Below, piece after piece: positions 1 to 51,329 of a stretch of 51,329 nt of DNA. The stretch covers positions 1-51,329 of the forward strand of contig JAUZRU010000025.1 in NCBI GenBank assembly GCA_030950185.1, read 5' to 3'. The position numbers and the translations under genes are program-made. How positions within the stretch are numbered: position 1 is the first letter of the stretch; each line of letters opens with the position of its first letter. Below the pieces are notes generated by a model. That model saw nothing but the letters and a program-made list of their open reading frames with translations. It was not told the DNA's origin and ran no database searches. Source of the DNA: Paracoccaceae bacterium. Lineage in GTDB: Bacteria; Pseudomonadota; Alphaproteobacteria; Rhodobacterales; Rhodobacteraceae.

Positions 1-279
1 AAGCGTTCCGGCGCCTGGGCGCTGGATGAAAAGGCCTCCGAGGCCACCCGCGGCTTTCTGCTCAACCACATCATCCACGAATTGCTGCCGCCCCGCGGCG
101 ACGGCATGCGGTGGAACAACTCGGATCCGGTCACGGGCCAGGCGGCCTGGTTCGATCTGCGGGTCAAGATCGAAAATATCGGACCCAAGGCGGACGGGAT
201 CAGCGAGCCCCATATCCCGCCACAGGTTTCACCGGTGGGCAAAGGCCCGAAAAACGTCGCCTATGGGGAGGAATTCTGA
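1..279 (+). CDS. soeA: SoeA-type molybdopterin oxidoreductase, C-terminal end (partial)
   Basis: The reading frame is open from base 1 and ends with TGA at 277-279, giving the last 92 residues of a larger protein. Nothing diagnostic of the molybdenum site is in view. The assignment rests on position: the stop overlaps the start of a four-cluster iron-sulfur subunit, which in turn overlaps a DmsC-like membrane anchor, the gene order of soeABC sulfite dehydrogenases and of the wider DMSO-reductase family. The known role of SoeA is oxidation of sulfite to sulfate on the cytoplasmic side of the inner membrane. The extreme C-terminus carries segments such as LLPPRGDG and WFDLRVKIE. Another DMSO-reductase-family enzyme remains possible because the catalytic part lies upstream of the window. 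Confidence 0.75.
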   Translation, partial: KRSGAWALDEKASEATRGFLLNHIIHELLPPRGDGMRWNNSDPVTGQAAWFDLRVKIENIGPKADGISEPHIPPQVSPVGKGPKNVAYGEEF

Positions 280-1052
280 TGACCGCTCTGCCTCAGACCA
301 CCCAGAAGAAGCTGGGCCTTGTCATCGACCTGGACATCTGCGTCGGCTGCCACGCCTGCGTGACCAACTGCAAGGAATGGAACACCTCGAACTACGGCGC
401 GCCGCTGTCCGATGTCGATGCCTATGGCGCCGAGCCGATGGGCACCTTTCTGAACCGGATCCATACCTATGAGGTCAAGCAGGAGGGCTGCAACGCCCAG
501 ACCGTGCATTTCCCGAAATCCTGCCTGCATTGCGATGACGCGCCCTGCGTCACGGTCTGCCCCACAGGCGCCAGCTACAAGCGCGAGGAAGACGGTATCG
601 TGCTGGTCAACGAGGATCGCTGCATGGGCTGCGGGCTGTGTGCCTGGGCCTGTCCCTATGGCGCGCGCGAGCTGGACCAACTGGCCGGCGTGATGAAGAA
701 ATGCACGCTGTGTGTCGATCGCATCTATAACGAAAACCTGCCCGAGGAAGACCGCGTTCCCGCCTGCGTGCGCACCTGCCCGGCCGGCGCGCGCCACTTT
801 GGCGATTTTGCCGACCCCGACAGCAACGTGTCGCGCCTGAGCGCCGAACGCGGCGGGATGGAGCTGATGCCCGAACAAGGCACCAAACCCGTCAACCGCT
901 ATCTGCCGCCGCGCCCCAAGACCGATATCGGCGGCGAGAACAAGATCGACATCCTCGCGCCCTTCCTTGAACCCGTAGTCAACGAAGAAGCGACCCAAGA
1001 TCAACCCGGCGGCTTCCTCGGCTGGCTCGACAAGGCACTGGAGAAAATCTGA
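279..1052 (+). CDS. soeB: SoeB-like 4Fe-4S ferredoxin-type electron transfer subunit
   Basis: This 257-residue protein carries sixteen cysteines in four ferredoxin groups: C21/C24/C27/C31, C82/C85/C90/C94, C115/C118/C121/C125 and C142/C145/C163/C167. It therefore should bind four [4Fe-4S] clusters and pass electrons from the molybdoprotein to the membrane anchor. The ATG at 279 overlaps the preceding stop (TGATG) and is preceded by GGGGAGGA, so I use it rather than an upstream ATG at 111 that would overlap soeA. There is no signal peptide, consistent with a cytoplasm-facing complex. The stop overlaps the start of the next gene in the same TGATG fashion, indicating translational coupling. The substrate (sulfite) is inferred from similarity to the Soe family, not shown here. 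Confidence 0.85.
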   Translation: MTALPQTTQKKLGLVIDLDICVGCHACVTNCKEWNTSNYGAPLSDVDAYGAEPMGTFLNRIHTYEVKQEGCNAQTVHFPKSCLHCDDAPCVTVCPTGASYKREEDGIVLVNEDRCMGCGLCAWACPYGARELDQLAGVMKKCTLCVDRIYNENLPEEDRVPACVRTCPAGARHFGDFADPDSNVSRLSAERGGMELMPEQGTKPVNRYLPPRPKTDIGGENKIDILAPFLEPVVNEEATQDQPGGFLGWLDKALEKI

Positions 1053-1927
1053 TGCATCCCGCACCCTCCGTCATCATCTTCACTTCGCTTTCGGGGCTGG
1101 GCTTCGGCCTGTTGTTCTGGCTGGGCATCGGCTATCCCGAGGTCTATGGCATGTCAGCCTTTGGCATGTTCTTCGTGGCCTATGCGCTGGCCGTGGGCGG
1201 GTTGCTGGCCTCGACCGCGCATCTGGGAAATCCGAAAAACGCCATCCACGCCTTTTCGCAATGGCGCACCAGCTGGCTGAGCCGCGAGGGCATCGCCTCG
1301 GTCGTCACGCTGCTGCTCATGGCCGTCTATGCAATCGGCATGGTCTTTCTTGGCCAGCGATTCCAGATACTCGGCTGGATCGGCGCGGCGCTGTCGATGT
1401 TTACCGTGTTCACCACATCCATGATCTATGCCCAGCTGAAAACCGTGCCGCGCTGGAACATGCGGCTGACATCGGTCATGTTCCTGACCTATGCGGTTGC
1501 CGGCGGCGCACTGCTGGCAGGCCAGATCAGTATCGCCGTGGTGCTGCTGCTGGTGCTGACACTGGTGCAATTTGCGGTCTGGCAGGCTGGCGACAAGCGT
1601 TTCCGCGAGGCTGGCCACACGATCGAAACCGCGACCGGCCTTGGCAATCTGGGCAAGGTCCGCCTGCTTGAGCCCCCCCATACCAGCCCGAACTATCTGA
1701 TGAAGGAAATGGTATTCACGGTTGGCCGCAAGCATTCACGCAAGCTGCGCATGATCGCAGGTGTCTCGCTTGGCCTGCTGCCGGTGATTCTGCTTTATGC
1801 CCTGCCCTTCAACCCCATCTCTGCCGCGCTGGCAGTGGCATTCCACGTTCTGGGCCTGTTCGCCGCCCGCTGGCTGTTCTTTGCCGAAGCAGAACACGTG
1901 GTCGGGCTGTATTACGACAAGCGCTGA
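1052..1927 (+). CDS. soeC: SoeC-like DmsC-family membrane anchor subunit
   Basis: This 291-residue polytopic protein has about eight hydrophobic helices and resembles the DmsC/SoeC anchors of membrane-bound DMSO-reductase-family enzymes. Its start at residues 1-40 is hydrophobic, and the loop STAHLGNPKNAIHAFSQWRT, with its histidines and asparagine, is typical of quinone-reactive DmsC proteins. It would fix the SoeAB pair to the inner membrane and deliver electrons to the quinone pool. The ATG overlaps the soeB stop (TGATG), so the three genes form one coupled unit. About 60 bases after its stop comes the end of a convergent gene; I see no strong terminator between them. Confidence 0.82.
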   Translation: MHPAPSVIIFTSLSGLGFGLLFWLGIGYPEVYGMSAFGMFFVAYALAVGGLLASTAHLGNPKNAIHAFSQWRTSWLSREGIASVVTLLLMAVYAIGMVFLGQRFQILGWIGAALSMFTVFTTSMIYAQLKTVPRWNMRLTSVMFLTYAVAGGALLAGQISIAVVLLLVLTLVQFAVWQAGDKRFREAGHTIETATGLGNLGKVRLLEPPHTSPNYLMKEMVFTVGRKHSRKLRMIAGVSLGLLPVILLYALPFNPISAALAVAFHVLGLFAARWLFFAEAEHVVGLYYDKR

Positions 1928-1989
1928 ACGGGCAGGTCTCGATACAGGTGCGTATCAGGGCGTGGCAGGGATGACCGCCGCGCCCTGCC

Positions 1990-2301
1990 CTATTTCGTCT
2001 TCCGAATCGTGATTTCCTGACGCAGCTTGCCGTCATCGCGGTTGAAGATCAGGATACGGTCATCTGTCGTTACCACCGCATACCAGTCGGGCCCCTGGGT
2101 GAAACTGCTGGCTTTCGACCCGTCGGGCAGGGTGATCGCATCGGGCAGGGCCACGCTTTGCATGACTTTCGGCACCCTGATGACAATCAGCGCAATGATG
2201 GTTACAAGACCGGCAATCATCGACGCGGTCAGGATTGTCACAAGCACCCTGAGAAACCGCAGATTGGCGGGCTCGCCCCCCTGTTCCGGAGTATTGTCCA
2301 T
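1990..2301 (-). CDS. DUF6476-like small single-pass membrane protein
   Basis: A 103-residue protein with one transmembrane helix at about residues 15-40, followed by a polar, probably periplasmic, domain ending in EITIRKTK. The layout (short acidic head, LRFLRVLV before the helix, WYAVVTTDDRILIFNRDDG near the end) matches a conserved Rhodobacteraceae family that I recognise as DUF6476; its function is unknown. I chose the ATG at 2301-2299, where the head becomes MDNTPEQGG. The open frame extends further upstream, but that part lies wholly inside the oppositely oriented rluD gene. The chosen start codon overlaps the rluD ATG by two bases. Confidence 0.72.
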   Translation of the reverse strand: MDNTPEQGGEPANLRFLRVLVTILTASMIAGLVTIIALIVIRVPKVMQSVALPDAITLPDGSKASSFTQGPDWYAVVTTDDRILIFNRDDGKLRQEITIRKTK

Positions 2302-3322
2302 GTCCGAATCCGTGCTCCGTATCGTGATCGGGGAAAATCCCCCGCCCCGCCTAGATAAGGCCTTGGCCGCCGCGGTGCCAGAGCAAGCCGCGCTCAGCCG
2401 TTCGCATATCGGCAAATTGATCGAGAAAGGCGCCGTCGCCCGCGAAGATGGCGAGGTCGTCACACGGCTGAAAACCCGCAGCCAGCCGGGCGATGTATTT
2501 CTGATCACCCTGCCACCGGCCACCGAAATCGAGGCCGGCCCCGAAGACATCCCGCTGGACATCGTTTTCGAAGATGACGAGCTGATCGTCGTGAACAAGC
2601 CTGCGGGCCTGGTCGTGCATCCCGCACCGGGTTCGGAAACCGGCACGCTGGTCAACGCGCTGCTGCATCACTGCGCCGACAGCCTGTCGGGCATTGGGGG
2701 CGAAAAACGCCCCGGCATCGTGCATCGCATCGACAAGGATACATCCGGCCTTCTGGTCGTGGCCAAGACCGACCGCGCCCATCACGCGCTGGCGGCGCAA
2801 TTTGCCGACCATTCGATCGAGCGGCACTATATGGCCATTGTCTTTGGCGTGCCTTCCCGCGGTGATCCGCGCCTCGCCGGCGTGCCGGGGGTTGCGTTCG
2901 AACCGGGCAATGTCATCCGTATCTCGGGCAACATTGCCCGCCACAAGCATGACCGCAAGCGCATGACCGTCGTCACCAATGCCGGCCGCCACGCCATTAC
3001 CCGCCTCAGGGTCGTCGAAAGCTTTGGCAACGCGCTGGCACTGGTTGATTGCTGGCTTGAAACCGGCCGCACCCACCAGATCAGGGTGCATCTGACCCAT
3101 GCCGGCCACGCCTTGGTGGGCGACAGCACCTATGGTGGGCGCCGAAAACTGGCCGCCAGGGATCTGCCCGAGGGCGCGGTCGAAGCCGTGCGCGAATTCC
3201 CCCGCCAGGCCCTGCATGCGGCGACGCTGGGCTTCATCCACCCGGTCAGCGGGGAGATGATGCAATTCGAAGCGCCATTGCCGGATGATATGAACAACCT
3301 TCTTGCCGTGCTGCGAGGTTAA
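2300..3322 (+). CDS. rluD: RluD-type 23S rRNA pseudouridine synthase
   Basis: The 340-residue protein has an N-terminal S4 RNA-binding region (about 18-75) and an RluA-family catalytic domain. The signature HRIDKDTSG spans residues 142-150, with catalytic Asp145. VVNKPAGLVVHP (98-109) and the RTHQIRVHL segment near residue 260 are further family blocks. It should convert specific uridines of 23S rRNA to pseudouridine; assignment to RluD rather than RluA or RluC rests on the S4 domain and overall length. The start at 2300 gives the normal RluD N-terminus. Its upstream DNA is the coding sequence of the divergent DUF6476 gene, so its promoter and ribosome binding site must lie within that gene. 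Confidence 0.88.
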   Translation: MSESVLRIVIGENPPPRLDKALAAAVPEQAALSRSHIGKLIEKGAVAREDGEVVTRLKTRSQPGDVFLITLPPATEIEAGPEDIPLDIVFEDDELIVVNKPAGLVVHPAPGSETGTLVNALLHHCADSLSGIGGEKRPGIVHRIDKDTSGLLVVAKTDRAHHALAAQFADHSIERHYMAIVFGVPSRGDPRLAGVPGVAFEPGNVIRISGNIARHKHDRKRMTVVTNAGRHAITRLRVVESFGNALALVDCWLETGRTHQIRVHLTHAGHALVGDSTYGGRRKLAARDLPEGAVEAVREFPRQALHAATLGFIHPVSGEMMQFEAPLPDDMNNLLAVLRG

Positions 3323-3366
3323 CCTGCGCTGAACAAGCTGGCAGCACGGTGTGACCTGCCGGACAG

Positions 3367-5319
<1,953 letters not shown>

Positions 5320-5476
5320 GATCTGATCTCCCCAAGCGATGCTGCCGCGCAGCAATTTTCGCGACAGTTATGTTGCAAACGAAATGAAACCGCAAGATGC
5401 AAGGGGCATACACCGGCACCCTTGCCTTGGCGACGCTGCGCGCTAAGGTAGGACAAAACCCTTCAGGCAGAATGAC

Positions 5477-5869
5477 ATGATCACCGACAATGATTGCGAA
5501 CCCAACGACGCCCCGATGATCAAGACCGTGGCCATGCCGGCCGATACCAACACCGCGGGCGACATCTTTGGCGGCTGGGTGCTCAGCCAGATGGACCTTG
5601 CCGGCGGCATCGCGGCGGCCGATTACGCCAAGTGCCGCGTCGCCACCGTGGGGATCGAGGCGATGAGTTTCCTCAAGCCCGTGCATGTGGGCGACATCCT
5701 GTCGGTCTATTGCGAGATCGAGCGCGTGGGCCGCACCTCGATGGCCATCCGCATCGGCGCCTGGGTGCAGCGGCGCCTTTCCCATCGCAGTTTCAAGGTG
5801 ACCGAGGGCGTGTTCACCTTTGTCGCGCTGGATGATGACGGGCGCAAGCAACCGGTCATCCGCGACTGA
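5477..5869 (+). CDS. YciA-like hotdog-fold acyl-CoA thioesterase
   Basis: This 130-residue protein is a single hotdog domain. The segment MPADTNTAGDIFGGWVLSQM (20-39) is the conserved helix and catalytic region of the YciA/BACH acyl-CoA thioesterases, with Asp23 and Asn25 in the typical active-site positions. The family hydrolyses a broad range of acyl-CoAs. It is divergent from acetoacetyl-CoA synthetase, which suits a role in acyl-CoA pool control, and is followed after 100 bases by the flippase-like gene; I see no evidence that it belongs to the arabinose gene set. The length is normal for the family. Confidence 0.85.
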   Translation: MITDNDCEPNDAPMIKTVAMPADTNTAGDIFGGWVLSQMDLAGGIAAADYAKCRVATVGIEAMSFLKPVHVGDILSVYCEIERVGRTSMAIRIGAWVQRRLSHRSFKVTEGVFTFVALDDDGRKQPVIRD

Positions 5870-5969
5870 CGCCTCATTTTCCCCGTTTCGGAACCAATCC
5901 GGGGCAATTCCATGAATTGTCCACTGATCGGCCTTTTTCTTGCCATGATGATCCGCTAGCACTGGGGCC

Positions 5970-6935
5970 ATGGTGGGTGGCAAAAGCATAAGAACCTCGG
6001 CCTTCGTGTTCGCGGTATTCCTGATCAGCGCAGGGCTGGCGCTGTGGGCTGCAAGCGGCGAGGACATCTGGAACGAGGTCACTCTGCTCGGCGGCCAGCA
6101 GGTGGTGGGCCTGCTGGCGCTGTCGCTTTTCAACTATCTTCTGCGCGCTCTGCGCTGGTGGCTGTATCTTGACGCGCTGCATGTGCGGCTGCGCCTGATG
6201 TCGGTGCTGCGGCACTATTTCGGCGGCTTTGCCCTGACCATGACCCCTGCCCGGCTGGGCGAGGTCGTGCGCATGCGCTGGATCAGCCGCGAAACCGGCA
6301 CAAGGCTGGAACATCTGGCACCGCTCGTGCTGGTAGATCGCGCGGGCGATCTGGCCTCGACCGGTCTGCTGCTGGCATTTGCGCTGGCCGCCGGTGCCGC
6401 GGGCATTGCGGGCGGGCTGCCGGTTGCCGTGCTTGCGGTGATCGCGGCGCTGGTCGTGACCCGGCCGGTGCTGTTTGGCGCCATGATCGACGGGCTGTAT
6501 CGGCTGGTGGGACGCAAGCCGCGCCTTTTCGTGCGGGCGCGCCGCGCCGCACGGGCCCTGCAACCCTTTTCGGTGCCGCGCATCGTGATCCCCGCCCTTG
6601 CCCTGGGCGCCCTGGGCTGGATGGCCGAGGGATACGCCTTTTACCTGCTGCTGGGCTGGCTGGGGGCCGATGTGCCACTGTGGAGCGCGGTTGCGATCTT
6701 TCTTTTTTCGATGATGACAGGCGGGGCCACCGGCATGCCCGGCGGTGTCGGCGGGGCCGAGGCGGCAATGGTCGCCCTGCTGGCCATACAGGGTGTGCCG
6801 CTGGAAATCAGCATTCCCGCAACCGCCATCATCCGCATCACCACACTGTGGTTCGCGGTCGCCCTTGGCATCATCACATTCCCATTGGCCGAAGGAATGG
6901 CCGCAAGGAGGGGAAATGCGCTGGAGAACGGATGA
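5970..6935 (+). CDS. Flippase-like membrane protein (UPF0104 / LPG-synthase TM-region family)
   Basis: This 321-residue polytopic protein has about eight hydrophobic helices and the family features of the lysylphosphatidylglycerol-synthase transmembrane region. These include a helix-breaking TPARLGEVVRMRW segment near residues 92-104 and a glycine-rich TGGATGMPGGVGGAEAAM stretch at about 250-267. Members are often called flippase-like, though few have a proven substrate. The start is taken at 5970; the ATG has no strong Shine-Dalgarno sequence. The 3' end overlaps the DprE1-like gene by 20 bases, so the two are co-translated. I infer that it may move a polyprenyl-linked sugar across the inner membrane, because the next genes make such a lipid. 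No aminoacyl-transferase domain is fused. Confidence 0.75.
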   Translation: MVGGKSIRTSAFVFAVFLISAGLALWAASGEDIWNEVTLLGGQQVVGLLALSLFNYLLRALRWWLYLDALHVRLRLMSVLRHYFGGFALTMTPARLGEVVRMRWISRETGTRLEHLAPLVLVDRAGDLASTGLLLAFALAAGAAGIAGGLPVAVLAVIAALVVTRPVLFGAMIDGLYRLVGRKPRLFVRARRAARALQPFSVPRIVIPALALGALGWMAEGYAFYLLLGWLGADVPLWSAVAIFLFSMMTGGATGMPGGVGGAEAAMVALLAIQGVPLEISIPATAIIRITTLWFAVALGIITFPLAEGMAARRGNALENG

Positions 6936-8238
6936 ATATGCCGGCTGGGGCCGCGTGTTGCGCGCGAACGGCAAGATGGCGCGACCGGAAAAGATTGCCG
7001 CGCTCAGGGCCACGCTGCGCGAGCAGAAATGCCCCGCGATCGGCAACCGGCGGTCCTATGGCGACGCGGCGCTGAAGGATGGCGGCCATGTGATCGACAT
7101 GACCCGGCTGGACCGGATGATTGCATTCGACGAAAAGACCGGCATCCTGCGGGCCGAGACGGGCATCACCATTGGCGAGATCACCCGCCTGATGGCGCCG
7201 CGCGGCTGGATTCCGGCTGTTCTGCCCGGCACCGGCTTTGCCACGCTGGGGGGCTGCATCGCCAATGACGTGCATGGCAAGAACCACCACGGTGCCGGCA
7301 GTTTCGGCCAGCATGTGGTGGAAATCGAGCTGCTGGGCGCGAACGGGCGCAGCCGGCGCATCACAAGTGACGAAAACCCCGATCTGTTTCGCGCCACCAT
7401 TGGCGGGCTGGGCCAGACCGGGATCATCCTGTCGGCCGCCATCCAGTTGACCCGTGCGACCTCGACCGTGATGGATGTACGCGAGAGCCGCGCCGACAAT
7501 CTGGATGAATTCATGTCACTGCTGGAAGGCTCGACCGCCACATATTGCGTCGGCTGGATCGACGCGACTGCGCGCGACGAAAGCCTGGGCCGCGGCATTC
7601 TGGAAGAGGCCGAGATTCGCGAACATGCGGTTCCAATCACCGAAAAGGGCGCGAAATCGGTGCCCCTTGATGCGCCCCGTTTCCTGCTGAGCGCGCCGGT
7701 CGTGCGCGCCTTCAACCAGCTCTATCTGCGCCGCGTTCCCCCGGGCGGGCGCAGGATCGACCGCTCCATGCAGGATTTCTTTTTTCCGCTGGACCGCGTG
7801 CATGACTGGAACCGCCTGTATGGCAAGCCCGGTTTTCACCAGTTCCAATGCGTGCTGCCCCCCGACAGCGCCCGCGAAACCCTGCACCGGATGATGGGAA
7901 AAATCGCCTCATCCCGGCTGGCCTCGCCGCTGGCGGTGCTGAAACGGCTGGGCGAGGGGCGTGGCGGCATGATGTCGTTCCCGATGGAGGGGTTCACGCT
8001 GGCCGTCGATTTCCCCAACCGGCGCGAAAGCGCGGGCTTGGTGCAAGAGCTGATCGATATGACCCTGACGGCCGGCGGGCGCATCTATCCGGCCAAGGAT
8101 TCCGTGGCGACCGCCGAACAGTTTTCCCCCATGTATGACGAACGCGCGGATTTCGCGGCAATCGCCAATGTGCAGGATCCGAACCGCGCGCTGGAAACCG
8201 ATCTGGTGCGCCGCCTGAACCTGAGGAACGAGACATGA
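6916..8238 (+). CDS. DprE1-like FAD-dependent oxidase (decaprenylphosphoryl-ribose 2'-oxidase family)
   Basis: A 440-residue VAO-type flavoprotein. The FAD-binding blocks are GNRRSYGD (43-50) and the glycine-rich LPGTGFATLGGCIANDVHGK region (103-122), followed by NHHGAGSFG. The C-terminal IYPAKDS motif carries Lys394, at the position of the catalytic lysine (Lys418) of mycobacterial DprE1. That enzyme oxidises the 2'-hydroxyl of polyprenylphosphoryl-ribose to the keto form. By my recalled alignment the mycobacterial Cys387 position is Ala363 here (LAVDFP). The ATG at 6916 follows AAGGAGGGGA. The gene overlaps the flippase-like gene upstream and the SDR downstream (ATGA), so the three form a tight operon. 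General sugar-lactone oxidases are more distant alternatives. Confidence 0.85.
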   Translation: MRWRTDEYAGWGRVLRANGKMARPEKIAALRATLREQKCPAIGNRRSYGDAALKDGGHVIDMTRLDRMIAFDEKTGILRAETGITIGEITRLMAPRGWIPAVLPGTGFATLGGCIANDVHGKNHHGAGSFGQHVVEIELLGANGRSRRITSDENPDLFRATIGGLGQTGIILSAAIQLTRATSTVMDVRESRADNLDEFMSLLEGSTATYCVGWIDATARDESLGRGILEEAEIREHAVPITEKGAKSVPLDAPRFLLSAPVVRAFNQLYLRRVPPGGRRIDRSMQDFFFPLDRVHDWNRLYGKPGFHQFQCVLPPDSARETLHRMMGKIASSRLASPLAVLKRLGEGRGGMMSFPMEGFTLAVDFPNRRESAGLVQELIDMTLTAGGRIYPAKDSVATAEQFSPMYDERADFAAIANVQDPNRALETDLVRRLNLRNET

Positions 8239-8972
8239 AACAGAGCTGGCTGATCCTTGGGGCAAGTTCCTCGATGGCGCGCGCATTCGCCCGCGCGGTG
8301 GCGGAACGCGGGGCAGATGTCTTTCTGGCGGGCCGCGACATGGATGATCTGCGCCGTATCGCCAATGACTGCCGACTGCGCGGTGCGGCAAATGCCGAGG
8401 CGCTGAAATTCGATGCGCGCAAACCAAAGACCTTTGACGCCATCAACGACAGGCTGGCCGAACAGGACGGCATGTTGAATGTCGCCGTATTCGTCGGCTC
8501 GATGCCCGAGCAGACCGCCATCGACGCCGACCCGGCCCTGATCGACGGCACCGTGACCGACAGCTTTACCGGCCCTGCCCGCTTTCTTCAGGGTTTCGTG
8601 CCCATGATGGAAGAACGCGGCGGCGGCACCGTCATCGGTATTTCCTCGGTCGCCGGCGACCGCGGGAGGATCGGAAACTATGTCTATGGCGCGGCCAAGG
8701 CGGGTTTCGCCACCTATCTTTCAGGCCTGCGCAACCGGCTGACGCGCGCGGGCGGCCATGTGGTGACGGTCAAGCCGGGTTTCGTGGACACCGCCATGAC
8801 CTGGGGGCTGCCTGGCATGTTCCTGGTCGCCAGCCCCGAATCCGTGGCCCGCGACCTGCTGCGCGCAACCGACAAGCGGCGCGACGTGATCTATACACCC
8901 TTTTTCTGGCGCTGGATCATGTTGATCATCCGCGCAATCCCCGAGCGCATGTTCAAGAAGATGTCGATCTGA
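8235..8972 (+). CDS. DprE2-like short-chain dehydrogenase (2-keto intermediate reductase)
   Basis: This 245-residue classical SDR has a nucleotide-binding motif GASSSMARA (9-17) and a catalytic set Ser137/138, Tyr151 and Lys155 in YGAAK. The C-terminus has an amphipathic, hydrophobic stretch (FFWRWIMLIIRAIPERMF) that could associate with the membrane, as expected for an enzyme acting on a polyprenyl lipid. In mycobacteria DprE2 reduces the 2'-keto intermediate made by DprE1 to decaprenylphosphoryl-D-arabinose. The four-base overlap (ATGA) with the DprE1-like gene supports that pairing. It ends 15 bases before the end of the convergent HAD-UbiA gene. The SDR family alone would not fix the substrate; context does. 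Confidence 0.8.
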   Translation: MKQSWLILGASSSMARAFARAVAERGADVFLAGRDMDDLRRIANDCRLRGAANAEALKFDARKPKTFDAINDRLAEQDGMLNVAVFVGSMPEQTAIDADPALIDGTVTDSFTGPARFLQGFVPMMEERGGGTVIGISSVAGDRGRIGNYVYGAAKAGFATYLSGLRNRLTRAGGHVVTVKPGFVDTAMTWGLPGMFLVASPESVARDLLRATDKRRDVIYTPFFWRWIMLIIRAIPERMFKKMSI

Positions 8973-8987
8973 TCGCGCCCCGGCGGC

Positions 8988-10415
8988 TCAGCTGCTGGCC
9001 GCCGAGAACATCAGGGCAAGCGTCAAGGCAATCAGCGCCAACCCGTATTTGTCGCGCAGAGCAAAGACGATCGGATCGTAATCCTGCTTGCCCTTCCAGC
9101 CCAGCAAGACCATGCGAAACAGCCAGCCACCCATCGGGATCATGGCCAGCCACAGCTGCCAGCGGCTGGGATACAGGATCGCCGCCATGTCGGAAAAACT
9201 GTACAGGAAAAACACCAGCAGCGCCCCTGCCATGCCGATGATGGCAATGTTCAGCAGATCACCCCGATCCCGACGCCCATAGCCCCGCCCCGGCAGGCGC
9301 GCTTCCCCCTTTGCCAAGGTCAGCTCGGTCAACCGCTTGACGCAGCCGAGCGTCAGAAAGACCGGATAGATAAAGGCGATCAGAAAACCCGAGGCAGGCA
9401 CATGGGCGGCAACCGCACCGGCCACGACACGCAGCGTGTAAAGCGCGGCCAGCATGGCAATATCTATCCACCTCATCCGCTTGAGCCGCAGCGAATAGGC
9501 CAGCGACAAGACCATGTACAACGCCAGAACACCCAGCATCATCGGGCCGATGATCGCGGCCAGCACAAGGGAATAGATCCCCAGCCCCACGGCCATCAGC
9601 ATCCCCCCCTTTATCGGTACCTTGCCCGCGGCAAAGGGGCGGTTCTTCTTGGTCGGATGCAGTCGATCCGCCTCGAGATCCAGCAGATCGTTGACAATAT
9701 ATATTGTCGAGGCGGCCAGGCTGAAGGCCAGCGCCGCGAAGAAAACGATCATCATCGGCGCGTAATGCACCTGATGGGCCGCGATCAGAGGCAGGAAAAG
9801 AAGGATGTTCTTGACCCACTGGTGGGGCCTGAGCGCGCGCAGCAGGTCGCGTGCGTTCCATGTCTGGCGGATTTCCTCGACATTGACGCCCTTGGCAGCC
9901 AGCCGTCGGGCAACCTTGGGCAGGTGCCCAACGATAATCGCGTTTTCGGCCTGCTCCCAGACGGGCAGGTCAACCACGCTGTCACCGGCATAATCGAAAC
10001 CGCGTTCGCCAAACGCCCTGACCAGCGCCTCGGCCTTGCGCCGACCCGTAAGATTTGTCTTGCCGTCCGACGCCAATACACGCTCGGCAATCCCGTGTTC
10101 CTGAGCCAGCGCCTGCACCAGGCGTCTGTCGGACCCGGATGCAAGCACCACCTTGCGCCCCCGCCGTCGTGACCGGCGCGCAAGTTGCGCAACCTGTTCG
10201 TTGACCGGAAGCAACTCGACACGCAGCGAGGACAGCTCGGCCAGTTCGCGCTTGAGCGCCGCGCGATTGCCGAGATTGCGCAACACCGCCTTCAGGCATG
10301 CGATGGGCTTGCGGCCCAGTGCCGCCCAGAAGCTTTCGAACAGCAGATCCGTTTTCAGAAATGTCCCGTCCACATCCAGAACCAGCGGTTTGCCGCGCGT
10401 TTCATCTGTGTTCAT
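8988..10415 (-). CDS. HAD phosphatase-UbiA prenyltransferase fusion (DPPR synthase-like)
   Basis: A 475-residue two-domain protein. Residues 1-185 form a HAD-type hydrolase: LDVDGT (13-18) with Asp14/Asp16, LASGSD (91-96), and DYAGDSVVDLPVW (141-153). Residues 192-475 form a polytopic UbiA domain with the prenyl-diphosphate/Mg motif NDLLDLEAD (242-250) followed by RLHPTKKNRP, as in mycobacterial Rv3806c. That enzyme joins phosphoribosyl pyrophosphate to decaprenyl phosphate; a separate phosphatase then removes the 5-phosphate. The HAD domain may supply that step here (inference). The ATG at 10415-10413 gives a normal N-terminus; an upstream in-frame extension to 10571 looks non-coding. Convergent to the DprE2-like gene and divergent from the pilin locus. 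Confidence 0.83.
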   Translation of the reverse strand: MNTDETRGKPLVLDVDGTFLKTDLLFESFWAALGRKPIACLKAVLRNLGNRAALKRELAELSSLRVELLPVNEQVAQLARRSRRRGRKVVLASGSDRRLVQALAQEHGIAERVLASDGKTNLTGRRKAEALVRAFGERGFDYAGDSVVDLPVWEQAENAIIVGHLPKVARRLAAKGVNVEEIRQTWNARDLLRALRPHQWVKNILLFLPLIAAHQVHYAPMMIVFFAALAFSLAASTIYIVNDLLDLEADRLHPTKKNRPFAAGKVPIKGGMLMAVGLGIYSLVLAAIIGPMMLGVLALYMVLSLAYSLRLKRMRWIDIAMLAALYTLRVVAGAVAAHVPASGFLIAFIYPVFLTLGCVKRLTELTLAKGEARLPGRGYGRRDRGDLLNIAIIGMAGALLVFFLYSFSDMAAILYPSRWQLWLAMIPMGGWLFRMVLLGWKGKQDYDPIVFALRDKYGLALIALTLALMFSAASS

Positions 10416-10830
10416 CTTGCCCGTATTCCCGGTTTGTATTGTCCTGGCGGAGCGAAACCGTTTGTCGCGTACCGCGCCCACCGACTTATTGTCTTCAATT
10501 TGCACGAGATTCCCATCCAGAGCCAGATATTGGCACGAAAAATTGTGATGAAACCGCCATAAACTTGCCAAATAGTTGTATTCACAGTTATTGCCCCCTC
10601 ATCTGAACACACCCAACTTATTGTTTTTACATGATTTTAAAAAATTTTCCATTGCCTTGCGTTTTTTTCATTTTTTGCATTTCCGCGCCAAACTCTCGCC
10701 CAATTTTGCCGGCTATATAACACCATGTTGAAACGGCGGGCTGGTCGAAAACAGAGGCAAAACCAGCACTGATACGCCGATCAGCACCAAAGCGTGGAAA
10801 TGAACAAGCAAACCTATGGAGGGACCTAAC
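10416..10830 (+). promoter_or_regulatory. AT-rich intergenic control region upstream of the Flp pilin gene
   Basis: This 415-base gap separates two divergent units and holds no convincing gene. Bases 10560-10700 are unusually AT-rich for the window, with runs such as TTTTAAAAAATTTT (10635-10648) and CGTTTTTTTC. A TATATAAC -10-like box lies at 10714-10721, about 110 bases before the pilin ATG; no good -35 partner is visible at the usual distance. A strong Shine-Dalgarno ATGGAGGGA (10815-10823) precedes the pilin start. AT-rich leaders like this are common targets of MucR/Ros-type regulators in alphaproteobacteria, but no specific site can be claimed. Confidence 0.35.
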
Positions 10831-11019
10831 ATGTTCAAGCTTGCAAAAAACTTCAAGAATGACGAATCCGGCGCCGTAACCGTTGACTGGGTTGTCCTGA
10901 CCGCCGCCATCGTTGGCCTCGGCATTGCCGTTCTGGCAACCGTGTCGAGCGGCGTGCAGAACCTGTCGGGTGACATCAACACTCAGCTGTCGGGTCAGAA
11001 AATCTCGACCAAGTTCTGA
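10831..11019 (+). CDS. flp: Flp-type major pilin
   Basis: A 62-residue prepilin with a basic leader (MFKLAKNFKNDESG, 1-14), then the processed hydrophobic segment AVTVDWVVLTAAIVGLGIAV (15-34) and a short polar tail rich in Ser, Thr and Asn. TadV-type prepilin peptidase should cut after Gly14, leaving Asp5-Trp6 in place of the classic Glu5-Tyr6 of Flp pilins, a variant common in Rhodobacteraceae. The start at 10831 fits the GGAGGGA ribosome binding site. It heads the tad locus and is followed by a perfect 10-bp hairpin, which may make this the most abundant transcript of the locus. The tail (SSGVQNLSGDINTQLSGQ) offers several possible O-glycosylation residues, an idea tied to the arabinose genes next door. 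Confidence 0.88.
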   Translation: MFKLAKNFKNDESGAVTVDWVVLTAAIVGLGIAVLATVSSGVQNLSGDINTQLSGQKISTKF

Positions 11020-11043
11020 TAATCCGGAACGACAATCGCCAGG

Positions 11044-11069
11044 AAAGCCGCGCCGGAAAGCGCGGCTTT
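11044..11069 (+). terminator. Hairpin after flp (attenuator or terminator)
   Basis: Bases 11044-11053 (AAAGCCGCGC) and 11060-11069 (GCGCGGCTTT) form a perfect 10-bp stem with a six-base loop, 24 bases after the flp stop. The stem is followed by CGATCGTATTT, only a weak T-tract. It probably ends or stabilises most flp transcripts while letting some polymerase continue into the tad genes. Confidence 0.65.
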
Positions 11070-11182
11070 CGATCGTATTTCCCGGCAATCGGCATGGTTA
11101 TCCTTTCACGATCCGTCCACTTTCTCGCGTTAGTGTGGTCCAGAGCATGTGCCCTGAAGCAACCCGAACGCAGAGAACCCCA

Positions 11183-11368
11183 ATGCGGTATAGAAAGCCG
11201 AGATATACTTGCCTGGCAGACACGAACGGATCGGTGTCGGTGGAATGGGTTGTCATTACGGGGTTCGTCATCGCCCTGGTATTGTCTATCATTTCGGCCA
11301 TTTCTCCGAGTGCGGAAAACACTATTCCCGATCTTCGCGCAATTGTTTCCGGTTCCCAAGGTTTTTGA
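11183..11368 (+). CDS. Second Flp-like pilin / pseudopilin
   Basis: A 61-residue product with a basic leader, then NGSVSVEWVVITGFVIALVL (residues 15-34). A predicted peptidase cut after Gly16 leaves Glu5-Trp6, and a hydrophobic helix follows, so it has the type IV prepilin plan but differs strongly from the first pilin. The tail (PSAENTIPDLRAIVSGSQGF) is short. The ATG at 11183 has only a weak AGAG ribosome binding site; an in-frame ATG at 11147 is less likely. It sits between the flp hairpin and cpaB. It could be a minor pilin, an alternative subunit or a diverging duplicate. Confidence 0.7.
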   Translation: MRYRKPRYTCLADTNGSVSVEWVVITGFVIALVLSIISAISPSAENTIPDLRAIVSGSQGF

Positions 11369-11452
11369 ATTGGGTTTTTCCGCAAAACGTGTATTCTGCG
11401 GGGAAGAAGGCAAAAACAAACAACTTGCAGGCAGTTCTTCCAGAGGCATGTT

Positions 11453-12289
11453 ATGCGTATCATTTTCGCGCTGATCCTGATCGTGGGCATGGGGCTTGCG
11501 GGCTTTGCCGTGTATATGGCGCAGGGCCGGTTCAGCCAGTACCAGACCGAGCTGGCCAAGCAGCAGCAGGCCCTCAAGCAGAATGTCCCCCTGAAACGGG
11601 TGTTCGTCAGCACCCGACCGCTTCGTTATGGCGAAAAACTGACCAAGAAAGACGTGCGTATCGTCGCCTGGCCGGAAAATGCTATCCCCGAAGGCGCATT
11701 CACCGACCCCAAGAAACTGTTTCCCGACAATGGCAAGCTGCGCACCGTGCTGCGCGCCATGGAAAAGGACGAGGCCATCCTTGCCGTCAAGGTCACCAAA
11801 CCGGGCGAGGACGCCAGCGTTGCCGCGCGCCTGGCGCCCGGAATGCGCGCCTTCACGATCAGGGTCGATGTGGCATCCGGCGTTTCCGGGTTCCTCAGAC
11901 CCGGCGACCGCGTCGATGTGTACTGGAGCGGGCGCATCGACCAGCGCGACGTGACCAAGCTGATCCTTGAAAACATCAAGTTGATCGCCGTGGACCAGAT
12001 CGCCAATGGCGACCAGAACAAGCCGGTCGTCGCCCGCACCGTGACCGTTGAGGCATCCCCCGAGATCGTCGCAGCCCTGGTACAGGCCCAGGCGACCGGA
12101 CGGTTGCTGCTGTCGCTGCGCGGGGCCAATGACAATTCAAAGGCCGGACAGATCGAGATCGACCAGGACCAGCTGCTGGGAATCAAAAAGGAAGTTGTCA
12201 AGAAGGTGCAGGAAAAGAAGAAATGCACGATCAAGCTGCGCAAGGGCGCAGATATTGTGGAAAGCCCCATCCCCTGCCCCCAGAACTAG
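11453..12289 (+). CDS. cpaB: Flp pilus assembly protein CpaB/RcpC
   Basis: A 278-residue protein with an N-terminal membrane anchor (residues 2-22) and a SAF-like domain at about 46-110 (STRPLRYGEKLTKKDVRIV), followed by the RcpC/CpaB beta domain containing GFLRPGDRVDVYW. CpaB acts in the periplasm with the secretin CpaC during Flp pilus export. The ATG at 11453 is preceded by AGAGG. It is the first assembly gene after the pilins. A highly charged C-terminal segment (KKEVVKKVQEKKK) and two cysteines (CTIK, IPCPQN) could form a disulfide. A 160-base gap to cpaC shows no clear terminator. Confidence 0.9.
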   Translation: MRIIFALILIVGMGLAGFAVYMAQGRFSQYQTELAKQQQALKQNVPLKRVFVSTRPLRYGEKLTKKDVRIVAWPENAIPEGAFTDPKKLFPDNGKLRTVLRAMEKDEAILAVKVTKPGEDASVAARLAPGMRAFTIRVDVASGVSGFLRPGDRVDVYWSGRIDQRDVTKLILENIKLIAVDQIANGDQNKPVVARTVTVEASPEIVAALVQAQATGRLLLSLRGANDNSKAGQIEIDQDQLLGIKKEVVKKVQEKKKCTIKLRKGADIVESPIPCPQN

Positions 12290-12449
12290 ACCCGCATCGT
12301 GATGCAACCGCCACAACGGTTGCGCGCATGACGCAGAAGTTGTGCTGCGCAACCATTTGATTCTTGAAAAAAAACGGTATCTGGGCCACACTGTGCGCAA
12401 CGGGCGGTCAAGACCCGCATATACAACGTGATCAGAGAGGCAGGATCAC

Positions 12450-13877
12450 ATGCGTTCGAGCAGCTTTTTCAGGGCTGGCCTTGTTGGTCTGGCCATTGTC
12501 GTGCAACCCGTCTTGCCGGCGGGCGCGCAGGATGTTTTGACCATCAGCCGGGGCACCGCTTCCAGCAGCATCAAGGTTTCCGTCAACCGTGCGGTCGTGA
12601 TGGAAAGCGCCACATCATTCGCCCAGCTTTCGGTGGCCAACCCGGCAATTGCAGATATTTCCACCCTTTCAGACAAGAGCATCTATATCCTTGGAAAATC
12701 GCCGGGGCGAACGACCCTGACCCTTCTTGACAATGCGGGCCGCCTGATCACGAATGTTGATGTTCAGGTCTCGCCGGATATCGCCGAATTCAAGGAACGC
12801 CTGCATGAAATCCTGCCTGGCGAAAAGATAGACGTGCGCACCGCCAATGACGGCATCGTCCTGAGCGGCCGTGTTTCCGGCACACGAAAGGTTGCTCTGG
12901 CGGTGGAGCTTGGCGAACGTTATGCGCCCGGCAAGGTCACGAATCTGATGACCGTGGGCGGCACGCAGCAGGTCATGCTCAAGGTTCGATTTGCCGAAAT
13001 GCAGCGCTCGGTCTCGAAAAGCCTGTCCTCAAGTCTGGGCCTGAGCACCAGCGTCGCCGGCACCACCGGCCTGCAGGGGGGCACCGGGTCATATACCGGC
13101 TCGTTCAACCCAACGGTCCTGACCGATGGCATCCCCACCACCGGCCCGGTGGTCAAGACCACCACACTGGGGAGTCTCGGCATCGGCTTCAGCGCCGGGG
13201 GCATACAGATGGCGCTGCTGCTGGAAGCACTTGAAAAGAAGGGTCTGGTGCGAACCCTGGCTGAACCGAACCTTGTCACCATTTCCGGACAAAGCGCGAA
13301 ATTTCTTGCAGGCGGTGAATATCCCATCCCCATTTCGGACGGCCAGACGACGACCATTGAATACAAACCATTCGGCGTCGAACTCAATTTCAAGCCGGTC
13401 GTTGTCGATGACAACCTCATCAACCTGACGATCTCTGCCGCAGTCAGTTCAATCGATACGACCGTAACCGTCACCCAGAACGGCGGCATATCGGTCAACG
13501 CCTTCAAAAGGCGCGAGACCTCGACCGTTGTCGAAATGCGTGACGGGCAGAGCTTTGCCATCGCCGGCCTTTTGCAGGATGACTTTACCGGGCTGGCCAA
13601 CCAGGTGCCGTGGCTGGGCGACGTGCCGGTGCTGGGCGCACTGTTCCGCAGCTCTGACTTCAACCGCCGCCAAAGCGAGCTGGTGATCATCGTTACCCCG
13701 CATCTGGTCACTCCGGTCAAGAGCGACGCCCTTGCATTGCCGACCGACCGCGTCCGCATCCCTACCGAATCGGAATTGTTCCTGATGGGCAAGACGGCGG
13801 GAAAAGCCCGGAAGAAAGGCCATACCAGCGTCTCGACACAGGATATCAAGGCCCCCTATGGCTATGTGATGGAGTAA
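12450..13877 (+). CDS. cpaC: Flp pilus secretin CpaC/RcpA
   Basis: A 475-residue type II/III secretion-type secretin with a signal peptide ending near AGA-QD (about residue 27). The N-terminal pilus-assembly domain is followed by a BON-like region (about 105-175) and the secretin domain (about 230-420). The secretin core includes LAEPNLVTISGQSAKFLAGG and VPWLGDVPVLGALFRS. It should form the outer-membrane ring through which the Flp fibre passes. A GGAG sequence at its very end serves as ribosome binding site for the next gene, five bases downstream, so the two are coupled. Length and domain order are normal for the Tad family. Confidence 0.92.
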   Translation: MRSSSFFRAGLVGLAIVVQPVLPAGAQDVLTISRGTASSSIKVSVNRAVVMESATSFAQLSVANPAIADISTLSDKSIYILGKSPGRTTLTLLDNAGRLITNVDVQVSPDIAEFKERLHEILPGEKIDVRTANDGIVLSGRVSGTRKVALAVELGERYAPGKVTNLMTVGGTQQVMLKVRFAEMQRSVSKSLSSSLGLSTSVAGTTGLQGGTGSYTGSFNPTVLTDGIPTTGPVVKTTTLGSLGIGFSAGGIQMALLLEALEKKGLVRTLAEPNLVTISGQSAKFLAGGEYPIPISDGQTTTIEYKPFGVELNFKPVVVDDNLINLTISAAVSSIDTTVTVTQNGGISVNAFKRRETSTVVEMRDGQSFAIAGLLQDDFTGLANQVPWLGDVPVLGALFRSSDFNRRQSELVIIVTPHLVTPVKSDALALPTDRVRIPTESELFLMGKTAGKARKKGHTSVSTQDIKAPYGYVME

Positions 13878-13881
13878 GATC

Positions 13882-14553
13882 ATGGCTTTGCGCAACAGAA
13901 CCCGTTTCATCATTGCCGCAGCCGCGATCGCGCTTTCCGCCTGCACCCCGCAGCCGGCCGCCATGAACGGCGGTTTTGCAGCCAAGGGGCACGAGGCCGG
14001 CGGTCTTGTCAACGAAGGCGCATTTGGCAATCCGACCTACAACAACATGCTTGTCCAGGCGGCCTATCGCGACCAAAATGGCCTGCTTCTGGATCTGGGC
14101 CGAAAATTCGAGCGCGAAGTGCCGACCATGATCAATTTCGACTTCAACTCGGCGCGCCTCGATCCCGAGGCCAGGCGAATCCTCGACAAACAGGCCGAAT
14201 GGATCAAGCAGTTCCCGGAAATCCGTTTCCGTGTCTATGGTCACACCGATCTTGTCGGTTCCGAATCCTACAACAAGCGCCTTGGCCTGAAGCGGGCGCA
14301 AAATACCGTGGCCTATCTCGTCTCTCGCGGGGTTGACCGAAAGCGGCTTGAGGCAGTCGCCTCTTTCGGGGAAACCCAGCCACTTGTCGTCACCGAAGGC
14401 CGCGAAAGGCGCAACCGCCGCACCGTCACCCAGGTGATCGGCTTTGCCCGCAATTTTGCCGGTGACGATCTGGACGGGAAATATGCCGCGCTGGTTTATC
14501 GTACCTATGTTCAGGGCAATAACAGCGTGCCTGCTGCGACTGCTTCCAAATAA
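13882..14553 (+). CDS. OmpA-family outer-membrane lipoprotein of the tad locus
   Basis: This 223-residue protein has a lipoprotein signal with lipobox LSAC (cysteine at residue 22) and a C-terminal OmpA-like peptidoglycan-binding domain (about 90-195). The domain includes the block FDFNSARLDPEARRIL and the GHTD motif followed by NKRLGLKRAQN. It occupies the place where many tad loci carry the lipoprotein CpaD, which I do not see here, and may anchor the secretin to the cell wall (inference). The start at 13882 is preceded by GGAGTAAG overlapping the cpaC stop. A 189-base gap with no clear gene or terminator separates it from cpaE. Confidence 0.82.
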   Translation: MALRNRTRFIIAAAAIALSACTPQPAAMNGGFAAKGHEAGGLVNEGAFGNPTYNNMLVQAAYRDQNGLLLDLGRKFEREVPTMINFDFNSARLDPEARRILDKQAEWIKQFPEIRFRVYGHTDLVGSESYNKRLGLKRAQNTVAYLVSRGVDRKRLEAVASFGETQPLVVTEGRERRNRRTVTQVIGFARNFAGDDLDGKYAALVYRTYVQGNNSVPAATASK

Positions 14554-14742
14554 AGACACATTCCATCTTTCAGCCCTAATATTGCCAAAGTTTGCGGCCA
14601 CTAATCGCAGTTGGAAGACCCATCGTCAGATGTGGGAAACCTGCGAGCAAACCCTCATTGCCGAATCGGTGTCTTCCGTTTGGCTGGGGCAAGCATCCGC
14701 AGCAATCAAGCAAGAAACTTTTTTAGGGAATACGGGCAAGAA

Positions 14743-15975
14743 ATGGGTCTGCGAAAAACAGAGGAAGAGGTTGGCATCACCGCCTGCGTAATCGCGCGGG
14801 ACGTCAAGACCTTTGATCTCTTGATCGAAGACATGGAGGCGGAACTTGGCTCTGCCTGGGGCGGGTTGAACTTCGAAGACGGCATCGCCTTTCTTTCCAG
14901 CCCGTTGGCGCGCGAACTGGAATTCGTGACCGTCGCCGTCGATCGCACCGACGAAGAAAACCTGGAACCGGTCATCAAGGTGATCAAGACCGCAGAATCG
15001 GCAGGCATCAAGGTCATCCTCGTGGCCCATGACCTGTCACCGGTCGCACTGCATCAGCTGCTGCGCCTGGGCGCGGCCGATTTTGCCCCCTACCCCCTGC
15101 CCGAAGGTGCCCTGCACGAAGCGATCGAACGCATCCGAACCCCCGCCTCTCCGCCACTTGCGCCGGTCAGGGGCGGTGGCGCCGAAACCGTCCGCGACGG
15201 GGTAATCATGCCCGTCTACGGCCTGGCCGGCGGTGTCGGGGCCACGACATTTGCCGTGAACCTTGGATGGGAACTCTCTCGCATCAGCACAGGCGAAGGA
15301 TACAAGACCTGCATTCTGGACCTCGACCTGCAGATGGGGTCGGTTTCCACATATCTGGACCTGCCCCGACGCGAAGCCATCTTCGAACTGCTGTCCGACA
15401 TCGGCAGCATGGATCGCGAGACATTCATGTCGGCGCTGCAGCCGTTCAACGAAATGCAGGTTCTGACCGCGCCCGCAGAATCACTGCCCTACGAGATGCT
15501 GACGTCCGAGGACGTCAATGCCCTGCTGGACATGGCAAAATCGCAATTCGATTTCGTGATCGTCGATGTCCCGAAAACGCTGATCCAGTGGTCCGAGGTG
15601 CTGATCAATCGGGCAGATATCTATTTCGCGCTGATCGAGATGGACATGCGTTCGGCACAAAATGCCCTGCGCTTCATCCGCACGCTCAAGGCCGAGGATC
15701 TGCCTATGGAAAAGGTCAAGTATATCCTCAACCGTGCCCCGAAATTCACCGATCTCAGCGGCCGCAGCCGCGTCAAGCGGCTTGCAGAGAACCTGAATAT
15801 CGAACTTGAAATCCTGCTGCCCGACGGCGGCAAGGCTGTCGTTGACAGCTGCGATCAGGGTCTGCCGCTGGCCGAAACGGCGGCAAAGAACCCGCTGCGC
15901 AAGGACATGATGAAACTCGCCAAATCCATTTTCGACCTGGTCATTTCGCAGGCCGAAGCCAAAGGAGGTAAGTAG
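14743..15975 (+). CDS. cpaE: Pilus assembly ATPase-like protein CpaE/TadZ
   Basis: A 410-residue protein with an N-terminal response-regulator-like domain lacking clear phosphorylation residues (about 15-130) and a C-terminal MinD/ParA-type ATPase domain. Its P-loop region is GGVGATT (163-169), which lacks the second lysine of a standard Walker A, as is common in TadZ proteins. TadZ helps place the Tad machinery in the cell, often at a pole. I use the ATG at 14743; an upstream in-frame start at 14611 would add a segment with no family resemblance. The stop is three bases before cpaF. Confidence 0.87.
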   Translation: MGLRKTEEEVGITACVIARDVKTFDLLIEDMEAELGSAWGGLNFEDGIAFLSSPLARELEFVTVAVDRTDEENLEPVIKVIKTAESAGIKVILVAHDLSPVALHQLLRLGAADFAPYPLPEGALHEAIERIRTPASPPLAPVRGGGAETVRDGVIMPVYGLAGGVGATTFAVNLGWELSRISTGEGYKTCILDLDLQMGSVSTYLDLPRREAIFELLSDIGSMDRETFMSALQPFNEMQVLTAPAESLPYEMLTSEDVNALLDMAKSQFDFVIVDVPKTLIQWSEVLINRADIYFALIEMDMRSAQNALRFIRTLKAEDLPMEKVKYILNRAPKFTDLSGRSRVKRLAENLNIELEILLPDGGKAVVDSCDQGLPLAETAAKNPLRKDMMKLAKSIFDLVISQAEAKGGK

Positions 15976-15978
15976 GAC

Positions 15979-17439
15979 ATGTTTTCCCGTTACAAGAAAA
16001 CGGCCGGGCGTCCTCTGCCCCAGCCAGAAGCGAAACCGGCCACCTCTGAAACAGCCACCCAAACTGTGGCACCACAACCGGCGCCGCAGCCGGCAGCCAA
16101 GGCACCGGAAACGCCCAAGCCCCGGCCCGCCGTGGTGCGGGGCCTTAGCGAAAAGGAACTCAAACGCCGTGAAAAGCTGGCCGAGGTGCGGGTAGAGCTG
16201 CACAAGCGCCTGCTGGACACGCTGAACCTTGCCGCGCTGGAGCACGCATCCGAGGCTGACCTCAAGCACGAAATCGCCGCGATCTGTGCCGACGGCCTGG
16301 CGGAAATGGACATCGTGCTGACGCGCGAGGAACGCGCCACCCTGCACCAGGAGCTGTATGACGAGGTCACGGGCCTCGGCCCGCTGGAGCCTCTGCTGCG
16401 CGATGACACCATCAACGACATACTGGTCAACGGCCCGAAACAGATCTTTGTCGAACGCGCCGGCAAGCTGGAACTCACCCCGGTGGTGTTCAAGGACGAC
16501 AAACACCTGATGCGGGTCATCGACAAGATCGTGTCGGCCGTCGGGCGCCGTGTCGATGAATCCAACCCATATGTTGACGCCCGCCTCAAGGACGGCTCGC
16601 GTTTCAACGCCATGGTGCCACCGATTGCGGTCGATGGCGCGTTGGTGTCGATCCGCAAGTTCAAGAAAGACAAGCTGGGCATCGACGAGCTGATCAAATT
16701 CGGCGCCTTCACCGAGGAAATGGCCATGTATCTGCGCGCCGCCGTTGGCGCGCATCTGAACATCATCGTGTCAGGCGGCACCGGCTCGGGCAAGACGACC
16801 ACGCTGAACGCGCTGTCATCCATGATCGCCGACAACGAACGCATCCTGACCATCGAGGACACGGCCGAATTGCAACTGCAACAGATTCATGTCGGCCGCA
16901 TGGAAAGCCGCCCCCCCAATGTCGAGGGCAAGGGCGAAGTCAGCCAGCGCGACTGTCTGCGCAACGCGCTGCGGATGCGCCCCGACCGCATCATCGTCGG
17001 CGAAACCCGCGGCGAAGAGGTGATCGACATGCTTCAGGCCATGAACACGGGCCATGACGGATCGATGACCACGATCCACGCCAACAGCGCCCGCGATGCG
17101 GTTTCGCGCCTTGAAAACATGGTGGCGATGGCCGGGATCGACATGCCGCTCAAGGCGGTGCGCGCCCAGATTGCCAGCGCCGTGCATCTGATCGTGCAGG
17201 CCAGCCGCCTGCAGGACGGCTCGCGCCGGATGGTTTCGATCACCGAGGTCACCGGCATGGAAGGCGACATCATCACCATGCAGGAAATTTTCCGCTTCAA
17301 GCGCTACGGGATCGACGAAAACGGCAAGGTGCTGGGCCATTTCGAACCCACCGGGATACGTTCACATTTTTCCGAACGCTTCAAATATTCGGGCTTTGAG
17401 CTGCCCAACCACATCTACACGCAGACCGCGGCACAGTAG
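15979..17439 (+). CDS. cpaF: Flp pilus motor ATPase CpaF/TadA
   Basis: A 486-residue type II/IV secretion ATPase. Walker A is [10 protein letters not shown] (265-274), followed by a Walker B-like region with [13 protein letters not shown], a histidine box containing [13 protein letters not shown], and the usual CpaF N-terminal helical domain with [11 protein letters not shown]. It should power both extension and retraction of the Flp pilus from the cytoplasmic face. The first 55 residues are rich in Pro, Ala and Gln and probably disordered. AAAGGAGGTAAGTAGGAC overlaps the cpaE stop and serves as ribosome binding site. Tightly spaced within the tad operon. Confidence 0.94.
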
Positions 17440-17450
17440 GAGGCCGATCA

Positions 17451-18416
17451 ATGCTGAACCCCGAACCGATCATCTACGCCGCCATCTTCCTGGGCGTTCT
17501 GTTGGCAGTGGAAGGTATCTACCTGCTGGTCTTTGGCGACTCTATCCGCATGAACAGCCGGGTAAACCGCCGGATCGACATGCTGGAAAAGGGCACCGAT
17601 CGCGAGCAGGTTCTGGAAACCCTGCGTCGCGAACGCGAGCAGCACAAATCATGCTCGCGCATTCCGCTGTTGTCGATCATCAGCGACCGGGCAGACAAGG
17701 CCAAGATTGCCTTCAGCCCCAAGGCGCTGATCATGATCATGGTCTTTCTCAGCGTCGCGGCCTTCCTGGCCCTGAGTTTCGGCACCTCGGCATCCTTCCC
17801 CATTCGCCTGGGGCTGGCCCCGGTCATGGGTGTCGGTGCGGTCTATATGTGGCTGAACAAGAAGGCCAAGGCCCGCATGGCGCTGATCGAGGAACAATTG
17901 CCTGATGCGGTTGAACTGATGGTGCGCAGCCTGCGCGTCGGCCATCCGTTTTCAAGCGCCGTGAACATCGTGGCGCAGGAAGTGGCCGACCCGCTGGGCA
18001 CCGAATTCGGCATCATCGCCGACGAGGCTGCCTATGGCATGGACATCACGGAATCGCTGAACAACATGGCGGAAAGTATCGGCCTGCAAGACCTGCGCTT
18101 TCTGGCTGTGGCGGTGAACATCCAACAGAAATCGGGCGGCAACCTGGCCGAGATCCTGGAAGGCCTGGCCAAGGTGATCCGCGCGCGTTTCAAGCTGTTC
18201 CGCCGGGTCAAGGCCATCACGGCCGAGGCGAAATGGTCGGGGATGTTCCTGTCGTTTTTCCCGCTGCTGGCACTGATCGGCATCAACCTCGCGCAGCCGC
18301 ACTATTACGACAAGGTGATGGAAACCGAATTCTTCATCCCGGCAGTGCTGGTCGTGGGCGTGTTTCTGGGCATCAACATCATCTTCATGCGGATGATGGT
18401 CAACATCAAGGTATAG
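17451..18416 (+). CDS. tadB: Flp pilus inner-membrane platform protein TadB
   Basis: A 321-residue type II secretion F-domain protein with an N-terminal transmembrane helix, two central helices (about 95-145), the T2SSF domain (LPDAVELMVRSLRVGHPFSS near 155) and C-terminal helices. With TadC it forms the inner-membrane platform around which the CpaF motor works. An AGGAGGCC ribosome binding site precedes the ATG at 17451, 12 bases after cpaF. Length and helix pattern are normal. Confidence 0.92.
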   Translation: MLNPEPIIYAAIFLGVLLAVEGIYLLVFGDSIRMNSRVNRRIDMLEKGTDREQVLETLRREREQHKSCSRIPLLSIISDRADKAKIAFSPKALIMIMVFLSVAAFLALSFGTSASFPIRLGLAPVMGVGAVYMWLNKKAKARMALIEEQLPDAVELMVRSLRVGHPFSSAVNIVAQEVADPLGTEFGIIADEAAYGMDITESLNNMAESIGLQDLRFLAVAVNIQQKSGGNLAEILEGLAKVIRARFKLFRRVKAITAEAKWSGMFLSFFPLLALIGINLAQPHYYDKVMETEFFIPAVLVVGVFLGINIIFMRMMVNIKV

Positions 18417-18428
18417 GGGGCTGAAACC

Positions 18429-19409
18429 ATGGACCTGATGAACACGGCAATGGATTTCCTGGTCGCCCAGTTCGGCCCGATGGGGCCGTTCTACGCGATC
18501 GGTGCGCTGGGTCTGCTGCTGGTGGGGGGCACGATCCCGTTCCTGTTGCAGAAAAAGACCGACCCGGTGGATCGCCTCAAGGCGCAATCCGGCCCCCAAC
18601 CCAAGGTGCCCCAGGAAAAGGAACAGCCCAAGCTGCGCTTTCAGGAAAGGGGCCCCAACCTCGACAAGTTCGCGGCATTCCTCGAACCACAGGATCAGGA
18701 AGCCTATTCCGCCACCCGGCTGAAACTGATTCAGGCCGGCTATCGCAGCCAACATGCCGTGCGCACCATGCATTTCGCCCAATTCGCGCTGGCCATCGGT
18801 TTTCTGATCGTCGGCGTTCTGGTGGCACTGATCCGTATGGACAGCATGAATCTGCAATCGACATTGATGACCATACTGGTACCTGGGGCAGTCGGGTATT
18901 ACCTGCCCATCTACTGGGTCGAACGCCGACGCCAGACCCGCCAGCAAAACCTGACCGAAGGCTTTCCCGATGCGCTTGACCTGATGCTGGTCTGTATCGA
19001 GGCCGGCCAGTCGCTTGACCAGTCGATCCAGCGCGTCGCCACCGAGATCCGCCCCGGCTACCCGGACCTGTCCGAGGAATTCGAAATCGTCGCCAGCGAA
19101 ATGAAGGCCGGCAAGGACCGCGTCAACGTGCTGCGTGACATGGCCGAGCGCGCGGGTTCACAGGACATTTCCGCCTTTGTCACGGTGTTGATCCAGTCGG
19201 CCAGTTTCGGCACGTCGATTTCCGAGGCCCTGCGCGTCTATGCCGCCGAAATGCGTGACAAGCGCGTGATGCGGGCCGAGGAAAAGGCGAACAAGCTGCC
19301 CACCAAGCTGACCCTTGGCACGATGATGTTTACATTGCCGCCCTTGTTGATCATTCTGATCGGGCCGTCGATCTACAACATCTATCTGACGCTGACTGCG
19401 GGGAAATGA
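18429..19409 (+). CDS. tadC: Flp pilus inner-membrane platform protein TadC
   Basis: A 326-residue T2SSF-domain protein with one N-terminal helix (15-35), a charged cytoplasmic segment (40-100), two helices (about 115-160), the F domain (EGFPDALDLMLVCIEAGQSL near 175) and a C-terminal helix. It is the partner of TadB in the Tad platform. The ATG at 18429 lies 12 bases after tadB and is preceded by GGGGGC. The stop is one base before the GTG start of the next gene, again indicating coupling. Confidence 0.92.
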   Translation: MDLMNTAMDFLVAQFGPMGPFYAIGALGLLLVGGTIPFLLQKKTDPVDRLKAQSGPQPKVPQEKEQPKLRFQERGPNLDKFAAFLEPQDQEAYSATRLKLIQAGYRSQHAVRTMHFAQFALAIGFLIVGVLVALIRMDSMNLQSTLMTILVPGAVGYYLPIYWVERRRQTRQQNLTEGFPDALDLMLVCIEAGQSLDQSIQRVATEIRPGYPDLSEEFEIVASEMKAGKDRVNVLRDMAERAGSQDISAFVTVLIQSASFGTSISEALRVYAAEMRDKRVMRAEEKANKLPTKLTLGTMMFTLPPLLIILIGPSIYNIYLTLTAGK

Positions 19410-19410
19410 C

Positions 19411-19998
19411 GTGAAAATCAGGGTGGGGACCCTTGCCTTTCTGACGATGCTGACAGCCTGCCAGACAACAACCGGCGGGCTGGGCGCGCAACGAACCGAG
19501 CCGCCTGCAGGGCAGTCGCATCCGCCGGTTTCACGGGGGGCGACTGACAATCTTGCACTTGGCCATCAGCTGATGGCAGCGGGCCGGTATGATCAGGCCC
19601 TTGACGCCTATATTCGCGCAACCGGACGATACGGGCTGACGGCCGAGCTGCTTAGCGCGATGGGCTCGGCCAATCTCAAGCTTGGGCGGCTGCATGAAGC
19701 CCGCAAGCTTCTGGAAATCGCTGTCAAAAGGGATCCGAAATCCGTTCCGGCATGGAACAACCTTGGCGTGGTGCTGATGGAGCTGGGCCAGGATGGCGAG
19801 GCCAGGCGGGCTTTTCGCATTGCCTACGGGCTGGATAACGGCAGTTCCGACCTGATCCGCAAAAATCTGCGTATTTCTATCGCAAAAATGAAAAATCCAT
19901 CGTATGATGCGGACAACAATAAAAAATACAGCCTGGTCCGCAGAGGCAACGGACAATATCTGTTGCTGCGCGCGTCAGGCGGGAATGTCGAGCAGTAG
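19411..19998 (+). CDS. tadD: TadD-like TPR lipoprotein (first copy)
   Basis: A 195-residue protein with lipobox LTAC (cysteine at residue 17) and about three tetratricopeptide repeats between residues 48 and 150 (such as AWNNLGVVLMELGQDGEARR). TadD lipoproteins are needed for Flp pilus assembly, probably as pilotins of the secretin. The start is GTG at 19411, one base past the tadC stop; GGGGAAATGAC upstream supports it. The C-terminal 40 residues are basic and lack TPR character. Confidence 0.82.
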   Translation: MKIRVGTLAFLTMLTACQTTTGGLGAQRTEPPAGQSHPPVSRGATDNLALGHQLMAAGRYDQALDAYIRATGRYGLTAELLSAMGSANLKLGRLHEARKLLEIAVKRDPKSVPAWNNLGVVLMELGQDGEARRAFRIAYGLDNGSSDLIRKNLRISIAKMKNPSYDADNNKKYSLVRRGNGQYLLLRASGGNVEQ

Positions 19999-20013
19999 AG
20001 GAAGTCCGAACTC

Positions 20014-20871
20014 ATGCGACTTTTATCCGTGACCACCATTGTCATCGGGGCCGCACTGGCGTTGTCGGGATGCAGCAAGTTCCAGGCACCAACCGCGGAC
20101 AAGAAGATTGACGCGCTCAACGTCATTGATGCATCCAACCTGAATGACATCATGCTGACCGTTGCCGATCCGAACGAGGCCGTTACCTATTTTCAGAAAG
20201 CCCTCAAGAAAGAGCCGGACCGGATAGAATTCAAGCGGGGGCTGGCTCAATCCCTCGTCAGGGCAAAACGTGCCTCAGAGGCGGTTCTGATATATGCCGA
20301 TATCTTGAAATCGGGCAACGCCTCGAATGAGGACCGGGTGAACTATGCTGATGCCCTGATCCGCACCAATGAATGGGCGCTGGCTGAAAAGCAGCTCAAC
20401 GACACCCCGCCAACCTATGAGACCTACAAGCGCTATCGCCTTGAGGCGATGATCGCCGACAGCCACAAGAAATGGAAAAAGGCGGATGCGTTCTATGAAA
20501 CCGCGGCGGGCCTGACGACAAACCCGGCCCCGGTGCTGAACAACTGGGGATATTCCAAGCTGACACGCGGCGATTACAAGGCCGCCGAAAAGCTGTTCCT
20601 CGAGGCCATTACCTATGACCCCAAGATGTTCACTGCCAAGAACAACCTTGTCATGGCACGGGCCGCGCAGGGCAAATACACATTGCCTGTCATTCGCATG
20701 ACCCAGGAAGAGCGCGCCAAGCTCATGTACAGCATCGCGGTTCTGGCCATCAAGAACGGTGATGACGACGTGGCGCGCAACCTGCTGCAACAGGCCATCG
20801 ACACGCATCCCCGATATTTTGCTGACGCGGTACGCACACTTGAATCGCTGAATCAGCGTGCGGGAATCTGA
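20014..20871 (+). CDS. TadD-like TPR lipoprotein (second copy)
   Basis: A 285-residue protein with a signal peptide and lipobox LSGC (cysteine at residue 20), followed by several TPR units (about 60-200 and 225-280) including PVLNNWGYSKLTRGDYKAAE. It is longer than the first TadD-like protein and only distantly similar. AGAGGAAG at 19997-20004 precedes the ATG. Two TPR lipoproteins in series are common in alphaproteobacterial tad loci; the second may act with the secretin or pseudopilins. Its function is not further resolved. Confidence 0.82.
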   Translation: MRLLSVTTIVIGAALALSGCSKFQAPTADKKIDALNVIDASNLNDIMLTVADPNEAVTYFQKALKKEPDRIEFKRGLAQSLVRAKRASEAVLIYADILKSGNASNEDRVNYADALIRTNEWALAEKQLNDTPPTYETYKRYRLEAMIADSHKKWKKADAFYETAAGLTTNPAPVLNNWGYSKLTRGDYKAAEKLFLEAITYDPKMFTAKNNLVMARAAQGKYTLPVIRMTQEERAKLMYSIAVLAIKNGDDDVARNLLQQAIDTHPRYFADAVRTLESLNQRAGI

Positions 20872-20887
20872 GTAGGGATGTCGCGTC

Positions 20888-21382
20888 ATGACCAGCCTTG
20901 AATGGGCCGCTTTGTGGCTGTTGGTTCCGGCCGTTCCGGTCGCGCTGTGGATCGCGTGGAGCGATCTGAAATACATGAAGATCCCCAACAAGGCAGTGTT
21001 GGTCATGCTGGGTGTCTTTCTGGTTTTCGGGCTGGTCGCCCTTCCCCTTGACGAATATCTGTGGCGGCTGGTCAACTTTCTTGTCATTCTGGCGATCGGC
21101 TTTGTCCTGAACGCCCTGCGTCTTGTCGGCGGAGGAGACGCAAAATACGCGGCCGCCATTGCGCCTTTCTTTGCCGTGTCGGATCTGCGGGGGGTGATGT
21201 TGCTGTTTGCGGTCATGCTGCTGGCTGCGGTGCTCATGCATCGCATCGCGCGCAGGCTGGCCTTTGTTCGCAACCTCGCCCCTGACTGGGAATCCTGGAA
21301 ATCGGGCAAGGCCTTTCCCATGGGGCTGGCACTGTCCGGAACACTGCTGTTCTATCTCGCCCTGCGTGTCGCTGCACCTTAA
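20888..21382 (+). CDS. cpaA: Prepilin peptidase TadV/CpaA
   Basis: A 164-residue polytopic A24-family aspartic peptidase. The two catalytic aspartates lie in WSDLKYMKIPN (first, residue 24) and GGGDAK (second, at about 83). It should cleave the leader of Flp pilins after the conserved glycine at the cytoplasmic face. It lacks the N-methyltransferase half of PilD, as expected for TadV. It is the last gene of the tad unit, and ends 23 bases before the end of the convergent GT-C-like gene. Confidence 0.9.
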   Translation: MTSLEWAALWLLVPAVPVALWIAWSDLKYMKIPNKAVLVMLGVFLVFGLVALPLDEYLWRLVNFLVILAIGFVLNALRLVGGGDAKYAAAIAPFFAVSDLRGVMLLFAVMLLAAVLMHRIARRLAFVRNLAPDWESWKSGKAFPMGLALSGTLLFYLALRVAAP

Positions 21383-21405
21383 GGGCGCACCCCTGGTGCA
21401 GCGGG

Positions 21406-23031
21406 TCAATCCGGCAATCGCCGCAACAGTATGAACAGGTCGTTGCGGATGACTTCGCGCAGGTTCAGCACCCCTTCCTGTTCAGCAATCCTTTTCAGAA
21501 CCAGGCTGCGCGCCCGCGGGGTTACCGGACATAGAGGCACCAGAATGTAATCGGCGCGGCTCATCCCCGCATCGCCGCCATAATACCACGGCGCGCCCCC
21601 CGGCAACGGCACGGTCGAGCCGAACAGCCACAGGTTGGAAAAGGTATCCGCCACGAAAACCGTCTTGCCCGCAGTTTCAGGCAAGGAATCCAGATCGCGC
21701 GCCATCTGGTGCAGAACGCTGACCAGCCCCATTTCCAGCCGGCACGCACCCAGAGGCTGCCCGAACAGCATGTCGGGTTTTCTTTTTACCGCAGCCTTGA
21801 CGCGCGCGGCGATTGCCGGATCGGACAGTGTAAACCCCTCGCGCCGGGCGGGGGCATACATGCGGCCAGCATCCATTTCGATATCATTGTTTGCCTTGTC
21901 GGGAAAAAGCTGAAAAAATCCCGCGCGCGACATCCGCGCATGATGAAGATTGGCAAGTGTCAGATTGTACAGGCTGGGCAGGATCAGTGCAGCCGCAACC
22001 AACGCTGTCGTGGTCATGCTGCGCCCGACATCCCAGCCCAAGCTGTTGTTTACATGACGCTCTGGCCGCAAGCTCAACAGCAACAGCGCAAGCAGAAACA
22101 GCCATTTCGGATCATTTCCCCAGTTCTGCCATGTGACATAGACAAAGGCAGGGGCAAAGATCAGCAGGATCACCCCCTCGGTTCCCTGCCCTGCCTGCCG
22201 CAACAACACAATCGACATCAGCAAGACGATATTGGCCGCAACAAAGGACGGACCAACCAGAAGAGCCAGAAATGGGGCGCCGGGCATCGGGCGAATGCCG
22301 GATTGCGCCACGACCTGAAGATCGTGAACATATGCCGACCAGAATTCGGGTCCGGCAATCAGTGTCATCAATGAAAACACGCCAGCGCCGACGATGGCGG
22401 TGACCAGCATGGTTCTGAACTGCCGTCGCAGGACCAGGGCAATCACCACCCCGGGCAGGAAAGCGATAAAGAAAGTGATCTTGCTCAGGACCAGAAATGA
22501 CAGAGCCAGCCCCAGAACCGGACCATCAAGAACGGAAGAATTCCTTTCGGCCGGCACCATAACCAGTGTCACGATGACAAAACCCGCAGCCCAGGCCCAA
22601 CGGTTGTAATACATCGAAATCGACGAAACCTGATCTGCACCACCATAGACCAGCGCCGTTATCAGGACGACAACAAAGCCCCCGAACAACAGCGCTGGCA
22701 GCATTCTGAGGCGGGAAACCCCGATCCACCACAGCGCCGGCAGAAATCCCAGGGCGACCAGCAGCGTGCCGTAGATGATCGCATGGCCGACGCCGTACCC
22801 CATCGAGGCAAACCACGACACCGGTGCAAAGGCCAGAATGCCGATGGGCGTGGTGAAATCCAGATGCGGCCACTCCCCCTGAGACATCCGCATGATGATC
22901 TGAATCAGATGCAGCGCATCGCCTTCATGCTGGTCAAGCAGCAGAACGCCCTTTCCCAGCAGCAGCCCCGCCTGAACCACCAGTACAACAACAAGAAAAA
23001 TCGCGTAAATTCCCGCTGACGGCCTGCCCAT
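21406..23031 (-). CDS. Polytopic GT-C-like membrane glycosyltransferase candidate
   Basis: A 541-residue protein with about eleven hydrophobic helices in its first 370 residues and a soluble, probably periplasmic C-terminal domain of about 170. The first loop holds the acidic cluster LLDQHEGDALH and, after it, WPHLDFTTPIG, which fits the acidic first-loop motif of GT-C glycosyltransferases using polyprenyl-phosphate sugars. I do not recognise an exact family. The ATG at 23031 has AGGGGGCAGGG before it; a TTG at 23058 is weaker. It faces the tad locus from its far end, opposite the arabinose-donor genes, so I suggest it may transfer the sugar onto pilin. That role is inference; an oligosaccharide polymerase is another possibility. 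Confidence 0.6.
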   Translation of the reverse strand: MGRPSAGIYAIFLVVVLVVQAGLLLGKGVLLLDQHEGDALHLIQIIMRMSQGEWPHLDFTTPIGILAFAPVSWFASMGYGVGHAIIYGTLLVALGFLPALWWIGVSRLRMLPALLFGGFVVVLITALVYGGADQVSSISMYYNRWAWAAGFVIVTLVMVPAERNSSVLDGPVLGLALSFLVLSKITFFIAFLPGVVIALVLRRQFRTMLVTAIVGAGVFSLMTLIAGPEFWSAYVHDLQVVAQSGIRPMPGAPFLALLVGPSFVAANIVLLMSIVLLRQAGQGTEGVILLIFAPAFVYVTWQNWGNDPKWLFLLALLLLSLRPERHVNNSLGWDVGRSMTTTALVAAALILPSLYNLTLANLHHARMSRAGFFQLFPDKANNDIEMDAGRMYAPARREGFTLSDPAIAARVKAAVKRKPDMLFGQPLGACRLEMGLVSVLHQMARDLDSLPETAGKTVFVADTFSNLWLFGSTVPLPGGAPWYYGGDAGMSRADYILVPLCPVTPRARSLVLKRIAEQEGVLNLREVIRNDLFILLRRLPD

Positions 23032-23176
23032 CCCTGCCCCCTGTTTACTTTCGGGCAATCTTACAACGCCAGACTTGGCGATGCAAAAGGGCTTGGCGGT
23101 TTTTGTTGTTGATCGGGGGCTTGACGGCTAAACTCCGCCGAAAAACCACAAATATGGTCAGGGAAACGAGGCAGAC

Positions 23177-24475
23177 ATGAACATGCATACAATCGACGTC
23201 AAGGCACCGCCGCAGCCCACCTCGGTGCGCGAAACGGGGCTGGCCATGGTCATGCTGCGCGACATCTTCCTGAAAACGGTTTTCCGGCGGCACCTGTCGA
23301 CGGCAAGCACCATTGCCGAGGCACTTTGCCTGCCCCCGGGCCTGACCAACGAGGTCATCGAGATCGTCCGCGGGCAGAACCTTCTTGAAACGCTTGGCAA
23401 TCGCGACACTGGCGGCCATGTCGAAATGACCTATGCGCTTTCGGAATCGGGCAAGGCCCGCGCCATCGATGCGCTGGCGCAATCCGAATATTATGGTGCC
23501 ATGCCCGTGCCGCTGGATGAATACAAGGTGCAGACCGAACGGCAGGCGGTGCGCAACATCTCGATTTCCAAACAGCAGTTGCAGGACGCGATGGCGCATC
23601 TGATCCTGCCCGATGGCCTGCTCGATCAGCTTGGCCCGGCCATCAATTCCGGCAAGTCCATCCTCATGTATGGCCCGCCGGGCAACGGCAAATCATCCAT
23701 TTCCAACGGCATACGCGATGCGCTGGGCGACAGGATCTATGTGCCTCGCGCAATTGAATACATGGGACAGGTCATCACCGTCTATGACCCGATCGTGCAT
23801 GACAAGGCCGAGGAATCCGAAGAAGACACGCGTTCCCTGCGTCGCACCGGCCCGCGGTTCGACAGCCGCTATGTCCGCTGCCGCCGCCCCACGGTCATCA
23901 CCGGGGGCGAGCTGACGCTTGACATGCTCGACCTCAAATACAACCCGGTTTCACGCACCTACCAGGCGCCGCTGCAACTGAAATCCACGGGCGGCGTCTT
24001 TATCGTTGACGACCTCGGCCGCCAGGAAGATCCGCCGCAGGCGCTGATCAACCGCTGGATCGTGCCAATGGAATCCGGCTATGACATCCTTGCCCTGCAA
24101 TCGGGCGAAAAATTTGTCGTTCCCTTTGACACGCTGGTGATCTTTTCAACCAACTTTCACCCCAGGGAAATGTTTGACGACGCCGCCCTGCGCCGCATCG
24201 CCTACAAGATCAGGATCGACGGGCCGAACCAGGACCAGTTTTTGCAGATATTTGCCCGTGTCTGCCAAGCCAGGAACCTGCCCCTTGACGAGCAGGCGAT
24301 CGTGCATCTGATCCGCAATCTCTATCCAACCGTGAAAAATGTATACGCCAATTTTCACGGCCCCTTTCTGGTCGATCAGATCCTCTCGATCTGCGCCTAT
24401 GAGGGGATCAAACCCCAGATGAGTCCCGACCTGATGGATCGTGCCTGGGCCAATCTTTTCGTCAGAGAAGACTGA
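23177..24475 (+). CDS. AAA ATPase with N-terminal winged-helix-like domain
   Basis: A 432-residue protein. Residues 1-110 look like a winged-helix region; the AAA domain follows with Walker A GPPGNGKSS (about 168-176) and Walker B VFIVDDLGR (about 275), then a sensor region FSTNFHPREMFDDAALRRIAYKI. A C-terminal helical lid ends the protein. Similar ATPases sit next to tad loci in other Rhodobacteraceae in my recollection, but their role is not known to me. The ATG at 23177 is preceded by GAGG. It is divergent from the GT-C-like gene with 145 bases between starts, which include a TTGACG box (23121-23126) but no matching -10. Confidence 0.7.
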   Translation: MNMHTIDVKAPPQPTSVRETGLAMVMLRDIFLKTVFRRHLSTASTIAEALCLPPGLTNEVIEIVRGQNLLETLGNRDTGGHVEMTYALSESGKARAIDALAQSEYYGAMPVPLDEYKVQTERQAVRNISISKQQLQDAMAHLILPDGLLDQLGPAINSGKSILMYGPPGNGKSSISNGIRDALGDRIYVPRAIEYMGQVITVYDPIVHDKAEESEEDTRSLRRTGPRFDSRYVRCRRPTVITGGELTLDMLDLKYNPVSRTYQAPLQLKSTGGVFIVDDLGRQEDPPQALINRWIVPMESGYDILALQSGEKFVVPFDTLVIFSTNFHPREMFDDAALRRIAYKIRIDGPNQDQFLQIFARVCQARNLPLDEQAIVHLIRNLYPTVKNVYANFHGPFLVDQILSICAYEGIKPQMSPDLMDRAWANLFVRED

Positions 24476-24588
24476 CATCCCCCCGGCCCGATGGCGCTGC
24501 TCGGGCTGTCGATGAAATTGTATCCGCAGCCCGGAACGCACAACTTCTGCCCTTGCTTCCAGGGCATTGCAGGTGTTTCCTGCAAACC

Positions 24589-25257
24589 ATGAGAAGCCAT
24601 GAGTTCACCCTTTCCGGCGCGCGTCTCAGCGCCCTGCCCAGCGGCGCCCTCTGGTGGGCCGAGCGCGGGATATTATGCGTTTCCGACCTGTCGCTTTGCC
24701 GCCCCGACCGGCTGCTTCGGCAAGAGGGGGAAAATCCCGGAAATTGCGAAAACCAGACAACTCTTGCCCGGCTGGAACGCGACATCCTGAAACGCAACCC
24801 GCAGACGATCATTTGCCTTGGGGCGAGTTTCGATGATCTCGACGCGCTGACCCAACTGGGAGAAGTGGAACACCGCTGGCTGACCTGCCTCATGGCCGGG
24901 CGCAAATGGATCTGGATCCCCGGCAGCAATGCAACCGGGCCGGTCGATGTGGGCGGAACGACCCGTGCCCATTACCGTTGCCACGGGCTGAGCTTTCATC
25001 AGACCCCCGACCCCGACATCACCGGCCAGATTGCAGGCAGTCTGAACCCCTGGACATGGTATCGCACACAAGGCGAAAGCCGTCGCAGCAGATGCTTTCT
25101 GATCGACGAAGATCGCGTGGTTCTGCCCAGATTCGGGAAAACCCGCTCGCACTGGCCGGTTGATTCAGCTGCACTTCAGGAACTGATGTCCGACAATGCC
25201 ATTGCGGTTCTGACCGGACAACGGGCCCGGACGGTGCCCATGCATCTGACCCCTTAA
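24589..25257 (+). CDS. PdeM-like metallophosphoesterase lacking its metal ligands (pseudoenzyme)
   Basis: This 222-residue protein follows the PdeM (ligase-associated DNA damage response endonuclease) plan throughout: SGALWWAERGILCVSDL (18-34), FDDL (81-84), GPVDVGGT and the GQIAG...FLIDEDRVVLPRFG blocks. However, the residues that hold the two metals are replaced. DLH reads DLS (His to Ser35), GDS reads GAS (Asp to Ala79), GNHD reads GSNA (113-115), and GHYHP reads GSLNP (His to Ser151 and Asn153). Only Asp33 remains. The frame is fully open, so this is not a random pseudogene. I infer a non-catalytic derivative. The ATG at 24589 is preferred to a TTG at 24553. Confidence 0.7.
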   Translation: MRSHEFTLSGARLSALPSGALWWAERGILCVSDLSLCRPDRLLRQEGENPGNCENQTTLARLERDILKRNPQTIICLGASFDDLDALTQLGEVEHRWLTCLMAGRKWIWIPGSNATGPVDVGGTTRAHYRCHGLSFHQTPDPDITGQIAGSLNPWTWYRTQGESRRSRCFLIDEDRVVLPRFGKTRSHWPVDSAALQELMSDNAIAVLTGQRARTVPMHLTP

Positions 25258-25261
25258 CCCC

Positions 25262-25720
25262 TCAGATCGGCAGCGCGGTTGTCTTGAACACCGTGCGCAA
25301 GGCAAATGACGAATGCATCTGCGCAACCCCCGGCAGGCGTGTCAGATAGCGCCGGTGGATGCGGGCAAAATCATCGGTATCGCGCGCCACCACCTTGAGA
25401 AGATAGTCCGCCGAACCCGCCATCAGGTGACATTCCAGCACGTCGGGGATGCGGGCGACCTCTTTTTCAAAGGCGTCCAGCACCTCGTCGGCCTGGCCGG
25501 AAAGGGTGATTTCGACGAAAACCGTGGATCTGCGGTCAACCTCGCGCGGGTCCAGCAGCGCCACATATCCCTTGATCACCCCGCTTTTTTCCAGCCGCTG
25601 CACGCGCCGGTGACAGGCCGAGGCCGACAGGTGAATACGCTCGGCCAGTTCGGCATTGGGCATACGGCCATGGCGTTGCAATACCGTCAAAATTCGACGA
25701 TCTGTCTGGTCAATCTCCAT
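25262..25720 (-). CDS. Lrp/AsnC-family regulator next to ald
   Basis: A 152-residue regulator with an N-terminal helix-turn-helix (residues 4-60, including AELAERIHLSASACHRRVQRLE) and a C-terminal RAM ligand domain (about 68-145, including GSADYLLKVVARD). It is divergent from alanine dehydrogenase with 150 bases between starts, the usual arrangement for AldR-type activators that respond to alanine. It would be expected to control ald and itself. The gene ends four bases from the end of the convergent PdeM-like gene. Confidence 0.88.
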   Translation of the reverse strand: MEIDQTDRRILTVLQRHGRMPNAELAERIHLSASACHRRVQRLEKSGVIKGYVALLDPREVDRRSTVFVEITLSGQADEVLDAFEKEVARIPDVLECHLMAGSADYLLKVVARDTDDFARIHRRYLTRLPGVAQMHSSFALRTVFKTTALPI

Positions 25721-25870
25721 AATTCAGCATGATCCTTGCTTGTAATACCTGTATTGTCGTTGATCCTACCACAAACGGGGGTGCAGAAAAGGCAAATTCG
25801 CAAGCCAATCCCATGCCCCCTGACGCATGATCCTGACAGAATGTCGCAGCGATTCAGGAAAGGTTCGGAA
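25721..25870 (+). promoter_or_regulatory. Divergent Lrp-ald control region
   Basis: The region contains a short palindrome AATAC-CT-GTATT at 25744-25755 and three copies of TGATCCT (25730-25736, 25763-25769 and about 25827-25833), two within CATGATCCT. These are candidate contacts for the Lrp-type regulator, which binds as higher oligomers to spaced sites. I see no confident -35/-10 pair. Confidence 0.35.
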
Positions 25871-26989
25871 ATGCTGATCGGATGCCCGAAAGAGATCAAG
25901 AATCAGGAATATCGCGTAGGCGTCACGCCGATGGCCGCGCAAGAGGCCATTCATCACGGCCACAGTGTCATCATCGAAACCGGCGCCGGCGCAGGGGCCG
26001 GCTTTCCCGATGATGACTATCGCGCGGTTGGTGCGGATATCGTTGATACAGCCGCCGAGATATTCAAGCGTGCCGAAATGATCGTCAAGGTCAAGGAGCC
26101 CCAGGCGGTCGAGCGCAAGCAGCTGCGCGAGGGGCAGATCCTGTTCACCTATCTGCATCTCGCCCCCGACCCGGATCAGACCCGCGACCTGCTGGAAAGC
26201 GGCGTGACCGCCATCGCCTATGAAACCGTGACCGATACACAGGGCGGGCTGCCGCTGCTTGCCCCCATGTCCGAGGTCGCCGGCAAGCTGGCCCCGCAGG
26301 TGGGCGCCTGGGCGCTGCAAAAGGCCAATGGCGGGCGCGGGGTGCTGCTGGGCGGTGTGCCCGGTGTCGCGCCCGGCCGTGTCGTCGTGATCGGCGGCGG
26401 CGTGGTCGGCACCCATGCCGCACGTATCGCCGCCGGGATGGGGGCGCATGTGACAGTGCTGGACAAATCCATGCCACGGATGCGCTATCTGGACGACCTG
26501 TTCAAGGGGGTGTTCGAAACCCGCTATGCCTCGAAGGGCAACATCGCCGAGCTTGTCGCAAGCGCCGATATGGTGGTTGGCGCCGTGCTGATCCCCGGCG
26601 CCGCCGCACCCAAGCTGGTAACACGCGACATGCTGAAATCGATGAAACCGGGCGCAGTGCTGGTGGATGTCGCCATCGACCAGGGCGGTTGTTTCGAGAC
26701 CTCGCACGCCACAACCCATGACGACCCGATCTTTACGGTGGACGGCATCGTTCATTATTGCGTTGCCAACATGCCCGGCGCAGTCGCCCGCAGCGCGACC
26801 ATCGCGCTGGGCAACGCCACCATGCCCTATATGCTGGCGATTGCCGACAAGGGCTGGCGCAAGGCCTGCGAGGACGACCCCCATCTGCTGGACGGGCTGA
26901 ATGTGCATGCGGGCAAGCTGACCTATTACGCGGTCGGCAAGTCGCTGGGAATTGACGTTGTTTCCCCGACCCTTGCGCTGAAAATATAG
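25871..26989 (+). CDS. ald: Alanine dehydrogenase
   Basis: A 372-residue NAD-dependent alanine dehydrogenase. The N-terminus MLIGCPKEIKNQEYRVGVTP is the family signature, KVKEPQ holds the pyruvate-binding lysine near 74, YLHLAPD holds the catalytic histidine near 95, and the NAD Rossmann motif is VIGGGVVGTHAAR (about 173-185). It interconverts L-alanine and pyruvate with ammonia. I use ATG 25871 with AGGAAAGG upstream; the longer in-frame start at 25736 would pass through the control region. Length is that of hexameric alanine dehydrogenases. Confidence 0.94.
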   Translation: MLIGCPKEIKNQEYRVGVTPMAAQEAIHHGHSVIIETGAGAGAGFPDDDYRAVGADIVDTAAEIFKRAEMIVKVKEPQAVERKQLREGQILFTYLHLAPDPDQTRDLLESGVTAIAYETVTDTQGGLPLLAPMSEVAGKLAPQVGAWALQKANGGRGVLLGGVPGVAPGRVVVIGGGVVGTHAARIAAGMGAHVTVLDKSMPRMRYLDDLFKGVFETRYASKGNIAELVASADMVVGAVLIPGAAAPKLVTRDMLKSMKPGAVLVDVAIDQGGCFETSHATTHDDPIFTVDGIVHYCVANMPGAVARSATIALGNATMPYMLAIADKGWRKACEDDPHLLDGLNVHAGKLTYYAVGKSLGIDVVSPTLALKI

Positions 26990-27159
26990 GATCCGTACGC
27001 GGTTCGAAATCCATGCCAGCCCGCCCCCTTGCCGGGGTGGGCAGCTTGACGCTACGGCGCCCTGAAAAAGAGGAAAATCTGGCGGCCCAGACCTTTCAAT
27101 CCGCCGGATGTTACATAAGTTCATGTGCAGTCAAACAATCTGTAAAGAAAGTTAATGCC

Positions 27160-27873
27160 ATGACAACCGAAACATCGCCGCTGGCAGCGTTTGAAATCAC
27201 CAAACGCTGGCCTGCCGAACACCCGGATCGTATCCAGCTTTACTCGGTCACCACACCCAACGGCATCAAGGCCTCGACCATGCTCGAAGAGGTCGGCCTT
27301 CCCTACGAGGCACATTTCGTGTCATTCGCCGACCACGAACAGGAAAGCCCCGAATTCCTGTCGCTGAACCCCAACAACAAGATCCCCGCAATCATCGACC
27401 CCGACGGCCCCGACGGCAAGCCGCTGGCCCTGTTCGAAAGCGGCGCGATCCTTTTGTACCTGGCCGAAAAGACAGGCAAGCTTTTGCCCCGGGATCCTGC
27501 AAAACGCTATGAAACCATCCAATGGCTGTTTTTCCAGGTCGGCGGCATCGGCCCCATGTTCGGACAGCTGGGCTGGTTCCTGAAATTCGATGGACGCCAT
27601 GTCGAAGACCCGCGCCCCAGGCAGCGCTATATCGACGAGACCGAGCGCCTTTTGAACGTGCTGGAAATGCGGCTTGAAGGGCGCGATTATATCATGGACG
27701 AATACTCGATCGCCGATATTGCCATCTTCCCCTGGCTGCGGACGCTGACCGAAACCTACAAGGCGCAGGATCTGGTGGATTGGGACGATCTGAAAAACGT
27801 CCCGGCCTATCTGGAACGCTGCATGGCGCGGCCCGCAGCACAGCGCGGCATCACGATCCCGGCCAAACCCTGA
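27160..27873 (+). CDS. Glutathione S-transferase, YfcG/YghU-like
   Basis: A 237-residue GST. The N-terminal thioredoxin fold (about 20-105) contains YSVTTPNGIKASTMLEEVGL and the cis-proline block NKIPAIIDPDG; ESGAILLYLAEKTG supplies the glutathione gamma-glutamyl contact. The C-terminal helical domain (115-235) has the Asp-containing YSIADIAIFPWL. It resembles the YfcG/YghU group, several of which reduce disulfides rather than conjugate glutathione. The ATG at 27160 is preferred to an upstream in-frame start at 27013 that has no family resemblance. No strong Shine-Dalgarno is present. Confidence 0.87.
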   Translation: MTTETSPLAAFEITKRWPAEHPDRIQLYSVTTPNGIKASTMLEEVGLPYEAHFVSFADHEQESPEFLSLNPNNKIPAIIDPDGPDGKPLALFESGAILLYLAEKTGKLLPRDPAKRYETIQWLFFQVGGIGPMFGQLGWFLKFDGRHVEDPRPRQRYIDETERLLNVLEMRLEGRDYIMDEYSIADIAIFPWLRTLTETYKAQDLVDWDDLKNVPAYLERCMARPAAQRGITIPAKP

Positions 27874-27887
27874 TCAGGCAACCTCGT

Positions 27888-27914
27888 GTGGGAGGGGGGG
27901 ACATCCCCTCCCAC
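27888..27914. terminator. Hairpin between convergent GST and ytoQ genes
   Basis: GTGGGAGGGG (27888-27897) and CCCCTCCCAC (27905-27914) form a perfect 10-bp stem with a 7-base loop, exactly between two convergent stops. There is no T-tract on either side, so it may stall polymerase or block exonucleases from both directions. Confidence 0.6.
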
Positions 27915-27920
27915 AGCAGC

Positions 27921-28367
27921 TTACAATTCGCCCTCGATCACATATTTCAGGATCCGCACCACCTGCGCCGGTTCGCGTGCAACCGCCAGCGCGGCGGCAT
28001 CGACCTCTTTCAGCGCGTGATCGTGCTCGGGCATCTGCAACACGATCAGCGACTTGCCCAGCGCCGCGGCATAACCCGCGTCAAAGGCAGCATTCCACTG
28101 GCGGTATTTCTCGCCGAAACGCACGACCACGATGTCGGCCTCCTGTATCGCCTTGCGGGTGCGGATGGCGTTCAGCTGCGCACCCTTCCGGTCGTGCCAG
28201 AACTTGTCATCCTCGGGCCCCAGGATCTCGACCCCGCAATCGTCGGAAACATCGTGATCGGTGACAGGCGCCGTGAACACGACCGGCAGACCGGCAGCCC
28301 CTGATATGATTTCGTCGCGCCAGTCGGTGTGAATTTCCCCCGACAGATAGACCTTGAACTGCATCAT
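27921..28367 (-). CDS. YtoQ-family protein
   Basis: A 148-residue protein I recognise as the YtoQ family, a relative of nucleoside 2-deoxyribosyltransferases. Visible blocks are VYLSGEIHTDWRDEI (6-20), GPEDDKFWHDRKGAQLN, IQEADIVVVRFGEKYRQWNAAFDAGYA and KSLIVLQMP. Its biochemical function is not established. The start overlaps the stop of the upstream FAD oxidoreductase by four bases, so the two are co-translated. Length is typical. Confidence 0.8.
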   Translation of the reverse strand: MMQFKVYLSGEIHTDWRDEIISGAAGLPVVFTAPVTDHDVSDDCGVEILGPEDDKFWHDRKGAQLNAIRTRKAIQEADIVVVRFGEKYRQWNAAFDAGYAAALGKSLIVLQMPEHDHALKEVDAAALAVAREPAQVVRILKYVIEGEL

Positions 28368-29476
28368 CCTTCCTCCTCGAACAAATGCGCGCCAACTTCG
28401 CGCGCGATGGCCAGACAGGCCGTCAGGCCCGGTGATTCAAACCCGAACAGCTGCACCAGCCCGGTGATGCCATGTTCGCGGCGGGTTTGCATCTCGAATT
28501 CCCGTTTTGCCTGACCCGGCCCCCAGATGCGCGGCCGGATCCCGGCCATGTCGGGCTGCAACGCGCCCTCGGGCAGGTCGGGCCAATAGGCGCGGATGGC
28601 ATCGGCAAAAAGGCCGGCCTTGGTGGGGTCAACGCCATAGTCCACCTCGTCCACCCACTCCATGTCGGGGCCAAAGCGCACGCCGCCACCCAGATCCTGC
28701 ACCGAATGTATCCCCAACGAGCCGACCCGCGGCATGGGATAGATCAGCGTATGGAAGGGCGAGCGCCCACTGATCGAAAAATAGCTGCCCTTGGCCAGAT
28801 GGCGCGGCGGGATCAGGGCCGGATCCAGCCCCTGGATGCCGCGCGCCACATCCCAGGCCCCCAGCGCCGCCGCATTGACAAGCCGGCGACAGGCCAGCCG
28901 CGTGCCCGCCTCGTCACCCACCTCTATATGAAACAGCCCGCGCTTGCGCCGCGCCCGCCGGAAAGGCGCGTTCAGCGCCAGCATGGCCCCCTCGGCCTCG
29001 GCCTCGCCCAACAGCGACAGCATCAGCCCCGGCGCATCGACAATGCCGCTGGATGGTGAAACCATCGCGCCGGCCCCAACAACCGCGGGCTCGCGTTCGC
29101 GCAGCTCGTCCGCCGAGATCACATGCAGGTCCTCCACCCCGTTGGCGGCTCCGCGACGCACCAGCTCGTGCAGACCGGCAACCGACCCCGCATCGGGTGC
29201 AACCGTCAGCTTGCCACAGCGGGCATGGCCCACATGGCGCGTGCGGCAGTAATCATACAGCATGTCGCGCCCCTTGCGGCACAACCTCTGCTGGAGCGAG
29301 CCGCGCGGATAGTAGATCCCCGCATGGATCACACCGGAATTGCGCGAGCTCACATGCTGCCCGATGGCTCCCTCGGCCTCGAGGATCAATACCTCGCGCC
29401 CCCGCCGCGCCAGATGTCGGGCGATCGCCAGGCCGATCACCCCGGCCCCGACGATCACCACCTCGACCTGTTCCAT
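28364..29476 (-). CDS. FAD-dependent oxidoreductase, LhgO / L-2-hydroxyglutarate oxidase-like
   Basis: A 370-residue DAO-family flavoprotein with a dinucleotide-binding motif VIVGAGVIGLAIARHLARRG (7-26) followed by the SSRNSGVIHAGIYYP block (43-57) characteristic of L-2-hydroxyglutarate oxidases. The C-terminal GFESPGLTACLAIA helps bind FAD. The family oxidises L-2-hydroxyglutarate to 2-oxoglutarate, often with electrons going to quinone. Substrate is inferred from family resemblance. It follows pheT on the same strand, with the dispersed CAAAGAAGAAG repeat in between, and is coupled to ytoQ downstream. Confidence 0.82.
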   Translation of the reverse strand: MEQVEVVIVGAGVIGLAIARHLARRGREVLILEAEGAIGQHVSSRNSGVIHAGIYYPRGSLQQRLCRKGRDMLYDYCRTRHVGHARCGKLTVAPDAGSVAGLHELVRRGAANGVEDLHVISADELREREPAVVGAGAMVSPSSGIVDAPGLMLSLLGEAEAEGAMLALNAPFRRARRKRGLFHIEVGDEAGTRLACRRLVNAAALGAWDVARGIQGLDPALIPPRHLAKGSYFSISGRSPFHTLIYPMPRVGSLGIHSVQDLGGGVRFGPDMEWVDEVDYGVDPTKAGLFADAIRAYWPDLPEGALQPDMAGIRPRIWGPGQAKREFEMQTRREHGITGLVQLFGFESPGLTACLAIAREVGAHLFEEEG

Positions 29477-29483
29477 GCTCCCG

Positions 29484-29523
29484 CTTCTTCTTTGCCCAAA
29501 TACTCCCGCCGGAGGCTCCCGCC
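29484..29523 (-). repeat. Dispersed intergenic repeat, copy 1
   Basis: On the minus strand this reads GAGTATTTGGGCAAAGAAGA followed by AG, after a GC-rich segment. Related copies lie at 34370-34430 and 46438-46488. It fills the pheT-lhgO gap. Confidence 0.65.
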
Positions 29524-29524
29524 T

Positions 29525-31948
29525 TCAGCCGCGCAAAACACCGCCCGTGGCGCGCGCGACCTTGTCGATGATCTTGCCCGACACGGCCTCGATCTCCTTG
29601 TCGGTCAGGGTTTTTTCGCGCGGCTGCAGACGCACGGTGATGGCGATGGATTTCTTGCCCGCGCCCATCTGCGCCTCGGCCTTGTCTCCAGCAAACACGT
29701 CGAACACCGACACATCCTCGATCAAGGCCTTGTCGGCCCCCTTGGCCGCGTTGACCAGCGTCAGCGCCTCGACATCGGCATCGACGACAAAGGCGAAATC
29801 GCGCTCGACCATTTGCAGGTCGCTGATCTTCAGCGCCGGGCGCGTGGCGGTTTTCGATTTCGGGAAGGGGATGTTTTCCAGCAGCACGGTGAACGCCACC
29901 GCCGGCCCCTTGACGCCCAGCGCCTGCAGGACACGCGGATGCAGCTCGCCGAATGTGGCCAGTATGTTCTTCGGCCCCAGCGACAGCCGCCCCGAACGCC
30001 CCGGATGCCACCAGTCGGGCGCCCCGCGCTGAACCATCAGCCGCGCAGGGGCGCGGGCGGCCGACAGCACCGCCTCGGCATCGGCCTTGGCATCATACAG
30101 ATCGACGGCCCGGCGCGCGCCGAACGGGTCGCGCGGCCCGGTATGGCCGACCAGCAACCCCGCCGCCTGCAAATGCTGCTGGCCCGGTTCGCCCCCGTGA
30201 AAGGCCGCGCCGACCTCGAACAGGGCCAGATCGTTGAACCCCCGCGCCTGGTTGCGCGCCGCGGCCTGCAACAGCCCCGGCAAAAGGTCGGGGCGCATGT
30301 GGCTCATCTCGCTGGAAATGGGGTTGGCCAGCATGGTGTCATCACCCCCGCCCCCAAACAGACGCGCCGATTGCGCGTCGATAAAGCTGTAGGTCACGCA
30401 TTCATCATAGCCCAGCGCGGCGATGGTGCGGCGCGCGCGGGTTTCGCGTTTCTGCATAGGCGTCAGGATCGGGCGGGCAACACCGGGATCCAGGCGCGCC
30501 AGCGGCCGCCCCTCAAGCCGGGTGAGCGAGGCCACACGCGCGATTTCCTCGACCAGATCGGCCTCGCCCTGCACATCGGGACGCCAGCTGGGCGGGGTCA
30601 CGGTCATGTCGTCGGCCACATCAAAGCCCAGCGCGCGCAGGGTTTTCACCTGTTCATCCTCGGCAATTTCCATGCCCACAAGCGAGCGCACCCGCGCCGG
30701 ATCCAGCCGATAATGGCGCGTGGTATCGGGCACGGCGCCGGCAACCACCAGATCGGATGCCTCGCCGCCACAAAATTCAAGGATCAGGCGGGTCGCCAGC
30801 TCGATCCCCGGCTGGGTAAATGCGGGATCGATGCCGCGTTCAAAGCGATAGCGCGCGTCCGAGTTGATCTTCAGCTTGCGCCCCGTGGCAGCTACGCGAA
30901 CAGGCTCGAAATATGCGGATTCGACGAACACGTTGACGGTATCCTCGGTACACCCCGTGGCCAGCCCGCCCATGACGCCGCCGATGGCCTCGGGGCCGGT
31001 GTCGTCGCAGATGATCACCTCGGAGCCGTCGAATTCATATTCCTTTTCGTCCAGCGCCACCAGCCTTTCACCGGCTTTCGCAAGCCGCACCTCAAGGTTG
31101 CCCTTCACCTTGTCGGCGTCGAACACATGCAGCGGCCGGTTACGGTCATAGGTCAGCAGGTTGGTCACATCGACCAGCGCCGAAATCGGCCGCAGCCCGA
31201 TCGCGCGCAGCCGGTCCTGCACCCATTGCGGCGACGGCCCGTTCCTGACGCCCCGGATCATGCGCCCGACAAACAGCGGGCAAGGCCCACCGACCACATC
31301 ATCGGCCAGCCGTACCTTGAGCGGGCTTTCGAAACTGCCCTCGACGGGCTGGATTTCGGGCGTGATCAGCCGCCCGATGCCGCGCGCGGCCAGATCGCGG
31401 GCAATGCCTGCAACGCCCAGAGCATCGGGCCGGTTGGGGGTGATGGCGATCTCGATCACCGGGTCGTTCCTGCCCGCATAATCAATGAACCGCGCGCCCA
31501 ACGGGGCGTCGGTGGGCAGATCGATGATGCCGTCATGGTCGTCCGAGATCATCAGCTCGCGTTCCGAACACAGCATGCCGTTGGATTCGACCCCACGGAT
31601 CACGCCGGGTTTCAGGTCGATGCCGGTGCCCGGAATATGCGTGCCCACCGGCGCAAACACGCCGATCAGGCCGGTGCGGGCATTGGGGGCGCCGCAGACC
31701 ACCTGCACCTCTTCGCTGGGGCCATCGGGGCCTTGCGGAAAGGTTTCCACCCGGCACAGGCGCAGACGGTCGGCATTGGGGTGCTGCACCGCCTCGATCA
31801 CCCGGCAGATGCGAAAGGCGCCCAATATGTCGGCGGGGTTTTCGACCCCCTCGACCTCGAGCCCCAGATCGGTGAGGGCATCAAGGATTTCGTCAAGGCT
31901 TGCCTCGGTGTCGAGATGCTCTTTCAGCCAGGAAAGGGTGAATTTCAT
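29525..31948 (-). CDS. pheT: Phenylalanine-tRNA ligase beta subunit
   Basis: An 807-residue PheT with the expected domains. MKFTLSWLKEHLDTEASLDE starts the protein; the tRNA-binding EMAP-II-like domain spans about 39-150 (HPNADRLRLCRVE, NGMLCSEREL). B3/B4 and B5 domains follow, and the C-terminal anticodon-binding FDX-ACB domain covers about 714-806. With PheS it charges tRNA-Phe. pheS, usually adjacent upstream, is not next to it here: the neighbour is a small divergent conserved gene. The opposite strand holds a long open frame that I treat as a shadow. Confidence 0.95.
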   Translation of the reverse strand: MKFTLSWLKEHLDTEASLDEILDALTDLGLEVEGVENPADILGAFRICRVIEAVQHPNADRLRLCRVETFPQGPDGPSEEVQVVCGAPNARTGLIGVFAPVGTHIPGTGIDLKPGVIRGVESNGMLCSERELMISDDHDGIIDLPTDAPLGARFIDYAGRNDPVIEIAITPNRPDALGVAGIARDLAARGIGRLITPEIQPVEGSFESPLKVRLADDVVGGPCPLFVGRMIRGVRNGPSPQWVQDRLRAIGLRPISALVDVTNLLTYDRNRPLHVFDADKVKGNLEVRLAKAGERLVALDEKEYEFDGSEVIICDDTGPEAIGGVMGGLATGCTEDTVNVFVESAYFEPVRVAATGRKLKINSDARYRFERGIDPAFTQPGIELATRLILEFCGGEASDLVVAGAVPDTTRHYRLDPARVRSLVGMEIAEDEQVKTLRALGFDVADDMTVTPPSWRPDVQGEADLVEEIARVASLTRLEGRPLARLDPGVARPILTPMQKRETRARRTIAALGYDECVTYSFIDAQSARLFGGGGDDTMLANPISSEMSHMRPDLLPGLLQAAARNQARGFNDLALFEVGAAFHGGEPGQQHLQAAGLLVGHTGPRDPFGARRAVDLYDAKADAEAVLSAARAPARLMVQRGAPDWWHPGRSGRLSLGPKNILATFGELHPRVLQALGVKGPAVAFTVLLENIPFPKSKTATRPALKISDLQMVERDFAFVVDADVEALTLVNAAKGADKALIEDVSVFDVFAGDKAEAQMGAGKKSIAITVRLQPREKTLTDKEIEAVSGKIIDKVARATGGVLRG

Positions 31949-32092
31949 GTCGCTCGGCCCTATTGAAAAACGTCGTGTGCTGAATAGCCCATAGTTTCAG
32001 GCAGGGAAAGGCGGGAATCTGCCCCGAATCGGTGGATTTGCCCCGTGAAGGCCGACATTGCCGCAAGCGGCCGCCCGCGCTAGTCTGACCTC

Positions 32093-32332
32093 ATGTTTAC
32101 CATCGAACACGAATTCGACTGCACAACCGTGACACTGGTCGATGACGGCAACGCACCGTTGCAGGAAGATGTGCGCATACAGGCCTTCGAAGAAGTGGTC
32201 GTTGTCGAACAATATGACGAACGTACCGACCGAATGAACCGGATCACCCTGTCGATGGCACAGCTGCGCGACCTTCAGGCAGCGCTTGACCTGCCCGAGG
32301 GCAGTTATCGCTTTGCCGACAACACAGACTGA
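32093..32332 (+). CDS. Conserved hypothetical small acidic protein
   Basis: A 79-residue acidic protein with no signal peptide, membrane helix or recognised motif. The end (SMAQLRDLQAALDLPEGSYRF) looks like a small amphipathic helix. I believe similar short proteins occur in other Rhodobacteraceae, but I cannot name a family. It is divergent from pheT by 144 bases and convergent with the UPF0235 gene six bases on. Codon use looks like that of real genes. Confidence 0.6.
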   Translation: MFTIEHEFDCTTVTLVDDGNAPLQEDVRIQAFEEVVVVEQYDERTDRMNRITLSMAQLRDLQAALDLPEGSYRFADNTD

Positions 32333-32338
32333 GCGCGG

Positions 32339-32602
32339 TCAGACCACACGAAACTGCTTGTCGCGCCCGCTGCCGCCGCGCACCAGCTCGATACGCGATT
32401 TCGGCACACCCAGCGCCTTGGACAGCAGCTTGACGACCGCGGCGTTGGCCTTGCCGCCCTCGGGCACCGTGGTCACCATTACCCTGAGATCGGCGCGGCC
32501 GTCCGGATCAGTCATCACCTTGTTGCGCGATGCCCTGGGCGTCACGCGAACGGTAAAGATGCGCCCGTCGGCAAGATCCTGAAATTCGGTCAACGCGGCC
32601 AT
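32339..32602 (-). CDS. UPF0235 / DUF167 (YggU-like) protein
   Basis: An 87-residue protein matching the DUF167 family: FTVRVTPRASRNKV (about 17-30), RVMVTTVPEGGKANAAVVKL with the central lysine and asparagine, and the end SRIELVRGGSGRDKQFRV. Function is unknown. The ATG at 32602-32600 is favoured over an in-frame TTG at 32623. No clear Shine-Dalgarno sequence is present. Confidence 0.82.
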   Translation of the reverse strand: MAALTEFQDLADGRIFTVRVTPRASRNKVMTDPDGRADLRVMVTTVPEGGKANAAVVKLLSKALGVPKSRIELVRGGSGRDKQFRVV

Positions 32603-32719
32603 CCATTTGCAACAATGCAACAATCGCCCCCATTATGCGGCCACGCGTTCCCGGCGACAACAGCGATGTGATAGGTCTGGTTCATTCCTTGATGCCAATC
32701 CATTTCGTTTGTGTCTGCC

Positions 32720-33238
32720 ATGATAAACATATTACCGCTTTCGGGGGCTCCGCATGCCCGGCCTGCCTGCATTGCCTGGGGGGTCGATGAATGGGGTCCT
32801 GCAACTGGCTTGAGCCCCGCCGACTGGGAAATCGAGCTTGCCCGCATCGACGCGCATCCGACCGACGAAATCTTTGTCGCCCTGATCGACGACCAACCTG
32901 CGGGCATGGCCTGGATGCTGGAAAACGAGGGGATAGAAACCCATCGCCATCTGACCCCGTGGCTTTCAAGCCTGATCGTGGACCCTGCTTTTCGTGACAG
33001 GGGTGTTGCCCGCGCGCTGATCGCCCATGTCGAGGAATATGTCACCACGGGCGGCGACGAAACGCTTTACCTGCTGACCGAAACCCCGGCAGTCTATTTC
33101 TCGCTGGGGTGGGAGGCATTCGATACCGCCCCCCTGAACGGCAGATCGGTATTCGTGATGCGCAAGATGCTGGCACAGCCCAGGGTCGCCCAGACCGCCT
33201 GCCCCCCTTCCCTTTGTGCCCGTGAGGGTGCAATCTGA
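32720..33238 (+). CDS. GNAT-family N-acetyltransferase
   Basis: A 172-residue single-domain GNAT protein. The acetyl-CoA-binding segment SLIVDPAFRDRGVARALIAH lies at about residues 84-103, and the C-terminal ETPAVYFSLGWEAFD is the usual final strand-helix of the fold. The substrate cannot be told from sequence. The start is taken as ATG 32720; GTG 32711 is an in-frame alternative. It is followed 21 bases later by an HDAC-family gene, a pairing of acetylation and deacetylation genes that may form one unit. Confidence 0.8.
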   Translation: MINILPLSGAPHARPACIAWGVDEWGPATGLSPADWEIELARIDAHPTDEIFVALIDDQPAGMAWMLENEGIETHRHLTPWLSSLIVDPAFRDRGVARALIAHVEEYVTTGGDETLYLLTETPAVYFSLGWEAFDTAPLNGRSVFVMRKMLAQPRVAQTACPPSLCAREGAI

Positions 33239-33259
33239 CAACATCCAAGGGGGGCGTTG

Positions 33260-34369
33260 ATGCGACACACGGGGTTTTTCACCGATGAACGATGCTTCTG
33301 GCACGCGGGCGGCAATTATGCCTTTACCCTGCCCATTGGCGGCAATGTGCAACCGCTTGCGGCGGGCGGCCTGCCGGAAAACCCCGAAACCAAACGCCGC
33401 CTGAAAAACCTGATCGAGGTCACAGGGCTTGCGCCCGACCTTGATATCCGCAGCGCCAGCGCTGTCAGCCGCGACGATCTGCTGCGCGTGCACCCGGCGA
33501 CCTTTATCGACGAATTCAAGCGCCTGTCCGACGCCGGCGGCGGCGAGCTGGGCCTGCGCACGCCTTTCGCCAAGGGCGGTTTCGAGATTGCGGCCCTGTC
33601 GGCGGGGCTTGCCAGGCAGGCGCTGTTTTCGGTTCTGCAAGGGGAACTGGATAACGCCTATGCTTTGTCACGCCCGCCGGGACACCATTGCCTGCCCGAT
33701 TTTCCCAATGGCTTTTGCCTGCTGGCCAATATCGCCATCGCCATCAAGGCGGCACAGGCCAAGGGGCTGGCAAAACGCATCGCCGTCGTGGACTGGGACG
33801 TACATCACGGCAACGGCACCGAACATATCTTTTACGAATCCCCCGATGTGCTGACCATCTCGATCCATCAGGAACACAACTACCCGCTGGACAGCGGCGA
33901 TCTTGCCGACCGGGGCGCCGGGGCCGGCGAAGGCGCAAACATCAACATCCCGTTGCCTCCGGGCGCGGGCCATGTCGCCTATCTTGAAGTGATCGATCGC
34001 ATCATCCACCCCGCGCTGGCCAGATTCGAACCCGAAGTCATCATCATCGCCTGTGGCTTTGACGCCGCCGCTGTTGACCCGCTGTCGCGGATGCTGTGCA
34101 CCGCGGAAACCTATCGCCTGATGACCCGCCACATGATCGAGGCCGCAAATGACCTGTGCAATGGGCGCCTCGTCATGGTGCATGAAGGCGGCTATAGCGA
34201 GGTCTATGTTCCCTTCTGCGGCCACGCCGTGCTGGAGGAACTTTCCGCCAGCAGCATCACAACCCCCGACCCGCTGGCCGACACCCTTGCCATCCGCCAG
34301 CCGAATGAACGGGTGCAACGCTTTCATTCCGACATCATCGCCGAAATGGCCGCAGCGCTGGCGCCCTGA
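33260..34369 (+). CDS. Histone-deacetylase-family protein (class II HDAC / acetylpolyamine amidohydrolase-like)
   Basis: A 369-residue zinc amidohydrolase. RPPGHHC holds the catalytic histidine pair, VDWDVHHGNGTEHIFY holds zinc-binding Asp and His, and IIIACGFDAAAVDPL holds the last zinc aspartate. Bacterial members act on acetylated polyamines or other small acetamides. The ATG at 33260 follows AAGGGGGGC; a TTG sits just before it. The GNAT gene upstream is a plausible operon partner. Confidence 0.88.
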   Translation: MRHTGFFTDERCFWHAGGNYAFTLPIGGNVQPLAAGGLPENPETKRRLKNLIEVTGLAPDLDIRSASAVSRDDLLRVHPATFIDEFKRLSDAGGGELGLRTPFAKGGFEIAALSAGLARQALFSVLQGELDNAYALSRPPGHHCLPDFPNGFCLLANIAIAIKAAQAKGLAKRIAVVDWDVHHGNGTEHIFYESPDVLTISIHQEHNYPLDSGDLADRGAGAGEGANINIPLPPGAGHVAYLEVIDRIIHPALARFEPEVIIIACGFDAAAVDPLSRMLCTAETYRLMTRHMIEAANDLCNGRLVMVHEGGYSEVYVPFCGHAVLEELSASSITTPDPLADTLAIRQPNERVQRFHSDIIAEMAAALAP

Positions 34370-34430
34370 CTTCTTCTTTGCGCAAATACTCTGGGGGAGT
34401 CGCGCCCGCGCGACGGGGGCAGCGCCCCCT
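34370..34430 (-). repeat. Dispersed intergenic repeat, copy 2, with hairpin
   Basis: On the minus strand this holds GAGTATTTGCGCAAAGAAGA followed by AG (34371-34391), next to an inverted repeat GGGGGC-AGC-GCCCCC at 34415-34429. It lies between the HDAC-family gene and metG. Copies 1 and 3 are at 29484 and 46438. Confidence 0.65.
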
Positions 34431-34515
34431 GCCCGGCCCGCGGTCACGCGAACAGGGGCTGGCGCGCGTCAACCCCTTGCGCTAAACGGGGCCGAACCCA
34501 AATCCGAGGCACGAC

Positions 34516-36234
34516 ATGGCACGCATTCTGATCACCTCTGCGCTCCCCTATATCAACGGTATCAAGCATCTGGGAAACCTGGTTGGCAGCCAGTTGCCGT
34601 CCGACACCTATGCCCGCTACATGCGCGCGCGCGGCCACGAGGTCATGTATATCTGCGCGACCGACGAACACGGCACGCCGGCCGAGATCGCTGCTGCCAA
34701 GGCCGGCAAGCCGGTGGCAGAATACTGCGCCGAAATGCACGAGGTTCAGGCCGAACTTGCCCGCGGGTTCCGCCTGTCTTTCGATTTCTTCGGCCGCTCG
34801 TCCTCGCAGCGCAACCATCAGTTGACCCAGCATCTTGCCAGACGTCTGGGCGAAAACGGGCTGATCGAGATCGTGACCGAAAAACAGGTCTATTCAAAGG
34901 CCGATGGCCGTTTCCTGCCCGACCGCTATATCGAAGGCACCTGCCCGAACTGCGGATACGAGGGCGCGCGCGGCGACCAGTGCGAGGAATGCACCAAGCA
35001 GCTTGACCCGACCGACCTGATAAATCCGCGCAGCGCGATCTCGGGCTCGACCGACCTTGAAGTGCGCGAAACGAAACACCTGTTCCTGCGGCAAAGCAGG
35101 CTGCGCGACCGGCTGGACGAATGGATCGATTCCAAAAGGGACTGGCCGGTACTGACCACCTCGATTGCGAAAAAATGGCTGCATGACGGCGACGGGCTTC
35201 AGGACCGGGGCATCACCCGCGACCTGGACTGGGGCATCCCGGTGCAGTTCGACGGTGCCCCCTGGGAGGGCATGGAGGGCAAGGTGTTTTACGTCTGGTT
35301 CGACGCCCCCATCGAATATATCGGTGCCACCGCCGAATGGGCCGATGCCAACGGGCTGGATGACAGCGCGTGGGAACGCTGGTGGCGCACCGACAAGGGC
35401 GCGGACAACGTGCGCTATGTGCAGTTCATGGGCAAGGATAACGTGCCCTTTCATACGCTCAGCTTTCCGGCAACGCTGATGGGCTCGAACGAGCCATGGA
35501 AGCTGGTCGATTACATCAAGAGCTTCAACTACCTCAACTATGATGGCGGGCAGTTTTCGACATCAAAGGGTCGCGGCGTGTTCATGGACCAGGCGCTGGA
35601 AATCCTGCCCAGCGATTACTGGCGCTGGTGGCTTCTGTCCCATGTGCCGGAAAATTCCGACAGTGAATTCACCTGGGAAAACTTTCAGGCCAGCATCAAC
35701 AAGGATCTGGCCGACGTGCTGGGCAACTTCGTTTCGCGTGTGACCAAGTTCTGCCGCAGCAAGTTCGGCGAGGTCGTGCCGGAAGGCGGCGCATACGGGG
35801 CGGCCGAGCTGGCTGTCATTGATGAAATCTCGACCCGCCTGGCGGCCTATCAGGCCCATATGGAGGCCATCGAGATCCGCAAGGCATCGGCCGAGCTGCG
35901 GGCGATCTGGGCGGCCGGCAACGAATATCTGCAAGAGGCCGCACCCTGGGCCGCATTCAAGACCGACCCCGAGCGCGCGGCCGCGATCATCCGCTTTGCA
36001 CTGAACCTGATCCGCCTTTACGCGGTGCTGTCCGAACCGTTCATTCCGGATGCTTCGGCAACAATACTTGGGGCGATGAAAACCGAGGCCCGTGACTGGC
36101 CAGATGATGTGGCCGCCGCCATGAACATTCTGACGCCGGGACATGAATTCACGGTTCCCGATGTGCTGTTTGCGAAAATCACCGATGATGCGCGCGCCGA
36201 AATGGAACAGCGTTTCGCCGGCAAGGACAGCTGA
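34516..36234 (+). CDS. metG: Methionine-tRNA ligase
   Basis: A 572-residue class I synthetase. The HIGH-type motif lies in [13 protein letters not shown] (10-22), the zinc knuckle in [17 protein letters not shown] (about 143-159), and the KMSKS-type signature in FSTSKGRG (about 349-356). The anticodon-binding helical domain makes up the rest; there is no C-terminal tRNA-binding dimerisation domain, so it is a short MetRS. An upstream base run CCCAAATCCGAGGCACGAC contains a GAGG ribosome binding site before ATG 34516. Confidence 0.95.
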
Positions 36235-36236
36235 GT

Positions 36237-36632
36237 TCAGCCCCCGCCCATGCCCCGTTTCATCCCGCGTGGCGTGGGCGCCCACCGGCAATTGTCGAAT
36301 TCCGCGAACGCAATCAGCCGCTCGGTCTGCCCCGGGCGGCTGAGGCGCGAGCAACCCTCGACCGCATCCTGATCCGAAAACACCCCGACCATTGCCCTGG
36401 CCCGATCCGCGGGGACATCGAGGCACAGCCGGTCGCCAGAGGTCACGACACGACCCTGCCGATGGCCGGCGAGATCGTCAACCACCAGGAAAAGAGCGTC
36501 AGAGCTGTGGTTTTCAATGCAGACAGGCGCGCCCACCGCCTGGGAAGCCCAGACAATCAGCGCGCCCGCAATCACAATGCCGGGCCACCCGCAAAGGCGA
36601 CCCGCGGTACCGTTACTCGGAAAGAGTGGCAA
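36237..36632 (-). CDS. Hypothetical exported small protein
   Basis: An open frame of 131 codons with a hydrophobic N-terminal segment (VIAGALIVWASQAVGA, about 20-35) that looks like a signal peptide, then a compact domain with four cysteines (such as PVCIEN, DRLCLDVP, VEGCSR and DNCRW) that could form disulfides. I do not recognise the family. The start is uncertain: the TTG at 36632 overlaps the end of the cytochrome gene by 20 bases, and a GTG at 36575 would lack a basic N-region. It ends two bases from the convergent metG. Confidence 0.55.
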   Translation of the reverse strand: MPLFPSNGTAGRLCGWPGIVIAGALIVWASQAVGAPVCIENHSSDALFLVVDDLAGHRQGRVVTSGDRLCLDVPADRARAMVGVFSDQDAVEGCSRLSRPGQTERLIAFAEFDNCRWAPTPRGMKRGMGGG

Positions 36633-37023
36633 GATATGCCGCGACGTCGACCCGATCGGCCTCTTTCTTGAGCTTGTAGGTCATCTTGGTCTTGGCCTTG
36701 GGGTCACCCAGGCGATCCTTGAGGTACTGCTTGGGATCTTCCAGCCACTTGACGACTTCTTCCTCGGTCCAGACCAGGCCGGCTTCACCGGCGGCCTTGA
36801 GGCTCTTGCCGTATTTATAGCCTTCATATGTCCCTGCGGTACGACCAATAACGCCATTAAGTACCGGGCCGACAGCGTTCTTGGCCTTGGGGCCAACCTT
36901 GTGGCAGGCCTTGCACTTCTTGAATACCTTTTCGCCTTTGGCCGCATCACCGGCAGCGTTGGCTGCATTGGCGGCAAGCGCGGCAACTGCAAGGATGGCG
37001 AGGCTCTTCATTCCGAAACGCAT
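36613..37023 (-). CDS. Cytochrome c2-like class I cytochrome c
   Basis: A 136-residue periplasmic cytochrome with a signal peptide (1-23, cut after ANA). It has one heme site CKACH (37-41) and a likely sixth ligand Met114 in KTKMTYKL. The size and lysine-rich surface suit a mobile electron carrier between the bc1 complex and terminal oxidases or reaction centre. The ATG at 37023-37021 is preceded by AAAGGAT. It is divergent from the P460-like cytochrome with 175 bases between starts, so both could share control. Confidence 0.88.
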   Translation of the reverse strand: MRFGMKSLAILAVAALAANAANAAGDAAKGEKVFKKCKACHKVGPKAKNAVGPVLNGVIGRTAGTYEGYKYGKSLKAAGEAGLVWTEEEVVKWLEDPKQYLKDRLGDPKAKTKMTYKLKKEADRVDVAAYLATLSE

Positions 37024-37198
37024 ATTGTATCCTTTCGTTTTTTCAGTGTGACTGATGTGTCGTTCTTGTGTCTTCCCTGTTGACCGGATCACAGCGCGTG
37101 ACATTCCGTAACACCAAGGTGAAAAAACGTTGCGCGACTGTGACCGCCTTTTCTGACAGTCCTTTTCATACAAACACGTCAAAAAGGAAACAGGGAAG

Positions 37199-37753
37199 AT
37201 GACAAAATTGCACATCAATTCTGCGATAGCTGCTTTTGCAACAGCTGCTCTGCTTGGAGGAACCGCATTTGCGGGCGGTGCTCCGTTCGGATCGAACCAG
37301 GATGCCGCCTATGCCAAACAGATCTGGCTGGCAATGCAGGCACAGCGCCTGGCCGGGCCGGATGCCATGTATTCGCACCCTTATGAGGGGACCGATCCAC
37401 ATGGGATGATGCTGGAAACATTCTATTCCACCGCCACCATCAACGGACACAAGGGCGCCCTGATCGTCAAGCGCAATTACGGCCCGAAAGGCGTTTCGGC
37501 CGACGAGGTACAGATGAACCCGGCCAAGCACCTTGGCGCCATCACCGTGATGTTCAAGCGCGAAAAGGGCTATGACCCGGAAGACAAGGACTGGTTCTGG
37601 GTCAAGTTCCTGCCCGATGGCAGCCTGGACAAGAACCCCAAGGGCATGCGCCTGGCCGGCAAGGTCGCCAAGGGCGCCGACAAGGGCTGCATCGCCTGCC
37701 ACCAGGCAGCCGGCGGCGATGATTTCGTCTTTACCTCGGATGCTGTAAAGTAA
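37199..37753 (+). CDS. Cytochrome P460-like monoheme c-type cytochrome
   Basis: A 184-residue exported protein with a signal peptide ending near AFA-GG (26) and a single C-terminal heme motif CIACH (164-168). The body (KGALIVKRNY, GAITVMFKREKGYDPEDKDW, FWVKFLPDG) follows the beta-rich P460 plan with the heme site near the end. P460 proteins oxidise hydroxylamine or bind NO using a lysine cross-linked heme; whether the lysine is present here cannot be judged without alignment. An AAAAAGGAAACAGGG ribosome binding site precedes ATG 37199. The function in this organism is open. Confidence 0.7.
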   Translation: MTKLHINSAIAAFATAALLGGTAFAGGAPFGSNQDAAYAKQIWLAMQAQRLAGPDAMYSHPYEGTDPHGMMLETFYSTATINGHKGALIVKRNYGPKGVSADEVQMNPAKHLGAITVMFKREKGYDPEDKDWFWVKFLPDGSLDKNPKGMRLAGKVAKGADKGCIACHQAAGGDDFVFTSDAVK

Positions 37754-37777
37754 GAGCACTTCACAGGGAATCCTTCT

Positions 37778-37812
37778 TGGCCGTCCTCGCTTGCACACGG
37801 GGGCGGCCATTT
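37778..37812 (+). terminator. Terminator-like hairpin after the P460-like gene
   Basis: TGGCCGTCC (37778-37786) pairs with GGGCGGCCA (37801-37809), nine pairs with one G-T, and is followed by TTT. It lies 25 bases after the stop. Confidence 0.5.
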
Positions 37813-37870
37813 CCATGCCGGACGGCCGGTGCTTTACAATAGCTGCGCACCGGCTATGGTCGCCTGGCCC

Positions 37871-37957
37871 GCCCGCGTGGTGGAATTGGTAGACACAAGG
37901 GACTTAAAATCCCTCGGCGGCAACGCCATGCCGGTTCGAGTCCGGCCGCGGGCACCA
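37871..37957 (+). tRNA. tRNA-Leu (anticodon UAA)
   Basis: An 87-base class II tRNA. The acceptor stem pairs GCCCGCG (37871-37877) with CGCGGGC (37947-37953), followed by A and an encoded CCA. The anticodon arm AGGGA-CTTAAAA-TCCCT gives loop CUUAAAA and anticodon UAA. A long variable arm (CGGCGGCAACGCC) and the T-arm GGTTCGAGTCC are present. It reads UUA (and by wobble UUG) codons. An integrase remnant starts shortly downstream, as expected of a tRNA used as an attachment site. Confidence 0.96.
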
Positions 37958-37979
37958 CGGCATTCTTCAGCCTTGAACG

Positions 37980-38200
37980 CATATGAAATCATCAACGGCA
38001 AGAAGATTGCCGCCGCAATGCCGTTCGGAGATCTGCTCGAGCGGCGCGCGCGAGCGATCACCTCAGAAGCGTGGAGCAAGGTTGGAGATCATCCGTCTGG
38101 AAAAGCTGCGGCGAGACAAGATCGCTGCCATAAAGCTGGAGGAACTGTCCGCCAAGCATTTTACCGGGTATGCTCGGGCTGCGCTGCCGTATTGATCTGG
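37980..38200 (+). pseudogene. Frameshifted phage-type integrase remnant
   Basis: Two overlapping frames together read like the N-terminal, core-binding part of a tyrosine recombinase. Frame one gives AAAMPFGDLLERRARAITSE (about 38008-38068). Frame two then gives KRGARLEIIRLEKLRRDKIA followed by AIKLEELSAKHF (about 38066-38165). The frame switch near 38065 and the lack of the catalytic domain show it is dead. It lies 23 bases after tRNA-Leu, consistent with the scar of an integrated element. It abuts the truncated hydroquinone reductase gene. Confidence 0.62.
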
Positions 38201-38550
38201 TGCATGAATTCGGCGCCCATGATCGGGTCGGCGATCACCCTGTCGGCGGGGGCGAATGTCCAACCCTGTTCCAGCATGACGGGGTTGACGACCGAAACCG
38301 TGATCATTTCTTCCAGCCCCTTGAGGCGGCGATAGATCAGGGTGCGATGGGCCCAGGGGCAGGCATATGAGACATACAGGTGATAGCGCCCGGATTCGGC
38401 CTTGAACCCGCCCTCGCCGGTGGGGCCGGGACGGCCATCGGGGGTAATCCAGTTGCAAAAACGGGCGCGGTCGCGCTTGAACCTGCCGCCGGTCGCACCT
38501 GTATCATACCATTGATCCTGCCATTTTCCGTCAACCAGCAATCCCATCAT
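38161..38550 (-). pseudogene. Truncated glutathionyl-hydroquinone reductase (ECM4/YqjG family)
   Basis: The first 129 residues match the N-terminal part of S-glutathionyl-(chloro)hydroquinone reductases: MGLLVDGKWQDQWYDT, FCNWITPDG, GRYHLYVSYACPWAHRT with the catalytic cysteine in the ACPWAH motif, and GWTFAPADRVIADPI. Normal members have more than 300 residues; here the frame stops after AAQPEHTR, where homologues go on to TGRVTVPVLWD. The integrase remnant begins at that point on the other strand. The C-terminal GST helical domain is therefore missing and the product is probably inactive. The start overlaps the pirin stop by four bases. Confidence 0.75.
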
Positions 38551-39362
38551 GCGCCTCCGGCAATGCGGCCCGCACGATAGTCGTCAAAGGCCTGCAGCAA
38601 TTCCTCGCGGGTATTCATGACAAAGGGCCCCGCGCGGGAAACCGGCTCGTCCAGCCGCTGCGCCGCGATCAGCAGGAAATGCGCGTCAACGCCCCTCAGA
38701 ACGGCCTGATCGCCGGGGCCGAAAACGCCCAAATGGCCAGCCGGTACGTCGTTCACATGCCCTTCGATCACATAGACGAAAGCGTTGTGACCCTCGGGAA
38801 TACGCTGGGAAATCTGCCCGTTCAGCCTCACATCCAGAAACAGAGGCCCGGTTGCGATGCCGGCAACAGGCCCGGTTTTGCCAGAATCGGTCGTGCCTGC
38901 GATGACTCTGATTTCGCTATGCTCGGTTTTCTCGAGCGGGATATCTTCCGCCTTGTAATCGCGCCAGGCGGGCGCGGTCATCTTTTGGTGCGCAGGAAGA
39001 TTCACCCACAGCTGAAAGCCCTGCAACAGACCGTCCTGCTGTTCGGGAGTTTCCGAATGCAGCACCCCGCGCCCGGCAGTCATCCACTGCACGTCGCCCG
39101 GGCCGATCACGCCTTCATTTCCCATATGGTCACGATGGCGCATGCGCCCGGCCAGCATGTAGGTGACGGTCTCGAAACCACGATGGGGATGTTCGGGGAA
39201 ACCGGCGATGTAATCATCGGGGTCGCTGGAGGAAAAGAAATCGAGCAGCAGAAAGGGATCGAGCATGTCGAGCTGGGGCGACCCGATATAGCGGGTCAGG
39301 CTGACGCCCGCACCGTCGGAGGTTTCGACACCCTTTATGACCTTCACGATTTCTCGCTGCAT
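38547..39362 (-). CDS. Pirin-family protein
   Basis: A 271-residue bicupin of the pirin family. The metal-binding N-terminal cupin contains FPEHPHRGFETVTYMLAG (about 54-71) and the second histidine block HSETPE; the C-terminal cupin domain follows (RIPEGHNAFVYVIEG). Some members have quercetin 2,3-dioxygenase activity, others act in regulation or stress responses. Its stop overlaps the start of the truncated hydroquinone reductase, suggesting an original redox-quinone operon. The ATG at 39362 is preceded by GAGCGGGAAA. Confidence 0.87.
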   Translation of the reverse strand: MQREIVKVIKGVETSDGAGVSLTRYIGSPQLDMLDPFLLLDFFSSSDPDDYIAGFPEHPHRGFETVTYMLAGRMRHRDHMGNEGVIGPGDVQWMTAGRGVLHSETPEQQDGLLQGFQLWVNLPAHQKMTAPAWRDYKAEDIPLEKTEHSEIRVIAGTTDSGKTGPVAGIATGPLFLDVRLNGQISQRIPEGHNAFVYVIEGHVNDVPAGHLGVFGPGDQAVLRGVDAHFLLIAAQRLDEPVSRAGPFVMNTREELLQAFDDYRAGRIAGGA

Positions 39363-39788
39363 TTTCCCGCTCCTCGGCTTTGCTTTACATGGGCAAGCAT
39401 GACGACATTACTTGACGCCAAGGCAGGAGAATAGAAACAGCCACTCAATAATGAAAGCAGGCACTGAAAGGTAACCACCCGGCAAAGCCTGCAAACGGTT
39501 GCGTGTGCGGGGGCCGCTGGGCTTCTGCGCCCGCTCCCTGACACGAAGAAATGCGCAGGTGGTGCGCATCATCGTTTGGGACACAATATCGGACAGGAGC
39601 ATATGCTTAAGCCTGTGCCTGAGCCCTCCTTGGTTGGGCTCAGCTGTCCGGTCGAAATGGGGGCCAGTTCACCTGCCCCCACACGCATCTTCAACCACCT
39701 GACGGCAATTCAACCTTCCCGCCACGACACTTGCCGTGGTATCCGGGCAGTCAAGCAGGGATCACGACACAAGGATGGCCGACCACGC
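39363..39788. other. Intergenic region with hairpins, no gene recognised
   Basis: This 426-base gap separates the divergent pirin and glycerophosphodiesterase genes. It holds a perfect 8-bp stem CTGAGCCC/GGGCTCAG (39619-39626 and 39636-39643, nine-base loop) and a nearby GGGGGC...GCCCCC pair around 39660-39684. An open frame from 39576 runs into the downstream gene but has no family resemblance before 39789. It could contain a leader or small RNA; there is nothing decisive. Confidence 0.4.
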
Positions 39789-40556
39789 ATGTCAGACACT
39801 TCCGACAGCTTTGCCGACCACCTGAAATCCGGCCGCGCGATCGGTTTTGCCCATCGCGGGGCGGCGCTTGAGCATACCGAGAACAGCATGGCAGCATTCG
39901 CCCGCGCTTTCGATCTGGGTTTCCGGTTTCTGGAAACCGACATCCGCGCCTCGCGCGAGGGAACGCCCTGGGTGTTTCACGATGAAACCCTGTTGCGGCT
40001 GGCGGACGATCCCCGCCGCATGTGCGAGCTGAGCGACCGCGATCTTGCCAGCATTCGCGTCAGGGGCGGGCACGCGATCTTGCGCCTGTCGGAACTGTTC
40101 CAAGCCTTTCCCGACGCCTATTTCAACCTCGACATCAAGAGCGACCTGGCGGTTGAGCCCATGGCGCGGGTCATTTCCGCGCATCGGATGCAGCGGCGTG
40201 TGTTGATTGGCAGTTTTTCCGACAAGCGCATCAGCCAGCTCGACGGTCTGCTGGGCGGGAACATCTGCCGCGGGGCAGGCACCGGCAATGCCCTGCGTTT
40301 TCACATCGGCGCGCGCTTAGGTCTGCCACAGCCCTTTGGCGCTCATGCGGTGCAGCTGCCAATCTCGCACAAGGGGATCAGGCTGATCACACCGGCAAGC
40401 ATTTCCTACGCCCATCGGCTGGGTCTGCGGGTGCATGTCTGGACAATCAACCACGCCCCCGTCATGCACGCCCTGTTCGACATGGGGGTAGATGGCATCA
40501 TGTCCGACAACCCGGCGCTGCTGAAACAGGTCATGCAGGAACGCGATATCTGGTAA
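39789..40556 (+). CDS. Glycerophosphodiester phosphodiesterase family protein
   Basis: A 255-residue GDPD-fold enzyme. AHRGAALEHTENSMAAF holds the catalytic HRG and ENS blocks (residues about 21-37), ETDIRASREG gives the metal-binding Glu and Asp, and VFHDETLLRLAD the second catalytic histidine. VHVWTINH and GVDGIMSDNP are typical C-terminal blocks. It hydrolyses glycerophosphodiesters to glycerol 3-phosphate and an alcohol. No signal peptide is seen, so it is probably cytoplasmic. I use ATG 39789; the frame is open to 39576 but that part is not conserved-looking. Confidence 0.88.
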   Translation: MSDTSDSFADHLKSGRAIGFAHRGAALEHTENSMAAFARAFDLGFRFLETDIRASREGTPWVFHDETLLRLADDPRRMCELSDRDLASIRVRGGHAILRLSELFQAFPDAYFNLDIKSDLAVEPMARVISAHRMQRRVLIGSFSDKRISQLDGLLGGNICRGAGTGNALRFHIGARLGLPQPFGAHAVQLPISHKGIRLITPASISYAHRLGLRVHVWTINHAPVMHALFDMGVDGIMSDNPALLKQVMQERDIW

Positions 40557-40618
40557 TATCCTGACACGCAGCTTTCAGACCATATGGTCAATTTTCATCT
40601 TGCCGCGTCAGGGGCTTC

Positions 40619-42457
40619 GTGAAAGATTGTGCCATGGAAAAAACGACGACCACCCCCCCGCTCAAATCCTGGCCCGAAGCTGCGGCGCGCCTTGTCGCGG
40701 TTGCCGCCGGCCGTGAACCCGCCGATCTGGTCATCCGCAATTGCCGATGGGTCAATGTGCATTCACGCGAAGTGATCGACGGCAGCGATATCGCAATTGC
40801 CGAAGGCCGCTTTGCCTATTGCGGCCCGGATGCCAGCCATTGCATTGGCGACGACACGCAGGTGATCGACGCCACCGGTCAATATGCCGTACCGGGGCTG
40901 TGCGACGCCCATATGCATATCGAAAGCGGCATGCTGACCCCGGGCCAGTTTGCCCGCGCGGTCATCCCCCACGGCACTACGACCATGTTCACCGACCCGC
41001 ATGAAATCGCCAATGTGCTGGGCCTGCGCGGCGTGCGGCTGATGCATGACGATGCGCTGTTGCAGCCGATCAACGTGTTTACCCAGATGCCCAGCTGCGC
41101 CCCCTCGGCGCCGGGTCTGGAAACCACCGGATACGAGATCACCCCACAGGACGTGGCCGAGGCGATGCAATGGCCCGGCATCATCGGGCTGGGCGAGATG
41201 ATGAACTTTCCCGGCGTCATCGCTGCCGACCCCAAGATGCTTGCCGAGATCGCCGCAACCCAGAACGCCGGCAAGACGGTGGGCGGCCACTATGCCAGCC
41301 CCGACCTTGGCCCGGCCTTTGCGGCCTATGTCGCAGGCGGCCCTGCCGACGATCACGAAGGCACCCGCGAAGAAGACGCCATCGCCCGTGTCCGCCAGGG
41401 CATGCGCGCCATGCTGCGCCTTGGCAGCGCCTGGTATGACGTCGAAAACCAGATCACGGCCGTCACCGAAAAGGGGCTGGATCCGCGCAATTTCATCCTG
41501 TGCACTGATGATTGCCATTCGGGCACGCTGGTGGGTGACGGGCACATGAACCGCGTCGTGCGCCACGCCATCGATTGCGGGCTCGATCCGCTGGTCGCGC
41601 TGCAGATGGCAACGCTGAATACCGCCTGCCATTTCGGGCTGGAACGCGAGCTGGGCTCGATCACGCCGGGGCGGCGGGCCGATGTGATCCTGACCGACGA
41701 TCTGCGCGCGCTGCCCATCAACCGGGTGATCGCGCGCGGCGTCACCGTCGCGATGGACGGCAAGTTGCTGGTCGGCCCCGACAGCTTTGAATGGCCCGAG
41801 GATGTGCGCCAGACCGTGCGCATGGGCAAGACGCTGGGCGAGGGCGACTTTGCCATCCACGCGCCCAATGGTGCCAACACCGCCCGCGTCAAGGTGATCG
41901 GCATGGTCGAAAATCAGGCGCCCACGAAACTGCTGCATGCGGAACTGCCGGTCATCAATGGGCTTGTCGAGGGCGATGAGGCACGCGACATCTGCCAGAT
42001 CGCGCTGGTCGAGCGCCACCGCGCCACCGGGCAGGTGGTCAACGCCTTTGTTTCGGGCTTTGGCTACAAGGGCCGCATGGCCATGGCCAGCACGGTTGCC
42101 CATGACAGCCACCACATGATCGTTGTCGGCACCGACCGCAAGATGATGGCCGCCGCCGCCAACCGCCTGGGCGAGGTCGGCGGTGGCGTCACCGTCTGGA
42201 AGGACGGGCGCGAACTGGCGCTGGTCGAGCTGCCCATCGCGGGCCTCATGTCAGACCTGCCGGCCGCCGAGGTCGCCGAAAAGGCCGACCGCATGGTTGC
42301 CGCAATGCTGGAATGCGGCTGCAGCCTGAACAACGCCTACATGCAGCACAGCCTGCTGGCGCTGGTCGTGATCCCCGAACTGCGGATTTCCGACAAGGGG
42401 CTGGTGGATGTAACCCGGTTCGAGGTGGTGGATCTGTTTGACGAGGTGGATGAATGA
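40619..42457 (+). CDS. ade: Adenine deaminase
   Basis: A 612-residue amidohydrolase of the Ade family. The metal-binding DAHMHIESGM block sits near residue 100, HGTTTMFTDPHEIANV near 122, GLGEMMNFPGV near 196 and the zinc-ligand TDDCHSG near 302. The C-terminal Ade-specific domain follows. It deaminates adenine to hypoxanthine. GTG 40619 has AGGGG at a good distance; ATG 40634 is an alternative, giving 607 residues. It overlaps amn by four bases (ATGA), so adenine made by AMP nucleosidase can be used directly. Confidence 0.92.
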   Translation: MKDCAMEKTTTTPPLKSWPEAAARLVAVAAGREPADLVIRNCRWVNVHSREVIDGSDIAIAEGRFAYCGPDASHCIGDDTQVIDATGQYAVPGLCDAHMHIESGMLTPGQFARAVIPHGTTTMFTDPHEIANVLGLRGVRLMHDDALLQPINVFTQMPSCAPSAPGLETTGYEITPQDVAEAMQWPGIIGLGEMMNFPGVIAADPKMLAEIAATQNAGKTVGGHYASPDLGPAFAAYVAGGPADDHEGTREEDAIARVRQGMRAMLRLGSAWYDVENQITAVTEKGLDPRNFILCTDDCHSGTLVGDGHMNRVVRHAIDCGLDPLVALQMATLNTACHFGLERELGSITPGRRADVILTDDLRALPINRVIARGVTVAMDGKLLVGPDSFEWPEDVRQTVRMGKTLGEGDFAIHAPNGANTARVKVIGMVENQAPTKLLHAELPVINGLVEGDEARDICQIALVERHRATGQVVNAFVSGFGYKGRMAMASTVAHDSHHMIVVGTDRKMMAAAANRLGEVGGGVTVWKDGRELALVELPIAGLMSDLPAAEVAEKADRMVAAMLECGCSLNNAYMQHSLLALVVIPELRISDKGLVDVTRFEVVDLFDEVDE

Positions 42458-43932
42458 GGCGCGACGTAACAGCCCTGCCGCTTGAACAGGCGCCGGCAAT
42501 GCCGGCGCTGGAAACCCTTGATCCAGGCGCTGCCGTGGCGCGCCTTCAGGAATTGTACGAACAGGCCACCGGCTATCTGATGGAGCGCTTCCAGCAGGTT
42601 CTGTCGGGCCGTTCACCAACCGCACGCTATCGTGCCTTCTACCCGGAAATCTGCATCACCACGACCAGCTTTGCCCATGTGGACAGCCGGCTGTCCTTTG
42701 GCCATGTGGCCGAACCGGGCACCTATGCCACCACCATTACCCGCCCGGACCTGTTCGAAAACTATCTGCGCCAGCAGATCGCCCTGTTGATCGAGGCCCA
42801 CGGCGTGCCCGTCGTCATCCGGCCGTCGAACACCCCGATCCCGATTCATTTCGCCCTTTCGGATGACACCGTCATCACTTCGGACAACGACAATGTCGAT
42901 TTCCACCTGCGCGACATCTTTGACGTGCCGGACCTGTCGAACACCAATGACGAAATCGTCAACGGCCACCTGTTGCGCGACGAAAACGGTGTTGGCCCGC
43001 TGGCCCCCTTTACCGCGCAGCGGGTGGATTATTCGCTTAAGCGGATGTCGCATTACACGGCCACCGCGCCCGAGCATTTTCAGAACCATATCCTGTTTAC
43101 CAACTACAAGTTCTATGTCGATGAATTCGCCTCTTACGCGCAAGAGGCGCTGAACGACCCTGCGTCGGGCTATACCGAATTCGTCGGCCCCGGAAATGTG
43201 ATCACACGACCGGGCGAAACCGTGGCCGAGCCACCTGACGGCCCGCAAATGCCGGCCTTTCACCTGAAGCGCCCCGATGGCGGCGGGATCACGCTGGTCA
43301 ATATCGGGGTCGGCCCCTCGAACGCCAAGACGGCAACAGACCATATCGCCGTGCTGCGCCCGCATGCGTGGCTGATGCTGGGCCATTGCGCCGGGCTGCG
43401 AAATTCGCAAAGTCTGGGGGATTTCGTGCTGGCGCATGCCTATCTGCGCGAAGATCACGTACTTGACGACGACCTGCCCGTCTGGGTGCCGATCCCCGCG
43501 CTGGCGGAAATCCAGATCGCCCTGGAACAGGCGGTGGCCGAGGTCACCGAATATACCGGATACGATCTGAAACGCATCATGCGCACCGGCACGGTTGCCA
43601 CCATCGACAACCGCAACTGGGAACTGCGCGACCAAAGCGGCCCGGTGCAGCGCCTCAGCCAGTCGCGCGCCATCGCGCTGGACATGGAAAGCGCCACCAT
43701 CGCGGCCAACGGATTCCGCTTTCGGGTTCCTTACGGCACGTTGTTATGCGTGTCCGACAAACCCCTTCATGGCGAGCTGAAACTGCCCGGCATGGCCAGC
43801 ACCTTTTACCGCACACAGGTGTCACGGCATCTGAAGATCGGCATTCGGGCACTGGAATCCCTGCGTGACATGCCGCTTGAGCGCCTGCACTCGCGCAAAT
43901 TGCGCAGTTTTGAAGAGACAGCTTTCCTTTAA
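42454..43932 (+). CDS. amn: AMP nucleosidase
   Basis: A 492-residue protein matching AMP nucleosidase. The N-terminal family domain (to about 175) is followed by a nucleoside-phosphorylase-type catalytic domain with VNIGVGPSNAKTATDHIAVL near 284-303 and LDMESATIAANGFRF near 410. It splits AMP into adenine and ribose 5-phosphate. Coupled by ATGA overlap to adenine deaminase, so the pair converts AMP to hypoxanthine plus ribose 5-phosphate. A 7-bp stem CGGCAGA/TCTGCCG (43933-43959) directly follows its stop. Confidence 0.92.
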   Translation: MRRDVTALPLEQAPAMPALETLDPGAAVARLQELYEQATGYLMERFQQVLSGRSPTARYRAFYPEICITTTSFAHVDSRLSFGHVAEPGTYATTITRPDLFENYLRQQIALLIEAHGVPVVIRPSNTPIPIHFALSDDTVITSDNDNVDFHLRDIFDVPDLSNTNDEIVNGHLLRDENGVGPLAPFTAQRVDYSLKRMSHYTATAPEHFQNHILFTNYKFYVDEFASYAQEALNDPASGYTEFVGPGNVITRPGETVAEPPDGPQMPAFHLKRPDGGGITLVNIGVGPSNAKTATDHIAVLRPHAWLMLGHCAGLRNSQSLGDFVLAHAYLREDHVLDDDLPVWVPIPALAEIQIALEQAVAEVTEYTGYDLKRIMRTGTVATIDNRNWELRDQSGPVQRLSQSRAIALDMESATIAANGFRFRVPYGTLLCVSDKPLHGELKLPGMASTFYRTQVSRHLKIGIRALESLRDMPLERLHSRKLRSFEETAFL

Positions 43933-44088
43933 CGGCAGAAATCTGACTGCAATCTGCCGAAAAGCGAAAAAAACCCATGAAACAAGGGCACAAATGATTG
44001 AGTTGCCCCCTGTGATCCAGTTAAATGCGCGCAATGTGTCTGCCACAATCAAAGGTCGGACCATATAACAACGAACAGGAACGAGACC

Positions 44089-44379
44089 ATGACAACAAAA
44101 CCCATGACCAAGACCCAGCTCATTGCCGCTCTGGCCGAGGCAACCGGTAGCGACAAGGCATCGGCCAAGCGCTGCCTCGAGGCGCTCTCGGAAATCGTCA
44201 CCAAAGAGGTCGCAGGTGGCGGCGCTGTGGTCCTGCCCGGCCTTGGCAAGTTCATGTGCCGCGACCGCCCCGAGCGCATGGTCCGCAACCCGGCCACCGG
44301 CGAGCAGTTCAAGAAACCCGCCGACCGCGTCGTGAAAGTGGTCATCGCCAAGGCGCTGAAAGACGTGATCAACAACTGA
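44089..44379 (+). CDS. HU-family DNA-binding protein
   Basis: A 96-residue histone-like protein with the HU/IHF fold: MTKTQLIAALAEATG helices (about 6-20), then LPGLGKF and the beta-arm RPERMVRNPATGEQFKKPA with the intercalating proline region, ending VVIAKALKDVIN. It bends and compacts DNA. It is monocistronic, with its own upstream region and a strong terminator. The sequence differs from a plain HupB by the cysteine in KFMCRDRP. Confidence 0.9.
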   Translation: MTTKPMTKTQLIAALAEATGSDKASAKRCLEALSEIVTKEVAGGGAVVLPGLGKFMCRDRPERMVRNPATGEQFKKPADRVVKVVIAKALKDVINN

Positions 44380-44429
44380 CACGACGTCGATTTTCTTTGG
44401 GCTACACGCCTCAGGGACAATTCGTTTAA

Positions 44430-44456
44430 GGTCGCCGTATATCGGCGGCCTTTTTC
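44430..44456 (+). terminator. Rho-independent terminator of the HU gene
   Basis: GGTCGCCG (44430-44437) pairs with CGGCGGCC (44443-44450), one G-T pair, loop TATAT, followed by TTTTT (44451-44455). This is the clearest intrinsic terminator in the window. Confidence 0.88.
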
Positions 44457-44483
44457 GTTGGGGCGATTGCATCGGGGGCAAGG

Positions 44484-45356
44484 ATGGATTTCAGGTCAAT
44501 GTTCATGGGGCTGGCCTATGTCCTGATGTGGAGCAGCGCGTTTTCCTCGGCCCGCATCATCGTGCAGGATGCCCCCCCGCTGATGGCACTGTCGGTCAGG
44601 TTTCTGGTTTCGGGCCTGGCGGCCATCCTGATCGCGATGTGGTCGGGACAAAGCGCGCGCATGACGGCGGCACAGTGGCGCAACACCATCATCTATGGCG
44701 TGTGCCAGAACGGGCTGTATCTGGGCCTGTTCTTTGTCGCGATGCAGTGGATCGGCGCCGGGCTGGCCGCCATCATAGCCAGCGCCATGCCCTTGGTGGT
44801 GGCGGCCCTCAGCCGGATCTTTCTGAACGAGCGTGTGGGGCCCTTGGGAGTTGCCGGGTTGCTGGCGGGTTTCGCAGGCGTGGCCCTGATCATGGGATCG
44901 CGTGTCAGCGGCGGGGCCGACCCGCTGGGCCTGCTGCTGTGTGCCATCGGGGTGCTGGCACTGGCAGTTGCCACGCTGGCGGTGCGCGGGGCCACCAGCG
45001 GCGGCAACATCATGATGATCGTGGGCTTGCAGATGCTGGTTGCCAGCGCCGTACTGGCACCTGTTGCCCTGATGCTTGAGGAACCGCTGATCAACTGGTC
45101 ACCCCGGCTGGGGCTGGCCTTTGCCTATACGACCATCGTGCCCGGCCTGCTGGCAACCTGGGTCTGGTTCCGCCTGATCGGTCGCATCGGCAGCACCCGG
45201 GCGGCGGCCTATCATTTCCTCAACCCGTTTTTTGGCGTGGCCATCGCCGCGGCCCTTCTGGGCGAGCCCATCGGCCTGCGCGACCTTCTGGGCGTGGCCA
45301 TCATCACCGCCGGGATATGGGCGGTGCAGGTGTCGCGCCGGACCGCACCGGCATGA
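44484..45356 (+). CDS. DMT-superfamily (EamA) transporter
   Basis: A 290-residue membrane protein with about ten helices arranged as two EamA repeats (about 7-135 and 148-285), including LMWSSAFSSARI early and LNPFFGVAIAAALLGEP near 250. Such permeases export amino acids or other small metabolites; the substrate cannot be told from sequence. Its ATG at 44484 lies just after the HU terminator, so it needs its own promoter. CAAGG precedes the start. It is followed after 101 bases by mcl1. Confidence 0.87.
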   Translation: MDFRSMFMGLAYVLMWSSAFSSARIIVQDAPPLMALSVRFLVSGLAAILIAMWSGQSARMTAAQWRNTIIYGVCQNGLYLGLFFVAMQWIGAGLAAIIASAMPLVVAALSRIFLNERVGPLGVAGLLAGFAGVALIMGSRVSGGADPLGLLLCAIGVLALAVATLAVRGATSGGNIMMIVGLQMLVASAVLAPVALMLEEPLINWSPRLGLAFAYTTIVPGLLATWVWFRLIGRIGSTRAAAYHFLNPFFGVAIAAALLGEPIGLRDLLGVAIITAGIWAVQVSRRTAPA

Positions 45357-45389
45357 CGCTGCGGCATTTTCTGCGGCGCAGCACTTGAA

Positions 45390-45449
45390 TGCGGCGCCGC
45401 AACATTATAACCAATACAACCAGCAACCCGTAACATCCTTGCGCAAGGA
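45390..45449 (+). promoter_or_regulatory. Two palindromes in the mcl1 leader
   Basis: TGCGGCGCCGCA (45390-45401) and TCCTTGCGCAAGGA (45436-45449) are perfect palindromes. The second contains the AAGGA ribosome binding site of mcl1. They may be operator sites or, for the second, a hairpin hiding the ribosome binding site. CATTATAAC between them (45403-45411) could be a -10 box. Confidence 0.45.
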
Positions 45450-45457
45450 ATTCGACC

Positions 45458-46417
45458 ATGAGCTTTCGCATTCAACCCCAGCCCCCTGCCCGCCCCAATC
45501 GCTGCCAGCTTTTCGGCCCCGGTTCGCGCCCGGCGCTGTTTGAAAAGATGGCCGCCAGTGCCGCGGATGTTGTCAATCTGGACCTCGAAGACAGCGTTGC
45601 GCCCGATGACAAGGACGCCGCGCGCAAGAACATCATCGAGGCGATCAACGATGTGGATTGGGGCAACAAGCATGTCAGCGTGCGCATCAACGGGCTGGAT
45701 ACGCCCTGGTGGTACCGCGATGTGGTCGATCTGCTGGAACAGGCCGGAGAGCGGCTTGACCAGATCATGATCCCCAAGGTGGGCTGCGCGGCCGATGTCT
45801 ATGCGGTTGACGCGCTGGTCACCGCGATCGAGGCGGCCAGGGGGCGAGGAAAGCGGATCAGCCTGGAAGTCATCATCGAAAGCGCCGCCGGCGTCACCCA
45901 TGTCGAGGAAATCGCCGCCTCAAGCCCCCGCCTGCAGGCCATGAGCCTGGGCGCCGCCGACTTTGCCGCCAGCATGGGGATGCAGACCACCGGCATCGGG
46001 GGCACGCAGGAAAACTATTACATGCTGCATGAGGGGCAGAAATACTGGTCGGACCCGTGGCACTGGGTGCAGACGGCCATTGTTGCCGCCTGCCGCACCC
46101 ACGGTATCCTGCCGGTTGACGGGCCCTTCGGCGATTTTTCCGACGACGAGGGCTATATCGCGCAGGCGCGGCGCTCGGCCACGCTGGGGATGGTGGGGAA
46201 ATGGGCGATCCACCCGAAACAGATCGCGCTGGCCAACCAGGTTTTCACCCCATCCGAGGAACAGATCCGCGAGGCGCGGGAAATTCTGGCCGCCATGGAA
46301 CAGGCCAAGGCCAATGGCGAGGGTGCGACCGTCTACAAGGGACGGCTTGTGGACATTGCCAGCATCAAGCAGGCCGAGGTGATCGTGAAGCAGGCCGAGA
46401 TGATCGAGGCCGGATAA
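45458..46417 (+). CDS. mcl1: L-malyl-CoA / beta-methylmalyl-CoA lyase
   Basis: A 319-residue CitE-like lyase almost identical in pattern to Rhodobacter Mcl1. LFGPGSRPALFEKMAASAAD lies at 19-38, LDLEDSVAPDDK at 41-52 with the metal-binding acidic residues, VRINGLDTPW near 75, EVIIESAAGV near 141 and GAADFAASMGMQTTGIGG near 167. It cleaves malyl-CoA to acetyl-CoA and glyoxylate and beta-methylmalyl-CoA to propionyl-CoA and glyoxylate, key steps of the ethylmalonyl-CoA route of acetate use. ATG 45458 is preceded by AAGGA within a palindrome. Confidence 0.93.
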   Translation: MSFRIQPQPPARPNRCQLFGPGSRPALFEKMAASAADVVNLDLEDSVAPDDKDAARKNIIEAINDVDWGNKHVSVRINGLDTPWWYRDVVDLLEQAGERLDQIMIPKVGCAADVYAVDALVTAIEAARGRGKRISLEVIIESAAGVTHVEEIAASSPRLQAMSLGAADFAASMGMQTTGIGGTQENYYMLHEGQKYWSDPWHWVQTAIVAACRTHGILPVDGPFGDFSDDEGYIAQARRSATLGMVGKWAIHPKQIALANQVFTPSEEQIREAREILAAMEQAKANGEGATVYKGRLVDIASIKQAEVIVKQAEMIEAG

Positions 46418-46437
46418 AGGGGTTCCTTGCCGGGATT

Positions 46438-46488
46438 CCTGCGGGGGCCAGCCCCCGCACCCCCGGAGTATTTGGACAAAGAAGAAGC
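46438..46488 (+). repeat. Dispersed intergenic repeat, copy 3, with hairpin
   Basis: GCGGGGGC (46441-46448) pairs with GCCCCCGC (46451-46458), followed by ACCCCCGGAGTATTTGGACA and AAGAAGAAG. It lies between convergent mcl1 and the lrp-type gene, the place of a terminator. Copies 1 and 2 share the GAGTATTT..CAAAGAAGAAG core. Confidence 0.75.
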
Positions 46489-46499
46489 GGAATGCGCGA

Positions 46500-47000
46500 T
46501 CAGCCTTGGTCGGTTGCGCGGTTTTCAAGCACATCAAAGGGCACACCCGGCTCGTCCTTGGCGCAACGGATGACCAGCGATGTCTTGACGCTGGCGACAT
46601 TGGGGGCCGAGGTCAGCTGTTCGGTCAGGAATGTCTGAAAGGTCGAAAGATCGGGGGCCACGCATTTCAGGATGAAATCGATCTCGCCATTCAGCATGTG
46701 ACATTCACGCACCAATGACCAGCCGCGGCACAGCTCTTCAAAGGCGGAAAGGTCGGATTCCGCCTGCGAATGCAGCCCGACCATGGCAAAGACCTGCACC
46801 TCGAAACCCAGGGCGCGGGCGTTCACATCGGCGTGGTAGCCGCGAATCAGACCGCTTTCTTCCAGCGTGCGGACCCGGCGCAGACAGGGCGGTGCCGAGA
46901 TGCCGACCCTGCGGGCCAGCTCGACATTGGTCATTCTTCCGTCATCCTGCAATTCACGCAGGATATTGCGGTCGATCGGATCAAGCTTGCTGGCTGACAT
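46500..47000 (-). CDS. Lrp/AsnC-family regulator next to trxB
   Basis: A 166-residue regulator with an N-terminal helix-turn-helix (about 5-65, VELARRVGISAPPCLRRVRTLE) and a C-terminal RAM domain (about 70-150, including GEIDFILKCVAPDL). It is divergent from thioredoxin reductase with 202 bases between starts, an arrangement common in alphaproteobacteria. The effector is unknown; the helix-turn-helix differs from that of the ald-linked regulator. Confidence 0.87.
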   Translation of the reverse strand: MSASKLDPIDRNILRELQDDGRMTNVELARRVGISAPPCLRRVRTLEESGLIRGYHADVNARALGFEVQVFAMVGLHSQAESDLSAFEELCRGWSLVRECHMLNGEIDFILKCVAPDLSTFQTFLTEQLTSAPNVASVKTSLVIRCAKDEPGVPFDVLENRATDQG

Positions 47001-47019
47001 TGGCGACTCCTGGCTCCAG

Positions 47020-47090
47020 TAGATGTGCGCAAATTACCCCCTGCGGGCAGCATGCGCAATATTGTTTCGCAGTTGCGTAATTTTTCATTA
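47020..47090 (+). promoter_or_regulatory. GCGCAA/TTGCGT repeats in the lrp-trxB control region
   Basis: GCGCAA at 47027-47032 and 47054-47059 and the inverted TTGCGT at 47073-47078 each sit beside an AT-rich flank (AATTA, TATTG, AATTTTTC). The spacing of about 20-27 bases places them on similar faces of the helix, as expected of Lrp-type operator arrays. No regulator binding is shown. Confidence 0.4.
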
Positions 47091-47202
47091 AGGCGGTGTG
47101 ACGTCGGGAAATCATGTCGCAGCCACATGAAACCCGCCTTTTACCGTCCGGTGCCTGCACCTATATGGGGAAGCAGTTGAAATCAACAGATCGGAAAAGA
47201 CA

Positions 47203-48147
47203 ATGACCGACACCCGACACACACGCCTGCTTATCATCGGATCCGGCCCCGCCGGCTATACCGCCGGCATCTATGCCGCACGCGCCATGCTTGAGCCGGT
47301 TCTGGTTCAGGGGATGGAGCCCGGCGGGCAGCTGACCACCACGACAGACGTCGAGAACTATCCCGGCTTTACCGAGGTGCAAGGCCCCGACCTGATGAGC
47401 CGGATGGAGGCCCATGCCCGCGCCATGGGCACCGACATCATCACCGACCATATCGGCAGCCTTGACCTGTCGCAGAGGCCCTTCGTTGCACAGGGCGAAA
47501 GCGGCACGACATACACGGCCGAAGCGCTGGTGCTGGCCACGGGCGCACGGGCCAAGTGGCTTGGCCTGCCCTCGGAAGACAAGTTCAAGGGCTTTGGCGT
47601 TTCCGCCTGTGCAACCTGCGATGGTTTCTTTTACCGGGGGCAGGAAATCGTGGTCGTTGGCGGCGGTAACACCGCGGTAGAAGAGGCGCTGTTCCTGACC
47701 AATTTCGCCACCAAGGTCACCCTGATTCACCGCCGGGACGAGCTGCGCGCCGAAAAGATTCTGATCGACCGGCTGATGAAAAATCCCAAGATCGTGCCCT
47801 TGTGGAACCATGTCGTCGAAGAAATCGTCGGCACGGATGAACCACTTGGCGTGACAGGGGTGCGGGCCAAGCATGTGAAAACCGGCGAGATCACCGAAAT
47901 TCCCGCCAAAGGTGTTTTCATCGCCATCGGCCACGCGCCCGCCAGCGAGTTGGTCAAGGACCAGCTTGAAACCCATATGGGCGGCTATGTGAAGGTCGAG
48001 CCGGGCAGCACCCGCACCTCGGTTCCCGGCGTGTTCGCGGCCGGCGACCTGACCGATCACGTCTATCGGCAGGCCGTGACCTCGGCCGGCATGGGCTGCA
48101 TGGCAGCGCTGGATGCCGAGCGCTGGCTGGCCGAGCAGGAAAGCTGA
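47203..48147 (+). CDS. trxB: Thioredoxin reductase
   Basis: A 314-residue pyridine nucleotide-disulfide oxidoreductase. FAD motif [10 protein letters not shown] starts at residue 13, the redox-active CATC is at 136-139, the NADPH motif [11 protein letters not shown] is near 152, and [20 protein letters not shown] is near 271. It reduces thioredoxin with NADPH. It is divergent from the lrp-type gene. The sequence before ATG 47203 (GATCGGAAAAGACA) has a weak ribosome binding site. A long hairpin lies about 30 bases past its stop. Confidence 0.95.
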
Positions 48148-48175
48148 GCGGCGCGCTGCGCTGACCTTGTCATTG

Positions 48176-48234
48176 GCGCCCCGTATTTCACCACTTCGCA
48201 TTGCACTGTGGCGAGGCGGTGTTATACGGGGCGC
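48176..48234 (+). promoter_or_regulatory. Extended hairpin in the trxB-sat/cysC intergenic region
   Basis: GCGCCCCGTAT (48176-48186) is a perfect complement of ATACGGGGCGC (48224-48234). Inside it, after a TT/TT internal loop, CACCACTTCGC (48189-48199) pairs with GCGAGGCGGTG (48211-48221) with one mismatch and one G-T. The loop is ATTGCACTGTG. It lies 41 bases before the sat/cysC ATG and 28 after the trxB stop, so it could be a leader structure, a terminator without a T-tract, or a degenerate mobile hairpin. Confidence 0.7.
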
Positions 48235-48275
48235 GCGTATTTGCATTGTATCACAATAGACAAGGTTTCGGCCCC

Positions 48276-49988
48276 ATGATGACCCCGAACACGGCCCCCA
48301 TTCCCGAATTGTATGTTTCCTATGACAGCGCGCAGAAGCTCAAGCACGAGGCGGGCGCGCTGCCCAGCTGGGATCTGACGCCGCGACAGATCTGTGATCT
48401 GGAGCTGCTGATGAATGGCGGCTTCAACCCGCTCAAGGGATTTCTGGGGCGCGAAGACTATGAAAGCGTCGTTGACAACATGCGGCTGGCCGATGGCACG
48501 CTTTGGCCGATGCCGATCACGCTGGATATCTCGCAAGACTTTGCCGACAGCATCGAGCCGGGCCAGGACATCGCCCTGCGTGACCAGGAAGGTGTGATTC
48601 TTGCAATCATGTCGGTGTCCGACAAATGGGTGCCCGACAAGGCGCATGAGGCCGAAAAGGTGTTCGGCGCGGATGACATCGCCCACCCCGCCGTCAACTA
48701 TCTGCACAACACCGCCGGCCCGGTCTATCTGGGCGGTCAGATCACCGGGCTGCAACAGCCTGTCCATTACGATTTTCGTGCCCGCCGCGACACCCCGAAC
48801 GAGTTGCGCGCGTTTTTCCGCAAGCTGGGGTGGCGCAAGGTCGTGGCCTTCCAGACACGCAACCCGCTGCACCGCGCGCATCAGGAATTGACCTTCCGCG
48901 CCGCGCGCGAGGTTCAGGCCAACCTCTTGATCCACCCGGTTGTGGGGCTGACCAAGCCGGGCGATGTCGATCACTTTACGCGCGTGCGCTGCTACGAGGC
49001 GGTGCTTGACAAATATCCCGCCGCCACCACGACGATGAGCCTGCTCAACCTGGCCATGCGCATGGCCGGCCCGCGCGAGGCCGTCTGGCACGGGATCATC
49101 CGGCGCAACCATGGATGCACGCATTTCATCGTGGGCCGCGACCATGCCGGCCCTGGCAAGAACAGCGAAGGCGAAAATTTCTACGGCCCTTATGACGCGC
49201 AGGACCTTTTCCGCGAATATCAGGATGAAATCGGCCTGGAAATGGTGCCGTTCAAGCACATGGTCTATGTGCAGGAACGCGCCCAATACGAGCCCTGGGA
49301 CGAAATCGAGGACCGGGACAATGTCACGATCCTGAACATTTCCGGCACCGAGCTGCGGCGGCGGCTACGCGAAGGGCTTGAAATCCCCGACTGGTTTTCC
49401 TTTCCCGAGGTTGTCGAACAGCTGCGTCGGCGCTTTCCGCCGCGCAACCAGCAGGGCTTTACGGTGTTCTTTACCGGTCTGTCGGGATCGGGGAAATCGA
49501 CCATCGCCAACGCGCTGATGGTCAAGCTGATGGAAATGGGCGGAAGGCCCGTAACCCTGCTGGATGGCGACGTCGTGCGCAAGAACCTGTCGTCCGAGCT
49601 GGGTTTTTCCAAGGAACACCGCGATCTGAACATTCGTCGCATCGGCTTTGTCGCCAGCGAGATCACCAAGAATGGCGGCATCGCCATCTGTGCCCCGATT
49701 GCGCCCTATGCGGCCACCCGCCGCGCGGTGCGCGACGAGATCGAGCAATACGGCGCCTTTGTCGAAATCCATGTGGCGACCAGCCTTGAAGAATGCGAAC
49801 GCCGCGACCGCAAGGGGCTGTACAAGCTGGCGCGTGAGGGCAAGATCAAGGAATTCACGGGTATTTCAGACCCTTATGAAGTGCCGGAAAACCCCGAATT
49901 GCGGCTGGACACCGAAAATGTCAGTGTTGACCACTGCGCGCATCAGGTGTTGTTGAAGCTGGAAAGCATGGGGTTGGTCAAGGGCTGA
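48276..49988 (+). CDS. sat/cysC: Bifunctional sulfate adenylyltransferase / adenylylsulfate kinase
   Basis: A 570-residue fusion. Residues about 1-390 form ATP sulfurylase with QTRNPLHRAHQELTFRAARE (the HxxH nucleotide motif) and GRDHAGPG; residues about 393-570 form APS kinase with an intact P-loop GLSGSGKS (401-408) and LLDGDVVRKNLSSELGFSKE. It makes APS and then PAPS from sulfate and ATP for sulfur assimilation or sulfation; the ATP sulfurylase half can also run in reverse. ATG 48276 is chosen from two adjacent in-frame ATGs (48276, 48279); the in-frame extension to 48201 crosses the hairpin. A weak AAGG is the only ribosome binding site. Confidence 0.94.
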   Translation: MMTPNTAPIPELYVSYDSAQKLKHEAGALPSWDLTPRQICDLELLMNGGFNPLKGFLGREDYESVVDNMRLADGTLWPMPITLDISQDFADSIEPGQDIALRDQEGVILAIMSVSDKWVPDKAHEAEKVFGADDIAHPAVNYLHNTAGPVYLGGQITGLQQPVHYDFRARRDTPNELRAFFRKLGWRKVVAFQTRNPLHRAHQELTFRAAREVQANLLIHPVVGLTKPGDVDHFTRVRCYEAVLDKYPAATTTMSLLNLAMRMAGPREAVWHGIIRRNHGCTHFIVGRDHAGPGKNSEGENFYGPYDAQDLFREYQDEIGLEMVPFKHMVYVQERAQYEPWDEIEDRDNVTILNISGTELRRRLREGLEIPDWFSFPEVVEQLRRRFPPRNQQGFTVFFTGLSGSGKSTIANALMVKLMEMGGRPVTLLDGDVVRKNLSSELGFSKEHRDLNIRRIGFVASEITKNGGIAICAPIAPYAATRRAVRDEIEQYGAFVEIHVATSLEECERRDRKGLYKLAREGKIKEFTGISDPYEVPENPELRLDTENVSVDHCAHQVLLKLESMGLVKG

Positions 49989-50040
49989 GCCCACGGGTCA
50001 ACGGGCTGAAACCGGTTCGGGCTTTTGGTGACTTTGGTGA

Positions 50041-51329
50041 CTACCGCCAGAATGGAGAGGCACTTGCAAGCAGCCCCTGGAGCCTTGCAAGTGCCTTGTT
50101 GCCCGCGCTCCGTGGCATCTCGCGCCATTGGGCCAGACGATCAACGACCACCTCTACCGGGCAGGCCGTACCCGTGAGCGGATCGAAATAGCGCGGATAG
50201 GCGATCAGGCATCCCCAGATCAGCGCATCCACCGACAACAGCGCCTTGCGTCTGACCGGCACCGGGCCAAGGTCGCGGGTCAAACCCCAGCCCGCGTAAA
50301 AGGGCGCCCCGGTGCAGGTAACCCGCTTGCCACGGATCAGGGCCTCGAACCCGATGAGCGAGGTCATCGTCCACAGCTCGTCGACCGCCTCGATGGCGGA
50401 AATGGCGTCCACATCCTCAAGTACCGCATCTGCAAGTTCAAGCGCGTCTTCGCGACGAACGGCGCCGGCCCGCAACCCTGCCTCGACATCAGGGTGCGGT
50501 TTGTAAAGGATCCGCGCGGCAGGGTTTTCCTTGCGAACCAGACGCAGCAGGTCGATGTTGCGGCGAATCTCTCCTGCGCCGGTCAGAATCGAGGCGTCAT
50601 CCTCGACCTGCCCCGGCACAAGGATTGTCGGCACCGCGCTGCCCTGCCCCTGGGGAAACTGGCCCAGAACCTTGCCGATATTGTATTTTCCCAGCTTGCG
50701 TTCAAGCAGCCGTCTGCGCAGGCGCGCCGCCCTTTGCAGATCGCCAGCGGGCAGGTTTTCGGCATTGTTCAGGATGCGCTCCAGCCGGCTTTCGCTGCGC
50801 GGGTCGTAATAGATTCCCAGATCGTCCAGCACCAGAGACAGGGGCGGCACCAGCTCGGCCCCCAGGCCGCGCGAGCGCAGAAAGCCGTCTTCAAGGCGAA
50901 TGACCGGACGTGCAGGCGCGCCCAGGGCGCGTTCCAGTTCACGGGTCAGCTTGCCTGCCCAGACCAGCGCCGGTGGGCCATCCGCTGGGCCATCCGCGCG
51001 TGGCTGTCGCACAAACCGCAGCCCTCTGCCCGCGTCAGACAGGAATTTCCTCAGATGACCGCGCTTCCACAACCGGATCTCATGGGCATCATAGCCGCGG
51101 TGATCTTCCCTCCAGGCGCGCGCCTGTGCTTCGAGGGTTTCCAGCACATCCTCGAATTCACACAAACGGTCGCGAAACGGATCATACCAGATCGGGTAGC
51201 GCAGCATCGCGCCGGCGAACAGTTCTTCAACCGAAAGGGCCCTTTCGCGACGTTCCGCCGGATATTCGTCATCGGTCAGCCCCCAGCCCGAATAGAACGG
51301 GCGGCCAAACACCCGCGGCCGGTGCCCCC
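50041..51329 (-). CDS. KpsC-like capsule polysaccharide (beta-Kdo) transferase, partial
   Basis: The frame is open to the right edge of the window, so the N-terminus is missing; a GTG at 51312 is an internal valine within HRPRVFGRPFYSGWGLTDD. The visible part of about 429 residues shows an internal duplication: FGRPFYSGWGLT with LRYPIWYDPF near the start, and TGAPFYAGWGLT with IAYPRYFDPL near the end. That is the two-module plan of KpsC, which adds beta-linked Kdo to a lipid to start group 2 capsule chains. RLEDGFLRSRGLGAELVPPLS is another family block. No strong terminator is seen between it and sat/cysC (convergent). Confidence 0.85.
   Translation of the reverse strand, partial: GHRPRVFGRPFYSGWGLTDDEYPAERRERALSVEELFAGAMLRYPIWYDPFRDRLCEFEDVLETLEAQARAWREDHRGYDAHEIRLWKRGHLRKFLSDAGRGLRFVRQPRADGPADGPPALVWAGKLTRELERALGAPARPVIRLEDGFLRSRGLGAELVPPLSLVLDDLGIYYDPRSESRLERILNNAENLPAGDLQRAARLRRRLLERKLGKYNIGKVLGQFPQGQGSAVPTILVPGQVEDDASILTGAGEIRRNIDLLRLVRKENPAARILYKPHPDVEAGLRAGAVRREDALELADAVLEDVDAISAIEAVDELWTMTSLIGFEALIRGKRVTCTGAPFYAGWGLTRDLGPVPVRRKALLSVDALIWGCLIAYPRYFDPLTGTACPVEVVVDRLAQWREMPRSAGNKALARLQGLLASASPFWR

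Follow-up and report, generated by a model that had tools for sequence, protein, structure and literature searches.

Why a member of the Paracoccaceae should carry, next to a pilus locus, what resembles a full gene set for the rare sugar donor of the tuberculosis cell wall is the question raised by contig JAUZRU010000025.1, whose whole stretch of 51,329 nucleotides is referred to here as the window. Next to four donor genes lies a Tad (Flp) pilus locus, and on its far side, beyond the prepilin peptidase, stands a gene for a predicted GT-C glycosyltransferase (Table 1). It is considered moderately likely that the four genes make and export polyprenyl-phospho-D-arabinofuranose and that the GT-C protein places the pentose on the Tad pilus.

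Table 1 Features of the donor genes, the Tad locus and the GT-C gene in the window
Feature	Positions	Strand	Basis
LPG_synthase_TM/flippase-like membrane protein (FLIP), 321 aa	5970..6935	+	PF03706, TIGR00374
DprE1-like FAD oxidase (OX), 440 aa	6916..8238	+	PDB match DprE1; NF053785 below cut-off
DprE2-like SDR, 245 aa	8235..8972	+	PDB match DprE2; PRK07102 above cut-off; YGAAK
HAD phosphatase-UbiA phosphoribosyltransferase fusion (synthase), 475 aa	8988..10415	-	PF12710 and PF01040, PRK08238, 8j8j
Flp-type pilin 1, 62 aa, candidate acceptor	10831..11019	+	six-frame reading; similar pilins upstream of cpaB in relatives
Flp-type pilin 2, 61 aa	11183..11368	+	similar proteins in relatives
CpaB/RcpC	11453..12289	+	TIGR03177 225.6 bits, cut-off 71
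Tad secretin (CpaC/RcpA)	12450..13877	+	PF00263, PF13629 above cut-offs
OmpA-domain protein, CpaD position	13882..14553	+	PF00691
CpaE-like ATPase	14611..15975 (ORF limits; real start maybe ~14743)	+	PF13614 above cut-off
TadA/CpaF ATPase	15979..17439	+	PF00437; TIGR03819 344 bits, cut-off 373
TadB	17451..18416	+	PF19360 and PF00482
TadC	18429..19409	+	PF00482
TPR protein, TadD position	19411..19998	+	TPR families
Second TPR protein	20014..20871	+	TPR families
CpaA/TadV prepilin peptidase	20888..21382	+	PF01478
Predicted GT-C glycosyltransferase, 550 aa, candidate pilin arabinosyltransferase	21406..23058 (likely ATG 23031)	-	fold, conserved motifs

The donor genes

The four reading frames lie within positions 5970-10415 where an earlier note on this DNA had placed them, and all the motifs it quoted were found again: NDLLDLEAD and HPTKKNRP in the UbiA protein, YPAKDS, aligned to the DprE1 lysine, in the oxidase and YGAAK in the SDR. 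Its description of the genes as overlapping holds for the first three, which share 20 bases (FLIP and OX) and 4 bases (OX and SDR); the UbiA gene is convergent on the opposite strand, so that the three overlapping genes face the fourth.

The product of this fourth gene is a fusion of an N-terminal HAD phosphatase domain (PF12710, residues 12-152) with a UbiA domain (PF01040), which would supply the pathway's missing dephosphorylation step. The earlier note had missed the fused phosphatase, as well as the adjoining Tad locus and the GT-C gene at its far end. The closest PDB sequence to the synthase is the DPPR synthase 8j8j (E 3e-30 as a single sequence, 3.8e-47 as a profile), and the unnamed fusion family PRK08238 matches with 535.7 bits, above its cut-off of 351. 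The NCBIfam decaprenyl-phosphate phosphoribosyltransferase models all stay below their cut-offs (149.3/207, 133/234 and 130/474 bits). NDLLDLEAD occupies residues 242-250 and HPTKKNRP residues 253-260, as checked across 17 orthologues; the N and D positions of the NDxxDxxxD motif and the HAD catalytic residues D14, D16, K127 and D149 are invariant in 17/17. In four genera the HAD domain lacks the catalytic aspartates, which counts against the explanation preferred here.

The oxidase has DprE1 (4aut) as its closest PDB sequence with an E value of 1.3e-69, the HGKNHH block and the AKDS lysine being aligned and YPAKDS corresponding to YTAKDS in DprE1. The DprE1 model NF053785 is by far its best match, covering almost the full profile at 374 bits under a curated cut-off of 500. 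The SDR is closest to DprE2 (21gq_C, E 4.4e-20, the next sequence following at 3.6e-16) and scores 150 bits against the DprE2 model NF053786 (curated cut-off 250) and 271.5 bits against the generic SDR model PRK07102 (cut-off 267). As judged by their E values against PDB sequences, the matches of the donor enzymes lie far above chance. The two assignments that the earlier note had set against its own reading are both rejected on lower model scores: a sugar-lactone oxidase (45.3 bits, with FAD-linked oxidoreductase at 50.5, compared with 374 for DprE1) and a quinone or heme prenyltransferase (4-hydroxybenzoate octaprenyltransferase 27.6 and heme O synthase 34.6 bits, where the phosphoribosyltransferase model reaches 149.3 and the fusion model 535.7). 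FLIP exceeds the cut-offs of PF03706 (144 bits, cut-off 33.4) and TIGR00374 (61.4 bits, cut-off 43.2), and its gene adjoins the oxidase gene in seven of the loci compared, lying outside the retrieved stretch in others. Its family and position make it a candidate flippase of the lipid-linked pentose.

The D-arabinofuranose donor pathway that the earlier note had proposed is well supported by sequence because the nearest PDB sequence of each enzyme is the matching mycobacterial one, and because sections of a 2024 study of three-component pentofuranose systems describe DprE1/E2 homologues in candidate systems for Araf-containing glycans (PMC11127046); the curated DprE1, DprE2 and phosphoribosyltransferase cut-offs are not reached. 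In the proposed route the UbiA domain of the synthase would form polyprenyl-phospho-ribose-5-phosphate, from which its HAD domain would remove the 5'-phosphate. The DprE1-like oxidase would then oxidise C2 of polyprenyl-phospho-ribose and the DprE2-like reductase would reduce the product to the arabino epimer, so inverting C2, after which the LPG_synthase_TM protein may flip the lipid into the periplasm and the GT-C protein may attach arabinofuranose to Ser/Thr of the pilin. We infer each of these reactions, as well as the sugar, the lipid, the role of the flippase and the choice of the pilin rather than another Tad part as acceptor.

The Tad locus and the GT-C protein

The locus contains Flp pilins, recognised by motif and position, together with CpaB, secretin, TadA, TadB/C and prepilin peptidase genes. 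Pilin 1 has a C-terminal tail ending in SGQKISTKF and gives only a weak DUF4244 match in Pfam (E 0.0058), while pilin 2 has no Pfam match at E 0.001. For the CpaE-like ATPase the MinD and CpaE-homologue models score under their own cut-offs.

None of 15 members of the GT-C protein family has an NCBIfam match at E 0.1, the best Pfam match reaches only E 0.0047, and the protein has no match among PDB sequences at E 10. Its structure model (pLDDT 80.4) is matched best by ArnT in Foldseek, with a probability of 1.00. A second fold comparison (VIA) places AftA first (Z 11.6), followed by PMT (10.6) and ArnT (10.4), and nearly all of the best 30 rows are GT-C-type enzymes with Z values of 11.6 to 7.8, where values below about 13 may reflect an arrangement common in helical proteins. 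The membrane protein is thus predicted from its model to have a GT-C fold, and it carries a conserved HxxDxxH motif and D58. Arabinose is not singled out by the fold, as PMT and ArnT lie within about one Z unit of AftA and OST within three.

Linkage across the Rhodobacteraceae

Among 199 genomes of the family the GT-C gene was found in 58, the synthase in 78 and both in 51 (Fisher p ~5e-20, relatedness ignored), and the GT-C gene occurs in 57 of the 198 sampled genera. In 30 of the 51 genomes with both, the two genes lie 12-15 kb apart, the length of a Tad locus; in the other 21 they are distant or on separate contigs. Of 41 relatives, 15 have the GT-C gene and all 15 also have synthase and oxidase, a count in which the oxidases of G007 and G009 are fragments at contig ends. 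The gene order recurs in seven more genomes, of which four belong to the genus and three to other genera, and in G012, where the Tad locus is split into halves 1.6 Mb apart, each half has kept its flanking glycosylation genes. The best 80 GT-C loci include a CpaA homologue within the stretch in 70 cases and another Tad gene in 2 more; in 5, the 2.9-10 kb read past the GT-C gene shows no gene of the Tad locus. CpaB is present in 56/58 genomes with GT-C and in 114/141 others, Tad being common in the family also without GT-C. The GT-C gene is no standard part of every Tad locus: in 12/12 inspected loci without it cpaA is followed directly by an AAA gene. No donor gene was seen in the stretches of these 12 loci, and 10 of the 12 genomes lack the synthase altogether. 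The GT-C state changed at least three times on a Tad tree. The tendency of the donor kit to travel with the genes of an adhesive pilus and of one unnamed glycosyltransferase suggests that the pilus is decorated with arabinose, and where the earlier note had foreseen a generic surface glycan, these linkage data favour the Tad pilus as the place where the sugar ends up.

In a single clade, four genomes (G216, G161, G098 and G166) keep FLIP, OX, SDR, Tad and GT-C without a recognisable HAD-UbiA synthase, which means that the pathway is supplied by a different enzyme or that the assignment has gaps. Replacement in place by another transferase was rejected, the slot being occupied by an SLT transglycosylase (by Pfam in L180, L182 and L183, by similarity in L178). 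There are only two UbiA-family genes each in G216 and G161, while G098 and G166 give four matches apiece, fragments included. Among the shared extra genes listed for the four loci, mostly antisense frames, no substitute synthase was seen. G134 has kept GT-C, OX and FLIP but is without the pilin genes and the greater part of Tad.

It is unlikely that the donor, made as described, serves mainly a polysaccharide (LPS, capsule or exopolysaccharide) and lies near Tad because surface attachment is regulated jointly. The family does have a second synthase subfamily, a more distant one that occurs away from Tad, Poly_export and GT2 genes are present as well in the L189 stretch, and the genome of the window has two further PMT_2-type genes elsewhere as well as a Capsule_synth gene at the far end of the window. 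Against this, of the 39 genomes with a synthase score of 580 bits or more, 38 have the GT-C gene (a descriptive figure, the bar having been set after the scores were seen), the Pfam-scanned window genes between 5970 and 23058 include no polysaccharide-assembly gene, and the GT-C genomes G012 and G137 have no PMT_2 match at all.

That the lipid carries ribofuranose or another pentofuranose, with the oxidase and reductase serving some other role, appears quite improbable. The missed DprE1 and DprE2 cut-offs would fit it, as would L191 and L192, which have a synthase and a PMT-type gene and show no DprE1/E2 homologue over the 20 kb covered, and three-component ribofuranose systems have the HAD-PPPRS fusion and a GT-C in common with the genes here, in the portion of the 2024 study drawn on (PMC11127046). 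The nearest PDB sequences of the pair are nonetheless DprE1 and DprE2, the 17 of 41 relatives with the oxidase (full or fragmentary) are exactly those with a near full-length synthase, and OX and SDR are retained even where the synthase is not found. Modification of a part of Tad other than the pilin (the secretin, the OmpA-domain protein or an assembly factor) is similarly improbable, for although a GT-C gene that adjoins cpaA and is found together with the locus as a whole fits any Tad substrate equally well, the pilins of GT-C-positive genomes have more Ser/Thr among their last eight residues (2.52 vs 1.42, p 1.2e-5), a difference in which Thr alone is not enriched and the contrast for Ser is about equalled by those for Gly, His, Glu and Pro. 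The pilin pattern, found in 34/45 vs 12/43, was picked after the sequences had been inspected and is descriptive.

Arabinosylation of the pilus as the preferred reading can be extended, more tentatively and with rather less than even confidence, to a large part of the Rhodobacteraceae. An undescribed GT-C enzyme, almost confined to the family, would O-arabinosylate their Tad pili at a pilin C terminus rich in Ser/Thr, with a D-Araf donor of the mycobacterial type supplied by the neighbouring genes. The module would be of old standing in the family, several lineages would have lost it as a whole, and one clade would feed it through a non-UbiA ribose-lipid synthase.

Relation to known systems

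If correct, this would mean that mycobacterial-type arabinose chemistry decorates Tad pili in many bacteria of a large family, would name both enzyme and acceptor in the glycosylation of Tad pili and would define a new GT-C family. It would also offer a setting in which to study lipid-linked arabinose and DprE1/E2-like enzymes in organisms other than mycobacteria and to test whether sugars on the pilus guard against pilus-binding phages, as reported for Pseudomonas paraeruginosa, while the clade that keeps everything except a recognisable synthase would pose a clear puzzle. D-Arabinosylation in an alphaproteobacterium is represented by the noe genes of Azorhizobium, which serve the Nod factor, and phosphorylcholine on Flp1 has reportedly been the subject of a study in the context of Aggregatibacter. 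Searches of open-licence PMC papers turned up none that describes arabinose on a Tad pilus, and the main text of a paper on Rhodobacterales Tad does not mention arabinose, glycosyl, pilin, UbiA, oxidase or phage (PMC8383342).

The mycobacterial DPA pathway (Rv3806c, Rv3807c, DprE1, DprE2, Emb/Aft) provides the closest PDB sequences for three of the proteins, and AftA is matched by the GT-C model; the curated cut-offs of the mycobacterial-type enzymes are not reached here, and in the relevant sections of the 2024 study the mycobacterial pathway has cell-wall arabinan, a decaprenyl lipid, an unrelated phosphatase and an SMR-type exporter as features of its own (PMC11127046). The window also has the three kinds of gene that make up a three-component pentofuranose system, with synthase, flippase (by family) and predicted GT-C at one locus and the GT-C past Tad. 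Citrobacter youngae, as described in part of the same study, likewise combines an N-terminal HAD and a C-terminal PPPRS domain in one protein with a flippase and a GT-C (ORF12/14/15, GT136; PMC11127046). Its system differs in placing ribofuranose on the O-polysaccharide and in using a MATE flippase, in contrast to the DprE1/E2-like pair, LPG_synthase_TM protein and Tad locus found here, and GT136 and the present GT-C are likened by description.

The arabinosylated type IVa pili of Pseudomonas paraeruginosa are a precedent, and according to the portion of the source used here PA7/Pa5196 has a D-Araf donor pathway for its pilin (PSPA7_6245-6251) and a dedicated GT-C, TfpW, glycosylation being reported to protect against phages (PMC12369383). 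There the pilus is type IVa rather than Tad, the phosphatase is described in part of the 2024 study as separate (PA7_6246; PMC11127046) rather than fused, and TfpW is likened to the present GT-C by description. The donor genes of P. paraeruginosa lie apart from the pilin cassette, whereas here they flank the pilus locus.

Probable donor genes beside the Tad locus

The four adjacent genes that the earlier note had described at 5970-10415 are present as claimed on the window, which is contig C86 of a genome of 2.55 Mb, and are adjoined by a Tad (Flp) pilus locus (see table). The enzyme assignments made there are borne out by the closest PDB sequences, which are DprE1 for the oxidase OX (E 1.3e-69), DprE2 for the reductase SDR (E 4.4e-20) and decaprenyl-phosphate phosphoribosyltransferase for the UbiA protein (E 3e-30, or 3.8e-47 with a 17-member profile). 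Among the curated NCBIfam profiles, the DprE1 model is the best match for OX with 374 bits (cut-off 500), the DprE2 model ranks second for SDR with 150 bits (cut-off 250), and the UbiA part matches three synthase models, each below its cut-off. As these cut-offs are missed, the three proteins are relatives of the mycobacterial enzymes and not members by the curated bar. The UbiA protein does pass the unnamed fusion family PRK08238 (535.7 bits, cut-off 351).

Features of the window around the donor genes and the Tad locus, and near the window end
Feature	Position	Arrangement	Description
FLIP	5970-6935	overlaps OX head to tail	LPG_synthase_TM protein
OX	6916-8238	overlaps FLIP and SDR head to tail	DprE1-like oxidase
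SDR	8235-8972	overlaps OX head to tail	DprE2-like reductase
Synthase (UbiA gene)	8988-10415	strand opposite to FLIP, OX and SDR, facing them	HAD-UbiA fusion
Flp-type pilin 1	10831-11019		short
Flp-type pilin 2	11183-11368		short
Rest of Tad locus			CpaB, secretin, OmpA-domain protein, CpaE-like ATPase, TadA, TadB, TadC, two TPR proteins, prepilin peptidase
GT-C	21406-23058 (-)	convergent with the prepilin peptidase gene	550-residue membrane protein
AAA-type protein	23177-24475	directly past GT-C	label our own; sub-threshold RNA_helicase match only in Pfam
ATP-sulfurylase/APS kinase fusion	48201-49988
Capsule_synth gene (PF05159)	50041-51327	runs off the window end

The synthase carries an N-terminal HAD phosphatase domain (PF12710) that the earlier list had lacked, and its residues D14, D16, K127 and D149 are invariant in all 17 aligned synthase proteins. 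This domain would supply the 5'-dephosphorylation step missing from that list. In OX, an alanine is aligned to the cysteine that is the benzothiazinone target in the DprE1 motif GWNVCVDF. The role of FLIP as a flippase is a guess from its family and position. Overall, it is likely that the four genes encode the donor pathway.

A candidate GT-C glycosyltransferase at the far end of the Tad locus

The protein termed GT-C has no curated family. No NCBIfam model matched it or its orthologues (15 sequences) at E 0.1, no PDB sequence matched at E 10, and Pfam gave three matches (best E 0.0047), each in one or two members. A structural model built from the 15 sequences (mean pLDDT 80.4, pTM 0.83) looks like a GT-C glycosyltransferase. 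Foldseek places ArnT first (E 4.5e-4), followed at E 0.005-0.06 by ALG3, AftA, an OST subunit, AftD, AftB and EmbA-EmbB, while a second comparison ranks AftA at the top (Z 11.6, 405 residues, 6.4 Å) ahead of PMT (Z 10.6) and ArnT (Z 10.4); Z values below about 13 may reflect an arrangement common to helical proteins. The gaps between AftA, PMT and ArnT are so small that the fold does not identify the sugar. Of the 15 members, 14 extend to an HxxDxxH motif close to the N terminus, and all of these keep it intact; D58 is conserved in 15 of 15.

A scan of GTDB genomes found 297 relatives, of which the best 80 were kept as loci. The titles of these 80 name either genera of the Rhodobacteraceae or only a 'Rhodobacteraceae', 'Rhodobacterales', 'Alphaproteobacteria' or 'Pseudomonadota' bacterium, and the nearest relative comes from a 'Rhodobacteraceae bacterium' MAG (96% identity). 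Across the class, GT-C is nearly absent: 289 genomes, few of them from the host family, gave one weak match (E 3.9e-16) besides the window's own. Two tandem GT-C copies lie at the Tad locus of G182 (L185:641-4133), and G078 has a second copy, 31% identical, in a stretch without Tad genes (L193:9425-11116).

Linkage and co-occurrence of the donor genes, GT-C and the Tad locus

Among the best 80 of the 297 relatives, a CpaA homologue lies within the stretch in 70 GT-C loci and is the next labelled gene to GT-C in 68 of these. Two further loci have another Tad gene, three stop at a contig edge, and in five no Tad genes were found in the 2.9-10 kb beyond GT-C. The AAA gene is kept right beyond GT-C in 79 of the 80. 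The window gene order is repeated in the loci of seven other genomes, four of the same genus (L087, L093, L094, L095) and three of other genera (L084, L085, L086); the stretches read for L084, L086 and L095 do not extend to FLIP, and in L095 the contig ends within OX. Elsewhere the parts are dispersed. G012 has the secretin to cpaA and GT-C at 2.29 Mb, whereas its pilins and cpaB lie with the complete donor set of four at 0.69 Mb; G016 has SDR and OX in the stretch past the pilins and its synthase elsewhere; G021 and G005 have the pieces spread over different contigs.

GT-C occurs in 15 of 41 relatives. Each of these 15 also carries the synthase and an oxidase; in G007 and G009 the oxidase is present only as fragments at contig ends. 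A near full-length synthase and a full or fragmentary oxidase occur together in the same 17 of the 41; the two of these without GT-C are G004 (77% complete) and G020. In three others (G013, G037, G029) the synthase matches are partial (E 2e-52 to 5e-28), and the oxidase gave no match. In a family sample of 199 genomes, at least 90% complete and almost one per genus, GT-C (E 1e-20) was found in 58 and the synthase (E 1e-40) in 78: 51 have both, 7 GT-C only, 27 the synthase only and 114 neither (Fisher p 5e-20, relatedness ignored). When the genomes are divided by synthase score at a bar of 580 bits, chosen after the scores were seen, GT-C is present in 38 of 39 genomes at or above it and 13 of 39 below. 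Synthase and GT-C are 12.2-15.3 kb apart in 30 of the 51 genomes having both, with 13.8 kb in G137, and farther apart or on separate contigs in the other 21.

Of the 199 genomes, 170 have a CpaB match (E 1e-30): 56 of the 58 genomes that carry GT-C and 114 of the 141 that do not. The Tad locus is thus common, and GT-C marks a subset. Twelve of these 114 GT-C-negative Tad loci, picked for long contigs, were read over 20 kb each, which takes in 2-4.5 kb beyond the pilins. All twelve have the AAA gene next after cpaA, and no donor gene of any of the four kinds was found in these stretches. The synthase is absent genome-wide in ten of the twelve genomes, and G020 and G202 have one elsewhere. On a midpoint-rooted tree of concatenated TadA, TadB and TadC sequences (35 loci), at least three changes in GT-C state are required; most negatives are surrounded by positives, and two positives (G090, G073) lie among negatives. 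An old module that was lost, perhaps with one regain, is our reading of this tree and not a result.

The earlier note had proposed a donor for a generic surface glycan. Its donor pathway is likely, while linkage and co-occurrence favour the Tad pilus over a generic glycan. A second synthase subfamily occurs as well, and such related genes may have polysaccharides among their targets: among the stretches read, synthase, OX and SDR lie together away from Tad in L189, L190 and L091, in L189 also with Poly_export and GT2 genes. In L191 and L192 (G202, G105), by contrast, a HAD-UbiA synthase has a PMT-type gene as its neighbour, and the 20 kb stretch yielded no homologue of OX or SDR, the arrangement expected of a ribofuranose system; this contrast supports the view that OX and SDR carry out the arabinose step. 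On balance, we lean towards the Tad pilus as the destination of the arabinose donor.

Exceptions, pilins and known systems

One supported clade of the Tad tree (G216, G161, G098, G166; L178, L180, L182, L183) retains FLIP, OX, SDR, Tad and GT-C, with an SLT transglycosylase in the synthase slot and no synthase profile match better than E 4.8e-5. Two UbiA-family genes each are present in G216 and G161, likewise in G011, which is without the module; in G098 and G166 the matches number four per genome, some of them fragments. The shrunken Tad locus of G134 (L179:13231-19901) retains FLIP, OX, one TPR gene, cpaA and GT-C; pilins, cpaB to tadC, SDR and synthase were not found there. The HAD part lacks the catalytic DxD in the synthases of G182, G090, G073 and G175 (L185, L186, L187, L188), which suggests that another phosphatase acts here or that the step is dispensable. 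The loci of G119 and G167 were read only as far as their contig ends.

A motif search recovered pilins from 45 of the 47 GT-C genomes sampled and from 43 of the 46 sampled genomes that have Tad and no GT-C. Their tails are richer in Ser and Thr with GT-C than without (0.302 vs 0.249, p 0.003), and the number of Ser and Thr among the last eight residues is higher too (2.52 vs 1.42, p 1.2e-5). There is no such difference for Thr by itself (0.162 vs 0.152), nor a clear one in the largest count per genome (7.2 vs 6.6, p 0.11). Differences of about the same strength as for Ser are seen for Gly, His, Glu and Pro, and the pilins therefore differ as lineages. An earlier, smaller count went in the same direction (54 vs 13 pilins, unbalanced, one locus entered twice). 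The tail composition is compatible with C-terminal glycosylation and is not proof of it.

No report of arabinosylated Tad pili was found in the open-licence PMC literature. The type IVa pili of P. paraeruginosa carry alpha-1,5-linked D-Araf, which results in phage resistance; the pilin D-Araf genes are PSPA7_6245-6251, and TfpW adjoins the pilin gene (PMC12369383). Three-component pentofuranose systems are also described, those for Araf with DprE1/E2 homologues, in PMC11127046, where a figure legend gives Citrobacter ORF15 the same phosphatase-first domain order as the window synthase. The window locus fits this kind of system. Compared with the systems presented in both papers, it differs in its Tad pilus, in a GT-C protein without a curated family, in its exporter class (LPG_synthase_TM rather than the MATE and SMR exporters of PMC11127046) and in a coupling conserved within one bacterial family.
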